Of a stretch of DNA of 64,000 nucleotides, positions 1 to 64,000 are shown piece after piece. Every line of letters starts with the position of its first letter. Position 1 is the first letter of the stretch. The stretch is from Hyphococcus sp. Lineage in GTDB: Bacteria; Pseudomonadota; Alphaproteobacteria; Caulobacterales; Parvularculaceae. Where the stretch lies: assembly GCA_028284345.1 (NCBI GenBank), contig JANQRY010000006.1:620001-684000 (forward strand). Direction: 5' to 3'. Below the pieces are notes generated by a model. That model did not search any database. It saw only the letters and a list, made by a program, of their open reading frames with translations, and was not told the DNA's origin. Position numbers and translations under genes: made by a program.

Positions 1-101
1 TCGGCGAGCACCAGCCGGTCGCCGGCCTCAGCGAAACGGCGCGCGGACGCCGCCCCGACCGGCGACGCCGCGCCGGTGACAATGACAGAGCGCCCGGTCA
101 T
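1..101 (-). CDS. SDR-family oxidoreductase, N-terminal fragment cut by the window edge
   Basis: Only the first 33 codons lie in the window; the gene runs off the left edge. The start reads MTGRSVIVTGAASPVG, the beta1-turn-alpha1 Rossmann start of a short-chain dehydrogenase/reductase (TGxxxxxG nucleotide-binding pattern), followed by AARRF-like helix residues and AGDRLVLA, as expected for the second beta strand. An upstream ATG at 104-106 is followed at once by TGA in frame, so the ATG at 99-101 is the start. The substrate cannot be told from this fragment. It is on the same strand as the DUF465 gene at 292-471, with a 190-base gap between them. Confidence 0.7.
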   Translation of the reverse strand, partial: MTGRSVIVTGAASPVGAASARRFAEAGDRLVLA

Positions 102-291
102 TTCATGCGTCCCCGGGGCTCCGGACTCGCGCCGGCGCCCGCACGCGAAAAAGCATGCAGACGCGGGCCATCAGGCTGCAATATGATGTTCAGAATGAGC
201 ACTTTTGCCCTTCGGCCGTGCGCTGTCTGCGACGGCGCGGCAATGTTGCTTGTCAATCCGTATACGCCGTATCTGGACGGCGTTGCGCCCT

Positions 292-471
292 CTAATTCAT
301 ACGGGCGGGCTCGGCGAGCCCTTCAATCTGGTCCTTGATCTTCAGCTTCTCGCGCTTCATTTCAACGACCCGGAGTTCGTCAAAGGCGGGATGTTTCATC
401 TCCGCGGAAATTTCCGCTTCCAGCTCCTGGTGCCGCTTCGTTAGCGAATCCATCTGAGCGTTTGACGCCAT
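292..471 (-). CDS. YdcH/DUF465 family small coiled-coil protein
   Basis: This 59-residue protein has the heptad-like charged helix of the DUF465/YdcH family: SLTKRHQELEAEIS, then a short turn with HPAFDELRV, then KREKLKIKDQIEGL. The family is widespread in proteobacteria and its biochemical role is not established. The open frame extends further upstream, but the ATG at 469-471 is preferred because AGGAGG lies 6-7 bases ahead of it and homology begins there. A second YdcH-type gene lies only 750 bases away at 1223-1534. A 7-bp inverted repeat (264-270 with 277-283) follows the stop but has no T-run. Confidence 0.8.
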   Translation of the reverse strand: MASNAQMDSLTKRHQELEAEISAEMKHPAFDELRVVEMKREKLKIKDQIEGLAEPARMN

Positions 472-644
472 AGTCAGCCTCCTTTTTGTGCATGGGTGAA
501 GTAAAGCATAAATCAGCCTTCTTCGCCACTGATTGGCGATCGGATTTGACGATTGGCGGACGTTCATTTTGCGTTAACCCTGGGCCTGCGGGAATGCGCT
601 TAGCTATTTGACTTTGCGACAAATATTACGCTTACCTAACCCTG

Positions 645-1226
645 ATGACAGGACCTGTGGAAGACCGCAACAGCGCCGACGCGACGGGCGCTTTCTGGGC
701 CTGGGCGAGCGCCGCCTACGCCCGGCCCGGCGCCGCCGATTCGCTTCTTGCAGCCCAGGACAGCGCCGGCCTCAACGTCAATATGGCGCTTTGGGCGTGC
801 TGGACGGCGACCCGTTTCGAGGATGCGCCGGACGGCGCCCTTCGACGCGCCGCCGAGGCCATCGCCGACTGGCATCAGCAGGTGACGCTTCCGTTGCGCG
901 CGGCGCGACGCGGCGCGAAACCTTTTGAACGCCACCCCGACTTCGCCGGCGCCGGCGAGTTGCGCGATGCCATCAAGGCGTCGGAACTCGAAGCGGAGCG
1001 CATTGAAATCAACATTCTCGACCGCCTCGCCTTTCGCCTTTTGACGCCCGCCGACGATGGCGACGCAAAAGCGCGGGCGCGGCGCAATCTCGCCGCTTAT
1101 GCGTCGCTGGCCGGAGCGGCGAAGCGCGAGGGATTTTCCACTGCATTGCTTCATCAGATCATCGACCATATCTTTGACGGGCCTCGGGAAAAGACGCCCG
1201 CGGGACGGGAGCGCGAGCCTTCGTGA
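645..1226 (+). CDS. TIGR02444 family protein (DUF2390)
   Basis: This 193-residue, mostly helical protein has the family pattern FWAWASAAYARPG near the N-terminus, then a conserved aromatic stretch (MALWACWTA) and a region of alternating small and charged helices. The function of TIGR02444/DUF2390 is unknown. Its C-terminal tail is Arg/Pro rich and probably disordered. The stop codon overlaps the GTG start of the next gene (GTGA), so the two are translationally coupled. No signal peptide or membrane segment is visible. Confidence 0.65.
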   Translation: MTGPVEDRNSADATGAFWAWASAAYARPGAADSLLAAQDSAGLNVNMALWACWTATRFEDAPDGALRRAAEAIADWHQQVTLPLRAARRGAKPFERHPDFAGAGELRDAIKASELEAERIEINILDRLAFRLLTPADDGDAKARARRNLAAYASLAGAAKREGFSTALLHQIIDHIFDGPREKTPAGREREPS

Positions 1227-1534
1227 CAGACAAGAAACCGCCATCGGGCGACGGCCCATCCGGCGGCGACATTGAGACTTTTGAAAAACTCGTCGACCAG
1301 CGGCGATTTACGGCGCGCGATCAGGATTTTGACGGCGCGAACGACGAGGCACTCGCGATCCGCCTCGCAACGCTGGAAGAAGAGCACCGCGACCTCGACG
1401 CGGCGATCCGCGCGCTGGAATCTTCCGCGCCTTACGAACGGATTTCGATTGCGCGCCTCAAGAAGAAAAAACTGCAGCTCAAGGACGAGATCCAGAAACT
1501 GAAGGACGCGATGCTCCCCGACATCATCGCCTGA
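1223..1534 (+). CDS. YdcH/DUF465 family protein with N-terminal extension
   Basis: The 103-residue product has a polar N-terminal segment (residues 1-40) followed by a DUF465-like pair of helices: RLATLEEEHRDLDAAIRALE, then YERISIARLKKKKLQLKDEI. Conserved leucine spacing and the Lys-rich KKKKLQLKDEI end match the YdcH pattern. The start is GTG at 1223-1225, overlapping the upstream stop by 4 bases. The gene abuts the convergent diguanylate cyclase stop at 1535 with no gap. The usual YdcH protein is 60-80 residues, so the N-terminal extension is unusual. Function unknown. Confidence 0.7.
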   Translation: MTDKKPPSGDGPSGGDIETFEKLVDQRRFTARDQDFDGANDEALAIRLATLEEEHRDLDAAIRALESSAPYERISIARLKKKKLQLKDEIQKLKDAMLPDIIA

Positions 1535-2242
1535 TCATTTCAGTTTCTTGGCTTCGTACATCGCCTCGTCGGCGAGGTTCATGGCCTCCTGCGCAGAGAC
1601 GCCTTTGCGGATTTCGACCGCGCCCCAGGAAACGCCCGCCCGAAACGTCGCGCCATCCCATTCAACCGGCTTTTCAGCGACCAGCGTCTCAATCTTTTTC
1701 GCCTTGGTCGCGGCAATCGCTTCGTCCGCCTGAAGCAGCAGCACGGCGAACTCGTCGCCGCCAAGGCGCGCGACGACGTCAGTCTGGCGCACATTGCGCG
1801 TCAAGGTTTCCGCCACATGCTCAAGCGCCGCATCGCCGGCGGCGTGGCCGCGCTCGTCGTTGATTTTCTTCAGATCGTTGAGATCGATGAACACCAGACT
1901 GGCGCGCATCTGGTAACGCTCGTTCATGGCGAGGGCCCGGTCGAGTTCGCGGGCGAAAGCGCGCCGATTAAGAACGTCCAGCATCGGATCGCGATCGGCC
2001 AGCGCTTCAAGCTCGTCGATGCGATGGCGCGCCTGGTCCAGTTCCGTGCGAATGGCGCGGATGTCGTCGATGAGCTTGATCAGGGCCGCGCGCACTTTCG
2101 GCGTCAATTCGGCGTCAGGAATGCCAAGCAGCGTCATTTCATCGACGGGCGATACGGGGTTAGCGCGGGCGGTCGGCTGCGCCGCGCCAGCGCGTTCAAT
2201 TTTCGGCGACCCCGTCGGGCCGGAAGGCCTGTTAATCTTCAT
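1535..2242 (-). CDS. GGDEF-domain diguanylate cyclase
   Basis: This 235-residue protein is predicted to make cyclic di-GMP from two GTP. A C-terminal GGDEF domain spans about residues 80-235 with an intact GGDEF signature at 161-165. An RxxD allosteric inhibitory site (RQTD, residues 152-155) sits five residues before it, so product feedback is likely. The metal-binding FIDLNDLKKIND strand is present near 118-129. The N-terminal part (1-45) is Pro/Ala rich; residues 46-85 form a coiled-coil-like helix that may drive dimerisation. No membrane segment or receiver domain is visible, so the input signal is unknown. It is convergent with, and abuts, the upstream YdcH gene. Confidence 0.9.
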   Translation of the reverse strand: MKINRPSGPTGSPKIERAGAAQPTARANPVSPVDEMTLLGIPDAELTPKVRAALIKLIDDIRAIRTELDQARHRIDELEALADRDPMLDVLNRRAFARELDRALAMNERYQMRASLVFIDLNDLKKINDERGHAAGDAALEHVAETLTRNVRQTDVVARLGGDEFAVLLLQADEAIAATKAKKIETLVAEKPVEWDGATFRAGVSWGAVEIRKGVSAQEAMNLADEAMYEAKKLK

Positions 2243-2426
2243 TGCAGAGACGCACGTTCATGATGAGCAAACCTCAGGTCGCATCCACGCCAGCTAACAC
2301 AAGACAATCCAAAACGCAGAACAGGATTTGACTAACCCCTTAGCAGAAATCTGCGCCGTTTGCGCATTATCACATTTTGGCGCGGGGCCGGCTCGTTTCG
2401 CCGCTTGCACCTTGTGACGAACGTCG

Positions 2427-2604
2427 CAACGTCCCATGTTCGTTCTCGCGGACGGTTATGCTCTGAGTCCCCTTCGGCATGACCGGCTCCCGCGTCCGGT
2501 GTGAGGAGGCGTCGACCATCGCGCCCCCGTCTGTAAGGTCGGCGTCTCCTTCTCCGCGCACCCGCCCCTCTTTCCGCCGATCCGCGCCTTGCATAGAGGC
2601 GCCG
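2427..2604 (+). ncRNA. ssrS: Probable 6S RNA (ssrS-like) upstream of purE
   Basis: The 408-base gap between the cyclase and purE has no convincing gene but folds by eye into one long hairpin. An outer pair ATGT (2436-2439) with GCAT (2591-2594) is followed, across an internal loop starting TTCG, by CGCGGA (2447-2452) with TCCGCG (2581-2586). A bubble follows, holding CTCTGAGTCC on the 5' side. Then come GGTGTG (2498-2503) with CGCACC (about 2557-2562) and an apical stem of about 15 bp (2503-2517 with 2537-2552, one bulge and two G-U pairs). The order AUGU / UUCG loop / GC stem / CUGAG bubble matches the layout of E. coli 6S RNA. The ends are approximate and the outermost closing stem is weak. 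A TTGACT element at 2328-2333 may be its -35. Confidence 0.5.
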
Positions 2605-2651
2605 CGATGATGTATGCCCCCGCCTTTCCGTTTGGAGGCGCAAGGGAAGCC

Positions 2652-3149
2652 ATGACGGACAAAGGGTCGACGCCGCGCGTCGGCGTGATTATGGGCTCGC
2701 GTTCGGACTGGCCGACCATGTCGCTCGCCGCCGACCTTCTGGCTGCGCTCGACGTTCCCTACGAAACGAAAATCGTCTCCGCCCACCGCACGCCGGACAG
2801 GCTTTTTCAATACGCCAAGGGCGCGGCTGACCGTGGTCTCAAGGTCATCATCGCCGGCGCCGGCGGCGCGGCGCATCTGCCCGGCATGGCGGCGTCGATG
2901 ACGCGGCTGCCGGTGATCGGCGTGCCGGTCCAGTCAAAGACGCTGAAAGGGCTCGACAGCCTTCTCTCCATTGTCCAGATGCCCGCCGGCGTGCCCGTCG
3001 CAACGGTGGCGATCGGCGAGGCCGGCGCCAAAAACGCAGGGCTTTTAGCAGCCGAAATTCTCGCCACGTCCGATGACGCCCTCGCCGCGCGCCTTGACGC
3101 ATGGCGCGCAAAGCAAACCTCATCCGTCGCCGAAACGGTCGAGGACTGA
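2652..3149 (+). CDS. purE: N5-carboxyaminoimidazole ribonucleotide mutase
   Basis: PurE (165 residues) converts N5-CAIR to CAIR in de novo purine synthesis. Class I PurE motifs are all present: GSRSDW (residues 15-20), SAHRTP (43-48, with the catalytic His) and [11 protein letters not shown] (68-78). The open frame begins earlier at 2589, but the ATG at 2652 fits the family N-terminus and has an AAGGGA site about 7 bases upstream; the earlier codons overlap the predicted 6S RNA. The next gene, purK, starts 10 bases after the stop, giving the standard purEK pair. Confidence 0.96.
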
Positions 3150-3159
3150 TATTTCCGCC

Positions 3160-4278
3160 GTGACGCGCCGCGCGCCCTCCCCGACGCTACAGCCCGGCGA
3201 CACGGTCGGCATTCTCGGCGGCGGCCAGCTCGGGCGCATGTTGTCCCTCGCCGCAGCGTCGCTCGGCCTCCGGACGCATATATATTGTCCGGACGAGGAC
3301 TGCCCGGCCTCCCATGTCTCCGCGCGCTTCACGCAAGCGGCCTATGACGACGAGAAGGCGCTCAAAGATTTCGCCGCCGCCGTCGACGTCGTCACCTATG
3401 AGTTCGAAAACGTCCCCGTTGACGCCGTCGCCGTTCTTGAAGCCGCAGGCGCAACGGTGCGCCCCGGCGCCATGGCGCTTGAAAAAGCCCAGGACCGCCT
3501 GGTCGAGAAGCAGTTTGTCCGCAGTCTCGGCGTCGCCACGGCGGACTTTCACGGCGTCGACGATCTCGCCGCACTGGAACAGGGCCTCAAAGAGGTCGGC
3601 CGCCCGGCAATATTGAAAACCCGCCGCCTCGGCTATGACGGCAAGGGCCAGACGCGGCTGACCGATCCGGACATCGACCTCCACGCGTCCTTTGAGAAGG
3701 CCGTCGCCTATGCGTGGGCGGAAGTCGGCGCGGCGCCCTCCATTCTGGAAGCCTTCGTGCCGTTTGAACGGGAAATCTCGATCATCGGCGCCCGCGCCGC
3801 AGACGGCGACATCCGGCTCTACGACCCCATCGAAAATGTGCACGCAAGCGGCATCCTGAAAACCTCAACAGCGCCCGCGCGCGTCGCGCCGGAAACGCGC
3901 GCCGAGGCCGAACAGGCGACCGTCGCCATTCTCAAAGCGCTCGATTATGCGGGCGTCATCGGCGTTGAATTTTTCGTGCTGCCGGGGGGCGCCGTCGTCG
4001 TCAATGAGATGGCGCCGCGCGTTCACAATTCCGGCCACCTGACCGCGGACGCCTGCGCCGTCTCGCAGTTCGAACAGCATATCCGCGCCGTCGCCGGCTG
4101 GCCGCTGGGCGACCCGGCCCGCCATTCGGACGCGGTCATGGAAAACCTTATCGGGGATGAAGTCGGCAAATGGCGCGACATCGTCCGCGAAGCAAACGCC
4201 GCGTTACATCTCTACGGCAAAGGCGAAGCGCGGCCAGGCCGAAAGATGGGGCATGTGACGCGGTTGACGTCAACGTAA
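3160..4278 (+). CDS. purK: 5-(carboxyamino)imidazole ribonucleotide synthase
   Basis: PurK (372 residues) is the ATP-grasp enzyme that carboxylates AIR to N5-CAIR, the substrate of the preceding PurE. The N-terminal GILGGGQLGRM pattern is at residues 17-27, the ATP-binding KTRRLGYDGKGQ stretch lies near the middle, and NEMAPRVHNSGH lies near the C-terminal catalytic site. The open frame extends 29 codons upstream inside purE, but the GTG at 3160-3162 places the Rossmann-like GGGQLG motif at the usual distance from the start. It is in an operon with purE (10-base gap) and ends 46 bases before the mechanosensitive channel gene. Confidence 0.95.
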   Translation: MTRRAPSPTLQPGDTVGILGGGQLGRMLSLAAASLGLRTHIYCPDEDCPASHVSARFTQAAYDDEKALKDFAAAVDVVTYEFENVPVDAVAVLEAAGATVRPGAMALEKAQDRLVEKQFVRSLGVATADFHGVDDLAALEQGLKEVGRPAILKTRRLGYDGKGQTRLTDPDIDLHASFEKAVAYAWAEVGAAPSILEAFVPFEREISIIGARAADGDIRLYDPIENVHASGILKTSTAPARVAPETRAEAEQATVAILKALDYAGVIGVEFFVLPGGAVVVNEMAPRVHNSGHLTADACAVSQFEQHIRAVAGWPLGDPARHSDAVMENLIGDEVGKWRDIVREANAALHLYGKGEARPGRKMGHVTRLTST

Positions 4279-4324
4279 CGAACATCTTCACAACCATCAC
4301 GCAAAACGGCGACATTGTTTTCCC

Positions 4325-5617
4325 ATGAATGACCTGCCCGCCAAGATTCAACAACTGGCTCAGTCTTTTCTGGACTGGGTCGGCAGCATCGAATTCATCA
4401 TTCAGGCGGGGATCGCCGCTTTTGCAATCCTCGCCGCCTACTTGCTGACGGCTGTCGTAAAGGCCCGCTTTAAGGCGCCAACGGCCGACGCCGCTTTGGA
4501 CGGCGTCAACGTCGTCGCGGACGTCCTCGGCAAGGCGCGCGAGCTGGCGCTTCCGCTGTTTGCGGTCCTGGCGCTGGCGGTCGCCATGGAAGTGAGCCGC
4601 GCGACCATTCAAGACGTTGAACTGGTCAGAATTGTTCTGGGGCTCAGCGTCGTCTTTCTCATCCATCGGATCGTCAATCGGTTCATCAGCACCAAGTTCA
4701 TCATCGCACTGACAAACTGGGTCGCCCTGCCGGTCGCCCTCTTACTGGTTTTCGGCTGGCTCGACGATGTAACAGGCCTTCTCGACCGATACTCCATCGA
4801 AGTGGGCAGCATTCGCGTCTCGGCCTATGCGATGGCGCGCACGATATTTTTCGGCGTCTTCCTGTTCTGGCTGGGGCGCATCTCGAATTCGACCGGCAAA
4901 CGCGTCATCCGGAGCCGCCCCGATTTCGACGTGCGCACGCGCGAGATCCTGTCCAAGCTGTTTGAGATCAGCCTGTTCGTCTTTATCGCCCTCGTCTTGT
5001 TGCAGGTGATGGGCATCAACTTTACCGCGCTCGCCGTTTTCGGCGGCGCCGTGGGCGTCGGTCTCGGCTTTGGATTGCAACAGATCGCATCGAATTTCAT
5101 TTCGGGCATCATCATCCTGCTCGATAAGTCCATCACCATTGGCGACTATATCGAGCTTGAAGACGGGCGCACCGGCATATTGCGGGATCTGACGATGCGC
5201 TCCGCGACCCTCGAAACCTTCGACGGCAAGGACATCATGGTCCCCAACGAAAAGTTCATCACGACGACGTTTACAAACTGGACCCACAACAACGCTAAGC
5301 AACGCTATTCCCTGAACTTCTCGGTGGCGTACAAAACGGACTTGCCGGCGATGTTCGACATCGTCCGCAATGTGGTGGCGAGCCACCCCAAAGTTCTGAG
5401 CGGCGACGATGTTCCCATCGAGGAACGACCCGACGCCGAAATCGAAAGTTTCGGCGACTCCGGCGTCAACATTCTTGTAGAATTCTGGATGGAGGGAATC
5501 GACGACGGCGTTAATCGCGTCGGCGGCGATTTGCTTCTGATGATCTGGACGGCGTTGAAAGAGAACGGCATCGAAATTCCGTTCCCGCAACGGGAAGTCT
5601 CGATCCTGCAGTCGTAA
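4325..5617 (+). CDS. MscS-family mechanosensitive ion channel
   Basis: This 430-residue inner-membrane protein has about six hydrophobic segments (near residues 24-44, 72-90, 100-118, 128-147, 168-186 and 213-232). They are followed by the pore-lining MscS TM3 signature, about 238-269, rich in Gly/Ala (FGGAVGVGLGFGLQQ, then SNFISGIIILLDKSI). The soluble beta domain starts with GDYIELEDGRTG and continues to a C-terminal alpha/beta domain ending near QREVSI. It should release solutes on hypo-osmotic shock. It resembles the larger MscS homologues, not the minimal 286-residue E. coli MscS. A strong bidirectional terminator separates it from amt. Confidence 0.92.
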   Translation: MNDLPAKIQQLAQSFLDWVGSIEFIIQAGIAAFAILAAYLLTAVVKARFKAPTADAALDGVNVVADVLGKARELALPLFAVLALAVAMEVSRATIQDVELVRIVLGLSVVFLIHRIVNRFISTKFIIALTNWVALPVALLLVFGWLDDVTGLLDRYSIEVGSIRVSAYAMARTIFFGVFLFWLGRISNSTGKRVIRSRPDFDVRTREILSKLFEISLFVFIALVLLQVMGINFTALAVFGGAVGVGLGFGLQQIASNFISGIIILLDKSITIGDYIELEDGRTGILRDLTMRSATLETFDGKDIMVPNEKFITTTFTNWTHNNAKQRYSLNFSVAYKTDLPAMFDIVRNVVASHPKVLSGDDVPIEERPDAEIESFGDSGVNILVEFWMEGIDDGVNRVGGDLLLMIWTALKENGIEIPFPQREVSILQS

Positions 5618-5635
5618 CAAACGGCAACGCCTATT

Positions 5636-5684
5636 GCTTAAAAGAAACGGCGGCGCCGTAACCGGCGCCGCCGTATAATTTTAT
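5636..5684. terminator. Bidirectional terminator between mscS-type gene and amt
   Basis: A perfect 11-bp stem ACGGCGGCGCC (5647-5657) pairs with GGCGCCGCCGT (5664-5674) around a 6-base loop. The upstream flank is A-rich (CTTAAAAGAA) and the downstream flank T-rich (ATAATTTTAT), so it can stop both convergent genes. Confidence 0.85.
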
Positions 5685-5697
5685 ATCTCGCTGGCCT

Positions 5698-7047
5698 TTA
5701 CTCGGCCGGGCGCAATTCCCGATCGCTGAAGTCGGGCCACGCCGGCGCGCCGACCTCTGAGTCGTCGAGGCCCTTGTCCTCGTCATCGGCGCTTGCGCGA
5801 ATGCCGATCACGATTTTCAGGAAGAACCAAAGGACGATACTGATCGAGAACACGAACACGGCGTTGGCGCCGACGCCCACGGCCTGACCGACGAAATTGG
5901 CGTCGCTATTCGTCAACGGCACCGCCATCGTTCCCCAGATGCCGCAGAACAGGTGCGCCGGGATCGCGCCGACGACATCGTCAACGCGCAGATTTTCTAG
6001 GACCGGCGTCGTCACGAAAATGATCACGCCGCCGACGGAGCCGATTAGCGCCGCCTGCCAGACCGCCGGCGTCAGCGGCTCGGCGGTGATCGCCACAAGA
6101 CCGCCAATGGCACCGTTAAGGGCCATGGAAAGGTCGATCTTGCGTTTCAACAGGGTGCAGAGCGTCACGACCGTGATCACGCCCGTAGCCGCAGCCATGT
6201 TCGTATTGACGAAGATGTTCGACACGGAAATTGCGTCGCTCAGCGAACCGAGCGCGAGTTGCGAGCCGCCGTTAAAGCCGAACCAGCCGAGCCAGAGAAT
6301 GAAAACGCCAAGCGTCGCAAGCGGCAGGCTCGATCCGCGCAGCTGATTGATCTGCCCGTCGGGGCCGTATTTGCCGCGGCGCGGTCCAAGCGCGATGGCG
6401 CCGGCGAGCGCCGCCCAGCCGCCTGTCGCGTGAACGAGCGTCGAGCCGGCGAAATCGGAAAACCCGTAGCGGGAGTCGAGCCAGCCGCCGCCCCATTCCC
6501 AGGACGCCTGGATCGGATAGATCAGGCCCGTCAGCAACGCCGTGAAGATAAAGAACGGCCAGAGGCGCACGCGCTCGGCAATGGTGCCGGAAACGATCGA
6601 CGCGCAGGTCGCAACGAAAACCATCTGGAAAAACCAGTCGGACGATGCCGAATATCCCGTATCAAGCGCCGCGGAATCATCGGCCGCCCAGATAGACAGC
6701 GTTCCAATCCAGCCGCCTTCGTCAACGCCGTAAATCACGTTGTACCCGATGAGCCAGACCATCACCGTCGCAATCGAATAGAGCGTGATGTTCTTTAAAC
6801 AGATCGTCGCTGCATTTTTTGAGCGAACAAGGCCGGCTTCCAGCATACAGAAGCCCGCCGCCATAAACATGACGACCATCCCCATAATGAGGAATAGCAA
6901 TGTGTTGAAAACAAAGGTCGTGTCCGGCGCCGGCGTTGTCGCAACGGCTTCCACGGCCGATGCATCTTGCGCGAGCGCAACGCCTGCAAGCGTTGCAACG
7001 CCCGCAGTCAGTCCGACGATCAAATTTCGTATTGAATTGGAATTCAT
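5698..7047 (-). CDS. amt: Ammonium transporter (Amt family)
   Basis: This 449-residue transporter moves ammonium across the inner membrane. A cleavable signal-like segment (residues 1-27) is followed by about 11 membrane helices. The substrate-path residues can be placed: Asp in SDFAGSTLVH (about D198) and the twin pore histidines H206 (LVHATGG) and H365 (IPAHLFCG). AGFCMLEAGLVRSKN near 64-78 is the family N-terminal signature. The open frame extends to 7158, but the ATG at 7045-7047 is chosen because GAGGGG precedes it and the signal peptide begins there. amt is usually followed or preceded by the PII gene glnK; none is adjacent. A terminator-like hairpin lies in its leader. Confidence 0.94.
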   Translation of the reverse strand: MNSNSIRNLIVGLTAGVATLAGVALAQDASAVEAVATTPAPDTTFVFNTLLFLIMGMVVMFMAAGFCMLEAGLVRSKNAATICLKNITLYSIATVMVWLIGYNVIYGVDEGGWIGTLSIWAADDSAALDTGYSASSDWFFQMVFVATCASIVSGTIAERVRLWPFFIFTALLTGLIYPIQASWEWGGGWLDSRYGFSDFAGSTLVHATGGWAALAGAIALGPRRGKYGPDGQINQLRGSSLPLATLGVFILWLGWFGFNGGSQLALGSLSDAISVSNIFVNTNMAAATGVITVVTLCTLLKRKIDLSMALNGAIGGLVAITAEPLTPAVWQAALIGSVGGVIIFVTTPVLENLRVDDVVGAIPAHLFCGIWGTMAVPLTNSDANFVGQAVGVGANAVFVFSISIVLWFFLKIVIGIRASADDEDKGLDDSEVGAPAWPDFSDRELRPAE

Positions 7048-7099
7048 ATGCCCCTCACCAAGCCAGGTCTTGTCCCACGGCGCTAACTTCGTCACCGCC

Positions 7100-7131
7100 A
7101 AATCAAAAATCATCCGCTGCCGGATGATCTT
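7100..7131 (-). promoter_or_regulatory. Terminator-like hairpin in the amt leader (possible attenuator)
   Basis: On the amt strand the sequence reads ATCATCCG-GCAG-CGGATGAT (7128 to 7109) followed directly by TTTTGATTT. The flanking A's and T's and a G-U pair extend the stem to about 12 bp. It lies about 58 bases before the amt start and points toward it, so it would sit in the mRNA leader. A separate palindrome, TTGCATTGCAA (7153-7163), lies just upstream and could be a protein operator. No clear sigma-54 promoter was seen. Confidence 0.5.
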
Positions 7132-7347
7132 TTCAGCGTGACAAGTTTTTTCTTGCATTGCAACATAGAAAATCGCTAAATTGCAAAATGTAGCGATTGA
7201 TACGAGTATTTATCACATTTTTTGATATTTTATGCTATAAAAATAACATATTATTTCTCAAAATGGGTATAGCGGGCATAGACCCGATGTGGGAGCATGA
7301 CGAAAAGCCGTAGTCGACGGCGACGCTAGCGGTAGCAAGAGGGGTCC

Positions 7348-7641
7348 ATGAGCGAAGAACAGGTTGCTGCGCGTCTTGTCGCGGACATAGAGACGCATCT
7401 CGCATGGTTTCATTTCAGTGCACTGACAATCGGCTGCATTCTGATGTTGACCGCAGTGTTTCTCTCCGCGCGCGCCTATGCGGCGCTTTCTGAAGCGCGT
7501 CTTCTTTATTACCGCGGACGCGTCCACGAAACTGACGGCGCCCATGGCGGCGGCGCGCGTCGTCAATCGACGCCGGCGAATATTAACGCCGCGGCAAACC
7601 GGCGCAAAATCCCGACGCGACGCGGCCGCACATTGCCGTAA
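7348..7641 (+). CDS. Small single-span membrane protein, unknown function
   Basis: The 97-residue product has one clear membrane helix (about residues 22-42, FSALTIGCILMLTAVFLSA) after a short acidic N-terminus. A basic, Gly/Arg-rich and probably disordered tail follows. AAGAGGGG lies about 6 bases before the ATG, supporting translation. I do not recognise the family. It is divergent from amt across an AT-rich 300-base region and convergent with COQ9. Confidence 0.5.
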   Translation: MSEEQVAARLVADIETHLAWFHFSALTIGCILMLTAVFLSARAYAALSEARLLYYRGRVHETDGAHGGGARRQSTPANINAAANRRKIPTRRGRTLP

Positions 7642-7671
7642 GCGCTGAAAACCCGCGCCCGCGCGCCGACC

Positions 7672-8346
7672 TCACCGCCCCGCCGGATAACGCAGCTTTG
7701 CGAACCACTCGATCGGCGCCGCCGGATCGATCCCCAGTTTTTTCGCCTGCGCTTTTGCTTTCTCGAATTGCATGACATTGCCGATGCGCGCATCGAGAAA
7801 GGCGTGGGTCGCCGCTTCATCCTCGCTGTCGTCGGCGAGCCACCGCGCCATGGTCGAGGTGATGACGCCGGAAAGAATGGCGCGCTTAGTGTAAAAGTTG
7901 AAATCGGTCGATTTGTCGCCGAGGCCACGCCAGATCGCATCGGCCGTCGCCCAGACCAGCTTCGCCGCGAGCGGCCCCATGGACGGCGAAGCAAGCAGCG
8001 CTGTGGAGCGACGCACCGCCTCTTTATCGTCATGGAGGATTTCGAGGCGCGCGCGCACTGCGCCGGCGACCTTGTCCCGGATCCGCTGTTCGGCAAATCC
8101 CGGCGCGGCCATGGCGTCGCCCATCATCTCGTCGGCGACGGCCGACCAGTAGCGGATGACATCGCGGACGCCGGCCGGAAACGCGGCTTTGGCGGTCGCC
8201 GCGTCCACATCCGCGGCGCGAATCGCGTCCGACAGCATGCGGCCCGTCCAGCCGTCAAAGGGCGCAAGCGCCAGGCAATGCTCGAGAATTACGCCCCGCG
8301 CCGCTTCAAAGCCATCCGCATCACAGGTTTTATCAACGTTTTCCAT
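7672..8346 (-). CDS. COQ9 family protein (ubiquinone biosynthesis)
   Basis: This 224-residue all-helical protein has the COQ9 pattern. A TetR-like N-terminal part (residues 10-70: [19 protein letters not shown], then [15 protein letters not shown]) precedes the lipid-binding C-terminal part ([30 protein letters not shown]). COQ9 binds ubiquinone intermediates and aids the COQ7-type hydroxylation step. The SxDxNxYTKR-like stretch is the strongest family marker. It is divergent from rpsU, a common neighbour of coq9 in alphaproteobacteria. No start conflict: the ATG at 8344-8346 begins the conserved region closely. Confidence 0.9.
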
Positions 8347-8405
8347 GGGTTATCCGACTTCACGCAGGCGCCAAACGCGCGCCCGGTCTTATATAGACTT
8401 GGCCC

Positions 8406-8426
8406 GGGGCCTCTGGTATAGGCCCC
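8406..8426 (+). promoter_or_regulatory. Hairpin in the rpsU upstream region
   Basis: GGGGCCT (8406-8412) pairs perfectly with AGGCCCC (8420-8426) around a 7-base loop. It lies about 115 bases before the rpsU start. It could be part of the rpsU leader or a site at the coq9/rpsU divergent promoter; which one cannot be settled from sequence. Confidence 0.35.
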
Positions 8427-8486
8427 ATCGTCTCACGCCCTCGGATGACGCGAGGGGTCGGTTGAGCTGGCTTACAGTTTTGCATG

Positions 8487-8519
8487 CGTCGCGGCCCAAC
8501 CCCCGTGGCGTTTTTGTTT
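8487..8519 (+). terminator. Terminator-like hairpin in the rpsU leader (attenuator candidate)
   Basis: CGTCGCGG (8487-8494) pairs with CCGTGGCG (8503-8510), an 8-bp stem with two G-U pairs and an 8-base loop. It is followed at once by TTTTTGTTT. It ends only two bases before the AAAGGAGG ribosome-binding site at 8522-8529, so it lies inside the transcribed leader of rpsU. Confidence 0.5.
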
Positions 8520-8539
8520 CTAAAGGAGGCGGGAAAACC

Positions 8540-8749
8540 TTGGTTCAGATTTTTGTACGCGACAATAATGTCGAGCAAGCCCTTAAAGCGCTTAAGAAAA
8601 AGATGCAGCGCGAAGGCACCTTCCGGGAAATGAAGCGCCGGAAATTTTACGAAAAACCGTCGGAAAAACGCGCCCGCCAGAAAGCGGAAGCCGTGCGCCG
8701 CGCCCGCAAGCTGATTCGCAAGCGCCAGCAGCGCGAAGGCCTTATTTAA
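8540..8749 (+). CDS. rpsU: 30S ribosomal protein bS21
   Basis: The 69-residue basic protein matches bS21 along its whole length ([41 protein letters not shown]-terminal [13 protein letters not shown]). It binds the small subunit and helps mRNA selection. The start codon is TTG at 8540-8542: it encodes the initiator before VQIFVRD, and AAAGGAGG at 8522-8529 sits 10 bases upstream. There is no ATG or GTG that would give the conserved N-terminus. A terminator-like hairpin lies between the promoter region and the ribosome-binding site. Confidence 0.96.
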
Positions 8750-8837
8750 CAAACCGCAATTTTTCGCGCCGCCCCTTTCCCCGCCGCGCGGCGCGACGCA
8801 TGATGTCCCGTCAACAAGGGTGTTGCCGGGGACTTTC

Positions 8838-8954
8838 ATGAAAAAGCTCATTCTTTTCCTTGCGTTCGGCCTGTTTCTCGCGTCCTGCGAGACGGTCAAG
8901 GGCGTCGGCCGCGATATTGAAAGCATCGCCGAAGACGTCGACGACGCGACCTGA
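8838..8954 (+). CDS. Entericidin-like small lipoprotein
   Basis: A 38-residue frame encodes a basic start (MKKL), a hydrophobic core (ILFLAFGLFL) and a lipobox LASC. A mature peptide of about 20 residues follows (CETVKGVGRDIESIAED). This matches entericidin EcnA/EcnB-type lipoproteins, including the GVGRDI(E/Q) core. Entericidins are tiny membrane lipoproteins described in E. coli as an antidote/toxin pair; only one copy is visible here, so no such activity should be assumed. The gene is too short for ordinary gene callers. It lies between rpsU and the MipA gene, on the same strand as both. Confidence 0.8.
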   Translation: MKKLILFLAFGLFLASCETVKGVGRDIESIAEDVDDAT

Positions 8955-9132
8955 TTCCGCGCCGCCGCGAACCGCCGGCAAACTACCCCAAAAGCTGAAA
9001 TTGCCCTTCGGCGCTGCGAATCGTAAGATATCTGCTCAAATTGCGTTTTCCGGGCGCAACGCGCCGCCGCGCGGCGTGCCTGTGAGCCCGGACAAGATAA
9101 CACAGCGCGACCGCTTCGCGGGCGAAGAGAAC

Positions 9133-10227
9133 ATGGGGACCGGGAGAACGGCGGGTATGCGCAGCAGGGTTTCACCTCTCATTTTGGGATTTGCAGCGGC
9201 CGCGGTCGGCCTGCCGGCGGCGGCGCAGCAGCAGAATATCGACGAGCCGCGACTGAGCCCGATGCTGTTCGGCGAAACCGAAGAGGAACGCCGCGAAAAG
9301 GTCGAAAAGGAGCGCGAACAACAACGTGAAGCGATCGAGATTTCCCAGGAGCAATCCCGCGACAGCCAGTATATCGACGAGCCGCGTCTCGACCCGCTCC
9401 TGTTCGGACCCGAATATGAAGACGCCGACGTCACCGGCACGCGGATCGTCAGCCCCGATGACGAAGAGCAGCAAGGCTTCTTCAGCGCGCTGAATTTCCT
9501 TGTCCCCGATGAGACCAATCTCAGCCTCGGCGTCGGGCCGGTGTTCAAGCCCGACTATTTTGGTTCGAACGACTATGAGTTCGACGCCGATCCGCAGGTC
9601 TACATCAAGGTTCGCAACTTTCTATTTCTCGACGACGACGGCGCCGATATCGCCATATTCGGATTTTCGCGCTTTCGCATCGGACCGTCTCTGAAGATCA
9701 AGGGCCGGCGTGATCAGGACGACAATCCGGCGCTTCGCGGGCTTGGCGATGTCGGCACGACTTTCGAGTTCGGCGGCTTCGTCTCAACGACTTTCCTTGA
9801 TCGCTTCGCCGCCAAGGCGCGCGTGCGCCACGGCCTTAAAACCGGCCATCGCGGCACCGTCGTTGACGGCACGCTAACGACGCTGATTTTCCGCACCGAT
9901 GCGTTCTCGCTCGCCACGGCGGGCCAGGCGCGCTGGGTCGGCGAGCGCTACGCCAACGCCTATTACACGGTAACGCCGGAACAATCCGCCCGGTCGATGG
10001 GTCTCCTACAGCCCTATGAAGCCGACGCCGGCTTTGAAAGCGTCGGCGGCTCCGTAACGGCCTATATCAACATCGCGGACCGCTGGTCCCTTAATCCTTA
10101 CGCAGAATATCGATATATCTTTGATGGTTTCGCCGATACGCCGATCATCAACCAGTTCGGCGAACGCAATCAGATTGTCATCGGCTTTCACCTGATGAGA
10201 GAATTTACGTTCGGACAAAAGCAATAG
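9133..10227 (+). CDS. MipA/OmpV family outer-membrane protein with duplicated N-terminal motif
   Basis: A signal peptide (LILGFAAAAVGLPAAAQ) leads to a mature protein of about 330 residues. The last 240 residues show the alternating beta-strand pattern of MipA/OmpV proteins (NLSLGVGPVFKPDYFGSND, FSRFRIGPSL, ending MREFTFGQKQ). The family forms outer-membrane barrels; MipA scaffolds a murein hydrolase in E. coli. Between signal and barrel is a highly charged linker containing two copies of IDEPRLxPxLFG, separated by a Glu/Arg-rich coiled-coil-like stretch. The start may be ATG 9133 or ATG 9157; the second gives a more typical signal peptide. Confidence 0.8.
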   Translation: MGTGRTAGMRSRVSPLILGFAAAAVGLPAAAQQQNIDEPRLSPMLFGETEEERREKVEKEREQQREAIEISQEQSRDSQYIDEPRLDPLLFGPEYEDADVTGTRIVSPDDEEQQGFFSALNFLVPDETNLSLGVGPVFKPDYFGSNDYEFDADPQVYIKVRNFLFLDDDGADIAIFGFSRFRIGPSLKIKGRRDQDDNPALRGLGDVGTTFEFGGFVSTTFLDRFAAKARVRHGLKTGHRGTVVDGTLTTLIFRTDAFSLATAGQARWVGERYANAYYTVTPEQSARSMGLLQPYEADAGFESVGGSVTAYINIADRWSLNPYAEYRYIFDGFADTPIINQFGERNQIVIGFHLMREFTFGQKQ

Positions 10228-10280
10228 GCCGAGCGAAATTAGTCCAGCCTAGACAGGACCGGCTTTGAATTTCAGGCCAT

Positions 10281-10314
10281 AAGAAAAACCGGGCCCGCCG
10301 GCCCGGTTCTTTCG
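10281..10314. terminator. Bidirectional terminator between MipA gene and lipoprotein methyltransferase
   Basis: AACCGGGC (10288-10295) pairs perfectly with GCCCGGTT (10301-10308-region) around a short GC loop, flanked by AAGAAAA on the left and TCTTTC on the right. It serves the two convergent genes. Confidence 0.8.
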
Positions 10315-10333
10315 TGATTTATCGCCAGGCGCG

Positions 10334-11266
10334 TTACGCCGGCTTTCGGAACAGCAGGGTCATGCGATCCGATTCCCCGATCGCTTCCATTTCCGCTTTC
10401 AGCTCTTCGTTTTCCCGGCTTGTCGCCAAGGTCGGCGGCAGGCGCCAGACGAAGTCCTCTTCCGTCGGCTGATCCTTGGGATTGGCGTTGACTTCGCTCG
10501 TATCGACAAGTTCAAAGCCGGCCGCCTCAAACGCGGCGATGATCGCCGACTGTTTGACATAGCCGTTGTCACCGGTCGCCCATTCGTCGGAGGATCCTTC
10601 CGGCGCGCGATGCTGGACGACGCCCACATGGCCGCCGGGTTTCAGCAGCGCCATTGTGTCGGCGAGAGCTTTGGTCATGTATTCGCCTTCGTCTTCGAGG
10701 CGATGGAAATGATGCAGGGTGCGCACATGGAGGACGACGTCAACCGTCCCGGCCATATCGTCCGGCACGGCGTCAAACTGAACGGCGCCAACGGCGGCGT
10801 CGATATCGGCGTCGCGCCACCCTTCCGCTTCGGCGGTCCATTCCGCCGGCCAGTTGTCCTTCGAGCCCGGCTCCGGTGAAAAATCGCCGAAATAGGTCCA
10901 CATGTCCGGCGAATAGTCCGCGCCGATGACTTTGCCGTCGGGCCCGAGATACTCGATGAGAATGCCGGCGTACCAGGGATTGCCCGGCAGCGTGTCGACC
11001 ACGGTCATACCGGGCTCAACGCCGAAAAACGACAGCGTCTCCACCGGATTGCGATAAGCAACGCGCGCCTGCGCCTCCTCGGGCAGCCCAGCAATCACCG
11101 CTTCGAGCGCGCTCGCATCGACGGCTGCTTCTGTATTGTCGGCGTCGTCCCCTGCTTCAGCAATGACGTCTTCAACGACGGGTTCAACCGTTTCCGCAGG
11201 CTCGCTTTCCCCGCCGCCGCATGCCGCCAGCGCCATGGCCGATGCGCCGAGTAGTAATGATCTCAT
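10334..11266 (-). CDS. Lipoprotein with class I SAM-dependent methyltransferase fold
   Basis: This 310-residue protein starts with a lipoprotein signal (MRSLLLGASAMALAAC, lipid-modified Cys at 16) and an acidic linker (17-55). A methyltransferase-like domain follows: VEPGMTVVDTLPGNPWY (motif I region), GKVIGADYSP, VDVVLHVRTLHHFH and LLKPGGHVGVVQHR. It resembles the COG4798 group of predicted exported methyltransferases. SAM is cytoplasmic, so catalysis after export is doubtful; a binding or altered role is possible. The motif I Gly-rich loop is replaced by DTLPGNPWY. It lies 48 bases downstream of pntB on the same strand and could be co-transcribed with the pnt operon. Confidence 0.8.
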   Translation of the reverse strand: MRSLLLGASAMALAACGGGESEPAETVEPVVEDVIAEAGDDADNTEAAVDASALEAVIAGLPEEAQARVAYRNPVETLSFFGVEPGMTVVDTLPGNPWYAGILIEYLGPDGKVIGADYSPDMWTYFGDFSPEPGSKDNWPAEWTAEAEGWRDADIDAAVGAVQFDAVPDDMAGTVDVVLHVRTLHHFHRLEDEGEYMTKALADTMALLKPGGHVGVVQHRAPEGSSDEWATGDNGYVKQSAIIAAFEAAGFELVDTSEVNANPKDQPTEEDFVWRLPPTLATSRENEELKAEMEAIGESDRMTLLFRKPA

Positions 11267-11314
11267 GGCATTCCCTCTCTCGTGTGAATACGCCCAATTT
11301 TTCCGCTGGGACGC

Positions 11315-12715
11315 TTATAGCGCCTTGACGATCTCTTCGCACATCTTCTTGGCGTCAGAGAACAGCATCATCGTATTGTCGCGGAAAAACAGCTCGTTCT
11401 GAACGCCGGCGTAGCCGGACGCCATGCCCCGTTTGACGAACAACACCGTACCGGCGTTTTCAACGTCCAGGATCGGCATGCCGTAAATCGGCGACTGCTT
11501 GTCGGTTTTCGCCGCCGGATTGGTGACGTCATTGGCGCCGATAACAAACGCGACGTCGGCGGTGCGGAATTCCGAATTGATGTCTTCGAGTTCGAAAACC
11601 TCGTCATAGGGCACCTGCGCTTCGGCGAGGAGCACGTTCATGTGGCCCGGCATCCGACCCGCAACCGGATGGATCGCATACTTGACGTCGACGCCTTCCT
11701 CTTTCAGCCGGTCGGCCATTTCTTTCAGCGCGTGCTGGGCCTGGGCGACCGCCATGCCGTAACCGGGCACGACGATGACCTTGTTGGCGTTTTTCATGAC
11801 AAACGCGGCGTCGTCGGCCGATCCCTGTTTCACGGGCCGGGTTTCTTCACCGCCCGCCCCGGCCGCCGCGTCTTCGCCGCCGAAACCGCCGAGAATGACC
11901 GATATGAAGGAGCGGTTCATGCCCTTGCACATGATGTAGGAGAGGATCGCCCCCGACGATCCGACCAGCGCGCCGGTAATGATCAGCGCCATGTTTTCAA
12001 GGGTGAAGCCGATGCCCGCCGCGGCCCATCCGGAATAGGAATTGAGCATCGACACAACCACCGGCATGTCGGCGCCGCCGATCGGGATGATGATGAGGAA
12101 GCCGAGGGCGAAGGCGAGGATCGTCAACAGAAGGAAGGTCGTCGTCGACTGCTCGAAGGTCATCAACATGCCGATGAGGAGAAGCATGGCGAGACCGATG
12201 GCGAGATTGATCACATGCCGCGACGGCAACAGGATCGGCTTGCCCGACATATTGCCGTTGAGTTTCGCAAAGGCGATGACCGAGCCCGAAAAGGTGATGG
12301 CGCCGATGGCCGCGCCCAGGGACATCTCGATAATCGAAGCGGTGTGAATTTCACCCGGCGCGCCGATACCGAAAGCGCGCGGCGCAAGAAACGCGGCCCA
12401 GGCGATAAAGACCGCGGCGAGACCGACCAGCGAGTGAAACGCCGCAACAAGCTGCGGCATCGCCGTCATCGGGATTTTGCGCGCAATATAGGCGCCCGGA
12501 ACCGCGCCGGCGGCGACCGCGAGCGCAATCAGCGCCCAGGTGGACAGGCCCTTGTTCTCCAGCACGAAAAACGTCGTCAGGACGGCAATGCCCATGCCGA
12601 TCATGCCGAAGCGGTTGCCCTGGCGCGAGGTTTCCGGGCTCGACAGTCCGCGCAGGGCGAGAATGAAGAGAATGCCGGAGACGACGTAGAGGATTGCAGG
12701 CAGATTGTGACTCAT
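11315..12715 (-). CDS. pntB: NAD(P) transhydrogenase subunit beta
   Basis: PntB (466 residues) supplies the membrane domain dII part and the NADP(H)-binding dIII of the proton-pumping transhydrogenase, which makes NADPH at the expense of proton-motive force. About nine hydrophobic segments fill residues 1-270. The dIII nucleotide motif GYGMAVAQAQHAL begins near residue 317, and the later VIGANDVTNPAA and KRGMASGYAGVQNELF stretches are conserved. The gene is last in the pntAA-pntAB-pntB order, 9 bases after pntAB. Confidence 0.96.
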   Translation of the reverse strand: MSHNLPAILYVVSGILFILALRGLSSPETSRQGNRFGMIGMGIAVLTTFFVLENKGLSTWALIALAVAAGAVPGAYIARKIPMTAMPQLVAAFHSLVGLAAVFIAWAAFLAPRAFGIGAPGEIHTASIIEMSLGAAIGAITFSGSVIAFAKLNGNMSGKPILLPSRHVINLAIGLAMLLLIGMLMTFEQSTTTFLLLTILAFALGFLIIIPIGGADMPVVVSMLNSYSGWAAAGIGFTLENMALIITGALVGSSGAILSYIMCKGMNRSFISVILGGFGGEDAAAGAGGEETRPVKQGSADDAAFVMKNANKVIVVPGYGMAVAQAQHALKEMADRLKEEGVDVKYAIHPVAGRMPGHMNVLLAEAQVPYDEVFELEDINSEFRTADVAFVIGANDVTNPAAKTDKQSPIYGMPILDVENAGTVLFVKRGMASGYAGVQNELFFRDNTMMLFSDAKKMCEEIVKAL

Positions 12716-12724
12716 TGTTTCCGC

Positions 12725-13198
12725 CTACCGTTCTTTTTTCTTGTACATGGCGAGCATTCGCTGCGTGACGAGGAAACCGCCGAAGATGTTGACGCTGGCG
12801 AGCGCCACCGCGACGAAGCCTAGAAGTTTCGATGTGCCGCCGGCGGCGGACGCGGCGAGGTCCGCGCCAAGGGCAATCAACGCGCCGACAATGACGACCG
12901 ATGAAATGGCGTTGGTGACGGACATGAGCGGCGTATGCAGCGCCGGCGTCACGGACCAGACAACATAGTAGCCTACGAAAATCGCCAGCACGAAAATCGT
13001 CGCCAGGAACACAAATTCCGACGGTCCGGACGAGGCGACTTCCGCGAGTTGCGAAACAAGGCCCGAGGCCTGCTCAGACGCTTCGGCGAGTTGCTGCGAG
13101 GATTCCTGCGCCCGTTCGGCCGCTTCCTTCAGCTCTTCGGCGGCGCGTTCGACTTCCTCCGCCGTCTGCTGCGCGTCTTCCTGCTTGTTGTCAGCCAT
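12725..13198 (-). CDS. pntAB: NAD(P) transhydrogenase subunit alpha, membrane part (alpha-2), with coiled-coil extension
   Basis: The last 100 residues hold three membrane helices with the conserved [21 protein letters not shown] and [10 protein letters not shown] segments of PntAB, part of the transhydrogenase proton channel. Residues 1-58 are an added acidic, Glu/Gln/Ala-rich helix ([19 protein letters not shown]) with strong coiled-coil character; the usual PntAB is about 90-140 residues and the core here starts only near residue 60. The ATG overlaps the pntAA stop by 1 base (TAATG). Confidence 0.92.
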
Positions 13199-14421
13199 TA
13201 TTGGCTCCCTGACGGCGATGGTTCGTCTGCAGCAGATTCCGCGGCCGGTTCCGGCGCGGGCTCGGCGTCGGCGGCGGGCGCGTCCGCTGCGGCAGACTCA
13301 AAATTCGGATGAACGACGTTCCCCTCGCGGGTCAGCCCGACGCCTTTGAAGATCTCGTCGTCCCAGTCGACGACGAATTCCTGCTTTTCCTTGTCCCAGA
13401 AAGCGGAAACGAAGTTGTAGATATTGCGCGCCAACAGGCTCGACGCGTCGGCGGGCAATCGGCCGGGAACGTTGAAGAAGCCGAGAATGGTGACGCCGCC
13501 GATTTCGATCGCTTCGCCGGGCCGGGTCAGCTCCACATTGCCGCCCTGCTCCGCCGCAAGGTCGACGATGATCGACCCCGGCTTCATCGCCTGCGCCATG
13601 GCGCTGGTGACCAGCTGCGGCGCCGGACGGCCGGGGATCAGCGCGGTCGTAATGACAATGTCCTGCTTCTTGATGTGCTCGGCGACGAATTCGCGCTGGC
13701 GCTTCTGGAAGTCTTCCGACATTTCCTTGGCGTAGCCGCCTTCAGTTTCGGCGTCTTTCATCGCCTCTTCGTCAACGGTGACGAAGGTCGCGCCGAGACT
13801 TTCGACCTGCTCTTTGGCCGCGAAACGCACGTCCGTCGCCGATACGACGGCGCCGAGCCGGCGCGCGGTGGCGATCGCCTGCAACCCTGCAACGCCGGCG
13901 CCCATAACAAACACTTTCGCCGGCGCGATGGTGCCGGCCGCGGTCATCATCAGCGGCAAGGCGCGGCCGAAGTAGGCGCTGGCGTCGATCACCGCCTTGT
14001 AGCCCGCAAGGTTCGATTGCGACGACAGAACGTCCATGGATTGCGCGCGCGTAATGCGCGGCATCAGATCGAGGGCGAACGCGTCGACGCCGAGGCGCGC
14101 ATAGGCGCCGACGGACTCCGCATCGTTGTAGGGAGAGAGGATCGCCGCGAGCCGAACGCCTTTCGGAAAGGCGCGTAATTCTTCGGCGGTGGGGCGCTGC
14201 ACCTTGATAATGAGATCGGCGCCCTGCGCCGCGTCAGCCGCCGACGGGCTGATCTCGGCGCCGGCTTCCTTAAACGCGTCGTCGGAAAATTGCGCATCGG
14301 CGCCGGCGCCGGTCTGAACAGCAACGGTTGCGCCCAGGCCGGTAAATTTTTTCACGCTTTCCGGCGAGGCCGCGACGCGTGTCTCACCCGTGCGCGTTTC
14401 CTTCAAAACCGCAATCTTCAT
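13198..14421 (-). CDS. pntAA: NAD(P) transhydrogenase subunit alpha, NAD-binding part (alpha-1)
   Basis: PntAA (407 residues) is the soluble NAD(H)-binding dI domain. [21 protein letters not shown] opens the alanine-dehydrogenase-like fold. The Rossmann loop [22 protein letters not shown] lies near residues 171-192, and the RQD-loop-like region ([12 protein letters not shown]) precedes it. The C-terminal 35 residues are an Ala/Pro/Glu/Ser-rich tail ([17 protein letters not shown]), probably a flexible link that replaces the covalent join to dII found in E. coli PntA. It is followed by pntAB with a 1-base overlap. Confidence 0.96.
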
Positions 14422-14449
14422 CGTTACTCCCGGCCGTCAGTCGACGGCG

Positions 14450-14674
14450 TCAATGCGAGAAAAAGGTCTTCACGATAAAATAGACAAAAACATAAACGGC
14501 GACGCCGGCGAACAGCGACAGCCAGATGCCGTTGGCGAGCACGAGATTGGTGAAGAACATCGTTAGCGCCAAAGCGAACGGCACGCCGATTTCCGCCGAC
14601 GCCTTCATGATCGCCTGATAGGATTTGCGGTGCTCCTCGGCGTCCTGCGCCCGCTGCATCGCTTCTTCTGTCAT
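14450..14674 (-). CDS. Small membrane protein of the aa3-type cytochrome c oxidase subunit IV family
   Basis: The 74-residue product has a polar helical N-terminus (AQDAEEHRKSYQAIMKASA) followed by one or two membrane helices (ALALTMFFTNLVLANGIW and LFAGVAVYVFVYFIV). The AEEHRKSYxxIMK pattern followed by hydrophobic segments resembles the small bacterial aa3-oxidase subunit IV family (COX4_pro_2), which is often found beside pnt genes in alphaproteobacteria. No other oxidase subunit is nearby. It precedes pntAA by 28 bases on the same strand, so co-transcription is likely. Confidence 0.65.
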   Translation of the reverse strand: MTEEAMQRAQDAEEHRKSYQAIMKASAEIGVPFALALTMFFTNLVLANGIWLSLFAGVAVYVFVYFIVKTFFSH

Positions 14675-14737
14675 CTTCGCCCTCTATATAAAAATTTCGC
14701 AGTTTTTGGCGGATTTCAAAACCTTACGCAAGCCTTC

Positions 14738-15730
14738 TCACCCCCCGACGCGAACCGGCCAGCAAGAAAGAAGCGTGCGCAGGGTGGCGATGAACGCGAT
14801 TGGCTGGTCCATCATCAGATGGTGGTAGGCCTCCGGGATGAGGAAGAACGGGGATCGTCCCCGGGCCTGTTCGCGCAGATGATCGATGGCGTCGCCGGCG
14901 GCGAAGGCCGATTTTTCCCCATAGATGAAGGCGAGCGGACAACGCGAGGCGCGCAACAGTTCGCGTTCGAAATGAATTTCAAAATTGCCCGGCTTGTGGG
15001 GATCGAACTTCCAGGTCCAGCCCTCGCCGTTCTCCCCGGTCGCCGGGCGCAGCCCTTCCCTTGCAATAAAATCAAGGAGGTAGAGGTGTTCGGCCGGTTG
15101 ATCGGGCAGAAACCGGAAGCGCGTAATCGGCTGCTCGATGGTGGGATACACCCGCGTGCCGCTGTCGGGCCCGGCCGAGGCGCCGCCGCGATTGACCACA
15201 TAGCCCTCGCTCGGATCGGGGACGCCAAGGGGGGAATCGATGACCACGGCGCCGCCCAGACGTTCCCCGGCGCGCTCGACAGCACCCAGCGTCACCCAGC
15301 CGCCGAAGCTGTGGCCAACGACAATCGGCCGTTCCGCCCTGTCGAGCCCGGCCGCCTCAATCACCGCGAAAACCTCGTCGACCAGGAGATCGAGGGAATA
15401 TTCCTCCCGCCAGTCCGAATCGCCCATGCCGGAAAGGTCGAGCGCCGCCACGCGCCGAGTATCGGCGAGGAACGGCGTAAAGGGGCGCCACCAGTTTCGA
15501 TGCGCCCGCCCGCCATGAACAAAGAGAAGCCCCGGCCGGCCGACCTCGCCCCAGGCCGAATAGCGTATTTTTGCGCCGGCGACCGCAACCTCGCCCTCCT
15601 CGCTCGGCGCGGCGATCGCGCGCTCGAACCAGTCCGGGGCCGGCGGACGGGCCCCGGCGAGATGGCGCAGCGGTCGGGTATAGGCCGGTTTTTTCGTGGT
15701 CTTGTCAGGGGCGCTCACATCCGTCTCCAT
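14738..15730 (-). CDS. Alpha/beta hydrolase
   Basis: This 330-residue cytoplasmic protein has an alpha/beta-hydrolase fold: the oxyanion-hole HGG (LLFVHGGRAHRNWW), the strand DLSGMGDSDW, and the nucleophile elbow GHSFGGW with catalytic Ser. A late His in AYHHLMMDQP is the probable catalytic base, and the acid is near IYGEKSAF. The fold is common to esterases, lipases and haloalkane-type hydrolases; the substrate is not inferable. It is a single gene, separated from the pnt operon by 63 bases on the same strand and divergent from the NtrC-type regulator. Confidence 0.85.
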   Translation of the reverse strand: METDVSAPDKTTKKPAYTRPLRHLAGARPPAPDWFERAIAAPSEEGEVAVAGAKIRYSAWGEVGRPGLLFVHGGRAHRNWWRPFTPFLADTRRVAALDLSGMGDSDWREEYSLDLLVDEVFAVIEAAGLDRAERPIVVGHSFGGWVTLGAVERAGERLGGAVVIDSPLGVPDPSEGYVVNRGGASAGPDSGTRVYPTIEQPITRFRFLPDQPAEHLYLLDFIAREGLRPATGENGEGWTWKFDPHKPGNFEIHFERELLRASRCPLAFIYGEKSAFAAGDAIDHLREQARGRSPFFLIPEAYHHLMMDQPIAFIATLRTLLSCWPVRVGG

Positions 15731-15802
15731 TTGTCCGCGACGGCCTGATAGCGCGCCGCATCGGGCGCGGCAATGTTGCGCCGGCGCGGTGATTTTCGCC
15801 TG

Positions 15803-15896
15803 TTTACCACCGGTTAATTCGTAAACGAATGATTAAGCGCATCCGGCGCGATAAAATCCGTTTCGATTTGACACGGATTTAAACCGATCTTTACCC
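15803..15896 (+). promoter_or_regulatory. Palindrome-rich promoter region of the NtrC-type regulator
   Basis: Three nested signals precede the regulator. TTTA-N7-TTAA (15803-15817) is a one-mismatch match to the CtrA box TTAA-N7-TTAA. ATTCGT-AA-ACGAAT (15817-15830) is a perfect palindrome. AAATCCGT (15854-15861) pairs with ACGGATTT (15873-15880), and that right arm overlaps a TTGACA hexamer (15868-15873). The -10 element is not clear. Operator function is inference. Confidence 0.4.
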
Positions 15897-15949
15897 GCCC
15901 CGCCGATACTCCGCCGCGAACAAGCCGAATTCCAAGGGATTTATTGAAC

Positions 15950-17431
15950 ATGGCGAAGACAATTCTGCTCGTCGATGACGACCCGACGCAGCGTCGATTG
16001 ATGCGCGCGGTTTGCGAAAAAGCCGGCTATCCGGTTCTGCAGGCCGACAACGGCGAAGCGGCGCTCTCGCTGCTGCGCAGCCCGCAAGGCGGCGATGTCG
16101 GCCTGATGATGCTTGACTTGCGCATGCCCGGCCTCGGCGGCATGGAGACATTGCGCCGGACCAAAACTTTCCGCGAAGACCTGCCCGTCATCGTCCTCAC
16201 CGCGCAGGGCGGCATCGATACCGCAGTTGAAGCGATGCAACTGGGCGCGGCGGATTTCTTCGTCAAACCCGCCTCGCCGGAGCGCATTGTCGTTTCCATC
16301 AAGAACGCGCTGTCCCTGACAACGCTTCAGGGCGAAGTCTCGCGCCTCAAGCGCAAGCACGAAGGCGCCATGGCTTTTGGCGATTTGATTGGCGAAAGCG
16401 GCGCCCTCGCCCATGTGGTCAAGCTCGGCGAACGCGCGGCGGCGTCGAACATCCCGATCCTGATTACCGGCGAGTCCGGCACCGGCAAGGAAATGATTGC
16501 GCGCGCCATTCAGGGCTCGTCCGATCGCGCCGGGCGCCCGTTCATTACCGTCAATTGCGGCGCCATTCCGGAGAACCTTGTCGAGAGCATTCTCTTCGGT
16601 CACGAAAAAGGCTCGTTCACCGGCGCCTCGGCCAAACATGTCGGCAAGTTTCAGGAAGCGGACGGCGGCACGATCTTCCTCGACGAAGTCGGCGAACTGC
16701 CTGCGGACATGCAGGTGAAACTGCTGCGCGTCCTGCAGGAAAACGAAGTCGATTCCATCGGCGGCAAACGCCCGATCAAAGTGGACGTGCGGGTCATCTC
16801 CGCCACCAATCGCGATCTCGCCGAGGAAGTCGAACGCGGCGCTTTCCGCGAGGATCTGTTCTATCGCCTCAATGTATTCCCGATTGAAATCCCGCCCCTG
16901 CGCGATCGCGCGGACGACATTCCGGCGCTGATCAATCATTTCATCGAGCGCTACAATGCGGAGGAAAACCGCGACGTGCGCGGCGTCCGTCACGAAGTGC
17001 TCGAAGTGCTGTCGGCGCAGCCCTGGCCCGGCAATGTGCGCCAGCTTGAAAACACGATCTTCCGCGCCGTCGTGCTTGCCGAAGGCGCCTATCTCTCGGC
17101 CGATGATTTCCCGCTGCTCGCCAAGGAATTCGAAGCGGCCGGCGTCGTTTCCGGGCCGCCCATGGTCGCTGGCGCCGACGAAAAGGACGTCGTCGACGTG
17201 GAGAGCGCAGGCGACGCCCGCAACCGTGAGAGCGCAAGCGAGGCCGTAGCGATCTTCGATCGCGGCGGCCACCTGCGCTCGCTGCAGGAAATCGAGAAGG
17301 ACCTCATCGCCCTCGCCATCGAGACCTATGAGGGCAAGATGTCGGAAGTCGCCCGCCGCCTCGGCATGGGCCGCTCAACGCTCTACCGCAAACTGCGCGA
17401 GCACGATCTCGAGATTAAGCGGGCAAGTTGA
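15950..17431 (+). CDS. Sigma-54-dependent response regulator (NtrC family)
   Basis: This 493-residue regulator has three domains. The receiver (1-120) has DDD acidic pocket residues, phospho-acceptor Asp in MMLDLRMPG and Lys in FFVKPAS. The AAA+ activator domain (about 140-385) has Walker A GESGTGKE, the sigma-54 contact loop GSFTGA, Walker [10 protein letters not shown] and the arginine-finger FYRLNVFP region. A C-terminal Fis-type helix-turn-helix (about 445-493: [17 protein letters not shown]) completes it. All key residues are intact. No sensor kinase is adjacent, so it is an orphan here. An AAGGGA site lies 10 bases before the ATG at 15950. Confidence 0.95.
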
Positions 17432-17465
17432 TTATAGGGATTGGGCCGATTTAGCAGGGCGTTTC

Positions 17466-17616
17466 CACCTCCCCCTTGAGGGGAGGTCGAAATTTGCGCA
17501 GGCAAATTTCGGGTGGGGGTTAGAGCCCGCCACAAAATAACTACTTATTACAACCTTCCATTGCCCCCCTCCCGAAAACGCATCCGCGTTTTCGACCTCC
17601 CCTCAAGGGGGAGGTG
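17466..17616. repeat. Composite palindromic element with 24-base perfect terminal inverted repeats
   Basis: CACCTCCCCCTTGAGG... (17466-17489) is repeated exactly, inverted, at 17593-17616. Each arm is itself hairpin-forming. Immediately inside lie two more hairpins: CGAAATTTGC-GCAG-GCAAATTTCG (17488-17511) and CGAAAACGC-ATCC-GCGTTTTCG (about 17573-17594). The whole looks like a REP/MITE-type element made of two double-hairpin units facing each other. The right arm overlaps the 3' end of the DUF559 gene. Confidence 0.85.
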
Positions 17617-17947
17617 TTCTCAGCGTTTCACTGACAAATTCGAGAACACCTTCAAGGTTGTTCAAGACATCCATATTCCAGATTCGCACGACCGAGTATC
17701 CGCGACCTTCCAGCCAAGCGTCACGGCGCCCATCATGCGACTTCTGCGCGCCGTCGGCATGATGACCACCGTCGACCTCAATGACTAGTTTTCGCTCAAG
17801 GCAAACAAAATCTACGATGTACTCGCCGATTGGGTGTTGCCGTCGAAACTTATGCCCGCCCAGTCGTTTTGACCTGACAGCGTTCCACAGAATACGCTCT
17901 GCTTCTGTTTGACTTTTTCGCAGATATTTCGCCTGCTCAACGCCCAT
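17603..17947 (-). CDS. DUF559 family endonuclease-like protein (Vsr-related fold) ending in a repeat arm
   Basis: The 114-residue product has the DUF559 pattern of small PD-(D/E)XK-like nucleases related to very-short-patch repair enzymes. It has LRKSQTEAERILWNAVRSK, then FRRQHPIGEYIVDFVC, then KLVIEVDGGHH, with D46 and E57-V-D59 as candidate metal ligands, and VRIWNMDVLNN near the end. No separate DNA-binding domain is present. Its last codons (Thr-Pro-Pro-Pro) and the TGA stop lie inside the right 24-base inverted-repeat arm at 17593-17616. It starts 13 bases after gapR on the same strand. Role unknown; a link to the repeat is inference. Confidence 0.8.
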   Translation of the reverse strand: MGVEQAKYLRKSQTEAERILWNAVRSKRLGGHKFRRQHPIGEYIVDFVCLERKLVIEVDGGHHADGAQKSHDGRRDAWLEGRGYSVVRIWNMDVLNNLEGVLEFVSETLRTPPP

Positions 17948-17959
17948 TGCCGAGGGCCG

Positions 17960-18223
17960 CTACTCCCCGATCGCGTTCAGATACAGCTCCAGCAGGGCTT
18001 CCTGCTCCTGGCGGTCGGCGCGGTCCATTTTCCGGATGCGGACGACCTGGCGCAGCGTCTTGACGTCGTAGCCCTCGCCCTTGGCTTCGGCGTAGACTTC
18101 CTTGACGTCGTTCATGATGGCGGTTTTTTCTTCCTCCAGCCGTTCCACGCGCTCGATGAACGACCGCAGCCGGTCCGCGGCAATGGTTGTCGCGCCGTCA
18201 ACGCTTGCTGATCCGTCCGCCAT
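17960..18223 (-). CDS. gapR: GapR-like nucleoid-associated protein (DUF2312)
   Basis: The 87-residue protein matches DUF2312/GapR: RSFIERVERLEEEKTAIM, the signature DVKEVYAEAKGEGYDVKTLR, and RIRKMDRADRQEQEALLELYL. GapR of Caulobacter forms a helical clamp around overtwisted, AT-rich DNA and supports replication and topoisomerase action. The conserved basic KGEGYDVK and RKMDR segments that face DNA are present. The family is nearly confined to alphaproteobacteria, which supports the placement of this genome. Confidence 0.92.
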   Translation of the reverse strand: MADGSASVDGATTIAADRLRSFIERVERLEEEKTAIMNDVKEVYAEAKGEGYDVKTLRQVVRIRKMDRADRQEQEALLELYLNAIGE

Positions 18224-18335
18224 AAACGCCCGCTCCCTAAAATAATCTGACTACGGATGAAATATCCGGCAAGAGCGTCAGAATAAAGGCCGGGCGACGC
18301 GCCAAGACAAGGCGCAATCCATGCTCTGTGGAAAA

Positions 18336-18878
18336 TTAAATCTCTTGACCGTCGAGTTCGCGGCGCAGCGCGCGGGCGCGACGGCGCACCTTGTCGTCAT
18401 GAGGATTCCATTCCAGCACCTTCTGGAACATTTCATAGGCGTCGCGCTTTTCCCCGGACGCCAGCAGAATATTGGCAAGGGCCGTTCTGACCTGGAACTG
18501 GCGCGGCTCAAGCTCCAACACTCTCGAAAAATCCTCAATGGCGCCGGCCTGATCGTCATGGGCGAGGCGCACGGCGCCGCGCAGCGCATAGCCTTGCGCA
18601 AAACTCGGCGCGAGGCCCACCACATGATCGAGAAGCGCGACGGCGAGATCCTCGTTGTCCGCGGCAAGCGCGATCTCGGCCCGCTCATAGAGGACGTCCA
18701 CAGTGTCCGACGACGCGTCGGCCCAGATCTCGAGGATGCGGGCCACATTCTCCTCGGATTTCGCCGCCTCGCCGGTGCGCAGTTCTTCAAACAGAAGATC
18801 AAGGCGCGGGTCGGTCTGATCGGCCAGCGCCGGCGCAGCAGCGAACATCGCAGCGAGAATCAAAAAAGGCCTTCGCAT
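18336..18878 (-). CDS. Exported tetratricopeptide-repeat protein
   Basis: The 180-residue product has a signal peptide (MRRPFLILAAMFAAAPALA) and about three TPR motifs between residues 40 and 165 (for example YERAEIALAADNEDLAVALLDHVV, then YALRGAVRLAHDDQAGAIEDFSRVLELEP). It is likely a periplasmic protein-protein interaction module. The frame extends to a TTG at 18899, but the ATG at 18876-18878 starts the signal peptide directly. Partner unknown. It lies between gapR and rpmJ on the same strand. Confidence 0.8.
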   Translation of the reverse strand: MRRPFLILAAMFAAAPALADQTDPRLDLLFEELRTGEAAKSEENVARILEIWADASSDTVDVLYERAEIALAADNEDLAVALLDHVVGLAPSFAQGYALRGAVRLAHDDQAGAIEDFSRVLELEPRQFQVRTALANILLASGEKRDAYEMFQKVLEWNPHDDKVRRRARALRRELDGQEI

Positions 18879-18947
18879 GCGCGAAAGCCTACAATTCAAA
18901 CCCTAAAAAACCAAGGATTTTGGCTCGGGCGTCCGTTAACCAAACGA

Positions 18948-19073
18948 TCAGCCCTGACGCGCCTTGAAGCGACCTTGCGTTTTATTAATCACATAGACGC
19001 GGCCTTTGCGGCGGATCACGCGGCAGTCTTTATGACGTTTTTTCAAAGACTTAAGTGAACTGCGGACTTTCAT
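18948..19073 (-). CDS. rpmJ: 50S ribosomal protein bL36
   Basis: A 41-residue, very basic frame reads [19 protein letters not shown], then [22 protein letters not shown]. This is the longer (41-residue) form of bL36 in which the zinc-ligand Cys set is reduced: only one Cys is present, so it is the zinc-free C-minus type. It binds 23S rRNA in the large subunit. It is easily missed because of its length. No paralogue with the zinc-binding motif is in this window. Confidence 0.95.
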
Positions 19074-19142
19074 CGGTCGGGTCTTTCAAATGGTGCTTTA
19101 ATCCGGTTGAGCGCGGGGAGATAGGCGAGCGCACCCCACAAG

Positions 19143-19853
19143 TCAACCAGCGCGGCGGGCGTGATCAGCACCCGCATCCGGCGCGAGATTCCCGGCCGCC
19201 ACCGGATAAACGCCGTCGCGTCCCATGACCCATGCGGTCGGCGCGGGCAGCACCTCAGCGAAAGCCGCGTCGAGCACGTTGAGGCCGCCGGTAAAGGCGC
19301 CCATAGCCGGCATGACGAGGCGCGCGGCATCGCTCGCAAAGCATCGCCGGCGCAACACGCGGCCCTCGGAAACAACGCGCGCGCAAGGGTGCAGATGCCC
19401 GGCGACTTCGCCGGGCGCCGCGCCCTCGGTCGGTTCGTGACGAAAGACCAGCGCGCCGATCTCCGCGGCGCACTCGCCAGCGCCCGCGAACCGCGCTGGC
19501 GGCGCGGGGTCATGATTGCCGAGAATCCAGAGCCACTCGGCGGCCGCCGTCAGCGCCTCAAGACGCGTTGCGTCCTCTTCCTCGATGCGCGCCTCGGCCT
19601 CCCCGTCATGAAACGCATCGCCCAAAGATATGACCCGTCTCGGCGCATAGGCGCGCATCAACGCCTCAAGCCGCGCGAGCGTCGCACGAGTGTCATAAGG
19701 CGGCAGCATGACGCCGCGGCGCGCAAAGCTCGACCCTTTTTCAAAGTGAAGATCGGAAACGATCAGCGTCTCGCGCGCCGGCCAGTACGCCGCGCCGAGG
19801 GGATCGGCCGTCAGGCGTTCGCCATTGACGGAAATGACGGCAGGGTTGGACAC
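19143..19853 (-). CDS. pdeM: PdeM-type metallophosphoesterase (ligase-associated DNA damage response)
   Basis: This 236-residue enzyme belongs to the calcineurin-like phosphoesterases of the COG1407 type. Metal-binding motifs are in order: DLHFEKGS (residues about 34-41), GDAFHDG (77-83), GNHDP (111-115), FRHEP and GHLHP. COG1407/PdeM proteins usually travel with an Lhr-like helicase, an exonuclease and an ATP-dependent DNA ligase. The helicase is present nearby on the same strand at 20741; ligase and exonuclease are not in the window. Confidence 0.88.
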   Translation of the reverse strand: MSNPAVISVNGERLTADPLGAAYWPARETLIVSDLHFEKGSSFARRGVMLPPYDTRATLARLEALMRAYAPRRVISLGDAFHDGEAEARIEEEDATRLEALTAAAEWLWILGNHDPAPPARFAGAGECAAEIGALVFRHEPTEGAAPGEVAGHLHPCARVVSEGRVLRRRCFASDAARLVMPAMGAFTGGLNVLDAAFAEVLPAPTAWVMGRDGVYPVAAGNLAPDAGADHARRAG

Positions 19854-19971
19854 GATGCTTTCTTTAGGCCCATTTGCGGCGACGGAGAAGGCCGCCTGAC
19901 GGGCTCGGCGCGGGCGACTATGCGCGTCATTTCAGGATCGCTATAATCACCCGGCAAATTCGGAGAAAGTC

Positions 19972-20562
19972 ATGGCGTTCTTGAAATGGATCGGCGTTGC
20001 CGCCGCATTGATCGTCGCCGCCGGCGCCGGCTTCTGGGCCTATATGGGCGGCTTCGCATCTGTCGCCGTTGCACGAGACAGCGTTGGGCCCGTCACTGTC
20101 GCCTATACGACTTATCGCGGGCCCTATCAGGGCCTCAGCGATGCGTGGACGCGCTTTCAGTCGGAATGGGAAGCGGCGGGCGCCGGCGACTGCGACAGCC
20201 TCGCCATTTATCTCGATCCGCCGGACACGCCGCCGGAGGCGCTGCGCTCTGTTCTCGCGTGCCGAACGGACACGGCGTCCGCGAACGACGCGGCGGCGCT
20301 GCAGGCGGCCTTCGCCAGCTTCACCATTCCGCAGTCGAACGCCCTGCGCGCCGAGTTTCCGTTCAAGAATTTCTTTTCCTACATGATCGGACCGATGAAG
20401 GTTTATCCGGCGATGCAGGACGAGATGGACTCGGATGACTTCGAGCCGACCGTCGCCATTGAGTTTTACGGCTCCACGTCGGCGCATATGGACAAAATTC
20501 GCTTCGCCATACCAACGAACGCCGATGCGGACGCGTATCAGCCGTTGCGCGACGCGTTTTAG
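19972..20562 (+). CDS. Membrane-anchored GyrI-like (effector-binding) domain protein
   Basis: A membrane anchor or uncleaved signal (residues 5-25, WIGVAAALIVAAGAGFWAYM) precedes a domain of about 165 residues. This domain has the GyrI/SOUL-like pattern: TVAYTTYRGPYQGLSDAWTRF, then IYLDPPDTPPEALRSVLACR, then FPFKNFFSYMIGPMKVYPAM. GyrI-like domains bind small amphipathic molecules, and this anchored form resembles the group that includes TEX264. The ligand is unknown. It sits between pdeM and the Lhr-like helicase on the opposite strand. Confidence 0.7.
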   Translation: MAFLKWIGVAAALIVAAGAGFWAYMGGFASVAVARDSVGPVTVAYTTYRGPYQGLSDAWTRFQSEWEAAGAGDCDSLAIYLDPPDTPPEALRSVLACRTDTASANDAAALQAAFASFTIPQSNALRAEFPFKNFFSYMIGPMKVYPAMQDEMDSDDFEPTVAIEFYGSTSAHMDKIRFAIPTNADADAYQPLRDAF

Positions 20563-20591
20563 AGCACACTGAAGACCAGTTGGTCCGATTC

Positions 20592-20711
20592 CCACCCTCA
20601 TCCTGAGGAGCAAGGCGAAGCCTTGCGTCTCGAAGGATCAGCCGCGAGCACAGCGCCTGCCGCAGATCCTTCGAGACGGGCGCTGACGCGCCCTCCTCAG
20701 AATGAGGGTGG
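20592..20711. repeat. Palindromic intergenic element, CCTCATCCTGAGG family, copy 1
   Basis: The outer arm CCACCCTCATCCTGAGGAG (from 20592) pairs with CTCCTCAGAATGAGGGTGG (ending 20711), and the inner GTCTCGAAGGAT (ending 20638) pairs with ATCCTTCGAGAC (from 20666). The arms differ in the middle, where each has its own small hairpin (GCAAGGC-GAA-GCCTTGC on the left; GGGCG...CGCCC on the right). A second member lies at 28016-28139. Confidence 0.85.
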
Positions 20712-20740
20712 AGCGTAGATCAACGAATCTTCAAGACACT

Positions 20741-23245
20741 CTAGTCACAGCGTTTCGGATCAGCGGCCCCGGCGCCCATCGCCGTTTCAATAATCTCTTC
20801 GGACACCGCTTTCAGCGCTTCTTCATTGGCTGAGCGCGCAACGGTTTCGCGGCCGATCTCCAGCATCACCGGCACGGCGAGCGGCGAGACGCGGGCGAGC
20901 GCTGAATGTTCGATGCGGCCCCGGACGCGCGAGAGCAAGCCCTGCAGGCGCGCCAGATCGAGAAAACCGCCCGCGGCGTCATCCCAGGCCGCGCGCAACA
21001 GGAGATGGTCGGGCTGGTGCTCTTTCAACACATCGTAAATGAGGTCGGCGGAGAACGCGACCTGACGGCCGGATTTCTCCGCCCCCGGATGTTTGCGTTC
21101 GATGAGCCCGGCGATCACCGCGCAATTGCGAAAGGTGCGCTTCATCAGGATCGATTCCGCCAGCCAGGTTTCAAGATCGTCGCCGAGCATGTCTTCGTCA
21201 AACAGCGCCGCCATATCGACATCGCTCATATCCTGGCGCGCCCAGATCGAGAGCGCATACTCCGTCGGCACATAGCCGATCGGCTGCTTGCCGAGCCGTT
21301 CGAGGCGTTTGGTCAGGAGGACGCCGAGGGTCTGGTGCGCCGGCCAGCCGTCAAACGGGTAGCAGACGAGGAAATTGCGGTCAGCGTAGGGAAAGGTTTC
21401 GACGAGCAACGCGTCGGGCGCTGGGATTGTCGCAACCTCCGCCTGTTTGGCGAGCCAGTCGCGCACCTGTTCCGGGTAGCCGGCCCACGCTTCGCGATCA
21501 AACAGCATATTGCGGACGCGGGCCGCGAGATAGGTCGACCAGGGGAATTTCGCCCCGCCCCAAGTGGGAATGCGCGGGGATTCATGGATCGTGCGCGTGC
21601 AGATCGCGTCCGTTCCCGTCACCCGTTCAAGGCGCAGGGTTTCGCCGGCGAAGTAAAACGCGTTGCCGATTTCAAGGCTTTCGAAAAACCACTCCTCCAT
21701 CTCGCCGAGCTTGCGCCCCGGCCCGCGTTTTCGTTTGGCGGACACGAGCCGCACATTGAGCGCCGGCGCCTCGACAATCGTGCCGACATTCATGCGATAG
21801 GCTTGCGCTGCGCGCTTGTCGCGAATGCGATGGAGACCGTCACCGGTTTTGACGATTCTACGGTAGCGTTCATAGCGTTTCAGCGCGTAACCGCCGGTGG
21901 CGGCGAAATCGAGCACGTCGTCAAATGCCTTGCGCGGCAGATCAGCGTATGGACTTGCAGAGCGGACCTCTTCGTAGAGATCGTCCGCGTTAAACGGGGC
22001 CGAGCATGCGACGCCGATCATGTGCTGCGCCAACACGTCGAGCGTTCCCTTGCGCGTGGCTTCGCCGTCGAGAACGCCCTCCTCTATGGCCTCCCTCGCC
22101 GCGATGCATTCGAGCACTTCCATGCGGTTCGCCGGCGCCATCAGCGCGCGGGAGGGTTCCGTCATGCGGTGATTGGCGCGGCCGATGCGCTGGGTCAGGC
22201 GCGAGACGCCCTTGGGCGCGCCCATCTGGATCACAAGGTCAACGTCGCCCCAGTCAATGCCGAGATCGAGGGTCGAGGTGCAGACAACGGCGCGCAAGCG
22301 CCCGCTCGCCATGGCCGCTTCAACCTTGCGCCGCTGGGCCACTTCAAGGCTGCCGTGATGGAGCGCGATGGGCAGGTTGTCGTCGTTCAATCGCCACAGG
22401 GCGGAAAACGTCGCTTCCGCCTGGCTGCGTGTGTTTACAAAGACAAGACAGAGATTGTTGTCCCTGATCTGTCGGTAAACCTCTTCGAAGGAATGACGTC
22501 CCGAATGACCGGACCACGGAATGCGTTCCTCCGAATAAAGAACATCGACCTCAGGCTTTGCCCCCGATTTGCCGCGAATGAGTTTTGCGGATTTGGCGCC
22601 GGCGACATGTTGCGGCGTCAAATAGTCGATCAGGGGCCGCGCGTCGGCAACCGTTGCCGACAGTCCCGCAAGGCGCAGCTTCGGCGCCAGCGCACGCAGC
22701 CGCGCAATGGCGAGGGACAAAAGGTGCCCGCGTTTGTTCGGGATGAGCGCGTGCAGTTCATCGAGAATAAGCCGTTCAAGGCCCGCGAAATATTTCTCGG
22801 CGCCGTCCTGCGCGATGAGCAGCGACAGGCTCTCCGGCGTCGTCAGCAGCATGTCCGGCGGCAGGAACTTCTGGCGCTGCCGCCGCGACGGCGGCGTGTC
22901 GCCGGTGCGGGTTTCCACCGTGATATCGAGGCCCATCTCGTCGATCGGCGTTTTAAGGTTTCGCGCAATGTCCACCGCCAGCGCCTTAAGTGGCGAGATA
23001 TAAAGCGTGTGCAGGCGCCCCTCCCGCGGTCGTTTGCGCTCCGCCAACGCCACAAGGCTCGGCAGGAAACCGGCCAGGGTCTTGCCGCCGCCGGTCGGCG
23101 CAATGAGGAGATGAGACAGGCCCGCCCCGTCGGCCTCAAGGCAATCAAGCTGATGAGGCCGCGGCCGCCAGCCGCGCGCCGCAAACCAGTCCGCAAAATG
23201 CGGCGGCAGGCTCGTAGCATCGATAAGTGAGGCGGCGTCATCCAC
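20741..23245 (-). CDS. Lhr-like DEXH-box helicase (ligase-associated)
   Basis: This 834-residue helicase has all superfamily 2 motifs: Q-like region, Walker A APTGGGKT (about 49-56), TPES, DEXH box ILDELHAL (about 163-170), GLSAT, LVFVNTRSQAE, STLDLGIDWGDV and QRIGRANHR. The length and the Lhr-core C-terminal region (FYFAGETLRLERV, then YVPTEYALSIWAR) fit the shorter ligase-associated Lhr group. It is expected to unwind DNA or DNA-RNA in repair, together with the PdeM phosphoesterase encoded downstream on the same strand. Confidence 0.92.
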   Translation of the reverse strand: MDDAASLIDATSLPPHFADWFAARGWRPRPHQLDCLEADGAGLSHLLIAPTGGGKTLAGFLPSLVALAERKRPREGRLHTLYISPLKALAVDIARNLKTPIDEMGLDITVETRTGDTPPSRRQRQKFLPPDMLLTTPESLSLLIAQDGAEKYFAGLERLILDELHALIPNKRGHLLSLAIARLRALAPKLRLAGLSATVADARPLIDYLTPQHVAGAKSAKLIRGKSGAKPEVDVLYSEERIPWSGHSGRHSFEEVYRQIRDNNLCLVFVNTRSQAEATFSALWRLNDDNLPIALHHGSLEVAQRRKVEAAMASGRLRAVVCTSTLDLGIDWGDVDLVIQMGAPKGVSRLTQRIGRANHRMTEPSRALMAPANRMEVLECIAAREAIEEGVLDGEATRKGTLDVLAQHMIGVACSAPFNADDLYEEVRSASPYADLPRKAFDDVLDFAATGGYALKRYERYRRIVKTGDGLHRIRDKRAAQAYRMNVGTIVEAPALNVRLVSAKRKRGPGRKLGEMEEWFFESLEIGNAFYFAGETLRLERVTGTDAICTRTIHESPRIPTWGGAKFPWSTYLAARVRNMLFDREAWAGYPEQVRDWLAKQAEVATIPAPDALLVETFPYADRNFLVCYPFDGWPAHQTLGVLLTKRLERLGKQPIGYVPTEYALSIWARQDMSDVDMAALFDEDMLGDDLETWLAESILMKRTFRNCAVIAGLIERKHPGAEKSGRQVAFSADLIYDVLKEHQPDHLLLRAAWDDAAGGFLDLARLQGLLSRVRGRIEHSALARVSPLAVPVMLEIGRETVARSANEEALKAVSEEIIETAMGAGAADPKRCD

Positions 23246-23304
23246 AACGGCCGATTGACGCCACTCGCAGTCCCCGACGTCAAGACACCGGCGCGCGAAT
23301 TTCG

Positions 23305-25242
23305 CTAGTTGTCGGAAACGCCGATGTTTTCCGTCACAAATCGATCAAGCGCGCGCAGCGTCTCCAGCCGGGTATCGCTCGTCGAAAGCCAGTGATCGCC
23401 GCCCTCCAGCTTGAGCAGCGTGACGTCTTTTCCGGCATTTTTTAGCGCTCGCTCCATAAGCAAGCTTTGTCGGAAAGGAACGACCGTATCGTCATTTCCA
23501 TGAATCAGGAGAACCGGCGCCTGGAACGCATCCGCATGTTCCGAGGGCGAAATGGATTTCAGAAACGGTCGTTCTTTTCTCAGATCGCCGATACGTTTCG
23601 ACCAGTAACTTACTGCCCAGCTATCGCCGCCATGGTCACGCCGTTCGTCAATCAACATACGGGGCAAATCAGAAACGGGGGCAAACGCGGCGACGCACTT
23701 GTAGAGCTCCGGCGTGAAGGCGCCGCCGGCAAGCGCGGAATACCCGCCATAGCTGGCGCCGATAATACAGATGCGCTCAGGATCAGCGATCCCGCCCCGG
23801 ACGAGCGCGTCGACGGCGTCCGTAACGTCGTGTTGCATTACGCCGCGCCCCCATTGCCCGTGCCCAGCCTGTTCATATGCAGCGCCGAATCCGTCCGAAC
23901 CGCGAAAATTCGGTTGCATGACAGCGTATCCTCGATTGGCGAAGTATTGCGCCATCCAGTCAAAGCCAATCGCGTCGTAGGCCTCCGGCCCGCCATGGGG
24001 CATGATGATCGTCGGGCGCTGCTGCGTCATGTCCGCGCCGGGCGGCAAGGTCAGAATAGACGGAATTGTCTCACCGTCGCGCGCCTTGAATTCGATCGTG
24101 AAGACTTCGCCGACTTCCCCGTCCGGAACGTCTGCATATGCCCTGGCGACTCGGTCAAGCGATCGCCGCCCATAATCAAAAACATGAAAAGCAGGCGATT
24201 GTTCGCCTCCGGCCACATACAGGACCATGCGCTGAAAATCATCGGATATATCATCGATAGAGATCGCTGCCGACGGAAACAGCGGTTGTACCAATGCAAC
24301 AGGATCAAAATCCGGACGCCCGAGAAACTCATATGACGGGATCATGCCAGAATATTCAACGCCATAGACAACGCGATTGATGTTCTGCAGCAAGCGTTCA
24401 ACATCCGCGTCCTCGCGGGCGAAGAGGGGTTTCGAAAACGATCCGTCAAAGGACATCTCAACGATTGCGTTGCGATCTGTGTCAGCAATGTCCGTGGAGA
24501 CCAGCAACGCCGTCTTGTCAGGCGTAACACCGAGCAGCGACCGCCTCGGGATTTCCACTTTTTCCTCGAAAATTTTTTTTCGGGAGCCCCCTTTATAGGA
24601 CCAGATCGAATACGTGTTTGTCCTATCGTCAAAATCTTCGCGCGCAATGACGTCGCCATTATCATCGACCAACCAGTCGACCGTATGTCTCGTTCCTTTT
24701 GCGTGAACGCGCGCGTGGCCCCGTTTCAAATCGACCCTGAGCAAATGGTAGTCTGGATCTGACGAAGCCAGACCGACATAAGCGGGAATGAACACCGTGT
24801 TTTCGCCGGCGAGCCTGCCGACAATTTTACCAAGCCCGGTTTGCGCCGGAAAAAGGTCAACGCCGGAGCGCATAAGCTGTGAAATTTTGTCGGTTTCCAG
24901 ATTCCAGGAAAACGCCGCTGAATACTCAAATTCGCCTCTAAAACCGAATATCTTCGTTGTTTCCGACGCCCGGAGTATCGCGTATTCATCGGAAAGAAAG
25001 TATACTGATCGGGTCTTGACGCCCCCCGTAGAAACAGCATCGGTAATCCGTTGCTCGTCATAATCAAAGACCATCGCGTACTCGGTATCATCGCGATGAC
25101 CGAGAACTGCGACACGCGTTCCGCCGGGGGACAAGGCAACGGACCGATAGCTCGGCAACTTGCCGTAAGCTTCGATGGGCGGCTTCGCAAATCCCGGCGT
25201 TGCTGCGACGAACAAAATGACTGTTACAATAAAGCGAAGCAT
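23305..25242 (-). CDS. S9 family peptidase (prolyl-oligopeptidase type)
   Basis: The 645-residue product has a signal peptide (MLRFIVTVILFVAATPGFA), an N-terminal beta-propeller part (about 20-370) and a C-terminal alpha/beta-hydrolase peptidase domain. The catalytic triad can be placed: Ser497 in GASYGGYSA, Asp585 in HGNDDTVVP and His617 in GGDHWLS. It is probably exported and cleaves short peptides. The frame opens at 25305, but the ATG at 25240-25242 begins the signal peptide. Base composition is lower in GC than the neighbours (one counted 60-base row, 24901-24960, is 25/60), hinting at separate origin. Confidence 0.9.
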   Translation of the reverse strand: MLRFIVTVILFVAATPGFAKPPIEAYGKLPSYRSVALSPGGTRVAVLGHRDDTEYAMVFDYDEQRITDAVSTGGVKTRSVYFLSDEYAILRASETTKIFGFRGEFEYSAAFSWNLETDKISQLMRSGVDLFPAQTGLGKIVGRLAGENTVFIPAYVGLASSDPDYHLLRVDLKRGHARVHAKGTRHTVDWLVDDNGDVIAREDFDDRTNTYSIWSYKGGSRKKIFEEKVEIPRRSLLGVTPDKTALLVSTDIADTDRNAIVEMSFDGSFSKPLFAREDADVERLLQNINRVVYGVEYSGMIPSYEFLGRPDFDPVALVQPLFPSAAISIDDISDDFQRMVLYVAGGEQSPAFHVFDYGRRSLDRVARAYADVPDGEVGEVFTIEFKARDGETIPSILTLPPGADMTQQRPTIIMPHGGPEAYDAIGFDWMAQYFANRGYAVMQPNFRGSDGFGAAYEQAGHGQWGRGVMQHDVTDAVDALVRGGIADPERICIIGASYGGYSALAGGAFTPELYKCVAAFAPVSDLPRMLIDERRDHGGDSWAVSYWSKRIGDLRKERPFLKSISPSEHADAFQAPVLLIHGNDDTVVPFRQSLLMERALKNAGKDVTLLKLEGGDHWLSTSDTRLETLRALDRFVTENIGVSDN

Positions 25243-25470
25243 TCGCGACCCCCGAGATTTCTTCCATGTGTAATAACATGGACGGAACTTCGCAACAAAA
25301 CGCATTTTTACATCGCGTGCTGGGCTATTCGTTGATGAGGGTTTCGATGGCGGGCTGCGCTACGTCGGCGGCCATCCCTAATTATATCGTCTCCGACCTT
25401 TCGAAAGACAGGGACAAAGCGCGGCAAAACCCTTAAAACCCCGCGACCCGCAACGCTTGAGACATTGCCC

Positions 25471-26799
25471 ATGGCCGCAACGCAAAGCGCCGTCGCTGGC
25501 GCCAAATGGTCTTCGCAATTCGCCTTCCTGATGGCCGCCATTGGCGCGGCCGTCGGCCTCGGCAATCTGTGGCGGTTTCCGTTTCAGGCCGGACAGAACG
25601 GCGGATCGGCCTTTGTTTTTGTGTACCTGATATGCGTTGTCCTGATCGCCGCGCCGATCCTGATTGCGGAGGTCGCCGTCGGCAGGAACCAGCGCAGGTC
25701 CGCCGTCGGGTCGCCCGCGGCGCTGGCGCGCTCTCTCGGCAAGACGCAAGGCTGGGGCGCCATCGGTCTTGTCGGAATTGTTGCGAGCTTCCTCGTGTTG
25801 ACGACCTACAGCGTCATCGCCGGACAGATCATGGCGTTTTCACTCATGGCGTTCCTCGGCGAATTCGGCGACCGCGCGCCGGGCGCCGCGCTCAGCCTTT
25901 ATGACGGCCCGGGCTGGACGGTTTTCTGGTTCTCGCTGTTTCTCCTGATGAACATTGTCATTGTCGCGCGCGATCTGCGCCGCGGCATTGAGCGCGTGGT
26001 GACCCTCCTGATGCCGCTCTTTTTCATCCTCATCATCGCGCTCGCCTTTTACGCGCTGACCATCGGCGATGCGGGCGCCGCATTCGCTTATCTTTTTTCG
26101 CCGCGCTTTGACGAGCTTTCCCCGCAAATTGCGCTGGCCGCCATGGGACAGGCGTTTTACTCCCTCGCCGTCGGCGCCGGCGCCATGATCACCTACGGCG
26201 CCTATCTTGATGCCAAGGAAAACATCGCCGGCAGCGCCGGCCTGATCGCCGGCGCGGACACGCTCGTTGCGTTGACGTCGGGCCTGATGATCTTCCCGGT
26301 GGTGTTCGCCTTCGCCCTCGATCCCGCCGCGGGCATGGGGCTCATCTTCAACGCCTTGCCGAATGTGTTCTCGGGCATGCCCGCGGGCGCCTTCATCGGC
26401 GGCGTGTTCTTTTTCCTCGCCTTTATCGCCGCGCTGACATCGTCAGTGAGTATGCTGTTCGTCAGCACGGTGCTCGCCTGCGAATGGCTTGGCTGGGGCC
26501 GCGCCGCGGCGAGCTGGATTATCGGCGGGGCAGCCTGGGCTATCGGTCTCGTCGGCGTTTTTGTATCGGGCATGGACCATACGATCGACTTCCTCGCCGG
26601 CAGCGTCTTTCTGCCCCTGAGCGCGCTGCTCTGCGCCATCTTTGTCGGCTGGGTCGTGCCGCGCACCGTCATGCGCGATGAACTTCATAACGCCGGCGAC
26701 GGCGTCTTTTCACTGTGGCGGTTTCTGGTGCGCTGGTTATGCCCGGTCGGCGTCGCGACCATCCTCGCCTTCGGCATTGTCGCGGAATTTAGCGGCTGA
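25471..26799 (+). CDS. Sodium-dependent transporter of the NSS (SNF) family
   Basis: This 442-residue membrane protein has about 11-12 helices. TM1 carries the sodium/substrate site signature GAAVGLGNLWRFPFQAGQNGGSAF (residues about 24-47). The TM6-region GQAFYSLAVGAGAMITYGAY (near 230) matches the unwound TM6 of LeuT-like transporters. It likely imports an amino acid with sodium; the substrate is not predictable. ATG 25471 is used; a TTG 6 bases earlier is also in frame. Its stop abuts that of the convergent gcdH gene. Confidence 0.92.
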   Translation: MAATQSAVAGAKWSSQFAFLMAAIGAAVGLGNLWRFPFQAGQNGGSAFVFVYLICVVLIAAPILIAEVAVGRNQRRSAVGSPAALARSLGKTQGWGAIGLVGIVASFLVLTTYSVIAGQIMAFSLMAFLGEFGDRAPGAALSLYDGPGWTVFWFSLFLLMNIVIVARDLRRGIERVVTLLMPLFFILIIALAFYALTIGDAGAAFAYLFSPRFDELSPQIALAAMGQAFYSLAVGAGAMITYGAYLDAKENIAGSAGLIAGADTLVALTSGLMIFPVVFAFALDPAAGMGLIFNALPNVFSGMPAGAFIGGVFFFLAFIAALTSSVSMLFVSTVLACEWLGWGRAAASWIIGGAAWAIGLVGVFVSGMDHTIDFLAGSVFLPLSALLCAIFVGWVVPRTVMRDELHNAGDGVFSLWRFLVRWLCPVGVATILAFGIVAEFSG

Positions 26800-27993
26800 C
26801 TACGTAAACGCCTGAAGGCCCGTCATTGCCCGCCCTAGGATCAGGGCGTGAATGTCGTGGGTGCCTTCATAGGTGTTGACGGTTTCGAGATTCATCGCGT
26901 GGCGCAGCACGTGATATTCGTCGGAAATGCCGTTGCCGCCGTGAATGTCCCGAGCAACGCGCGCAATCTCCAGCGCCTTGCCGCAATTGTTCCGCTTCAT
27001 CAGCGAAATCGCCTCCGGCGCATAGGCGCCGCTGTCGAGCAAGCGTCCGAGTTGCAGCGATCCTTGCAAGCCGAGCGCAATCTCCGTCTGCATGTCGGCG
27101 AGCTTTTTCTGGACGAGCTGCGTTCCGGCGATGGGCTTGCCGAAGACAACGCGGTCCATGGCGTAGTCCCGCGCCGCCATCCAGCAGAATTCCGCCGCGC
27201 CCATGGCGCCCCAGCTGATGCCGTAGCGGGCCTTGTTGAGACAGGAGAACGGCCCGCGCAGGCCCTTGACGTTCGGCAGCAGGTTCTCCGCCGGCACAAC
27301 GGCGTCGTCGAGGGCGATTTCGCCGGTGGCCGACGCGCGCAAAGAGAGCTTGCCCTCGATTTTCGGCGTCTTGAACCCCTTCGTATCGCGATCAACGATA
27401 AAGCCGCGGATTTCCTCTTTGCCGTCATCATTGGCGAGCTTCGCCCATACGACCGCCAAGTCGCTGATGGGCGAATTGGTGATCCACATTTTCGAGCCGT
27501 TGAGCTTATAGCCCCCAGAAACTTTTTCGGCTTTCGTGCGCATGGCGCCGGGATCCGACCCGCCGTCGGATTCGGTCAAACCGAAACAGCCGACCCACTC
27601 GCCGCTCGCCAGTTTGGGGAGGTACTTTTTCTTCTGCTCCTCTGTCCCAAACGCCTCAATCGGATACATGACGAGGGAGGATTGCACCGACATGGCGGAG
27701 CGATAGCCGCTGTCGACCCGTTCAACCTCGCGCGCAATCAATCCGTAAGCCACATGACCCGCGCCGCCGCCGCCATAGACCTCGGCGACCGTCGCGCCGA
27801 GAAGGCCCTGCTCGCCCATCTCGGTCATGATCTCGCGGTCGAAGCGCTCCTCGCGGTTTGCGGTCAGGATGCGCGGCATCAGCTTGTCCTGCGCATAGCC
27901 GCGGGCCGCGTCACGGATCATTTTTTCTTCGTCTGAGAGCTGCGTTTCAAGACTGAGCGGATCGGTCCAGTCGAACGTTTGGGTGGCGGTCAT
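26800..27993 (-). CDS. gcdH: Acyl-CoA dehydrogenase, probably glutaryl-CoA dehydrogenase
   Basis: The 397-residue flavoenzyme has the ACAD signatures [17 protein letters not shown] and [10 protein letters not shown], and the C-terminal [31 protein letters not shown] with catalytic Glu near residue 376. The [17 protein letters not shown] ending and the SLxLETQL N-terminus are typical of GcdH, which oxidises and decarboxylates glutaryl-CoA to crotonyl-CoA in lysine and tryptophan breakdown. A thiolase that could follow in the pathway lies upstream on the same strand, separated by a palindromic repeat. Confidence 0.9.
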
Positions 27994-28015
27994 CTCATTT
28001 CTTCTTTCGTACGCA

Positions 28016-28139
28016 CATCCTTCGAGGCTCGCTTCGCTCGCACCTCAGGATGAGGGTTGCGTTTGTTGAGCGATCAAACCTTCAAACTTCAATGACCTCA
28101 TCCTGAGGCGCCCGGACGAAGTCCGGGCCTCGAAGGATG
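28016..28139. repeat. Palindromic intergenic element, CCTCATCCTGAGG family, copy 2
   Basis: The left arm CATCCTTCGAGG...CCTCAGGATGAGG (28016-28055) and the right arm CCTCATCCTGAGG...CCTCGAAGGATG (28096-28139) are inverted copies with divergent cores, each core a small hairpin (GGCGCCCGGACGAAGTCCGGGC on the right). It fills the gap between gcdH and the thiolase gene. Same family as 20592-20711. Confidence 0.85.
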
Positions 28140-28151
28140 GGACGCAATTCC

Positions 28152-29339
28152 TTACATCAACTCCAGCGCCACGGACGTGGCCTCGCCGCCGCCGATGCAG
28201 AGCGAGGCGACGCCTTTCTTGCCGCCGGTTTTCTGCAGCGCATTGATCAGGGTGCAAATGATGCGCGCGCCGGAAGCGCCGATGGGGTGGCCAAGGGCGA
28301 TGGCGCCGCCATGGATGTTGACTTTGTCAACGTCGAGCTTGTGTTCGCGAATAGCCGCCAGCGGCACCACGGAAAACGCTTCGTTGATTTCCCATAGGTC
28401 GACGTCGGACGCCGCCCAGCCCGCGCGCGCCAGCACTTTCGTAATGGACTCCACCGGCGCGGTCGTGAACCATTCCGGCGCCTGGGCATGGGTCGACATC
28501 GCGACGATGCGGGCGACAGGGTTCGCGCCCTTTTGCTCCGCCGTCGAGGCGCGCATGGCGACAAGGGCCGCCGCGCCATCGGAGATCGCCGAGGCGTTGC
28601 CGGCGGTCACCGTGCCGTCTTTTTCAAACGCCGCGCGCAGGTTCGGGATCTTCGCAGGATCGACGAGCCCCGGCTTTTCATCGTCTTCGACCGAGACCGC
28701 GCCTTTGCGAGTTTTGACTTCGACGGGCGTAATTTCGTCCTTGAAGGTCCCGTCCTTGATGGCGCCTTGTGCGCGCGTGACGGAGCGCACGGAATAGTCG
28801 TCCTGCTCCTCGCGGGAGAACTGCCATTCGCGGGCGCATTTTTCGGCAAAGACGCCCATGGCCTTGCCGCGATCATAGGCGTCTTCAAGACCGTCCAGCA
28901 TCATGTGGTCGTAAACGGCGCCCTGCCCGAGCTTAATGCCGGCGCGGCCGGTGGGCAAAAGGTGCGGCGCGTTCGTCATCGATTCCATGCCGCCGGCGAC
29001 AACGACGTCGTTGGTCCCGGCAAGGATCGATTCCGCCCCCTGCATCAACGCCTTCATCCCTGAGCCGCACATCTTGTTGATGGTGACGCATCCCGTCGAC
29101 TGCGGTAGCCCCGCGCCCAAAGACGCCTGTCGGGCCGGCGCCTGTCCGAGGCCCGCCGGCAGGCAGCAGCCCATGATCACTTCATCAACGTCGTCTTTCT
29201 TGACGCCGCCGCGATTAAGGGCCGCCTCGATGGCGCGGGCGCCAAGATCCGGGCTTGGCACGCCGGCAAAGGCGCCAAGGAAATTGCCAATCGGCGTTCG
29301 CGCCGCGCCGGCGATGACGACGGGATCTTGCTGGGTCAT
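28152..29339 (-). CDS. Acetyl-CoA acetyltransferase (thiolase)
   Basis: This 395-residue thiolase carries the three catalytic residues: acyl-accepting Cys91 (INKMCGSGMKA), His351 (ALGHPIGASGAR) and Cys381 (SLCIGGGEA). WEINEAFSVVPL is also conserved. It condenses or cleaves acetoacetyl-CoA or longer 3-ketoacyl-CoAs; sequence resembles biosynthetic-type (AtoB/PhaA) enzymes. Upstream of gcdH on the same strand, it would fit the last step after crotonyl-CoA oxidation. The NTF2-like gene follows 29 bases upstream. Confidence 0.92.
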   Translation of the reverse strand: MTQQDPVVIAGAARTPIGNFLGAFAGVPSPDLGARAIEAALNRGGVKKDDVDEVIMGCCLPAGLGQAPARQASLGAGLPQSTGCVTINKMCGSGMKALMQGAESILAGTNDVVVAGGMESMTNAPHLLPTGRAGIKLGQGAVYDHMMLDGLEDAYDRGKAMGVFAEKCAREWQFSREEQDDYSVRSVTRAQGAIKDGTFKDEITPVEVKTRKGAVSVEDDEKPGLVDPAKIPNLRAAFEKDGTVTAGNASAISDGAAALVAMRASTAEQKGANPVARIVAMSTHAQAPEWFTTAPVESITKVLARAGWAASDVDLWEINEAFSVVPLAAIREHKLDVDKVNIHGGAIALGHPIGASGARIICTLINALQKTGGKKGVASLCIGGGEATSVALELM

Positions 29340-29368
29340 GAAACGGTCTCCATTTTTTCGGGAATCCG

Positions 29369-29689
29369 TCAGACGGTCGGATTCATGGTTACATAAACTT
29401 CGGCGATTTTGCCGTCGCGTATTTTGTGAAACTCCGCGACAGTGAATTCATTCAGCCTGTAGGCAATATAGGCTTTGTCCGGCTCATATACATCTTGCAG
29501 CATATCGACGCCGCCAAAACTCTCCGCATATTGCCAGCAGGCGTCCAAAAACGCGTCGGCGCTGTCGAAACTGTCCTGCGGACTGCGGAATTTCAGATCG
29601 TCCTGCAAGAACGCACGCGCTGCATCGCGGTCGCTCGCGGCCCACGCGTCATAGTATCTGCGGATGATATCTTTTGCGTTGGTCGACAT
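29369..29689 (-). CDS. SnoaL/NTF2-like protein
   Basis: The 106-residue protein has the cone-shaped NTF2-like pattern: IIRRYYDAWAASDRDAARAFLQDDLKF at the N-terminus, a middle helix (FLDACWQYAESF), and final strands YRLNEFTVAEFHKIRDGKIAEVYV. Such domains act as small-molecule enzymes or binding proteins; the substrate is unknown. The frame opens at 29728, but MSTNAKD at 29689 fits the family start. It is 13 bases after the leucine dehydrogenase stop and probably co-transcribed. Confidence 0.75.
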   Translation of the reverse strand: MSTNAKDIIRRYYDAWAASDRDAARAFLQDDLKFRSPQDSFDSADAFLDACWQYAESFGGVDMLQDVYEPDKAYIAYRLNEFTVAEFHKIRDGKIAEVYVTMNPTV

Positions 29690-29702
29690 TCCTGCGGGTG
29701 GC

Positions 29703-30755
29703 TTACGCCGCCTTTCGGCCCCGCGCAATCACCTCCTGCGCGAGCTCATCCGCGACCGCGCCGGTCGGGCGGCCGTCCTGTTCGGCGCGCTGGAAGATTT
29801 CGCCCAGCGTATCGCCGATCTTGTCGATACGCCGGGTCATTTCGTCATTCGACCACTGGCCCGTGATCTCAAGGCCGACGCTGATCACGCCGGCGGCGTT
29901 GATCACATAGTCGGGCGCATAGAGGACCCCGCGGGCGCGTAGCGCTTCGTCCATATCGGGCGTGCGAAGCTGGTTGTTGGCCGCGCCGGCGACAACTTTC
30001 GCCTGAAGCCGGTCAATCGTCTTCTCGTTGATCGACCCGCCGAGGGCGCAGGGGCTGAAAATATCCACATCCGCAGCGACGGCGTCCTCCGGCGCGACAA
30101 TTTCCGCGCCGAATCTCGATTTTGCTTCGTCGAGCGCCGGCGCATAGACATCGGCGACGACCAGCTTGCCGCCTTCTTCGTGAACGAGGCGGGCAAGCTC
30201 CATCCCCACCGCGCCGACGCCGAGAATGGAAACCCGCAAACCTTCCAGCGACGCCGCGCCGAAACGATGGCGCGCCGCCGCCTGCATGCCGCGCCAGACG
30301 CCATGGGCGGTAAACGGCGACGGATTGCCGCCGACGCCGTCCTTGCCAATGCCGGCGGCGTATTGCGTGACGGTCTGGATAAGTTCGATGTCGCGTTCGG
30401 TGACGCCGGAATCCTCCGCCGTGTAATAGAGCCCGTCCATATGATCGACAGCGCGCCCGAAGGCCCGGATCATGTCGTCGGTTTTGTCTTTTTTCGGATC
30501 GGCGAAAATCACCGCCTTGCCGCCGCCAAAGGGGATGCCGCCGAGCGCATTCTTGAACGTCATGCCGCGCGACAGCCGTTTGACGTCTTCGAGGCCGGCG
30601 TCGAAATCCCCATAGGGGAAAATCCGGCAGCCGCCGCATCCCGGTCCGAGCGTCGCATCGTGAACAGCGATAATCGCGTTAAGGCCCGCCTCGTCGTCCT
30701 CGAAATGGACAATCTTTTGCCAGCCGCTGACGGCGAGCTCGCGATGCTTCAACAT
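29703..30755 (-). CDS. ldh: Leucine dehydrogenase family (Leu/Phe/Val dehydrogenase)
   Basis: This 350-residue enzyme deaminates branched-chain or aromatic amino acids with NAD+. GPGCGGCRIFPY (38-48), Lys68 in MTFKNA and catalytic Lys80 in PFGGGKAV match the Glu/Leu/Phe/Val dehydrogenase family. The NAD loop VSILGVGAVGMELARL lies near 175-190. Length and the N-terminal HRELAVSGWQKI pattern favour leucine dehydrogenase. It is divergent from an Lrp-family regulator with a near-consensus Lrp box between them. Confidence 0.9.
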   Translation of the reverse strand: MLKHRELAVSGWQKIVHFEDDEAGLNAIIAVHDATLGPGCGGCRIFPYGDFDAGLEDVKRLSRGMTFKNALGGIPFGGGKAVIFADPKKDKTDDMIRAFGRAVDHMDGLYYTAEDSGVTERDIELIQTVTQYAAGIGKDGVGGNPSPFTAHGVWRGMQAAARHRFGAASLEGLRVSILGVGAVGMELARLVHEEGGKLVVADVYAPALDEAKSRFGAEIVAPEDAVAADVDIFSPCALGGSINEKTIDRLQAKVVAGAANNQLRTPDMDEALRARGVLYAPDYVINAAGVISVGLEITGQWSNDEMTRRIDKIGDTLGEIFQRAEQDGRPTGAVADELAQEVIARGRKAA

Positions 30756-30863
30756 AGGACGATCTCCGAACCGAACACTGCCACGGTCAATCCGCGTGGC
30801 GGGGGGTATAGCCGATACCGCGAAGCGCTATCGGTCAAAAGGGCGCCCAAAGCGGTTGACGCT

Positions 30864-30878
30864 TAGCAGATAATGCTA
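30864..30878. promoter_or_regulatory. Lrp-type operator between leucine dehydrogenase and lrp
   Basis: The 15-mer TAGCAGATAATGCTA is a palindrome (TTAGCA-GATAA-TGCTAA at 30863-30879) and agrees with the E. coli Lrp consensus YAGHAWATTWTDCTR at 13 of 15 positions. It lies 30 bases before the Lrp start and overlaps a possible promoter with TTGACG at 30856-30861. It probably mediates autoregulation and control of the divergent dehydrogenase. Confidence 0.7.
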
Positions 30879-30908
30879 AATAGTTGGATTATTCTTGGGA
30901 ACTGACTC

Positions 30909-31385
30909 ATGAAGCTCGACCATATCGACCACAAGATCCTCCGGCATTTGCAGGAAAATGCGCGCATCACCAATGCGGAGCTTGCCGACCGCGTCGGCCT
31001 GTCGCCGACGCCCTGCCTGCGCCGGTTGCGCCGCCTCGAATCCGACGGCGTCATTAAAGGTTACCATACGGAGATTGATCGCGAGGCGCTGGGCGTCAAC
31101 GTCACGGTGATCATCCTCGTCAAACTAGAGCGGGAAGACGACAAGACGCTGCGTGAATTCGAAAAGGCGATCAAGGACCGCGCGGAAGTCATGGAGTGCT
31201 ATCTCGTCACCGGAAAGTTCGATTACTTCATCCGCGTCGTGGTGCCGTCGCTCGCCGCCTATGAGACCTTCCTGTCGGAGACAATGCTCCGTATGCCGAA
31301 TATAGCGACGGTGGAGTCAAGCTTCACCCTGCGCGAAGTCGAGCGCAAAGTCGTGATGCCGATCCCCGAAAGCGCGGGACGGTAA
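30909..31385 (+). CDS. Lrp/AsnC family transcriptional regulator
   Basis: The 158-residue regulator has an N-terminal winged helix-turn-helix (residues 1-60: LDHIDHKILRHLQENARITNAELADRVGLSPTPCLRRLRRLE). A RAM effector domain follows (70-145), with the GxxDY-like turn TGKFDYFIRV. Such proteins sense amino acids, often leucine. The neighbour is leucine dehydrogenase, transcribed divergently, and a near-consensus Lrp box lies between them, so it probably controls that gene and itself. Confidence 0.93.
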   Translation: MKLDHIDHKILRHLQENARITNAELADRVGLSPTPCLRRLRRLESDGVIKGYHTEIDREALGVNVTVIILVKLEREDDKTLREFEKAIKDRAEVMECYLVTGKFDYFIRVVVPSLAAYETFLSETMLRMPNIATVESSFTLREVERKVVMPIPESAGR

Positions 31386-31392
31386 GAAGCCG

Positions 31393-32130
31393 TTATTTCA
31401 AGAAAAGCATGCGCTCGCGTTCGCGGCGCTCGACAAGATGGGGCACGGGGCCGTCGCGGCCCGTGTGGTTGCGGAAATCATCCGCGGCGCCGTCAATGTC
31501 GCCGGCATTAAAGCGCTTCAGGACGTTTGTGTCCTTGAAGCCGTAAAGGCCCTTGTTATAGGCAAGCGACACCATGGCGGAAAACTGGTTTTCGTTGGCC
31601 GGCCGGGTCAGCGCCTCGCGCACGCCGTTTTCGAAGAAATCGAGATCCGCGCGCAACAACGCTTCGGCCTCGGCTTCCGTGATCGTCGTGAAGGATTCGC
31701 CAGGCTGAATCTGATGGCCGTAGCCGATATAGGAATATCCGCCTGCGGAATAGGGCTTCAGACGCAACCCTTCCGAATCCTTGATGATCTGAAGGCCCGC
31801 GGCGTTGATGCGCAGATTGCGGTTTTCGGGAAGACCGCCGGCAACCGTTTCGGCCGCCGCACCCTCGCCGCCCAATTCCTCATCAGCGGAGGAATCCGTA
31901 TGCGCATCGTCCGTTCCGGCGTCCGACGCTTCATCCTCATCGGTCGGGATCGGCTCGTTCACCCGCTCGAACAATCCGCCAAGCGCGCCGCCCGCGGTTG
32001 TTTCAACAGCGGAAAACCCGGTGTCCGCCAAGCCGCGCATCCAGCCCGGCGCGCCGTATCGATCGCCCGCCATCCAGCCGACGGCCAGAACAATCAACCA
32101 CGGCAGTAAATGTACAAAAATCCCACGCAT
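31393..32130 (-). CDS. Membrane-anchored GH24 lysozyme homologue with altered catalytic residues
   Basis: The 245-residue protein has an N-terminal membrane anchor (residues 4-20), an acidic Asp/Glu/Ala linker (about 58-100) and a C-terminal phage-lysozyme (GH24) domain. The catalytic Glu120 is kept in KDSEGLRLKPY. In T4 lysozyme the triad is E-x8-D-x5-T; here the Asp position is Ala129 or Ser128 and the Thr position is Tyr134 (GGYSYIGYGHQI). Other family features (NENQFSAMVSLAYNKG) are intact. It may act in the periplasm on the cell wall, or only bind it. ATG 32128-32130 has AGGGG upstream; a GTG 9 bases earlier is possible. Confidence 0.85.
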   Translation of the reverse strand: MRGIFVHLLPWLIVLAVGWMAGDRYGAPGWMRGLADTGFSAVETTAGGALGGLFERVNEPIPTDEDEASDAGTDDAHTDSSADEELGGEGAAAETVAGGLPENRNLRINAAGLQIIKDSEGLRLKPYSAGGYSYIGYGHQIQPGESFTTITEAEAEALLRADLDFFENGVREALTRPANENQFSAMVSLAYNKGLYGFKDTNVLKRFNAGDIDGAADDFRNHTGRDGPVPHLVERRERERMLFLK

Positions 32131-32214
32131 ACCAAGCACCCCTGCTCACACCCGTGAGGCAGGATATTATCACATTCGCATTTCCACAACCGCTATGTGG
32201 AAAAACGAAGAATT

Positions 32215-33522
32215 CTATTGCTGGAAGTCATAAAAAGCGCCCATGCCAAGGAGACGGGTCAGGGCCTCCATGGCCCAAAAACTCTCGTCCATGAAGGCCG
32301 GATCGCGCAAATCGTCCGGCGTCACGCGGTCGCGATAATGCTCCCGCACCCAGCCTTCAAGGGCTGCAATTTTTTGCCCATCGAGAATGAAATGCGGGTT
32401 TGCCGCGGCCGCCTCCGCCTCAGACAGAACAACGCGCAGGCGCAAACAGGCCGGTCCGCCGCCATTGCGCATGGACTCGCGCACGTCCTTGTAGATAACC
32501 CGGTTGATCGCGTTGTTCTTTGACAGGGTTTCATCGACGAACGCCTTCACCGCCGGGTTTTCTTCCGACTCTTTCGGCAGGAGCAGGGCCATTTCCCCCC
32601 CGGGCAACGTCAAGAGCTGCGAATTGAACAAGTAGGACTTTATGCAGTCTTCAAGTGAAACTCTGTTCGCCGGCGCCTCGATGATGTCGACAAACGGCGC
32701 TTTATCGCGAATCTCCGCATAGGCCGCCTTTGGGTCGGCGAAGCTTTGTTCGTGCAGGAACAAAACCGCGCCGTTGGCGACGCCGACCACATCATTGTGA
32801 AAAGCGCCGGCGTCGAGGGCCGCTTTCGATTGCTCAACGAAGACGGTCTTCGCCGGATCGAGTAAGTGATTGCGCGCCACCGCCTCGCTGGCGCGCTTTT
32901 TCTGACGCGCCGGAAACCGGTCGCCGTCGACGCCATAGACAAATAGCTGTACGCCCTTCTCACCATGGCTTTCGCAAAGCCGGCCGTGATTCGCCGCGCC
33001 TTCATCGCCGAAATGCATGGCGCCCGGCAATGACGGATGTTGGGCGAAGAATTTTTCATCGGAAAAGATATGGCGCAAGACACGCGCGGTCGTATCGGCC
33101 TCGATGGAGCGATGAAAATTTGCGGCGAGGTTGGCCGGCGTGAAATGCGCCTTGCCGTCGCCCGTGTCTGGAGACGGCGCAACGGTCGCGGCGTTCGCCG
33201 TCCACATGGACGACGCCGCATAGCAATTCGCGAGCAATTGCGGTTCGGACTTCGCCGCCTTCTCAATGATCTCTTTATCGCTTCCGGAAAACCCCAACGC
33301 GCGCAGGGTTTTCAAGTGTGGGCGATCCTGCGGCGGCAGGAAGCCCTGCTTAAGACCTAACGCCATGGCGGCGCGCATTTTCGCGAGCCCTTGCAGCGCG
33401 GCTTCTTTCGGGTTCGACGCCGCGCCCTTGTTGGTCGCCGAGGCGATATTGCCGAAACTGAGCCCTGCATAATTATGCGTGGGTCCGATGAGGCCATCGA
33501 AATTGTATTCGTGATACGTCAT
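32215..33522 (-). CDS. astB: N-succinylarginine dihydrolase
   Basis: AstB (435 residues) hydrolyses N2-succinylarginine to succinylornithine, CO2 and ammonia, the second step of the arginine succinyltransferase pathway. The N-terminal YNFDGLIGPTHNYAGLSFGN and catalytic Cys359 in GGGPACLRLRV are characteristic, and FHNDVVGVANGAVLFLHE holds the catalytic His. Its start overlaps the stop of a small membrane-protein gene by 4 bases. It is last in the operon. Confidence 0.96.
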   Translation of the reverse strand: MTYHEYNFDGLIGPTHNYAGLSFGNIASATNKGAASNPKEAALQGLAKMRAAMALGLKQGFLPPQDRPHLKTLRALGFSGSDKEIIEKAAKSEPQLLANCYAASSMWTANAATVAPSPDTGDGKAHFTPANLAANFHRSIEADTTARVLRHIFSDEKFFAQHPSLPGAMHFGDEGAANHGRLCESHGEKGVQLFVYGVDGDRFPARQKKRASEAVARNHLLDPAKTVFVEQSKAALDAGAFHNDVVGVANGAVLFLHEQSFADPKAAYAEIRDKAPFVDIIEAPANRVSLEDCIKSYLFNSQLLTLPGGEMALLLPKESEENPAVKAFVDETLSKNNAINRVIYKDVRESMRNGGGPACLRLRVVLSEAEAAAANPHFILDGQKIAALEGWVREHYRDRVTPDDLRDPAFMDESFWAMEALTRLLGMGAFYDFQQ

Positions 33523-33731
33523 TTACGTGTAAGCCTTAGTGCAGAGATAGCTATTATCCAGCTCACAACGAGTATAGTTGCGACGCCTAGCATACCATTC
33601 AAGCCGTAATCGGCCGAACCCACGGCTGCTGGAACGACTGCGAACAATAAAATGATAGTTTGGAAAACTGCTCCAAAAAGTAATACCCATGCCAAAATGC
33701 GCCAAATGCTCATTCCCCAGAATTTTGGCAT
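33519..33731 (-). CDS. Small two-helix membrane protein inside the ast operon
   Basis: The 70-residue product has two membrane helices (about 10-34, WRILAWVLLFGAVFQTIILLF, and 45-66, NGMLGVATILVVSWIIAISAL) with a basic tail. Its gene lies 3 bases after astD and overlaps astB by 4, so it is part of the operon. The sequence is AT-richer than its neighbours. I do not recognise the family; it has no known place in arginine breakdown. It could be a small regulatory or transport-helper peptide. Confidence 0.6.
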   Translation of the reverse strand: MPKFWGMSIWRILAWVLLFGAVFQTIILLFAVVPAAVGSADYGLNGMLGVATILVVSWIIAISALRLTRK

Positions 33732-33734
33732 CCT

Positions 33735-35204
33735 TTAATTAATCCCCACCTGATCATCCGCCATCGGAAGAAGCGCCTCTCCTTCCATGGACGCCACCGG
33801 ATAGGCACAATAGTCGGCTGCGTAATAGGCCGCCGGTCGGTGATTGCCGCTGGCGCCAATTCCCCCGAAAGGCGCCGAACCGGCAGCCCCCGTCGTCTGG
33901 CGGTTCCAGTTGACGATGCCGGCGCGGGAGAGCGCTAGGAACTTTTCCCATTTCGCCTTGTCGTCGGTGAGGATGCCCGCCGAGAGGCCAAATTTTGTCG
34001 CGTTGGCGCGCTCTATCGCCGCGTCGAAATCTTTCACCCGCCAGACTTTTAGCAGCGGCCCGAAATGTTCTTCGTCGGGCACGGCGTTTGAGCGCGTCAC
34101 GTCGATAATGCCCGGCGTCACAAAGGCGCCGCCCTCATCGCGCACGGAAAGATTGCGGATCGCCTCGCCGTCGTCTTCCGTCAGCCGGTCGAAAGCCCGC
34201 TCCAGCCCTTCGGCGACGCCCGCCGATATGACGGGGCCCATGAAAGGCTGCGGATCGGCGAAAGGCTGATCAATGATGAGCCGGTCGGTCAGGTGCGCCA
34301 GCGCATCGAGCGCCGCCTGCCCGCGCGCATCGTCAGGCACGATCAATCGCCGCGCGCAGGTGCAGCGTTGACCGCTGGTCAAAAAGGCCGACTGCACGAC
34401 GGCGAACGCCGCCGCCTCCACATCGTCCGTATCCCACCAGATCAGCGGGTTGTTGCCGCCAAGTTCAAGGGCAAGGATAACGTCGAGGCGGTCGGCGAAC
34501 ATCTTGTGAATGGCGAGACCCGTCCTGGCGCCGCCGGTGAAGAGCACACCGTTGACGCGTCCTTCATGGGCGGCTGCGGTGAGCGCCTCGCCCGTCTCGC
34601 GCGCGCCTTGCACCAGATTGACGACGCCGGCGGGTATGCCCGCCTCCACCATGCGTTCGACAATGAACGCCCCCGGCCCCGGCGTCTGCTCGGACGGTTT
34701 GAACACCACCGTGTTGCCGGCAATGAGCGCCGGAACCATATGGCCGTTCGCCAAATGCGCCGGAAAGTTATACGGGCCCAGAACCGCCATCACCCCATGG
34801 GGCTTGTGGCGCAGCACCGCGGTCGTGGCCCCCGGCGTTTCCTTCACGCCGGTTCGCTCGTGATAGGCTTTAATTGAAATATCGACCTTGCCGGCGACCG
34901 CGGCGGCTTCGGTTTTCGTTTCCCAGTATGGTTTGCCGGTTTCGCGGCTGATCAGTTTCGCAAGATCGTCAGCGTCCCGTTTGATGAGATCGCGATAGCG
35001 CTCCATCACCGCAATGCGTTCCGCGAGCGGCGTCAGCGCCCATTTCTGAAACGCCCCGCGCGCCGCAGCGACGGCGTCGTTCACATCCGCTTTTGTCGCG
35101 CCGGCGCCCGTCCAGACTTCTTCGCCGGTCGACGGATCGAAGGAAGAAAACGCCGCGCCGGAACCGTCGCGCCATTCGCCGTTGATCAGGATTTTATTCG
35201 TCAT
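33735..35204 (-). CDS. astD: Succinylglutamic semialdehyde dehydrogenase
   Basis: AstD (489 residues) is an NAD-dependent aldehyde dehydrogenase that oxidises N2-succinylglutamate semialdehyde. Motifs present are MAVLGPYNFPAHLANGH, FTGGARTG (NAD fold), ALELGGNNP with the general-base Glu, and SGQRCTCARR with catalytic Cys. ATG 35202-35204 begins MTNKILINGEW, preferred over a start 6 codons upstream. It starts 4 bases after the astA stop, placing it as the fourth-step enzyme in the ast operon. Confidence 0.95.
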   Translation of the reverse strand: MTNKILINGEWRDGSGAAFSSFDPSTGEEVWTGAGATKADVNDAVAAARGAFQKWALTPLAERIAVMERYRDLIKRDADDLAKLISRETGKPYWETKTEAAAVAGKVDISIKAYHERTGVKETPGATTAVLRHKPHGVMAVLGPYNFPAHLANGHMVPALIAGNTVVFKPSEQTPGPGAFIVERMVEAGIPAGVVNLVQGARETGEALTAAAHEGRVNGVLFTGGARTGLAIHKMFADRLDVILALELGGNNPLIWWDTDDVEAAAFAVVQSAFLTSGQRCTCARRLIVPDDARGQAALDALAHLTDRLIIDQPFADPQPFMGPVISAGVAEGLERAFDRLTEDDGEAIRNLSVRDEGGAFVTPGIIDVTRSNAVPDEEHFGPLLKVWRVKDFDAAIERANATKFGLSAGILTDDKAKWEKFLALSRAGIVNWNRQTTGAAGSAPFGGIGASGNHRPAAYYAADYCAYPVASMEGEALLPMADDQVGIN

Positions 35205-35208
35205 TGGA

Positions 35209-36222
35209 TCACCACGCCGCAAAGCGCACGCGGTCGCCTTTTTGAATGCCGAGCGCGCTCGCTGCGTCTTGCGAGATTGTTATTTTTTCGCCATCGGCCT
35301 TCACCGGCGCCCGCGCAACGCGGAACGACTGCAAACATCCGGCGGAGATCAGCATCACCGGCGCGTCGCCCGGATCGGCGATGGCGCCGACCGTCGCCAC
35401 GCGGCTTTCATGAACCGTCTTGATGTCGTCAATATGGGCGTCGACCAGCGGGCCGCCGTCAAAGACGTCGATATAGCCGCGAAAGGCGAAACCCTCTTTC
35501 AGCAGCATGTTGAACGCCGGCGCGGCGCCGTCATGGGGCCGGCCGAGACACTCGCGCGCATCCTCCGGCAACAGCGCCACATAGATTGGATGACGCGGCA
35601 TCATGTCAGCGATGAACTGATTGCCGAGGGCCGAATTGGCGAGGTCCGCGTCTTCAAATTCCATGTCGAAGAACAGCTTGCCGAGCGCCTCCCAAAAGGG
35701 TTGCTCCCCGTCTGGCCCGCGCCAGCCGCGCATTTCAGCGCAGACCGGATCGGCGATAAGGTCGCGATGCTCGGCAATGAACAGATACCGCGCCCGGGCG
35801 AGATATTTGCCGAAACCGCCGCCGCGCGCCTCCGGCGACAAGAACAGCGAGCCGACCTCGGCGCAGCCGGTGAAATCATGGGTCGGCACGAGCAGGCGCC
35901 GTTCAACGCGCTTTTTTAGCTGCGTTGATGCGTGTACGGTTTTGTTGATGCGGTAATTGACAAAGCCATGATCGAGACCGACGGCGGAGAAAACCGCCGA
36001 CGTGCCGACGACCTTGCCGTCCTGTTCGAGCACGAGCATGTAGACTTCGCCGGTGGGCTCCGTGGGGTTCGAGGAGAAGCTGTCAATGGCGAAGTCGAGG
36101 CGCGCCTTTAGCGCGTCCCGGTCGCTGGGCAGGTTCGTCATGCCGCCGCCGGACTGTTTGGCGAGGGCGAGTATCTGGTCGAAATCGCGGGCTTCGACCG
36201 GCCGCATGAATGGCAGGGACAT
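35209..36222 (-). CDS. astA: Arginine N-succinyltransferase
   Basis: AstA (337 residues) transfers a succinyl group from succinyl-CoA to the alpha-amino group of arginine, the first pathway step. Its GNAT-like halves show FMRPVEARDFDQILALAKQSGGGMTNLP at the start, the SLFLSPEARGGGFGKYLARARYLF acceptor region, and the IDVFDGGPLVDAHID C-terminal motif. It overlaps the upstream M20 peptidase stop by 1 base (TGATG), so the two are coupled. Confidence 0.95.
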   Translation of the reverse strand: MSLPFMRPVEARDFDQILALAKQSGGGMTNLPSDRDALKARLDFAIDSFSSNPTEPTGEVYMLVLEQDGKVVGTSAVFSAVGLDHGFVNYRINKTVHASTQLKKRVERRLLVPTHDFTGCAEVGSLFLSPEARGGGFGKYLARARYLFIAEHRDLIADPVCAEMRGWRGPDGEQPFWEALGKLFFDMEFEDADLANSALGNQFIADMMPRHPIYVALLPEDARECLGRPHDGAAPAFNMLLKEGFAFRGYIDVFDGGPLVDAHIDDIKTVHESRVATVGAIADPGDAPVMLISAGCLQSFRVARAPVKADGEKITISQDAASALGIQKGDRVRFAAW

Positions 36223-37466
36223 CAGGCCGCCTCTTCGAGTAGACCGGGATTGGGCAATTCGCCATTGGCGATCTTTAACAGCAGGAGCGCGGACAGTTTC
36301 GCGCGCTCAACCAGGCTGTCGAGTTTTGCATATTCCTTCGCGGAGTGGATATGCGCGCCGCGCACGCCCAGCGTATCGATCACCGGAATGCCGGCGGCGG
36401 CGATGTTGTTGCCGTCACAGCAGCCGCCGGTCGGAACCCACGCGATGCCGATGCCAAGCTCGTCGCCGGTCGCCTTCAGCGCTTCGAAGAACGCTTTCAG
36501 TTTCGCCGTCATGGGCTTGGGCGGCCGGGTGAACCCGCCGGTGAGTTCAGCGCGATAGCCGTCGCGCCCGTCGATGTCGGCGATGACGTGTTTCACCGCG
36601 CCCTCGAAAAACGCCGCGTCCTCGGGCTGCTCAAGACGCACGTTGAACCGCACGACAGCAAGGTCCGGCACCACGTTTTCCGGCCCGCCGCCGTCAACGC
36701 GCGCGACATTGACGGTCAGCCCTTCGCGCGCGCCGGAAAGTTTGTCGATGGCGGCGATAAAATCCGCGGCGGCGGCGATGGCGTTGCGGCCGAGATGGTG
36801 CTCGCGGCCCGCATGAGCGCTTTTCCCGCGAATGATGGCGGCGAAGTTTCCCGATCCTTTCCGCGCGCCAGCGAGCGTCCCGTCCGCGAGCGCCGGTTCA
36901 TAAACGCAGGCGAAATGCGCGCGCTTCGCCGCTTCCGTTAACAGCGACGCCGAGCCATGCGAACCGATTTCTTCATCGGCGTTGATAATGATTTCGTAGC
37001 CGATCTGCTCGGCAAGCGAGGATTGCTCCACCGCGAGCAGCGCGTTGAGCATGACCAGCAAACCGCCCTTCATGTCGGCGGCGCCGGGGGCGTTCAGCGT
37101 GTCGTCGTCAAGGAAGGTTTCCGACTGAAACGGATGATCAGCATCAAAGACGGTGTCCATATGACCGGTCAGCAACACGCGCACCGGCGCCTGGGGCCGC
37201 TTTACCAGGCGCAGCATGTCGCCAAGGGGCTGTTCGCGCTTTTCCCCGTCGTCCGTAACCACCGAACGCGGCGCGGACGGCACGGTCTCCGCCTCCGCGC
37301 CGAGGGCGGCGAACGCCTCTGCAAGCGCCGCGTGCATGGTCCTGAGGCCATCGAGATTCGTGCTGCCGGAGTTGATCGCGCACCACGCCCGCAAGGTCTC
37401 GGTCATCGCCGCGCGGCGATCGTCAAGGAAGGCGAGATCTGTCTTCAACTGCGGGTTGATTGTCAT
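36222..37466 (-). CDS. M20 family metallopeptidase heading the ast operon
   Basis: This 414-residue zinc hydrolase has M20 ligands in order: LTGHMDTVF, GAADMKGG, NADEEIGSHGS (catalytic Glu and zinc ligand), and a late IHSAKEYA His, with a lid domain in the middle. Length and GGCCDGNN match carboxypeptidase-G2-like M20 enzymes. M20 includes DapE, which removes a succinyl group, so this protein could take the place of AstE (succinylglutamate desuccinylase), which is absent here. That is inference. It is the first gene of the operon and overlaps astA by 1 base. Confidence 0.85.
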   Translation of the reverse strand: MTINPQLKTDLAFLDDRRAAMTETLRAWCAINSGSTNLDGLRTMHAALAEAFAALGAEAETVPSAPRSVVTDDGEKREQPLGDMLRLVKRPQAPVRVLLTGHMDTVFDADHPFQSETFLDDDTLNAPGAADMKGGLLVMLNALLAVEQSSLAEQIGYEIIINADEEIGSHGSASLLTEAAKRAHFACVYEPALADGTLAGARKGSGNFAAIIRGKSAHAGREHHLGRNAIAAAADFIAAIDKLSGAREGLTVNVARVDGGGPENVVPDLAVVRFNVRLEQPEDAAFFEGAVKHVIADIDGRDGYRAELTGGFTRPPKPMTAKLKAFFEALKATGDELGIGIAWVPTGGCCDGNNIAAAGIPVIDTLGVRGAHIHSAKEYAKLDSLVERAKLSALLLLKIANGELPNPGLLEEAA

Positions 37467-37628
37467 TACCGCCAGCACTAGCGAAGGGCGCGGGCGGCGG
37501 CAAGCTGGCGGGGCGCCAACGCGCCTGCAGCCAGCCCCGGTTCCCAAGCGCCGCCGAAGCGATTATTAGAATCCCCTGTTTTTCGCCCTTTCGCCCTTGC
37601 GCCCAGTCACGCCGGACGTTCGCCCTTC

Positions 37629-40250
37629 ATGCTGCACTTCATTGAAAACGCGCTGGTCGGCTGGGCGGAATTGGCGCGACGCGGCGGCGCCGTTCTGGCG
37701 CTGGTGATTCTGGCGGCGACGGCCGCCGCCGGGTGGTACGCCGCCGGCAATCTGAAGGTGAACACCGACACCAGCGCCATGCTGGACGCGGAACTCCCGT
37801 TTCAGAAACGGTCCATCGAGTTGCGCAATGCGTTTCCGCAGATCAAGACTGACATCATTGTCATCGTCAGGGCGCCGACCCTCGACGAAGCGGACGCCTA
37901 CGCGGCGGACCTGCGGGGCGCCATCGCCGCCGACCAAGACGCCTTTGACGCGGTCTTCGCGCCGGCGCAGGAAAATTTCTTCGCCGAGAACGGGCTCCTC
38001 TACCTAAGCGAAAGGGAACTGGAATCGCGTCTGACGCAGATGACCAAAGCGTCGAGCCTCATTGAAACGCTGATCAAGAGCCCGACCCTCGGCACATTCT
38101 TCACAACGCTCGCCGACAATGACGCGCTCGCGGAGCGGTCCGATCTCGGCGCCGATACGCTGCGGGCGCTTTACGATGAGATCGCCAAAACCATTGCCGC
38201 CGCAGAAAAAGGCGACGACCGTCCGTTTTCCTGGATGGGCGCCCTCGACGATGAAACGCGGGAAAAACCGGCGCATACGCGGCTCATCTATGCGAGCCCC
38301 GTGCTCGACTATTCGCGCCTGCAGCCGGCGAAGTCGGGCATCGAAGCCTTGCGCGCGCAAATCGCCGCGCTGGACGAGAAATACGCCGGCCGCGTCGACG
38401 CCTTTGTCACCGGCGATCCGGCGCTGCGCGTTGAGGAACTGGAAGCGGTCACGACCGGCATCGGCCTTTCCATGGGCCTGTCGTTGATCGTCGTCACTAT
38501 CCTGCTGCTCCTTTGTTACCGGTCGACGGCGATGGCGGCATTCACGGTGTTGAGCCTCATTGTCACGCTTGTCCTGACGTCTGCCTTCGCGGCGAAGTTT
38601 GTCGGCGAACTCAATCTCGTTTCCGTCGCGTTCACCGTGTTGCTGATCGGCCTCGGTCTCGACTTCGCCATCCACCTTCTCCTCCATGTGCAGGAACGGC
38701 GCGTCGACGGCCAGAGCAACAAGGATGCGTTGCAAGGGGCGCTTCATGAGGTCGGCCCCGCACTCGCCCTCGCGGCGCCGACGACGGCGCTCGCCTTCCT
38801 CTCTTTCGTGCCGACGAAATTTGACGGCATCGCCCAGCTCGGCGTCATCGCCGGCGCGGGGGTTATTATCGCGTTTTTCGTCTCGGTCACGTTCCTCCCC
38901 GCGGCCTTGAAACGCCTGCCGGTGTCGCGCAAGAAAAAGCGGGCGGGCGTCGTGCGCGGCGCCTTCGCCGCCATTGAGAAAATCGCCGCGCCCATTGCCG
39001 TCGTCACAATCCTTGCCGGCGTCGCTGCGCTCATTTTCATGCCGCAGGTGCGTTTTGACGCGGATCAGATGTCCCTGCGCAATCCGAACGCGCCGTCGGT
39101 CAAAGGCTTCAATCTGCTTTTCGACGATGAAGAAACCATTCCCTATCGCCTGACGCGGCTCGTCGGGTCGGAAGACGACGCGCGCGCCACCGCCGAAAAG
39201 GCGTCCGCGCTTGAAACCGTCGCCGCGACACGCTCGCTCCCGGACTTCGTGCCGGAAGATCAGGACGCAAAGCTCGAACTCATCGACTTCGCCGCCGGCA
39301 CGCTCGTCTTTGCCTTTGACGCCGAACCCGGCAGCGTCGAAGGCCCGCCCGCCGCAGAGGGAATTTCCACGCTGAAGACGCGGCTCGACGAAGCCTATGC
39401 GGACGGACCGGGCGCGCGCCTCGGCGCGCTTCTCGGCAACATTGAGGCCGCGAACGATCCGGCGCTGGTCGAGCGCATCGAACGGAACATCTTCAGATAC
39501 TGGCCGGCGCTCACCGAACGGCTCGCGGCGCAACTGAACGCGGACTATGTGGAAGTGGATACGCTCCCGGACTCGTTGCGCGCGCGCTATCTGTCTGACG
39601 ACGGACAGTGGCGCGTCGACATCCTGCCCGCACAGGACGTCCGGGATTACGGCGCGCTCACCGCTTTCGTCGACGACGTGGCTGCGATCTTTCCCGACCT
39701 TACCGGCGGCGCCTATCAATCGCTGAAGGCGGGCGAAACGATTTCGACCTCCATGCTTCAAGCGACAGGCATCGCCTTTGTCGTTGTCGCGGTGATGCTG
39801 ATCATCTTCATCGGCCGCATCCGTCTTGTCGGACTTGTGCTGTTCCCCCTCGCCCTTGCCGCTGTGCTGACGGCGGCGACCGGCGTTCTTCTCGACATCC
39901 CGTTCAACTACGCCAATGTCATCGTCCTGCCGCTGCTCATTGGCATCGGCGTCGACGCCGGCATCCATCTGGTGCTGCGCCATGATCAGGTCGCTGCCGG
40001 CGAAGGAGTTTACGGCACCTCGACCCCGCGAGCGGTGCTTTTTGCAGCGCTGACCACGGTGGCCAGTTTCGGCTCGCTGATGCTGTCGCCCCACCGGGGC
40101 ACCGCCTCCATGGGCGAACTCCTCTCCATCGCCATCGCCTTCACGCTGATTTGTACGCTGGTGGTGCTGCCGGCGGCCTTCGACTACGCCGAAAAACGCG
40201 CGCCCGAAGCGATCCGGCGATCTGACAGGGTGAGATTCAAAACCAAGTAA
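37629..40250 (+). CDS. hpnN: Hopanoid-associated RND transporter
   Basis: HpnN (873 residues) is an MMPL/RND-type inner-membrane transporter needed to move hopanoids to the outer membrane. A first membrane helix (12-34) is followed by a periplasmic loop, a bundle of helices near 278-440 (including VAFTVLLIGLGLDFAIHLLLHVQERR), a second loop, and a final helix bundle (from about 715; IVLPLLIGIGVDAGIHLVLRHDQ). The two-fold repeat and the paired GIGVDAGIHL/GLGLDFAIHL motifs are characteristic. HpnM follows in the same direction after 169 bases. Confidence 0.92.
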   Translation: MLHFIENALVGWAELARRGGAVLALVILAATAAAGWYAAGNLKVNTDTSAMLDAELPFQKRSIELRNAFPQIKTDIIVIVRAPTLDEADAYAADLRGAIAADQDAFDAVFAPAQENFFAENGLLYLSERELESRLTQMTKASSLIETLIKSPTLGTFFTTLADNDALAERSDLGADTLRALYDEIAKTIAAAEKGDDRPFSWMGALDDETREKPAHTRLIYASPVLDYSRLQPAKSGIEALRAQIAALDEKYAGRVDAFVTGDPALRVEELEAVTTGIGLSMGLSLIVVTILLLLCYRSTAMAAFTVLSLIVTLVLTSAFAAKFVGELNLVSVAFTVLLIGLGLDFAIHLLLHVQERRVDGQSNKDALQGALHEVGPALALAAPTTALAFLSFVPTKFDGIAQLGVIAGAGVIIAFFVSVTFLPAALKRLPVSRKKKRAGVVRGAFAAIEKIAAPIAVVTILAGVAALIFMPQVRFDADQMSLRNPNAPSVKGFNLLFDDEETIPYRLTRLVGSEDDARATAEKASALETVAATRSLPDFVPEDQDAKLELIDFAAGTLVFAFDAEPGSVEGPPAAEGISTLKTRLDEAYADGPGARLGALLGNIEAANDPALVERIERNIFRYWPALTERLAAQLNADYVEVDTLPDSLRARYLSDDGQWRVDILPAQDVRDYGALTAFVDDVAAIFPDLTGGAYQSLKAGETISTSMLQATGIAFVVVAVMLIIFIGRIRLVGLVLFPLALAAVLTAATGVLLDIPFNYANVIVLPLLIGIGVDAGIHLVLRHDQVAAGEGVYGTSTPRAVLFAALTTVASFGSLMLSPHRGTASMGELLSIAIAFTLICTLVVLPAAFDYAEKRAPEAIRRSDRVRFKTK

Positions 40251-40419
40251 TTTCAGGACCTTGCCGCCGCATCCGGTGCGCTGGTCGAGGACGGTTAACG
40301 CTCGCGTCATGTGTCCGTTCGGTAACGCCCGGCCATGATTTTGACGCGGACATGCTGAATTGCGGGCGCAATCGTTCCATATTGCTCGAACCCTCGTTCA
40401 ACCCGCCAGGATCCCCGCC

Positions 40420-41055
40420 ATGTTCATGTCCCGCGTACGCATTTTCGCCGCCCTTCTCGCCGCCTCCTCCATGGCGCCGGCCTACGCCCAGGAAACGGAC
40501 GAAGACGCCGCCGCCGAAACGGAGGTCAGCCGCATCGACGGCGCGGTTGAATTCGCCAAGGCCCTGACCGCCGACGCCACGGTCGCCCTCACCGACGAAG
40601 AGGCCGACGAGGCGACGCAGCTTGCGAATTTTCAGGAGGTGTTGTCGGAGGGTCTCGCCCTTGAGACCATCGGCAAATTCATGCTCGGCGAAACCCGCGC
40701 CGACATGACCGACGAACAGACCGCGCGTTATAACGCCGTCTTCCCGAACTACATCACCAAGCTCTACGCCGAACAGTTCGACGAAATCGTCGGCAAGCCG
40801 CTGGAGGTCATGGACGCTCGGGAGATCGGCCGCAGGGATGTGATCGTGCGCACGCAATTCGAGCGGACCGACGACGGGCCCATCCTCGTCGACTGGCGCG
40901 TGCGGGAACTGAAGTCCGGCGAACGCAAGGCCATCGACATCATCGTCCAGGGCGTCTCCATCATGCTCGTCAAGCGTGAAGAGTTCTCGTCCTTCATTGC
41001 CATGAACGGCGTCGATGCGCTGCTGGAAAGGCTTGAGCAGGAAGCCGGGGTTTAG
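40420..41055 (+). CDS. hpnM: Hopanoid-associated periplasmic MlaC-like protein
   Basis: The 211-residue protein has a signal peptide (VRIFAALLAASSMAPAYAQ) and a Ttg2D/MlaC-type lipid-binding fold (ETIGKFMLGETRADMTDEQTARYNAVFPNYI, then VDWRVRELKSGERKAIDIIVQGVSIMLVKREEFSS). Its place right after hpnN identifies it as HpnM, which probably carries hopanoid across the periplasm. The frame opens at 40360; ATG 40420 (or 40426) starts the signal peptide, with AGGA 10 bases upstream. Confidence 0.88.
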   Translation: MFMSRVRIFAALLAASSMAPAYAQETDEDAAAETEVSRIDGAVEFAKALTADATVALTDEEADEATQLANFQEVLSEGLALETIGKFMLGETRADMTDEQTARYNAVFPNYITKLYAEQFDEIVGKPLEVMDAREIGRRDVIVRTQFERTDDGPILVDWRVRELKSGERKAIDIIVQGVSIMLVKREEFSSFIAMNGVDALLERLEQEAGV

Positions 41056-41080
41056 GCCGCCGCTCCGTCATCCCATCGAA

Positions 41081-41968
41081 CTAACTCTTCCGCTGAAACA
41101 CAAAGTCCGCCGCCCCTTTGAGCGGCGCGGCGCGCACCCCGAAGCGGTCGAGATGGGCTTTGCAGGAGTCCACGAGGTCCGCCGCCTTTGACTTGGCGCC
41201 GTCCATCCCCAGCAATTTAATAAAAGTCGCCTTGTCCATTTCCGCATCCTGACCGGCGGGCTTGCCGAGGGTTTCCGCGTCCTGGGTCGCATCGAGAATG
41301 TCGTCGACAATCTGGAAGGCGAGCCCCAGATCTTCGGCGTAGGCCGTGAGCGCCGCGATCTCGTCGTCCGTTCCCTCCCCGACGACGCCGCCCCCGACCG
41401 CGCCGAAGCGGATCAGCGCCCCGGTTTTAAGGCGCTGCAATTCCTCAATGCCGGCGAGATCGAAGTCCTTTTGCTCCGCATAGATATCGATCATCTGCCC
41501 GCCGACCATGCCGTCCTTGCCGGCGGCCCGCGCCAGTTCCAGCGCGAGACGGCAGCGCACCGCGCCGCTCGGATGCGTCGCCTCTTCGGCGAGGACTTCA
41601 AAAGCCTGCGTCAGCAGCGCGTCGCCGGCGAGAATGGCCGTCGCGTCGTCGAATTTTTTGTGCACCGACGGGCGGCCGCGGCGAAGATCGGAATCATCCA
41701 TCGCCGGCAAGTCGTCATGGATGAGCGAATAGCAGTGGATCATCTCCACGGCGCAGCCGACCCGGATCGAGCGCGCGCGGGGACAGTCGAACATATCCGC
41801 CGCCGCGATGACGAGGAACGGGCGCAGGCGCTTGCCGCCGTCAAGAGCGCCCCAGCGCATGGCGTCGGCGACCCGGCCGAGCGGCCCCTCGCGCGACGGC
41901 AGGAATTCATCGAGCGCCGTCTCGATCAGGCCGGCGGTTTCCTTGATGGTGGATTGGAAGTCTGACAT
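41081..41968 (-). CDS. ispA: Farnesyl/geranylgeranyl diphosphate synthase (polyprenyl synthetase)
   Basis: This 295-residue trans-prenyltransferase has both Asp-rich motifs: HDDLPAMDDSDLRRG (first, DDx4D) and QIVDDILDAT (second), plus GGKRLRPFL near the start. IspA makes the C15 farnesyl diphosphate that the HpnC/D/E enzymes encoded nearby convert to squalene, so its place in the hopanoid island is logical. It is convergent with hpnM (25-base gap). Confidence 0.92.
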   Translation of the reverse strand: MSDFQSTIKETAGLIETALDEFLPSREGPLGRVADAMRWGALDGGKRLRPFLVIAAADMFDCPRARSIRVGCAVEMIHCYSLIHDDLPAMDDSDLRRGRPSVHKKFDDATAILAGDALLTQAFEVLAEEATHPSGAVRCRLALELARAAGKDGMVGGQMIDIYAEQKDFDLAGIEELQRLKTGALIRFGAVGGGVVGEGTDDEIAALTAYAEDLGLAFQIVDDILDATQDAETLGKPAGQDAEMDKATFIKLLGMDGAKSKAADLVDSCKAHLDRFGVRAAPLKGAADFVFQRKS

Positions 41969-42043
41969 CGGTCTTAAGTCCGCTCACGCCCGCAAAAGCG
42001 GGAGTGAGCGGGGGTTAGAGTCTTCAAAGGCAAAAATCCACCC

Positions 42044-42721
42044 TCACCGGCGGCCGTCGACGAAGCCTTCCCCGTCGCAGACCTCGCACGCCCGCGCAAT
42101 CAGCCCGCGTTTGCCGCGCCCGCCGCAATCATCGCACATGACGCGGCTGGCGCGAGCCGCGCCGAGAAAGGTCGACAGCATGTCGATATCGCTTCTGGCC
42201 TCGCCCTCGATCGGCGCCGGCGGCGCCATATTGGTTGCAAATTTCCGCGCCGCGTCGAGTTTCGCCGCCGGGAAGGCGTCGGCCATGGAGGCGCTGTCCC
42301 CTTGCAACCGATGAATGCAGAGGACGAGATCGCGCCGCCACTGCTCGATGATCAGGTTGAACTGGGTTTCGTCAAAGGCGCCCGCGACCTGCAGCCCGGC
42401 CATCAGAAAAAGATCATTATTTTCTAGGGATGCGACGGAGATATGCAGGTTCTGGTTGAGCTGTTCGACGGCCTGCGCCGTGACCGGGAAGCCGACAAAC
42501 CGGGCGAGAAAGCCGAGTTCCGACACCTGTTCCGAGCCCGGCCCGGTCTGCATCAGGGCGACGACGAAATTCACGCCGTTGTCCTGAACCCCATAGACCT
42601 TGAGCGGACCGTCCTCGCCCAACACGTCGACATCGCTGAACCGCCGCTTCAGCGCCGCCACAACGTCCCGCAGCGGCCACGCCGTATCGCCGGCGGCGCC
42701 GCCGGAAAACAACTTGAACAT
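42044..42721 (-). CDS. YbjN-like protein with C-terminal DnaJ-type zinc motif, unknown function
   Basis: The 225-residue protein has an N-terminal alpha/beta domain (about 15-145) with a type III chaperone/YbjN-like look (LNQNLHISVASLENNDLFLMAGLQV). The C-terminus is a zinc-knuckle pair: C196xxC199GGxGKRG and C212xxC215xGxG, the pattern of DnaJ cysteine-rich repeats, though only two of the four are present. This would bind one zinc. Nothing else of DnaJ is there. It precedes ispA on the same strand by 75 bases, suggesting co-transcription. Function unknown. Confidence 0.6.
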   Translation of the reverse strand: MFKLFSGGAAGDTAWPLRDVVAALKRRFSDVDVLGEDGPLKVYGVQDNGVNFVVALMQTGPGSEQVSELGFLARFVGFPVTAQAVEQLNQNLHISVASLENNDLFLMAGLQVAGAFDETQFNLIIEQWRRDLVLCIHRLQGDSASMADAFPAAKLDAARKFATNMAPPAPIEGEARSDIDMLSTFLGAARASRVMCDDCGGRGKRGLIARACEVCDGEGFVDGRR

Positions 42722-42945
42722 GAAAACACCCCAAAAAAAGAAAGCCCCGAGCCGGCAAGGCTACACGAGTGATTCGGCGCCGCCAACATGACATCGCAGA
42801 AAGGATTGAACTTTTCCCCTCAACGCCTATTTTGCGTCGCAACAAGACGCAGGCTATATCCCGCAACGGATTGTGAGTGCGGGCCTGTTGCGAGCGCTTC
42901 GCAGCCATGGAATAACGCAGCAACAAGTCAATGAGGGGACTGTCG

Positions 42946-43953
42946 ATGGCGTCCGCGCCGGTTGAACCAAAAGGCGAAGTCAAAGTCGTTCTGGCCCAGC
43001 CGCGCGGCTTCTGCGCCGGCGTCGAACGGGCCATCGACATCGTGGAACGGGCGCTGGAGAAATACGGCGCGCCGGTCTATGTGCGCCACGAGATTGTCCA
43101 TAACAAATATGTCGTCGAGACCCTGCGCGAGCGGGGCGCGATCTTCGTTGAGGAAGTCGACGAAATCCCCACCGGCGCGGTGACCGTTTTTTCCGCCCAC
43201 GGCGTTTCGAAGAAGGTCGAAGATGGCGCGTTGGTGCGCGAACTCGATGTCATCGACGCCACCTGTCCCCTCGTCACCAAGGTCCATAAGGAAGGCCGGC
43301 GCTACGCGGCGAAAGGCTACGACATTGTGCTGATCGGCCATATCGGCCATCCGGAAGTCGAAGGCACGCTGGGGCAGATCCCCGGCGCCGTTCACGTTAT
43401 TTCCGAGCCGGAAGACGTCGCCGGCCTCGACGTCGCCGATCCGGACCGCGTCGCCTTCGTGACGCAGACAACACTCTCGGTAAACGACACCAAGGACGTA
43501 ATCGCCGCGCTCAGGGAACGGTTCCCCAATATCATCGGTCCCGATACGCGCGACATCTGTTACGCTACGCAGAACCGCCAAACGGCGGTCATCGCCATGG
43601 CGAAGCAGGTCGATCTTCTGCTTGTCGTCGGCGCTCATAACTCTTCGAACTCCAACCGCCTGCGCGAGATCGGCGAGAATTACGGCATCCCGTCCTTTCT
43701 CATTGAGGATGCATCCATGTTCGATCCGGCCTGGCTCACCGACAAAGTAAAGACCGTCGGCGTCACCGCCGGGGCGTCTGCGCCGGAAAAGCTCGTTCTT
43801 GAGACCATTGAACGGCTTAAAAACTATCGCGCCGTCACGGTCGAAACCCTCGACGGCGTTGAAGAAAACATTCATTTCAAATTGCCGCGCGAGCTTAGCG
43901 ACGTGCCCCGATCGGAAGACGCCATGAAGGCGTGGGCCGTGGGCGCCGTTTAA
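42946..43953 (+). CDS. ispH: 4-hydroxy-3-methylbut-2-enyl diphosphate reductase
   Basis: IspH/LytB (335 residues) is the [4Fe-4S] enzyme that makes IPP and DMAPP in the last MEP-pathway step. The three cluster cysteines lie in PRGFCAGVERAID, DATCPLVTKVHKE and RDICYATQNRQ, and VGAHNSSNSNRL binds substrate. ATG 42946 is chosen because GAGGGG lies 7 bases ahead; an in-frame ATG at 42931 is part of that site. It is followed by hpnH after 27 bases, coupling precursor supply to hopanoid synthesis. Confidence 0.95.
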   Translation: MASAPVEPKGEVKVVLAQPRGFCAGVERAIDIVERALEKYGAPVYVRHEIVHNKYVVETLRERGAIFVEEVDEIPTGAVTVFSAHGVSKKVEDGALVRELDVIDATCPLVTKVHKEGRRYAAKGYDIVLIGHIGHPEVEGTLGQIPGAVHVISEPEDVAGLDVADPDRVAFVTQTTLSVNDTKDVIAALRERFPNIIGPDTRDICYATQNRQTAVIAMAKQVDLLLVVGAHNSSNSNRLREIGENYGIPSFLIEDASMFDPAWLTDKVKTVGVTAGASAPEKLVLETIERLKNYRAVTVETLDGVEENIHFKLPRELSDVPRSEDAMKAWAVGAV

Positions 43954-43980
43954 CGTTTAACCACAGGATCAAGGACGACC

Positions 43981-45135
43981 ATGTCAGTTTCCCTGCACCA
44001 GCAAGTCCGCGTCGGCGCTTACGTTGCGAAACAAACGCTGCTCGGCCGCGAGAAATATCCGCTGGTCCTGTTTTTAGAGCCGCTCTTTCGCTGCAACCTC
44101 GCCTGTCCCGGCTGCGGCAAGATCGACTATCCGGCGCCGATCCTGAACAAGCGCCTTTCCGTCAAAGAATGCCTCGACGCCGTTGACGAATGCGGCGCGC
44201 CGGTTGTCGCCGTTCCCGGCGGCGAGCCGCTGATCCACAAAGAGATCGGCGAGATCGTTGAAGGCATTGTCGCGCGCAAGAAGTTCGTCTCGCTCTGCAC
44301 CAACGCGCTACTGCTCGAAAAGAAACTGCACCTCTTCAAGCCGTCGCCGTTTCTTTTCTTCTCCGTGCACCTCGATGGTCTTGAAGAAGAGCACGACAAG
44401 GCGGTCGATCAGAAAGGCACGTTCAAGATCGCCATCAAGGCGATCAAGGCGGCGCAGGAAAAAGGCTTTCAGGTCAACGTCAATGCGACGATCTTCGATA
44501 ATATGACTGCGGAAATGGTCGCGGATTATCTCGACTTCGCGACGGACCTTGGCGTCAATATCTCGATCTCGCCAGGCTACGCCTACGAACGCGCGGAAGA
44601 CCAGGAAAGCTTCCTGTCGCGTAAGAAAACGAAACAATTGTTCCGCGACATTTTTAAAATCGGCAAAGAGCGCGGGCGGGCGTGGAACCTGTCGCACTCA
44701 TCGCTCTTCCTCAATTTCCTCGCCGGCAATGAGGAATATCACTGCACGCCCTGGGGCTCGCCCACGCGCAACGTCTTCGGCTGGCAGAAGCCGTGTTACC
44801 TCCTCGGCGAGGGCTACGTCTCCTCGTTCAGCGAACTGATGGAAACAACCGAGTGGGATCAGTACGGCACCGGCAAATACGAAAAATGCGCCAACTGCAT
44901 GGCCCATTGCGGCTATGAACCGACGGCGGCCATGGATGCGGTGAAGAACCCGTTCAAAATGTTCCGCATTCCGAACATGTTCAAGATCAAGACCGAAGGT
45001 CCCATGGCGCCGGAGATCGACCTTTCGAAAGCGCGCCCCGCCGTCGACGTCCACGAAAAAATCGTCGCCGACGAAATGTCAAAGATCGAGCGCGAGAAAG
45101 AGACCGCGAAAGAGCGGACCGAGGTCGCGGCGTAG
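43981..45135 (+). CDS. hpnH: Adenosyl-hopene transferase (radical SAM)
   Basis: HpnH (384 residues) attaches the 5'-deoxyadenosyl group to diploptene to form adenosylhopane, the first step of C35 hopanoids. The radical-SAM Cys triad is in RCNLACPGCGKIDYP, followed by GGEPLIHKEI. C-terminal cysteines (CANCMAHCGYEPTA) form the SPASM-like/auxiliary region typical of HpnH. It is in an operon with ispH. Its last 57 bases overlap the end of the convergent hpnG gene. Confidence 0.95.
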   Translation: MSVSLHQQVRVGAYVAKQTLLGREKYPLVLFLEPLFRCNLACPGCGKIDYPAPILNKRLSVKECLDAVDECGAPVVAVPGGEPLIHKEIGEIVEGIVARKKFVSLCTNALLLEKKLHLFKPSPFLFFSVHLDGLEEEHDKAVDQKGTFKIAIKAIKAAQEKGFQVNVNATIFDNMTAEMVADYLDFATDLGVNISISPGYAYERAEDQESFLSRKKTKQLFRDIFKIGKERGRAWNLSHSSLFLNFLAGNEEYHCTPWGSPTRNVFGWQKPCYLLGEGYVSSFSELMETTEWDQYGTGKYEKCANCMAHCGYEPTAAMDAVKNPFKMFRIPNMFKIKTEGPMAPEIDLSKARPAVDVHEKIVADEMSKIEREKETAKERTEVAA

Positions 45136-45774
45136 CCGCGCCAGCGCTTTTTCCGAATCGGACCCAAGCTTTAAAAGCGCCGGGAATTGCCCCGGCGCTT
45201 TCGCCGTTTCAAGAAGCGTTTTGAAAACGCGCGTCGATCCGTCCGGCGCCACGGCGCTCAGCGCCGCCGGCGGCAACGCGCGGCTCGCCGGGTCGGCGAT
45301 GGCGCGAATGGCGGCAAAAGGCACGCGAAACTCAGCCGCAGCCTTGGCTGCGCCATGGCTCTCCATGTCGACGGCGATGGCTTCGTGATTGTAAAAAAGC
45401 GCGGCCTTGTGATCGGCCGACTGAATGATGGCGTCAGAACCGAAAAGGGCGCCGGTCTGCGCTGCGTTCTCTGAAAGAGTCTTACGCGCGGCGCTCAAGA
45501 GATAGGGTTCCGCGTGATAGCGAACGCCAGAGTCGTCGGCGATTACTTCATTGCCGAAGACGAGATCGCCCGGCGAGAGCGCCGGATCGAGCCCGCCGGA
45601 AACGCCAACGGAGATCACCGCCGCCGCGCCATCCTGGCAGGCAACGCGCGCCAACTCGTAGGCACGCCCCGCATCGGCGCCGGAAACTCCGACGCGAACT
45701 TTTTCGTCCCCGACGGATTTTCCGACGACAGCGGCCTCAGATTTCAGCCCGCAAATGACGGCAATGAAGCTCAT
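45079..45774 (-). CDS. hpnG: Hopanoid-associated phosphorylase
   Basis: The 231-residue protein is a purine-nucleosidase/MTA-phosphorylase-like enzyme. It has VISVGVSGGLDPALSPGDLV, then AVDMESHGAAKAAAEF, where the Glu is the usual base contact, and AIRAIADPAS. HpnG removes adenine from adenosylhopane to yield ribosylhopane. ATG at 45772-45774 (MSFIAVICGLKSEA) has AAGG 4 bases upstream. The 3' end overlaps hpnH by 57 bases in antisense. Confidence 0.9.
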   Translation of the reverse strand: MSFIAVICGLKSEAAVVGKSVGDEKVRVGVSGADAGRAYELARVACQDGAAAVISVGVSGGLDPALSPGDLVFGNEVIADDSGVRYHAEPYLLSAARKTLSENAAQTGALFGSDAIIQSADHKAALFYNHEAIAVDMESHGAAKAAAEFRVPFAAIRAIADPASRALPPAALSAVAPDGSTRVFKTLLETAKAPGQFPALLKLGSDSEKALARLRRDLGPLFRGLFLALDL

Positions 45775-45872
45775 GCCTTCATCTACAGACAAAATGCGAC
45801 GCTTATCCAGCGAAAATCCGAACTCTGTGATTACAACCGGACTTCAGGCCAACTGTTAACTGTTACGAGCCT

Positions 45873-47189
45873 TCAAAATTCGTGCGTCATATCCGGCATT
45901 CTCCGCTCTGGATTAGTGGCCGTTTCGACATTATCGCGCTCATTACTGTCGTTATTGTTGTCATCGTTATCGCTGCCCTCACGATTATCGTCATCGCCAC
46001 TTTCAGGACGCCTCAAACGATCTGTGTGTGTAGTTTTGGCTCTCTCGATGGCTTTTGAAGCCGCCTCAAGCCCAGCGTCAATTCGGCATTGATCGTGAAA
46101 TCGGATTGCATCACGCATTGCCGCTTCCAGCGGGTATCGTGCAACGCTGGTTACACCAAGCCGCTGGGCAGATTTATCCGTTTCCCTGTCTATGCCTGGG
46201 ACAGGTTTCGTATCGGTCCAAGTTGGTGTTTTTTTCTTCGTATTTTTTTCTTTTTTATCTTCCTTATCGCTCGATCGCTCCGCAGTTTGCACTAGGAATC
46301 CGTCTTCTATTGGAACGCTTCGGCCGTGGATTACATTTAGATTTGTCGCTTTATCCCAGCCAAGAATTGCAGAAATACCTTGAAAACTTCGCAATTGCGG
46401 GTCGAGTTCTGGCGGCACGCCTGTGTCAGACTCAGAGCCTTCGTCCTGTTCAAACAAAAAGAAACGTCTTCGATTGATGTCGATAAGCATTTCTTCGCGC
46501 GCTAAATCAATACCCGCATTTACAGTACGTACAGCGGCGTTTTGCAATACTTGCTCGTTGTATTCCGACTGCCATCCCTGAACAATTGTAGAAGCCCCCG
46601 AAAGCGCACGAATTGTTGTTGTGTCTTTGAAGATCGTTGCCAAACCGGATAAGAGCTGGGCAGTCACTCCTGCACCAAGATTAACTCCGGCGGCGATATC
46701 AGCCAAGTTTAACTTAAAAGCCCGGCAGAAATCTTCCGAATGCAACATAATCGTGTCTTGAATATCATTACGCCGCATCGCCAACGCAATACTCTGCGCA
46801 GCTTTGCGTGCGGTTTTATCGTTTTGACCCGTAAGTTTATCAACTTCAGCATCTAGTAGATCTGGTGTTACAACTTTTTTTGGCTTTGCGATTACGAGCT
46901 CTCGGTAATAGTCAAATTCTGCTGATGACAGGTAGTATGTTTGAAACACACTCAGCGCACAGGTAAATTCTTCCGAAGCAGATGGCTGTTTGTCCCTGTA
47001 ACAACTGCCTTTGATTTTGAAACGACGTTGTTCGGGATCCACCAGGTTAGTTAGATCGATTTTTCCGAGCGCGTCATCTTCATAAACAATTCTTGCGCCA
47101 GTGAAATTTACTACGCGGTCACTTGTCTCACACCCGGCAATTGCGAGCGCACTGACCCCTAAGGCTAAGGCGAGTTTTTTGGATTTCAT
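45873..47189 (-). CDS. Orphan lipoprotein with Asp/Asn-rich tail, unknown family
   Basis: The 438-residue product has a lipoprotein signal with lipobox IAGC (Cys20), a mostly helical body (for example KAAQSIALAMRRNDIQDT, NLADIAAGVNLGAGVTAQLLSGLATIF), a Lys/Thr-rich stretch (KEKNTKKKTPT) and a low-complexity tail rich in Asp, Asn and Ser (DDDNREGSDNDDNNND). I recognise no family. The region is AT-rich (row 46861-46920 is 23/60 GC, against 39/60 in row 45001-45060 of hpnH). It splits hpnG from hpnE, so it is probably a later arrival. The predicted ribosome site GGGGGT precedes the ATG. Confidence 0.75.
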   Translation of the reverse strand: MKSKKLALALGVSALAIAGCETSDRVVNFTGARIVYEDDALGKIDLTNLVDPEQRRFKIKGSCYRDKQPSASEEFTCALSVFQTYYLSSAEFDYYRELVIAKPKKVVTPDLLDAEVDKLTGQNDKTARKAAQSIALAMRRNDIQDTIMLHSEDFCRAFKLNLADIAAGVNLGAGVTAQLLSGLATIFKDTTTIRALSGASTIVQGWQSEYNEQVLQNAAVRTVNAGIDLAREEMLIDINRRRFFLFEQDEGSESDTGVPPELDPQLRSFQGISAILGWDKATNLNVIHGRSVPIEDGFLVQTAERSSDKEDKKEKNTKKKTPTWTDTKPVPGIDRETDKSAQRLGVTSVARYPLEAAMRDAIRFHDQCRIDAGLEAASKAIERAKTTHTDRLRRPESGDDDNREGSDNDDNNNDSNERDNVETATNPERRMPDMTHEF

Positions 47190-47370
47190 AACTACCCCCA
47201 GATAAATCCCCGGGGCATAAAATCATCTTTTCCAATCAATGCAAATAAGTTTTTCGAGTATAGAACATCTATATTTAACTCTTAAGAATTATTTCCTCTT
47301 GCAGATAATTTTTATTATATGACAAAAGTATTTGGACTAACCTATTGTTTGCGCGAGCGCTTGCGCAGTT

Positions 47371-47384
47371 TTCCACATGTGGAA
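47371..47384. promoter_or_regulatory. Perfect 14-base palindrome at the edge of the AT-rich islet
   Basis: TTCCACATGTGGAA is identical on both strands. It is preceded by GCGCGAGCGCTTGCGC (one mismatch from a perfect palindrome). It lies between hpnE (ends 47407) and the orphan lipoprotein start. It may be a protein-binding site or an insertion scar; no function is shown. Confidence 0.35.
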
Positions 47385-47406
47385 GGAGTGACGCCCTCAG
47401 GTCGAC

Positions 47407-48687
47407 TTAAAAAGTTTTCCCCAGCGCCAACCCCGCCGCCTTATCCCCTGACCGGATCGAGCCTTCAATGGTCGCCGGGACGCCGGTGTCGGTGTGATCG
47501 CCGGCGAGGAAGAGGTTGCGATAGTGCGTTTCCGGCTTGAGGCGTTTGCGGACGCCCGCCGGCGACTGGTCGGGGGTCGCGCGTTTTTCCCGGATAACGC
47601 GCGCATATTTATAGGCCTCATCGCCGAGGCCCAGGGCGATGCGCACCTCGCTCCATATCTGCGCAACGACCTTTTCATTGGGGACGTCGTCGGCGCCCAG
47701 CGCGTCCGCCGCCGATGTGGTTACGGAGACGACGTCGTCGCGCATGAAAACCCATTGGGCGAGACTGCCGATGAGGGCGATAAACGCGCTGTCCGTGGCG
47801 CGGCGGTTCTGGTAGGGCTCGCGCAATCGGAAATGCACATTAAGGATCGACGCGTCGTCCGCAGGCGGATCGAGCTCCGGCATGATCTGCTTCAGCCGCG
47901 TCGGCGGGATGGCGAAAATCACCTGATCGCCCTCCTCCAGATTGACGCTTTCATCGGCAAAGTTCAGGCTCTGAACCGCACCGCCTTCCATCCATGCATG
48001 GCGAAGTCTCGCATTGAAGCGAAGAAGGCCGCCGTTCTTTTCGATAAATTGTACGGCCGGGTCGATAAAAGCGGGGCCAAGGCCCGATTTCGCCACCAAC
48101 GGCGTCGATGCGGCGCCGCCCAGGAGAAACGTCTCGCGAATGACGCTCCAGAGCAGTTTCGCCGAGCCCCGCGCCGGCGTCGTGTTAAGGACGGCAAGCG
48201 TCAACGGCTCCCAGAAATTCTCAAACAGCGGCGATTTCTCATCAACAATATCCGCGACTGTTTTGTCAGAATCCGCAAAGGCGATCGCCGCAGCCTTTAC
48301 ATAGTCGAAAAGCCCGGTGTTCGGAACGCGTGTTTCTTCGTTGAAAATCCAAGACGGGACAACGCCGTCATTAATTTGGATCGTCCATCGCGCTTTCGTT
48401 CGCACATCAACGAAAGGATAGATCGCCCCCTCCGGCCAGATCAGCGGTTTCGGCGAGCCGATGCGGTCGAGATAGGAAAGCGCCGACTTGTTGCCGGACA
48501 TAATAAGGTGGTTGCCGTTGTCGATATGGCGGTCGAGATGCCTGTCGTAGAACGACCGGCAGCGCCCGCCGGCCTGCCCTGCGCTTTCGTAAACCGTTAC
48601 GGGGACGCCTGCTTCCGTCAGACGAACGGCGGCCGACAATCCGGAAAGCCCCGCCCCGATGATGTGAACGCGCGGCATTGCGTTCAT
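47407..48687 (-). CDS. hpnE: Squalene-associated FAD-dependent desaturase
   Basis: HpnE (426 residues) is an FAD amine-oxidase-like protein that reduces hydroxysqualene to squalene. The FAD loop IIGAGLSGLSAAVRLTEAGVPVTVYE is at residues 9-34, and the C-terminal LFLAGDHTDTGVPATIEGSIRSGDKAA matches the family's second FAD motif. It overlaps the hpnD stop by 4 bases (ATGA), so hpnC-hpnD-hpnE form a coupled operon for squalene. Confidence 0.93.
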   Translation of the reverse strand: MNAMPRVHIIGAGLSGLSAAVRLTEAGVPVTVYESAGQAGGRCRSFYDRHLDRHIDNGNHLIMSGNKSALSYLDRIGSPKPLIWPEGAIYPFVDVRTKARWTIQINDGVVPSWIFNEETRVPNTGLFDYVKAAAIAFADSDKTVADIVDEKSPLFENFWEPLTLAVLNTTPARGSAKLLWSVIRETFLLGGAASTPLVAKSGLGPAFIDPAVQFIEKNGGLLRFNARLRHAWMEGGAVQSLNFADESVNLEEGDQVIFAIPPTRLKQIMPELDPPADDASILNVHFRLREPYQNRRATDSAFIALIGSLAQWVFMRDDVVSVTTSAADALGADDVPNEKVVAQIWSEVRIALGLGDEAYKYARVIREKRATPDQSPAGVRKRLKPETHYRNLFLAGDHTDTGVPATIEGSIRSGDKAAGLALGKTF

Positions 48688-49559
48688 CCTGACCTGGTTT
48701 TCGGCGCAAAAAACCAGCGGGCGGCGATCATCAGTTTTTCAAGCTTCGAAATCGTCACGCGAGGCTGACCGTTGGCCCAGCCGCGCGCCGTCATCTTGTC
48801 GAGATAGCGCTCGTAAACGCCCATCATCAACAGGGCCGGTCTCAACACCCGCCAGTCAAGATCGGCCAGCGCAGCCCGCGTCGCCGCAAATTTCTCGCGC
48901 GCCATCCGCGCAATCTCTTCGCGCACGGATGGCAGGCCCGGCGCATCGACGATATCGTCGGGCGTCATCGGACAGCCATGCTTTTCCAGAAGCTCCCGCG
49001 GCAGATAGAGCCGGCCGTCATCCGCGTCCTGTTCAATGTCGCGCAGGATATTCGTCATCTGCAGCGCGTCGCCCAGCGACAACGCAAAGTCGTCCGCCGT
49101 TTTATTTCGCGGCGCCCCGAAGACCGGCATCGACAACATGCCGACGGCACCCGCGGCGCGGCGCGTATAGGCGAGAAATTGATCAAGGCTCGGCGCAACC
49201 ACAGGCCCCGCCGCATCCATCTCCATGCCTTCTATGACAAGGACGAATTCCTCACGGGACAGGCCAAAGCGCCGTACGACATCTTTCAGGGCGAGGCCGG
49301 TCGGCGTTTGCGGCGCGCCGGCGAAGATGCGGTCCACCTCGCGCCGCCATTCGGCGAGGCCCGCCATCTTTGTGTCGCGGTCGCCGCCCTCATCGGCGAT
49401 ATCGTCGACTTCGCGACAGAACGCATAAATAGCGTACATCGCTTCGCGACGCTCGCGCGAGAGAATACGCATCCCGGCGCCGAACGACGTCTTTGACCGC
49501 CTGACGGTTTCCGCCGCGTGGCGGCGCGCTTCATCCAGTGTCAGTTCCGTCGCGCTCAT
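48684..49559 (-). CDS. hpnD: Presqualene diphosphate synthase
   Basis: HpnD (291 residues) joins two farnesyl diphosphates to presqualene diphosphate. Both Asp-rich motifs of squalene/phytoene synthases are present: FCREVDDIADEGGD and ILRDIEQDADDGRLYLP. It overlaps hpnE by 4 bases downstream and hpnC by 4 bases upstream. Farnesyl diphosphate would come from IspA encoded 7 kb away in the same island. Confidence 0.94.
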   Translation of the reverse strand: MSATELTLDEARRHAAETVRRSKTSFGAGMRILSRERREAMYAIYAFCREVDDIADEGGDRDTKMAGLAEWRREVDRIFAGAPQTPTGLALKDVVRRFGLSREEFVLVIEGMEMDAAGPVVAPSLDQFLAYTRRAAGAVGMLSMPVFGAPRNKTADDFALSLGDALQMTNILRDIEQDADDGRLYLPRELLEKHGCPMTPDDIVDAPGLPSVREEIARMAREKFAATRAALADLDWRVLRPALLMMGVYERYLDKMTARGWANGQPRVTISKLEKLMIAARWFFAPKTRSG

Positions 49560-50461
49560 GGGCCCCTGTTTTTCTCCAGCCGGCCCGCCTCAAAAAAACC
49601 GGCGACGGCGCCGAAGAGACCCGCGGCTGCAAAATCAAGCTTTGAAAGCGCAACGCGCGCCGCGAGCGGGTCGCCTTTGCGCAACCGTTCGATCAGCCGC
49701 GCCGCGAGCCGCACAATCACGGCTGATTCCATAGCGAGACTTTTTGACGTCAGCGCGGCCGGCAATTGCCGCGCGTCCTGCATGAGGTCATCGCAGCCGT
49801 CGAGCATGCGATGTTTGACGCGCGTCAGCGCCGGACTCGACTTGTCGCGGTCGAGATCCTCAATGGCGCCGCCCTCTTCCTCAAGCCAGCGTTCAATCAC
49901 ATAGACCCGGTCAAGGGCGCGCCGGTCGTCGCCGCAATCCTGCAAATGATTGATAATCTGCAGCACCGTGCACAGCGCGTCGGAATAGCGATACTTCGCC
50001 GGATCTTCGCCGTGAATATCGAGCAGGTAACGCCCCACTGGATTGGCCGATAATTCGCAATAGCCCAGAAGTTCGTTCCAGTCGGCGTAGCGGGATTTTT
50101 CAGCATCAAGCACAAACGCCGCGACAAGGTCTGACCCATGCTTCGTTGTGACGCCGAGTTCACCGAGCGACGCGCGCAGCGCATGCGCCTTTTCGTATTC
50201 AGCGCCGTAGCCGGGCTCGCCCTGAAGCGCGGCGTCAAAGGCGCGCAAGCGGCGAATTTTTTCCTCCGGCGACAGACCGGCATTGTCGGCGATGTCATCG
50301 ATGGCGCGCGCGAAGGCATAGAATTTCGCCACATGGGGACGCAGCCGCTTCGGCAACAGGAACGAGCCCACGGGAAAGTTTTCATCGCCCGCGCCCTTGC
50401 CCGACGGCGTCTCCGCGGCGCCGCTTGCCGGCGGTTTTTCGGTGTCCAGAACAGCGCTCAT
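49556..50461 (-). CDS. hpnC: Hydroxysqualene synthase
   Basis: HpnC converts presqualene diphosphate to hydroxysqualene. The squalene-synthase-like motifs are AFARAIDDIADN and LQIINHLQDCGDDR, and NFPVGSFLLPKRLRPHVAKFYAFARA opens the conserved domain. The frame starts at 50533, but the conserved region begins late; ATG 50459-50461 (MSAVLDTEK) is chosen tentatively without a clear ribosome site. The alternative ATGs at 50476 and 50494 cannot be excluded. It is divergent from hpnB. Confidence 0.9.
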   Translation of the reverse strand: MSAVLDTEKPPASGAAETPSGKGAGDENFPVGSFLLPKRLRPHVAKFYAFARAIDDIADNAGLSPEEKIRRLRAFDAALQGEPGYGAEYEKAHALRASLGELGVTTKHGSDLVAAFVLDAEKSRYADWNELLGYCELSANPVGRYLLDIHGEDPAKYRYSDALCTVLQIINHLQDCGDDRRALDRVYVIERWLEEEGGAIEDLDRDKSSPALTRVKHRMLDGCDDLMQDARQLPAALTSKSLAMESAVIVRLAARLIERLRKGDPLAARVALSKLDFAAAGLFGAVAGFFEAGRLEKNRGP

Positions 50462-50531
50462 GGCGGGGCGCACCATACCGGGTTCGCGGCGCATTCCAAG
50501 CGCCGCGGGAGACCGCTTTGCCCCGCGGACC

Positions 50532-51722
50532 ATGAGGATATACGACCTGCCGACTATGACGTTTCTCGCCCTTTTCTCCCTCGCCGCCTGGGTCTGGCTG
50601 GCGCTCTTTCGCGGCGGCTTCTGGCGCGCCGATCAACGGCTTGGCGACAGGACGGCGCCCGTCCCAGCGCGCTGGCCCAGCGTCGTCGCGGTCGTCCCTG
50701 CACGCGACGAAGCGGCGACCATCGGCGACGTCATCGCCGCTCATATGGCGGCGGCCTATCCCGGCGACTTCGCCGTCATTCTCGTCGACGACAATTCCAA
50801 CGACGGAACCGGCGACATCGCCAGAGCCGCCGCCGACGGATCGGATCGCCTGCGCATCATCGATGGCGCACCCCTGCCCCACGGTTGGACCGGCAAATTG
50901 TGGGCGGTTCATCAAGGACTGACGGCGGCAACGGCACGCGGACGCCCCGACTATATTCTGCTGACCGACGCCGACATTGTTCTCGCCCCGGACACGCTGA
51001 CGCGTCTGGTGGCAAAAGCCGAAGCGGAAGGGTTGAGCCTCGCCTCGCTGATGGCGCGCCTCGACGCCCGCGGGCTTTGGGGCGGTTTGCTGGTGCCGGC
51101 TTTCGTCTTCTTCTTTCAGAAGCTCTATCCGTTTCCACTGTCGAACGATCCGAATGAGACGTCCGCGGCGGCGGCGGGCGGCTGTATGCTCGTGCGCGCC
51201 GCCGATCTCGGCGCCGCCGGCGGCGCCGCGGCGATCCACGATCAGTTGATCGACGACTGTGCGCTGGCGCGCGCCGTCAAAGATCTGACGCCGGCGACGC
51301 GCACATGGATCGGCCTCGCCGACGATGAAGCGACAAGCCTGCGCGACAACCGTTCGCTTTCATCGATCTGGACCATGGTGGCGCGCACGGCCTATGCGCA
51401 ACTTGGCTTTTCGCCGTTCATGCTGGCGCTCGCAATCATCGGCATGGGGCTCATCTATCTGGCGCCGCCGCTGATCGCGCTTGGCTACGCCGCCCATGAG
51501 GATGGGCTTGCGGCGGGCCTAGCTCTCATCGCCTGGGCGATCATGGCGCGGCTTTATTATCCGACGCTGAAACTTTATGGCGGCGAAGCCTGGCAGGCGG
51601 CGGCCCTGCCCCTTGCCGGCGCGCTATACGCGGCGATGACGGTCGACTCCGCAATCCGCCATTGGCGCGGCCGCGGCGGTCAGTGGAAGGGCCGGCATTA
51701 TGATTTGAGCAAGACATCTTAG
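50532..51722 (+). CDS. hpnB: Hopanoid-associated glycosyltransferase
   Basis: HpnB (396 residues) is a family 2 glycosyltransferase with a membrane anchor near residues 8-28 and two to three helices at the C-terminus. The nucleotide-sugar site has PARDEAATIG, the metal-binding DDNSNDGT (86-93) and LLTDADIVL; the acceptor region holds DDCALARAVK. Its exact sugar is unknown. It is divergent from hpnC-D-E in the standard hopanoid layout. Confidence 0.88.
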   Translation: MRIYDLPTMTFLALFSLAAWVWLALFRGGFWRADQRLGDRTAPVPARWPSVVAVVPARDEAATIGDVIAAHMAAAYPGDFAVILVDDNSNDGTGDIARAAADGSDRLRIIDGAPLPHGWTGKLWAVHQGLTAATARGRPDYILLTDADIVLAPDTLTRLVAKAEAEGLSLASLMARLDARGLWGGLLVPAFVFFFQKLYPFPLSNDPNETSAAAAGGCMLVRAADLGAAGGAAAIHDQLIDDCALARAVKDLTPATRTWIGLADDEATSLRDNRSLSSIWTMVARTAYAQLGFSPFMLALAIIGMGLIYLAPPLIALGYAAHEDGLAAGLALIAWAIMARLYYPTLKLYGGEAWQAAALPLAGALYAAMTVDSAIRHWRGRGGQWKGRHYDLSKTS

Positions 51723-51774
51723 CGAAACCTTGCCACCCGGTTTCTTCTCTACACAGACGAACAGCAAGAATGCA

Positions 51775-51782
51775 TTAACCAT
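51775..51782 (+). promoter_or_regulatory. CtrA-like half-site upstream of the 88-residue hypothetical gene
   Basis: TTAACCAT, a known CtrA half-site form, lies 43 bases before the start at 51826. A single 8-mer is weak evidence. Confidence 0.25.
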
Positions 51783-51825
51783 AATCGCGTTCACTCGCCC
51801 GCGATCCATCAGCGAGGCGAACGCC

Positions 51826-52092
51826 ATGACCGACCAATACCAGCCCTTCGGCCCATACTATCTGACGCTGTTTTGCGAGAACGCAGACGCGGCGGAAATC
51901 GTCGACACCGTCTATGTCGATGGTTTTGACAGCGAAGCGGACGCCTGGACCGCCTGCAACGGCATCGCCCTTAAAACGGTCGACGCCATCGACGAAACGG
52001 GCGAAACGGTTGCTGTCGACGGCGCGCTCATCTTGCAGGCGCTCATCTCAAAGGCCGTCGGCGCCGACTTCCCGCACAGCTTCGCCGCCTGA
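51826..52092 (+). CDS. Small hypothetical acidic protein
   Basis: The 88-residue acidic protein (MTDQYQPFGPYYLTLFCENADAAEIVDTVYVDGF...) has a short alpha/beta appearance, with no signal peptide, membrane helix or known motif. ATG 51826 has GAGG about 10 bases upstream. I do not recognise it. It is convergent with the universal stress protein gene (6-base gap). Confidence 0.5.
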   Translation: MTDQYQPFGPYYLTLFCENADAAEIVDTVYVDGFDSEADAWTACNGIALKTVDAIDETGETVAVDGALILQALISKAVGADFPHSFAA

Positions 52093-52098
52093 AACAGC

Positions 52099-52569
52099 CT
52101 AAATCGACTCCGCGCATCGGCGCGTCACGACAAAGACCGCGCAGGGCGCGTCATGGACAACGTCCCGCGACGCGCTGCCGTGAATCAGCGAGCCCCAGAA
52201 CCCGCGTTGGTGGGAGCCGGTGACGATCAGGTCAGCGCCGGTTTTCTCCGCATACCCCGTCGTCTCGTCAGCCGGATCGCCGTCCAGAATGACAGCCTCC
52301 GCTTCCGGCGCCGCCTTCGCAACAAGATCGCTCAGCCGGTCCTGACAATTCTGGCGGCCCGCGCGATGCTGTTCGACAGCCGCATGGGAAGCGACAGCCG
52401 CGCTTGCGCCGCCATCGCCGCCAATCGGCGCGGTACTGAGCGGCGGCCAGACGCTGACCGCGGCGAGCGCCGCACCGTCTCGGGACGCGAGGCTATGGGC
52501 CGCCTTCAAAACTTTTTCGGCAAGATCGTCACTGACATCGATCGCGGCGATAATGCGTTTGAATTGCAT
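52099..52569 (-). CDS. Universal stress protein (UspA family)
   Basis: The 156-residue protein shows the UspA fold. It has FKRIIAAIDVSDDLAEKVLKAA at the start, LILDGDPADETTGYAEKTGADLIVTGSH in the middle, and the ATP-binding loop GSHQRGFWGSLIHGSAS near residues 125-141. The G-x2-G-x9-GS-type pattern suggests an ATP-binding UspF/MJ0577-like protein. Role in stress survival is general; trigger unknown. Confidence 0.88.
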   Translation of the reverse strand: MQFKRIIAAIDVSDDLAEKVLKAAHSLASRDGAALAAVSVWPPLSTAPIGGDGGASAAVASHAAVEQHRAGRQNCQDRLSDLVAKAAPEAEAVILDGDPADETTGYAEKTGADLIVTGSHQRGFWGSLIHGSASRDVVHDAPCAVFVVTRRCAESI

Positions 52570-52643
52570 GAACGGACTCCTCCCTTGCTGCCCCAGACCT
52601 TGGCGCCCGACGGCATATAGTCAATCCGTCGCTACGAAATGTC

Positions 52644-53510
52644 TCAGCGTTCTAGGGCGCGCTCTGGGTGGCGTCCGTCAACATAGCCCATGAAAGGCGG
52701 GTGGATCGAATAGCCGATCAGCTCGCGCGCCCGTTTGGGCAGCGTCTTCGCAATCTCCGGCGGCGTCGCGATCGCCATGTTTTCGAGCTGCCGCGTCCAG
52801 CCGGGGCAATATTGCGGGGTAATAATCAGCCGCGGCGCATTTGAAACATTGGCGCCGCCGCGATGCCAGAGCGTGCCCTTGGCCAGCATCAGCGACCCGG
52901 CGGGCATGACCGCCTTTTTGATATCGGGCCGCACCCCGATGTCGGCCTCGCGCGCTTTACCGCGCATGAAATCGTCAACGCCGACCGCGCCGTCGATCAC
53001 GTCATCCGGCCACAGATGACTGCCGGGGAGGATTTCCGTGGCGCCGTTTTCCTCGGTCGTCTCGTCGATGGCCCAGAACGCGCTGACGCCGAGGGACGGC
53101 CGCGGACGCGGCCATCGATAGTGACTGTCGTCGAAATGCCAGGGCTGCGGCGTCTCGCCGGGATGAATCTTGATGGCGAGACAGGCGGACAACAGGCAGT
53201 CGGCGCCGAGATCGGCTTCTGCAAACGCCAGCGCCAACGGATGCGCCGCGAGATCGGCGAACACGGCGCCCTTGGCAAGCAGCGCATAGACGCGATTGGT
53301 GTCCCGGCCTTCGAACTCGTTGCGGCCGTGAATGTCCTGATCGAGATAGGGCGCGAGCCCCGCGCGGATATCCGCCAGGGTCTCATCAGACAAAACGCGG
53401 TCGAACTGGACGTAACCGTCGCGGTCAAACTGCGTGCGCCAGTCATCGAAAGACCGACCGTCCAACCAACGCGATATGTCGCTATGTTGCATGTCGTCAG
53501 GCGTCGCCAT
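52644..53510 (-). CDS. Phytanoyl-CoA dioxygenase (PhyH) family hydroxylase
   Basis: This 288-residue protein has the Fe(II)/2-oxoglutarate facial triad of PhyH enzymes: His125-x-Asp127 in WHFDDSHY and His216 in LWHRGGANVSN, with a 2-oxoglutarate-binding Arg near RLIITPQY. The family hydroxylates lipid-like or small substrates. It lies 50 bases downstream of hpnA on the same strand, so it may be the last gene of the hpnA operon; hydroxylation of a hopanoid or lipid is inference. Confidence 0.85.
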   Translation of the reverse strand: MATPDDMQHSDISRWLDGRSFDDWRTQFDRDGYVQFDRVLSDETLADIRAGLAPYLDQDIHGRNEFEGRDTNRVYALLAKGAVFADLAAHPLALAFAEADLGADCLLSACLAIKIHPGETPQPWHFDDSHYRWPRPRPSLGVSAFWAIDETTEENGATEILPGSHLWPDDVIDGAVGVDDFMRGKAREADIGVRPDIKKAVMPAGSLMLAKGTLWHRGGANVSNAPRLIITPQYCPGWTRQLENMAIATPPEIAKTLPKRARELIGYSIHPPFMGYVDGRHPERALER

Positions 53511-53560
53511 AACGGAATTCCAATGTTGCGGTCGCCCGCATCATCGCGCAAAGCGTGCGC

Positions 53561-54556
53561 TCACGAAACCGTCTTGCGCAGCAGTCCTTCAGCAGCAAAC
53601 CAGTCGATTGCAGCGCGCAGCGCCGGGCGCCAGTCCGCCGCTTTCCAACCAAGCCGCGTCGCAGCCTTGTCGCTGAAAAAACACGCTTGCCGGCCGGCGA
53701 GGCGCACGCCCGTCAGCGGCGCCTTGGGCGGCTTGCCGGTCAACGTCGAAACGAGTTTCGTGTCGACCGCGCCGGCGGCGAGCGCGACCCAATACGGCAT
53801 TTTTGTTTTCGGCGCGGGAACGCCGGTAATCTTTTCGATTTCCGCCAGCAAATCCCGCATGGGCGTGTTCTCGCCGCCAAGGAGATAACGCTCGCCGCGC
53901 GCGCCATGCTCGCGGGCCGCGATCAGTCCTTCAGCGATGCTCGCTGCAGGGACGAAATTCAGAACGCAGCCAATATAGGCCGGCGTCGCGCCATTGGCGA
54001 AGTCGAGGATCATCCGGGTTGGCGGCGTCAACGCGGCGTCACCCGGGCCCAAAGGTTCGGTCGGCAACGCGATGACCGCATCGAAACCTTTCGCCGCCGC
54101 CGCCTCGACAATGCGTTCGGCTTCAAGTTTCGAGCGCGGATAGGGCCCGAGCATCTCTTCTGGCGTCAGGCGCACGCTTTCATCGGCGGTGGACGCGCCA
54201 ATCGGCGTCTTTTCGCCCACAAGCGTCGTCAGGCTTGAGCAGTGTACGAATTTTCGCACGCCGGCCTTGACCGCGGCATCGACGACGATTTCCACGCCGC
54301 GGCGGTTGATCTCGTCGAAGACGCCGCGGTCTTTCACCCACAGATGGGCGACGCCGGCGAGATGGAAAACGCTGTCCACATCCTCCATGGCCGCGGCGAC
54401 AGCAGCGGCGTCAGTGATGGACCCTTGAACATCGTTCGTCGTCAGAGGCGGCGCGAGATCGAACGACCGGACGCGCTCGCCGCGGTCGCGCAACAACCGG
54501 ACAAGCTCGTTGCCGACAAAGCCGGATCCGCCGGTGACCAGCGTGACGCCGTTCAC
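53561..54556 (-). CDS. hpnA: Hopanoid-associated sugar epimerase
   Basis: The 331-residue extended SDR has the NAD(P) loop TGGSGFVG (about 8-15) and the Tyr-x3-Lys pair in YPRSKLEAE. The LPTEPLGPGDAALTPPTRMILDFANGATPAYI stretch is the HpnA signature. It probably epimerises or dehydrates a sugar used on hopanoids; no reaction is proven. It overlaps the next gene downstream-of-start by 4 bases (ATGA), so it is coupled to the SMP-30-like lipoprotein. Confidence 0.85.
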   Translation of the reverse strand: MNGVTLVTGGSGFVGNELVRLLRDRGERVRSFDLAPPLTTNDVQGSITDAAAVAAAMEDVDSVFHLAGVAHLWVKDRGVFDEINRRGVEIVVDAAVKAGVRKFVHCSSLTTLVGEKTPIGASTADESVRLTPEEMLGPYPRSKLEAERIVEAAAAKGFDAVIALPTEPLGPGDAALTPPTRMILDFANGATPAYIGCVLNFVPAASIAEGLIAAREHGARGERYLLGGENTPMRDLLAEIEKITGVPAPKTKMPYWVALAAGAVDTKLVSTLTGKPPKAPLTGVRLAGRQACFFSDKAATRLGWKAADWRPALRAAIDWFAAEGLLRKTVS

Positions 54557-55599
54557 GTCTCCTTCTCGCAGACGAGAAGGCCGGTGTCCGTGACGGACCC
54601 GGCGACGAGACCCCGCGTCGTTGCGACGCCAATTGTCGCCGCGCTGAACAGCGCGCCCTTGGGATCGTCAAAGAGCAATGCCGCATCGCCGGTTTCAATG
54701 TCGATGCGCGCAATGCGCGATCCCGCTTTGCCGATCCCCAGTTTGCGGTTGAACGCAAGGCGAAGAAGGTTGGGATGCAGGGCCGCAATAATGTCGCCGT
54801 CGCCGGAAACCGAAAGATTGTCCGGCGCGCCGGGCGCATCCGCCACGAATTGCCGCGATCCCTCCTCCTTGTTTGCCCGAAAGATGTGAACGGCTTTTTC
54901 CCGCGTCGCCGCGACCGCGAAGCCATCGGACAGAACCGCAACGCCATTGGCGAAGGCGACGCCGTCGATAAGCGCCCCGCCGTCGTCGAAATAGGCGCCG
55001 CTTTTCTTTTGTCCGAGCACGGTCTCAAAAAACCGCGGAACGCCGCCGCACGCCAGATGGTCGCGCGTAAAAAGATGACTGTCGCCCACAAGCGCGACGT
55101 CGTTCGTTGCGCAATGGGCGCTTTGCAATGCAACGTCGCCATCGGCGCTGATGCGAACCAGCGACGGCCGCATGCGCCACCGCCCCTTGTCTTCAACGTA
55201 ACCCCGATTGACGAAAGCGATTTCGCCTTGAGCGAAGTCAAGGCCATGGGGCCGCAGGCCGTTCTCAAAGTCTTGCCGGTCGACCAGCGGCATCGCCTCA
55301 AGCGACTTTTGCGCATCGAACAGCGCGTCGACGTCGACCGCATAAACGCCGCCTTGCGGCGGCGGCGCGCTCCCGCTCGCCGCTTTTTCCGTCGCACGGC
55401 GATCATAGGCGGAAACGATCAGGCGCCCGCCTTCTGCATCGAGCGCCATGTCTTCCGCGCCGACAATGGGCGCGCCGGTTTGCGCATCGGTAAGGTCCAC
55501 CCGCCGGCAGTCGCCATGGGCGTAAAACGGATCGTCCGCCGGCGCCCCACATGCGGCCAGCGCCAGACAACAAAAAACCGCTGCGAGATTACGCGGCAC
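54553..55599 (-). CDS. SMP-30/arylesterase-like beta-propeller lipoprotein
   Basis: The 348-residue product has a lipoprotein signal (NLAAVFCCLALAAC, lipobox LAAC) and a six-bladed propeller pattern with repeated Asp/Gly turns (AEDMALDAEGGRLIVSAYD, then FENGLRPHGLDFAQGEIAFVN, then GAPDNLSVSGDGDIIAAL). These carry possible metal-binding Glu/Asn residues of SMP-30/PON-type enzymes. The start is GTG at 55599, which begins the signal peptide and overlaps the sulfotransferase stop by 11 bases. It may be a lactonase or esterase on the outer or inner membrane. Substrate unknown. Confidence 0.75.
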   Translation of the reverse strand: MPRNLAAVFCCLALAACGAPADDPFYAHGDCRRVDLTDAQTGAPIVGAEDMALDAEGGRLIVSAYDRRATEKAASGSAPPPQGGVYAVDVDALFDAQKSLEAMPLVDRQDFENGLRPHGLDFAQGEIAFVNRGYVEDKGRWRMRPSLVRISADGDVALQSAHCATNDVALVGDSHLFTRDHLACGGVPRFFETVLGQKKSGAYFDDGGALIDGVAFANGVAVLSDGFAVAATREKAVHIFRANKEEGSRQFVADAPGAPDNLSVSGDGDIIAALHPNLLRLAFNRKLGIGKAGSRIARIDIETGDAALLFDDPKGALFSAATIGVATTRGLVAGSVTDTGLLVCEKET

Positions 55600-56704
55600 T
55601 GTCTTGCAATTGCGCCGCGTCCGCGCCCGGCCGGGCGTATCCCCATTTGTCGATAAAATACTGCAACCGCCCTTCGACTTTTTTTGCCGCCTCATCGGAA
55701 TAGGAGAACTTGTTTTTCTCGAACGTCTTGACCGAGGCGAGATAGCGCTCGAACGCCGCATGGGACGCATCAAACCCCGGCAATCCGAGCGCGGCGTAGA
55801 TCTTTTCAAGGGCCGCCATGGGCGCTTCGTCGAGTTCCTTGTAGCTCAGCTCGCATAGTTGCTCGGCCGGAACGGACGCCGCGTCGCGTTCATAGGCGCG
55901 CATCATCCGGTCATAGATTGAGAGGATCGTTTCATCGATGTCGACATGCTCGTAGCTCTGCAGCGCGAACTCCTTCAGCAATTTTTCGTAGAAATTCCGC
56001 ATCGAGAGAAAAACGTCATAAGGGTTGCGATGAATGTGGACGAACTTCGCGCCCGGAAATATCTCCCGCAACATGGCGAGCCGGCCCGTATAGACCGGGT
56101 TCTTGATCAGCAGCGGCTTCTTGCCCTGATGCAGGTAGAGCTTGCGCAAGAAGTACGTGAACTGCCGGCGCCAGCCGCGGATGTCCGCGGTCGAGCAGCC
56201 GTCGAAAAAGAGGCCGCGCTGAACATTCTCGGCAAAATTCCGCGGGAAATAGATGCCGTGATAAAAGGAAGCCTCCGACATGTTGGCAATGGCGATTTCG
56301 TCTTCCTGCGGGCTTTCGGGCGTCACCGGAATGTTGTCGATATAGCGATGTTTCGGCAGGGCCCGCTCAAGCAGGGGCTCGAACGCTTTCGCCAGACCGA
56401 AGAGATCCCAGGGCAAGCCCGTCGCCACCGGCGGCACGAACCCCCACTGCCCGCTCTGGCACATGATGTTGTAAAGGTGGGTCGTCCCCGACCGCCAGTG
56501 GCCGAGAATGAACACCGGCGCCGGCATGTCGTCGATCGACGGCAGGCGGCTTTCCATCACGAGCTTTTCGCCGACGGAAAACGGCCAGCGCCCAAGCGCC
56601 GCAAGGGCGACGCCGGCGCCGGCGACGGGTTTCGCCGGCAGGCCGGAGCGGCCGATAACGGTCGCCAGGGTTCCGATATTCGCGCCGCTTAAAGGATGGG
56701 CCAT
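55589..56704 (-). CDS. Sulfotransferase family protein
   Basis: The 371-residue protein has the PAPS-binding signatures: GHWRSGTTH (residues 68-76, 5'-phosphosulfate loop) and VHIHRNPYDVFLS (3'-phosphate-binding strand/helix with Arg). A late helix holds YKELDEAPMAALEKIYAALGLP, a common end of these enzymes. It would transfer sulfate from PAPS to a hydroxyl; the acceptor is unknown. It overlaps the lipoprotein gene (11 bases), which overlaps hpnA, so sulfation of a hopanoid or its sugar is an attractive inference. It is divergent from tamA. Confidence 0.88.
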   Translation of the reverse strand: MAHPLSGANIGTLATVIGRSGLPAKPVAGAGVALAALGRWPFSVGEKLVMESRLPSIDDMPAPVFILGHWRSGTTHLYNIMCQSGQWGFVPPVATGLPWDLFGLAKAFEPLLERALPKHRYIDNIPVTPESPQEDEIAIANMSEASFYHGIYFPRNFAENVQRGLFFDGCSTADIRGWRRQFTYFLRKLYLHQGKKPLLIKNPVYTGRLAMLREIFPGAKFVHIHRNPYDVFLSMRNFYEKLLKEFALQSYEHVDIDETILSIYDRMMRAYERDAASVPAEQLCELSYKELDEAPMAALEKIYAALGLPGFDASHAAFERYLASVKTFEKNKFSYSDEAAKKVEGRLQYFIDKWGYARPGADAAQLQDSAA

Positions 56705-56967
56705 CGGCAGGGCGTTTCCTGTTTCGTTAACAAAAACCTAACGCCCGCTTAGCGCAGTCCGGGGCGCGAATCCAGAATGACCGCGCGCCGCCCGGCGCGC
56801 CCCGACGGAATCGGCGAATAACCCCGCTTAAGCCACAAAAACAGCCAATTTGAAGCCCACGGTTAACGAGTTTGTGACACGGTGATCAAAAGCTTAACGG
56901 GCAAAGCCCGGCGTGACCGAAAGCCCCTCTGTTCGGTTGCGAAAAATCAGGTTGCGCGCCCGCAGTG

Positions 56968-58731
56968 ATGTCTGTGTTGAGGATAGATATTCGCCGGTTT
57001 CTGATTGGCGCCGGAGGCGCGCTGCTGGCGTTTTCCGCAGGCGCGCAAGCCGCTGATTCCTACGCGGTGGAAATCCGCGGCGCGGGCGGCGCCCTTTCTG
57101 AAAAACTCGACATCATTTCCGATCTCAAAAAGGGCTTGCGCGACTATCCGACCGTCGCCGCTTTGCGCCGGGCCGCGCGCCGGGACGCCGACGCCTTTGA
57201 TGAGGCGCTCACTGCGGCCGGCTATTATCTCGGAACCGTCGACTTCACCGTTGAGCGGCCGGAAAACGGCGACAGGCCGCTTGTTGTTTTCACCATCGAC
57301 ACGGGTCCGAAATTTCGCGTCACCGAATACGAGATCCTTTACCGCGACGATGGCGAAAACCGGCCGGCAAGCCTGCAGGACGCCAACATCAAACCGGACG
57401 GCTCCGCCGCCGGCGCGGATATTCGCGACGTGCAGATCCGGTTTCTCAATCATCTCTGGGACACAGGCTATCCGGCCGCGGAAATCGTCGGCCGCCGCGC
57501 CATCGCCCTGCCCGACAAAGGCGAAGCCTCGGCGATCTTCGTTTTTGAAAGCGGCCCGAAAGCGCGGTTCGGCGAGATCAACATCAACGGTCTTGAAAAA
57601 ACCAACGAAACCTACATCGCTAAGCTGAAAACCTGGGAGATGGGCGCCGAGTATGAGCGGGCGAAGATTGTGACGTTTCGCGACCGCCTCGGCGAATCGG
57701 GCCTCTTTTCGTCCATCTCCGTCGCGCCGGGGGCTCCCGACGAGCATGGCGACGCGCCGATCATCGTCAATCTGGAAGAGCGCAAACGCCGCACCATCGG
57801 CGCCGGCGTATCGTGGTCAACGTCAGAAGGCCCGGGCGGGCGAATCTTTTTCGAAAACCGCAATATGTTCGGCCGCGGCGAGAACCTGCGTATCGAATTG
57901 CGCGGCTCGCAGATCGAACAGTCGATCGACTTCACCGCCCGCAAACCGTTTCCGACATTGCCGGGCTTTGCATTCGCCAATTTCGGCTTTTCCAATGAAA
58001 CCACCGATGCGTTCGATGCGCGTTCCATCAGGCTTGCCGGCGGCCTTGCGAAACAATGGCTCGACGACCGGCTGGAAACCCGCGGCGCCCTCGCCGTCGA
58101 AACATCGAAAGTCGAAACCGACGGCATGGAGGAGCGAACCTATTTCCTGTCCGCGCCCCTTTCCGTGTTGTGGGATTCGGAAAACGACCTCCTGCAGCCG
58201 ACCACGGGCTTTCGCGCATCGCTCACGGTGACGCCCTATACGGGCACGGAGACCTTTACGCAGTCGGAGCTATCCAGCCGTTATCGCCTCTTCTTCGGCG
58301 GCGAAGACCGCTTCACCTTGGCCGCGCGCGCCGGGCTCGGCGCGACATTCGGCAACGGGCTCCTCGACCTGCCGGCGAACAAACGCTTTTTCGTCGGCGG
58401 CGGCGGCACGGTGCGCGGCTTCGGCTTTCAGGAAGCCGGCCCGCTCGACGCCGACGACACGCCGATTGGCGGGCGATCCTATGCGATCGGCGGAACTGAA
58501 TTGCGCGGCATGGTCACGGATGAGATCCAACTCGTCGGCTTTGTCGACGCGGGCACCGTGATGGCCTCGCCCCTGCCCGATTTCAAGGAACGGTTCTTCG
58601 TCGGCTATGGCGGCGGCGTGCGCTACTTCACGCCCATCGGTCCGATCCGGATTGACGCGGCATTTCCGTTGAACGGGCGCGCAAGCGACCGCGATTTTCA
58701 AATCTACATCGCGCTGGGACAACCGTTCTGA
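56968..58731 (+). CDS. tamA: Translocation and assembly module TamA (BamA/Omp85 family)
   Basis: The 587-residue protein has a signal peptide (MSVLRIDIRRFLIGAGGALLAFSAGAQA), about three POTRA domains (30-260; the FGEINING turn is in the third), and a 16-strand barrel with the Omp85 loop motif VRGFGFQEAGP near 495 and a terminal aromatic (IALGQPF). TamA inserts outer-membrane and autotransporter proteins together with TamB. The start is ATG 56968; GTG 56965 is in frame. The stop overlaps the tamB ATG by 1 base (TGATG). Confidence 0.92.
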   Translation: MSVLRIDIRRFLIGAGGALLAFSAGAQAADSYAVEIRGAGGALSEKLDIISDLKKGLRDYPTVAALRRAARRDADAFDEALTAAGYYLGTVDFTVERPENGDRPLVVFTIDTGPKFRVTEYEILYRDDGENRPASLQDANIKPDGSAAGADIRDVQIRFLNHLWDTGYPAAEIVGRRAIALPDKGEASAIFVFESGPKARFGEININGLEKTNETYIAKLKTWEMGAEYERAKIVTFRDRLGESGLFSSISVAPGAPDEHGDAPIIVNLEERKRRTIGAGVSWSTSEGPGGRIFFENRNMFGRGENLRIELRGSQIEQSIDFTARKPFPTLPGFAFANFGFSNETTDAFDARSIRLAGGLAKQWLDDRLETRGALAVETSKVETDGMEERTYFLSAPLSVLWDSENDLLQPTTGFRASLTVTPYTGTETFTQSELSSRYRLFFGGEDRFTLAARAGLGATFGNGLLDLPANKRFFVGGGGTVRGFGFQEAGPLDADDTPIGGRSYAIGGTELRGMVTDEIQLVGFVDAGTVMASPLPDFKERFFVGYGGGVRYFTPIGPIRIDAAFPLNGRASDRDFQIYIALGQPF

Positions 58732-61700
58732 TGGCGCGCGCGTTTCGCATAGCCGCCTATACGGCTGCCTGCTTCGTCGTGATCGGGATCGTCGGCGTCG
58801 TCGCCGTTCTTTACACGCCGCCGGGCCGCGCCTTCATCATGGCACAGGCCGAGGCCGCCATCGAGGACGAATTGGGCGGCGAAGCGGAGATTACGGCCCT
58901 GCGCGGCGCCCTGCCCAATCACGTCATCATCGAGAACCTCGTCCTGTCGGACGCCGGCGCGCCCTGGGCGCAGATCGACCGCGCGGAATTGCGCTGGCGG
59001 CCGCTGCGGCTGCTCGGCGGCGACGTCGATATCGTTTCGCTTGTCATTGACGGAGGCGCAATCTTGCGCCCGCCGCCGGAACAACCGGACGACGAGGACG
59101 AACCGTTTGCGATCAAACTGCCCGAGGAACTGCCGTCCCTGCGCATTGGCGATATTCAGATCCGCAATTTGCAAAGCAGCCTTGGCGGCGTTTCGGCGCG
59201 GGTCGACGGGGTCGGCGCCGTTGATATGGGCGGACGGCGCATTGACGCGCGCCTTAACCTCACCAGCGCCGACGACGCCGACACCATCGACCTGACCATC
59301 GACATTGCTCCCGATGCGGAACGCATTTTCATCGATGCAACCATCGCCTCGCAGGAAAACGGCATTGTCGCTTCCTTCGCCGACCTTGGCGGGCCGTTAT
59401 TTGTCGAAATCGACGCCGACAGCCCGCCGGACCGCGCGCTGATTACGCTGAACGGCGTGATTGGCGCCTATGGCCGCATCGACGCCGACTTTCTCGCCAA
59501 TCTCGCCAATGCGGTGTCGGTCGACGCCAATGGCGAATTCAACGCCGGCGCGCGTCTCGCTGATATTGAAGAGCTTGCCGAGCCGGTGCGGTTCAATTTC
59601 ACCCTGCAGGATGAAGACCGCGGCGGGCGTCTCACGATCAATCGCCTGTTGTCCGCGGCGGGGGCTCTAGCCGGCGACATCGCCTGGGCGGGATTGCGCG
59701 ACAGTGACAACAGCCTCACCGCCGACCTTCGCGCCACCTTCGCGGAGAGCTATCGGCCGGAAATCCAGGACTATCTCGGCCGCGACGTAACGCTTGGCGC
59801 AACGCTGCATCGACGTCCGGATGACTATTTGATCGACCTGTCCCTGCGCGGCGACGGCGCGGAGGCGACCATCAGCGATGCGACAACGGATTTGCGCAGG
59901 ACCATCGCCGGCGACCTCGCCGCGTCGCTGGCGCCGCGCGAAAATTTTCCGCCGGCGCCCGCGCAAATCGCTGCAAAGTTCGCTGTCGATCTCGATGATC
60001 GGGTTTCGCTGCGGGCGATCGATCTCGGCATCGGCGACAACTTTCGCGCCGAGGGCGGCGCGGACTATGTCTTCGGCGACGAAACCCTGCGCTTTGACGG
60101 CGACGTCGAGGCCGCGCCTGCCTTCATAACGAATTTTGCCCCGTCTTTCGAACCGCAAGGGCGCATCGTCGCGAGCGTCGACGCCGCCGGCGCGGTCAAT
60201 CTGTTCACGCTGACGGCCCGCCTTGAAACGCCCGACATAAAGATCGGCGATAATGTCGCGCCGTCTTTCGCCGCCGATATCGCCCTCTCCGGCCTGCCGA
60301 AACTTCCCACCGGCGACATCCGGGCCGCGGCGACCAACGGCGCCGGCGCCTTCGCCGCGACCTTGCGGTCATCGCAAACGGGCCGCATCGCCGCGCCATC
60401 GATCACCTATGTCGGCTCCGGTTTCAATCTTGAGGGCGCGGGCGCCTTTAACCCCGAAACCCAAAGCGGCGAAATCGACCTGACTTACGAAGGCGGCGAC
60501 AACGCCGCGCCGTGGCCGGGCGTCATTGTCGCGGGCGCCTTTACGGCAAAAGGGAATTTCGCCCGCGAGGGGCAACGCACGGACCTGTCTGTGCGGTCGG
60601 AAATGCTGCGCGTCAACGCCGCCTTTGTCGACGGTCTCGCCTTGCGCGCGGCCGGCCCGCCGAACGCTATTGAGACAACGCTGTCAGCGCGGCGCCTCGT
60701 CATCGGCGGCGACAACGCAGCGACGGACGTCGCAGCCACCGCAACCATCAACGCCAGCGATAACCTTCACATCCGCCTGACGGCGCTCAACGCCGCCTTT
60801 GCGGACAATGTCGCGCGCCTGCTTGAACCGGGCTTCATCACTGTCGCCGATGGCATTGCGCTCGACAATATCCGTCTTGGCTGGAGCCGGCAGGGGCGCA
60901 TCGCCATTGACGGCGCGTTTTCCGATACGCGCTGGCAGGGCGTTTTTGATCTCACCGACGTCAACATTCCGCAGACGGACGGGCGCGCCACCCTGAAACT
61001 GACCCTCGACACCGACGCCGACGAACCTGCCGCCGGCGAATTCAACCTTCAGTCGCTGATTTCGAACGAGGAAGCCTCCATCAGCGGCAATCTGAAGTGG
61101 GACGGCGCGGCGCTCACTCTGTCGAGCCTGCCGGATACGGATGCCCTCGACATGCGTCTTGCGCTGCCGGCGAAACTGATCCGTACGCCAAACCTTTCCG
61201 TTTCCACCGATGGCGAGATCGACGGATATATCCGCTATGACGGGGCCATCGAACCCTTCGCCGCGTTCATGCCGCCGGAGCTGCAAACCCTTGAAGGCTT
61301 TCTCGCCGTGAATTTCAGCGTCGGCGGCACAACGGAAAACCCGTCGCTCGCCGGCGTCGCGGAAATCACCGACGGCGCCTATACCGAGCTGCGCTCCGGC
61401 CTCTCCATCGCCGGATTGCATAGCCGTGCGGAGGCGGACGTCTCCGCCAATGGCAGCACGATTTCGTTTTCCGGCGGAGCCCGGGGCGGCGGGCAGTCGG
61501 GCGGCGACACCATCGCCATTGGCGGCGAGATGGTGCTTGCTGACGTTTCGCGTCTCGATCTCGACATCAACCTCAACAATGCGGCCCTTTCAGCCCATCC
61601 GGTCAACACGGTGCGCGCCGACGGCGCGATTAAAATCGCCGGTCCCGTCAACGCCATTACGGCGACCGGCGACATCACCGTGCGCGAACTCGACGCCGAA

Positions 61701-62519
61701 ATCATCACGCCGGAAACAACGGGCCTCGTTCCGATCGAGGTCGTCAATATTGACGACATCGAAAATAGCGCGGCGCTGGAACCCGCAGCGAAACCATCGA
61801 CCGTCACTTATGACGTTGCGATCGCCGCCGACGATCGGATATTCATTCGCGGGCGCGGCCTCGACAGTGAGTGGTCCGCAGACATGCGCGCCGTCAGCAT
61901 CAAGAACGAGCCGGTTGTTCTCGGCGCGATGCGCCTGCGCCGCGGCACGATCGACTTCTCCGGCCGCCGGTTCGATATCGCCAGAGGCGTCATCACTTTT
62001 GACCGCCTGTCGCCCAACAACCCCCTGCTCGACATCGGCGCCGAATTCGAAACCAGCGAAGGCGTCACCGCGACAATCGACATATCCGGCCGGGCCCAGG
62101 AACCGAACATCGAACTGAACTCAACGCCGGATCTCCCCGACGAGGACATCATGGCGCTCGTCCTGTTCGGCAAGCCGGCCGATGAACTGACCGCCTTTGA
62201 GTCGCTGCAGACGGCGCAGGCGCTCGCCTCGCTCGGCGGCATCGGCCCCTTCGGCGGGACCGGCGTCACCGGATCGATCCGGCGCGCCACCGGTCTCGAC
62301 ATGCTGAATTTTGATATCGGCCCGGAAAGCGGCGGCGGCTCGCTGACCGTGGGGAAATATGTCGCCGACGGTCTTTTCGTCTCCGCGACGCAGGACGCGC
62401 AAGGCAAAGGCGGCGCGGTGATCGTCGAATATGAGATTACGGACAACATCTCCGTCGAAACGGAAGTCCGCCAGGACGGCGACCAGACGGTCTCCGCTAA
62501 CTGGAAAAAGGATTTCTAA
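58731..62519 (+). CDS. tamB: Translocation and assembly module TamB
   Basis: TamB (1262 residues) spans the periplasm from an inner-membrane anchor (residues 8-28). A long beta-taco of short strands follows, with repeated patterns such as GGxxxIDARLNLTSADD and DIALSGLPKLPTGDI. The DUF490 C-terminal domain (about 920-1262) ends with ISGRAQEPNIELNSTPDLPDEDIMALVLFGKP and SVETEVRQDGDQTVSANWKKDF. It works with TamA and is also implicated in phospholipid transport. It starts inside the last base of tamA. Confidence 0.94.
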   Translation: MARAFRIAAYTAACFVVIGIVGVVAVLYTPPGRAFIMAQAEAAIEDELGGEAEITALRGALPNHVIIENLVLSDAGAPWAQIDRAELRWRPLRLLGGDVDIVSLVIDGGAILRPPPEQPDDEDEPFAIKLPEELPSLRIGDIQIRNLQSSLGGVSARVDGVGAVDMGGRRIDARLNLTSADDADTIDLTIDIAPDAERIFIDATIASQENGIVASFADLGGPLFVEIDADSPPDRALITLNGVIGAYGRIDADFLANLANAVSVDANGEFNAGARLADIEELAEPVRFNFTLQDEDRGGRLTINRLLSAAGALAGDIAWAGLRDSDNSLTADLRATFAESYRPEIQDYLGRDVTLGATLHRRPDDYLIDLSLRGDGAEATISDATTDLRRTIAGDLAASLAPRENFPPAPAQIAAKFAVDLDDRVSLRAIDLGIGDNFRAEGGADYVFGDETLRFDGDVEAAPAFITNFAPSFEPQGRIVASVDAAGAVNLFTLTARLETPDIKIGDNVAPSFAADIALSGLPKLPTGDIRAAATNGAGAFAATLRSSQTGRIAAPSITYVGSGFNLEGAGAFNPETQSGEIDLTYEGGDNAAPWPGVIVAGAFTAKGNFAREGQRTDLSVRSEMLRVNAAFVDGLALRAAGPPNAIETTLSARRLVIGGDNAATDVAATATINASDNLHIRLTALNAAFADNVARLLEPGFITVADGIALDNIRLGWSRQGRIAIDGAFSDTRWQGVFDLTDVNIPQTDGRATLKLTLDTDADEPAAGEFNLQSLISNEEASISGNLKWDGAALTLSSLPDTDALDMRLALPAKLIRTPNLSVSTDGEIDGYIRYDGAIEPFAAFMPPELQTLEGFLAVNFSVGGTTENPSLAGVAEITDGAYTELRSGLSIAGLHSRAEADVSANGSTISFSGGARGGGQSGGDTIAIGGEMVLADVSRLDLDINLNNAALSAHPVNTVRADGAIKIAGPVNAITATGDITVRELDAEIITPETTGLVPIEVVNIDDIENSAALEPAAKPSTVTYDVAIAADDRIFIRGRGLDSEWSADMRAVSIKNEPVVLGAMRLRRGTIDFSGRRFDIARGVITFDRLSPNNPLLDIGAEFETSEGVTATIDISGRAQEPNIELNSTPDLPDEDIMALVLFGKPADELTAFESLQTAQALASLGGIGPFGGTGVTGSIRRATGLDMLNFDIGPESGGGSLTVGKYVADGLFVSATQDAQGKGGAVIVEYEITDNISVETEVRQDGDQTVSANWKKDF

Positions 62520-62564
62520 GGGATAACTTGCGCCACGCCGCGCAACCCGGCGATAAGCCCCGCG

Positions 62565-63773
62565 ATGGAGACCATCGACGTATCCGACCCCGATCTCTGG
62601 GCGCGCCGCGAAACGGCGCCGCTGCTGGCGCGGCTGCGCGCAGAAGATCCGGTGCATTACTGCGCCGACAGCGCCTACGGGCCCTATTGGTCCGTGACGC
62701 GCTATGACGACATTGTCGATGTTGAAACCCGGCATGAAGAATTTTCCTCCGCATCCGAGCATGGCGGCGTCGTTATTCACGACGCCCTGACGCAGAAATG
62801 GTCGGGCCATACGCTCGAAGGCTTCATCTCCATGGACCCGCCCCGCCACGGCGAACAGCGGAGCGCCGCATCGGGCATCGTCTCGCGCCCGAACCTTGCG
62901 CATTTCGAACAGGTGATTCGCAAGCGCACCGGCGATCTGCTCGATACGCTGCCGATCGGCGCGTCTTTCGACTGGGTGAGTGAGGTCTCAATCGAACTGA
63001 CGACGCAAATGCTCGCCTCGCTGTTCGATTTCCCCTTTGAAGAGCGCGCGAAACTGACGCGATGGTCGAACGTCGCCACCTCCGAGCCCGGCCTTGGCGT
63101 CGTTGCGACGGAAGAAGAACGCATCCGCGAGATCAAGCAATGCATGTTCGCCTTTACAAAGCTGCGGCGCCAGCGCGCCGGCGCCGGCGAAGCCCACGAT
63201 CTCGTGACCATGCTGGCGACGCATCCGGCGACGGCGTCGCTTAACCCGATGAACTTTCTCGGCAATATTCTGGTGCTGATCGTCGGCGGCAACGATACGA
63301 CGCGCAATTCCATGTCCGGGGCCGTTGTCGCCTTTGACCGCTTTCCCGAGCAGCTTGAACGCCTCAGGGCCGACCCGGCGCTGATGGAAAACGCGGTTTC
63401 CGAAATCATTCGCTGGCAGACGCCAATCGCCCATATGCGACGCACGGCCCTCGCCGATGCGGAGATTGGCGGCAAGCGCATTGAAAAAGGCGACAAGGTC
63501 GTCATGTGGTATGCGTCGGGCAATCGCGACGAAACGGTTTTTGATGACGCCGATACATTCGACATAACGCGCGAGAACGCCCGTCGACACGTTTCCTTCG
63601 GATTCGGCATTCACCGCTGCATGGGCAAGCGGCTCGCTGAGTTGCAATTACGGATTTTGCTGGAGGAAATGACGACGCGTTGGACACGGATCGAGGTCGT
63701 CGGCGAACCGAAGACTGTTCGGTCAAACTTTGTGCATGGGTACGACGCGCTGCCGGTGCGGATTGTTCGTTAG
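62565..63773 (+). CDS. Cytochrome P450, CYP153-like
   Basis: The 402-residue P450 has the I-helix oxygen-activation motif GGNDTT, the ExxR motif (SEIIRWQTPIAHMRRTA) and the heme loop FGFGIHRCMGKRLAE with the axial Cys. HMRRTALADAEIGGKRIEKGDKVVMWY and LQLRILLEEM strongly resemble the CYP153 terminal alkane/fatty-acid hydroxylases. These need a ferredoxin and ferredoxin reductase; none is seen, but the window ends just downstream. It starts 46 bases after tamB. Confidence 0.88.
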   Translation: METIDVSDPDLWARRETAPLLARLRAEDPVHYCADSAYGPYWSVTRYDDIVDVETRHEEFSSASEHGGVVIHDALTQKWSGHTLEGFISMDPPRHGEQRSAASGIVSRPNLAHFEQVIRKRTGDLLDTLPIGASFDWVSEVSIELTTQMLASLFDFPFEERAKLTRWSNVATSEPGLGVVATEEERIREIKQCMFAFTKLRRQRAGAGEAHDLVTMLATHPATASLNPMNFLGNILVLIVGGNDTTRNSMSGAVVAFDRFPEQLERLRADPALMENAVSEIIRWQTPIAHMRRTALADAEIGGKRIEKGDKVVMWYASGNRDETVFDDADTFDITRENARRHVSFGFGIHRCMGKRLAELQLRILLEEMTTRWTRIEVVGEPKTVRSNFVHGYDALPVRIVR

Positions 63774-63812
63774 CTAGAGCCGGTTTGCGGATTGCACGGG
63801 CCAGATTGTTTA

Positions 63813-63900
63813 TCCGCTCATCCCGGCGAAGGCCGGGATCTCCAGCCGCAAGTCCAGAACAAGCCTCCCAAAGATCCCGGCCTTCGCCGGGATGAGCGGA
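63813..63900. repeat. Palindromic element with 29-base perfect inverted arms
   Basis: TCCGCTCATCCCGGCG... (63813-63841) is exactly inverted at 63872-63900, with a 30-base spacer. Each arm contains its own hairpin (CCCGGCGAAGGCCGGG). It follows the P450 gene and may also work as a terminator. The arms share the CTCATCC word with the 20592/28016 family but the core differs, so it is treated as a separate type. From 63901 to the right edge I see no gene. Confidence 0.85.
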
Positions 63901-64000
63901 AGGTATAATTGCATCACACGCGTCGTAACCGACTCTAGCGTTCAGTACGACGATGGGAAAACGTCGCTTCGTTTCACCGCCGCTAACGCCGATCAACCGG

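Follow-up and report, generated by a model that had tools for sequence, protein, structure and literature searches.

A sulfotransferase module beside hopanoid genes probably points to an undescribed, sulfated kind of hopanoid

Introduction

Hopanoids, the chief sterol counterparts in bacteria, have left a long molecular fossil record. Here, we consider a gene run at a hopanoid (hpn) locus of Hyphococcus sp. (Parvularculaceae), encoding a sulfotransferase (ST), a predicted lipoprotein (LP), an HpnA-like extended SDR and a PhyH dioxygenase. The closest solved folds to ST are those of mycobacterial STF1 and STF9 and of the CurM and OLS sulfotransferase domains, which share 15–16% identity with it and, to our knowledge, have no link to hopanoids. 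LP resembles the paraoxonase PON1, whose propeller fold, catalytic calcium ligands and H115 are all kept; however, identity is 16–18%, and LP is a bacterial lipoprotein with a lipobox and an Arg at the second dyad histidine (H134). HpnA (TIGR03466) is likewise an extended SDR adjoining hpn genes, with the same active-site motifs as our SDR, but 0/10 canonical HpnA loci examined carry an adjacent ST.

According to the portions of a recent survey used here (PMC12583986), new hopanoid side chains are still being discovered, the function of HpnA is not known, and no role has been established for HpnA, HpnB or HpnL. A subset of producers uses the HpnI-HpnK-HpnJ cyclitol-ether pathway to attach a polar head group to bacteriohopanetetrol (PMC12583986); it resembles the ST module in the addition proposed for the latter but relies on other chemistry, and HpnI is mostly absent from ST genomes. 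The same portions state that no obvious new candidates were seen among the genes around hpn clusters and describe none of the 63 structures as sulfated (PMC12583986), while a sulfotransferase is not mentioned in the consulted part of a study on hopanoid genes that co-occur as a module in cyanobacteria (PMC5862535). Within the open-licence PMC literature, we found no paper on sulfated or sulfonated hopanoids or on sulfated bacteriohopanepolyol, and none whose title or abstract opening dealt with a hopanoid sulfotransferase or a hopanoid sulfate ester. The ST module is one such new candidate near hpn clusters.

Results

The window, i.e., the whole 64,000-nucleotide stretch that was analysed, carries all four genes on the minus strand: ST (55589..56704; a predicted Sulfotransfer_3-family PAPS sulfotransferase of 371 aa), LP (54553..55599, GTG start; a predicted lipoprotein with a paraoxonase-like propeller), SDR (53561..54556, GTG start; a member of an extended, HpnA-like clade that we name HpnA2) and PhyH (52644..53510; an accessory Fe(II)/2-oxoglutarate dioxygenase). 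Re-checking the window reproduced the coordinates, the single strand and the spacing given in an earlier note, namely an 11-base LP/ST overlap, a 4-base SDR/LP overlap and a 50-base gap between SDR and PhyH. Nearby lie the genes for the HpnB glycosyltransferase (50397..51722, plus strand; TIGR03469, 487 bits, above cut-off), the squalene synthesis proteins HpnC, HpnD and HpnE (47407..50533, minus strand; all above cut-off), the HpnG phosphorylase (45079..45792, minus strand; 183.4 bits, slightly below the cut-off of 187.1), the adenosyl-hopene transferase HpnH (43981..45135, plus strand; 524 bits, above cut-off) and the RND-type hopanoid transporter HpnN (37629..40250, plus strand; TIGR03480, 776 bits, above cut-off).

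ST matched Sulfotransfer_3 (PF13469) with 112.4 bits (gathering score 27). It has a P-loop, GHWRSGTT, at residue 68 and a 3'-phosphate motif, HRNPYDVFLS, at residue 225, with R226 and S234 invariant in 18/18 alignment rows; we take GHWRSGTT, R226 and S234 to be PAPS-site residues. The best Foldseek matches were the sulfotransferases STF1, STF9, CurM ST and OLS ST. By motif and structural model, ST folds as a sulfotransferase and keeps its PAPS motifs intact, and sulfate transfer from PAPS is predicted. APS kinase was found in 13/13 genomes checked (12 above cut-off), which adds weak support because this enzyme is near-universal (11/14 controls).

The structural neighbours of ST also include CurM, Synechococcus olefin-synthase ST domains, LGS1 and retinol dehydratase. 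Sulfation presumably serves elimination or cyclisation in CurM, olefin synthase and retinol dehydratase and, judging from its entry title, in LGS1 likewise. Such neighbours would suit a scenario in which ST merely activates a hydroxyl as a leaving group and SDR or LP then produces an unsaturated, anhydro, cyclised or epimerised hopanoid without sulfate. We regard this scenario as unlikely, since the same structural list holds many ordinary sulfotransferases and the module contains no elimination partner enzyme. The best reading is that ST sulfates a hopanoid hydroxyl, either stably or as a leaving group.

LP carries the lipobox LAAC and is predicted to be a lipoprotein. Its probable location is the outer membrane because no Asp follows the lipobox Cys, a sorting rule that we assume to hold here. 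Pfam gave no match at 0.001, and the score against Arylesterase stayed below threshold (14 against a gathering score of 21.3). The AF2 model (pLDDT 91.5) is a six-bladed propeller whose top 10 Foldseek matches were all PON1 (best E 3.2e-16, TM 0.67–0.73), and serum paraoxonase PON1 was also the best match in the profile comparison (E 8.5e-8). SMP-30 stood much lower in the list; for the "SMP-30-like lipoprotein" described previously, PON1 replaces SMP-30 as the closest relative by both profile and fold. In the alignment, the PON1 catalytic-calcium ligands N168, N224, D269 and N270 correspond to invariant N166, N218, D260 and N261 of LP, and PON1 H115 corresponds to invariant H118, but the position of H134 is taken by Arg, so the H115–H134 dyad is not kept. 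E49 of LP is also invariant, and we take it to be the equivalent of PON1 E53. Overall, LP is modelled as a paraoxonase-like propeller of six blades in which the catalytic-calcium site is conserved. As a query against the genome collection, LP gave no usable pattern.

SDR matched Epimerase (PF01370) with 101 bits and shows the extended-SDR pattern TGxxGxxG and YxxxK in the alignment, as TGGSGFVG and YPRSK. Against TIGR03466, it scored 298.7–299.2 bits, under the curated cut-off of 367.65. In a tree of 65 of 90 labelled SDRs plus that of the window (Parvularculaceae rows thinned; L082–L085 and the interrupted HpnA L185 left out), nine over-cut-off HpnA rows were separated from SDR by a branch with 100/100 support. 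Score and tree position together rule out a canonical HpnA; the gene labelled hpnA in the earlier note thus encodes an HpnA-like SDR outside the HpnA clade. No class-sample ST genome held canonical HpnA above cut-off (0/11), and one of them, G433, yielded no HpnA of any kind. Four of the 22 ST genomes searched individually do carry it (G446, G451, G463 and G464), so the idea that HpnA2 strictly replaces canonical HpnA is rejected, and the replacement is a tendency only. HpnA2 and canonical HpnA occur together in 3 genomes, and eight HpnA2 genes without an adjacent ST were found in genomes without an ST match. HpnI (match at 1e-60) was present in 0/11 ST genomes versus 33/96 other cyclase genomes of the class sample, and in 1/22 individually searched ST genomes. 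Hence, canonical HpnA and HpnI are absent from most ST genomes searched.

ST, LP and SDR were found together on one strand in 35/36 Parvularculaceae loci, and hpn genes were in view in 35/36; both misses are due to contig ends. Because these 36 loci were picked from LP matches, the presence of LP is conditioned, while that of ST and SDR is not. The 4-base LP/SDR overlap recurs in 30/35 loci, with start codons assigned by rule. The arrangement is not due to chance. Outside the family, the genome scan covered the best 80 of 571 ST relatives, so that absences from that list are soft. Among these, the 28 next best ST loci (L086–L113) had SDR in 23, LP in 13 and a clear hpn gene in 15 cases, and the 39 more distant loci that follow (L114–L152) had all three genes in one (L116, ST identity 39%). 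SDR was missing at L090, whose genome gave no HpnA match at 1e-55, and at L105–L108, where the records of L105, L107 and L108 span 6 to 15.5 kb. Azospirillum, Skermanella and Halomonadaceae are among the groups in which ST and SDR also stand beside hpn genes. In the class sample, where at most five candidates were scored per genome, SDR adjoined ST in 10/11 ST genomes; in the eleventh (G433), a contig end leaves a fragment of ST, and HpnN lies close by. LP is not essential everywhere, since many ST-SDR loci lack it, including those of Litchfieldella, cyanobacteria and Pedosphaera. With the module recurring across Parvularculaceae and distant lineages, a single-genome accident is rejected.

The dioxygenase behaves differently. 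PhyH is typical by sequence (PF05721, 99.9 bits, gathering 22; HxD at 125–127 with H125 and D127, plus H216), lies 50 bases after SDR in the window and stands beside the triad in 18/36 Parvularculaceae loci, as would suit one four-gene operon in which a single hopanoid is hydroxylated by PhyH and sulfated by ST. However, the other 18 family loci lack PhyH, Usp separates SDR and PhyH in L039 and L065, and other lineages have ST-SDR without a neighbouring PhyH, the only match outside the family being a weak one, 8 kb off, in L088/L171. Such an operon is therefore improbable. PhyH is rejected as a core member and is an accessory, lineage-specific local extra; of the four-gene run described previously, the ST-LP-SDR part recurs next to hpn genes.

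The link of the module to hopanoids is well supported. Squalene-hopene cyclase occurred in 11/11 ST genomes versus 107/385 overall in the 385-genome class sample (Fisher test 5e-7, related genomes treated as independent). It was present in 19/19 searched genomes with a close ST versus 1/12 with a distant one, the search covering 19 of the 28 loci L086–L113 and 12 of the 39 loci L114–L152, L116 not among them. ST and cyclase lie on one contig, no more than 15 kb apart, in G157, G182, G286, G372, G447–G450 and G453. LP and cyclase agree, by our reading, in 61/62 Parvularculaceae genomes, with G056 counted as an LP carrier from a partial 73-bit match alone (the best family paralogue matches with 79 bits). 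Both hpn neighbours in distant lineages and the tracking of cyclase by ST thus bear out the proposed tie of the gene run to hopanoids. One might instead suppose that the module decorates a surface glycan and that hpn adjacency reflects only a shared envelope role. The name HpnA denotes a sugar epimerase, there are more distant ST relatives that lack hpn genes and mostly cyclase, and Azospirillum lipoferum-type ST copies have weak glycosyltransferase neighbours. However, among the genomes searched, the ST-cyclase agreement spans Alpha- and Gammaproteobacteria, Planctomycetota, Verrucomicrobiota and Cyanobacteriota, which would be hard to obtain from a general glycan role, and we give this supposition little credence.

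Discussion

On balance, we lean slightly towards ST and the HpnA-like SDR, usually with LP, forming an alternative module for tailoring in bacteriohopanepolyol synthesis, for which we infer a sulfated product. HpnH and HpnG would yield adenosylhopane and ribosylhopane, and SDR would alter the ribose-derived side chain by oxidation, reduction or epimerisation. Cytoplasmic ST would then pass sulfate from PAPS to a hydroxyl of the side chain or head group, and HpnN might export the resulting anionic hopanoid. At the outer membrane, LP may hydrolyse a lactone or ester of the exported hopanoid, and PhyH may add a further hydroxylation in some Parvularculaceae only. In most carriers, the outcome would be a charged head group in place of the HpnI-dependent cyclitol ether. 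Against this reading stand the loci with ST but no SDR or LP, the HpnA2 genes with no ST next to them, the unlinked rows of the ST tree described below and the silence of both published sources on a sulfotransferase or a sulfated structure.

It is tempting, if somewhat bolder, to suppose that Parvularculaceae, the Azospirillum brasilense group and scattered Gammaproteobacteria, Planctomycetota, Verrucomicrobiota and Cyanobacteria possess a whole class of sulfated hopanoids made by ST-HpnA2 and often finished by LP, which has escaped notice since neither target lists nor the usual periodate (Rohmer) assay would reveal it; we treat this as a tentative possibility. If true, present assays miss a hopanoid class, and a conserved sulfotransferase module would mean a bacterial charged hopanoid comparable to sterol sulfates.

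The module might also account for strains with hopanoid genes but without Rohmer products. In the portions of the survey used here, these include Azospirillum brasilense Sp7 and Skermanella aerolata, and the authors hold adenosylhopane alone as the explanation for A. brasilense (PMC12583986). Both strains carry ST, carriage in the survey panel being judged by strain names alone; in A. brasilense Sp7, a laboratory strain, ST, LP and HpnA2 are located on plasmid ABSP7_p1, and the S. aerolata ST lacks SDR and LP for 10 kb around it, in a genome where HpnA is of the canonical kind only. Against this account, Microvirga massiliensis, with the same Rohmer anomaly (PMC12583986), is not among the best 80 of 571 ST loci, and a sulfate at C-35 alone would still leave periodate cleavage possible.

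Finally, we would like to comment on the ST tree, in which 45/45 SDR-linked rows fell within one 57-row group (support 100/100) together with 12 unlinked rows, including Acetobacteraceae and lipoferum-type Azospirillum copies. Three rows from one Parvularculaceae genus group with the same Paracoccaceae and Sphingomonadaceae MAGs, away from their family, in the ST tree as well as in the SDR tree. Since the same rows shift alike in both trees, the module looks to have been transferred as one unit.

The sulfotransferase module in Parvularculaceae

In the window, a sulfotransferase (ST), a paraoxonase-like lipoprotein (LP), an HpnA-like short-chain dehydrogenase (SDR, or HpnA2) and a PhyH dioxygenase form a run on the minus strand, from 56704 to 52644. 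The spacing reported in the earlier note, namely overlaps of 11 and 4 bases and then a 50-base gap, was reproduced, and the run proved to be real and more general than the window alone shows. A search for LP over 62 Parvularculaceae genomes was followed by reading 36 loci as longer stretches. SDR was present in 36/36 and ST in 35/36, the exception (L055) stopping at a contig edge; ST, LP and SDR lay on the same strand in 35/35 loci. With start codons picked by rule, the 4-base overlap of LP and SDR recurred in 30 of 35 loci. Hopanoid (hpn) genes were visible in all loci but one of the 36, L062, where the contig ends right after SDR. PhyH, previously counted as part of an operon that might hydroxylate and sulfate a hopanoid or its head-group, was found in 18/36 family loci; it is a local extra. 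The core of the module is ST and HpnA2, usually joined by LP.

The island in the window also contains hpnB, hpnC, hpnD, hpnE, hpnH, ispH, an FPP synthase gene and hpnN, together with hpnG, scoring just below the cut-off, and an HpnM-like protein (67 bits versus a cut-off of 160). The squalene-hopene cyclase of this genome (G000) is encoded on a separate contig (G000:C7:128164-130017, 686 bits). Such a location apart from the hpn island is common to most of the family, and the model match extends only to position ~612 (~637 in genus g8). Several other proteins are encoded in the island. A 225-aa protein adjoining ispH (42044-42721, minus strand), without an NCBIfam match at 1e-10, is kept there in several family loci at ~42-62% identity. 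Between hpnG and hpnE lies a 438-aa lipoprotein-like protein (45873-47189, minus strand) with no significant Pfam match, and between hpnB and the Usp gene a 120-aa protein (51730-52092, plus strand), which has no Pfam match and occurs in a subset of family loci.

Co-occurrence with hopanoid genes

Within Parvularculaceae, 45/62 genomes had a cyclase match, 42 of them over the cut-off, and all 45 had an LP orthologue (G056 by a partial match only). Among the 17 genomes lacking a cyclase match, LP was found only in G045, which is 76% complete. In genus g8, LP was restricted to the four cyclase genomes, in three of which the cyclase is ~6 kb from LP.

In the class sample of 385 genomes, ST (at 1e-40) was detected in 11 and a cyclase match in 107, all 11 being within the 107. 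HpnA over the cut-off was found in 80/385 (76 cyclase-positive) and HpnI (1e-60) in 33/385 (all cyclase-positive); neither was detected at these thresholds in any of the 11 ST genomes. SDR adjoined ST in 10/11 of the latter, with LP too in 8 of these; in G433, hpnN lay close to a fragment of ST located at the end of a contig. Longer stretches from eight of these ST genomes placed the complete ST-LP-SDR triad or ST-SDR within a large hpn cluster in six loci (L170-L173, L175 and L176), while L169 and L174 showed it accompanied by a smaller number of hpn genes. The cyclase was at most 15 kb from ST in 4/11 genomes (G157, G182, G286 and G372).

We also scanned genome contigs for ST and kept the best 80 of 571 relatives. 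The first 13 loci (L073-L085) were of the Parvularculaceae type with a complete triad. In the next 28 (L086-L113), SDR was present in 23 (missing in L090 and L105-L108), LP in 13 and, within the stretch of sequence available, an unambiguous hpn gene in 15, a 37% HpnH-like match in L108 being left out of this count. Among the last 39 (L114-L152), L116 carried SDR, LP and hpnN, and none of the others had an LP or Hpn match >100 bits; distant SDRs (157-165 bits) were found in L142, L147 and L150. Among the named carriers are Azospirillum brasilense, A. canadense, A. isscasi, Skermanella stibiiresistens, a Defluviicoccus, Litchfieldella qijiaojingensis, a Pedosphaera, cyanobacteria and a Phycisphaera, in which ST adjoins hpnN without SDR.

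Twenty-two genomes were reached via the scan loci: the cyclase was over the cut-off in 19/19 from L086-L113 (within 15 kb of ST in G447-G450 and G453) and present in one of the other three (G465, G466 and G467). It was over the cut-off in 0/9 additional genomes with a distant ST. When the same 19 were combined with three Parvularculaceae, HpnI was found in 1 of the 22 ST genomes. Some HpnA match was present in 21 of them, but canonical HpnA in only 4. Overall, we are highly confident that the ST module is part of hopanoid metabolism.

A second type of Azospirillum sulfotransferase (L114, L117, L119 and L168), 37-41% identical, lies in a different gene context that includes a weak match to a glycosyltransferase; the cyclase was absent in both such genomes searched.

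Phylogeny

A 100/100 branch of the 65-row SDR tree separated 46 rows that have ST no more than 4 kb away, plus 8 rows that do not, from nine canonical HpnA and two other low-scoring rows. The gene called hpnA in the earlier note is indeed HpnA-like, but it scores below the HpnA cut-off. In the 80-row ST tree, all 45 SDR-linked rows fell into one 57-row group (100/100) that also included 12 unlinked rows. In both trees, a six-row group (support at least 100/99) united three g8 rows with class genome G157 and one MAG each from Paracoccaceae and Sphingomonadaceae. ST and SDR therefore seem to have moved as a pair.

Predicted functions

ST is a Sulfotransfer_3 protein whose PAPS P-loop and 3'-phosphate motifs are invariant in 18/18 aligned orthologues. 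Its AF2 model (pLDDT 82.4) matched sulfotransferases best in the PDB (STF1, STF9, CurM and OLS domains). Judging from fold and motifs, ST very likely transfers sulfate; that the product is a stable sulfated hopanoid we consider only slightly favoured.

A lipobox was recognised in LP by a simple pattern in 32/36 family rows and 42/62 rows of a wider set; the family misses were L055 (cut by the contig end), L040 (FAAC), L052 (doubtful start) and L048. The ten best PDB matches of the LP model (AF2, pLDDT 91.5) were all PON1. In a profile alignment, H115, N168, N224, D269 and N270 of PON1 correspond to the invariant H118, N166, N218, D260 and N261 of LP, whereas H134, like the others a catalytic residue of PON1, aligns with Arg. 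By analogy with family chemistry, LP might act as a lactonase or esterase and SDR on a ribose-derived chain.

Relation to published hopanoid surveys

According to the portion of PMC5462960 used here, HpnA may convert ribosylhopane to BHT, although evidence cited there indicates that it is not essential for this step in Burkholderia cenocepacia. The excerpts of PMC12583986, comparing 54 selected alphaproteobacteria, describe the functions of hpnA, hpnB, hpnL and hpnM as not settled and report no obvious candidate genes near hpn clusters. As excerpted, the hopanoid module that PMC5862535 presents for cyanobacteria includes no sulfotransferase.

In the same excerpts of PMC12583986, Microvirga massiliensis, A. 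brasilense and Skermanella aerolata yielded no Rohmer products despite key genes, while intact hopanoids were observed in all three. Side chains modified so as to escape the Rohmer assay would fit the results for A. brasilense, whose Sp7 plasmid record has the order SDR-ST-LP-hpnN with hpnG and hpnH farther along, and S. aerolata. However, sulfate on C-35 alone would leave cleavage possible, Microvirga would stay unexplained, and S. aerolata is an atypical carrier, the ST of its type strain falling in the 57-row group with no module neighbours. Moreover, no sulfated structure is described in these excerpts. The hopanoids reported there are methylated adenosylhopanes for S. aerolata and adenosylhopane alone for A. 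brasilense, and the authors take the latter finding as the reason for the negative result in A. brasilense. The cases of M. massiliensis and S. aerolata they find unclear, with detection limits as a possible cause.

Elsewhere in the window, a homologue of the tryptophan dehydrogenase ScyB (29703-30755, minus strand; 333 bits versus a cut-off of 600) lies close to genes of the arginine succinyltransferase pathway (32215-36222).
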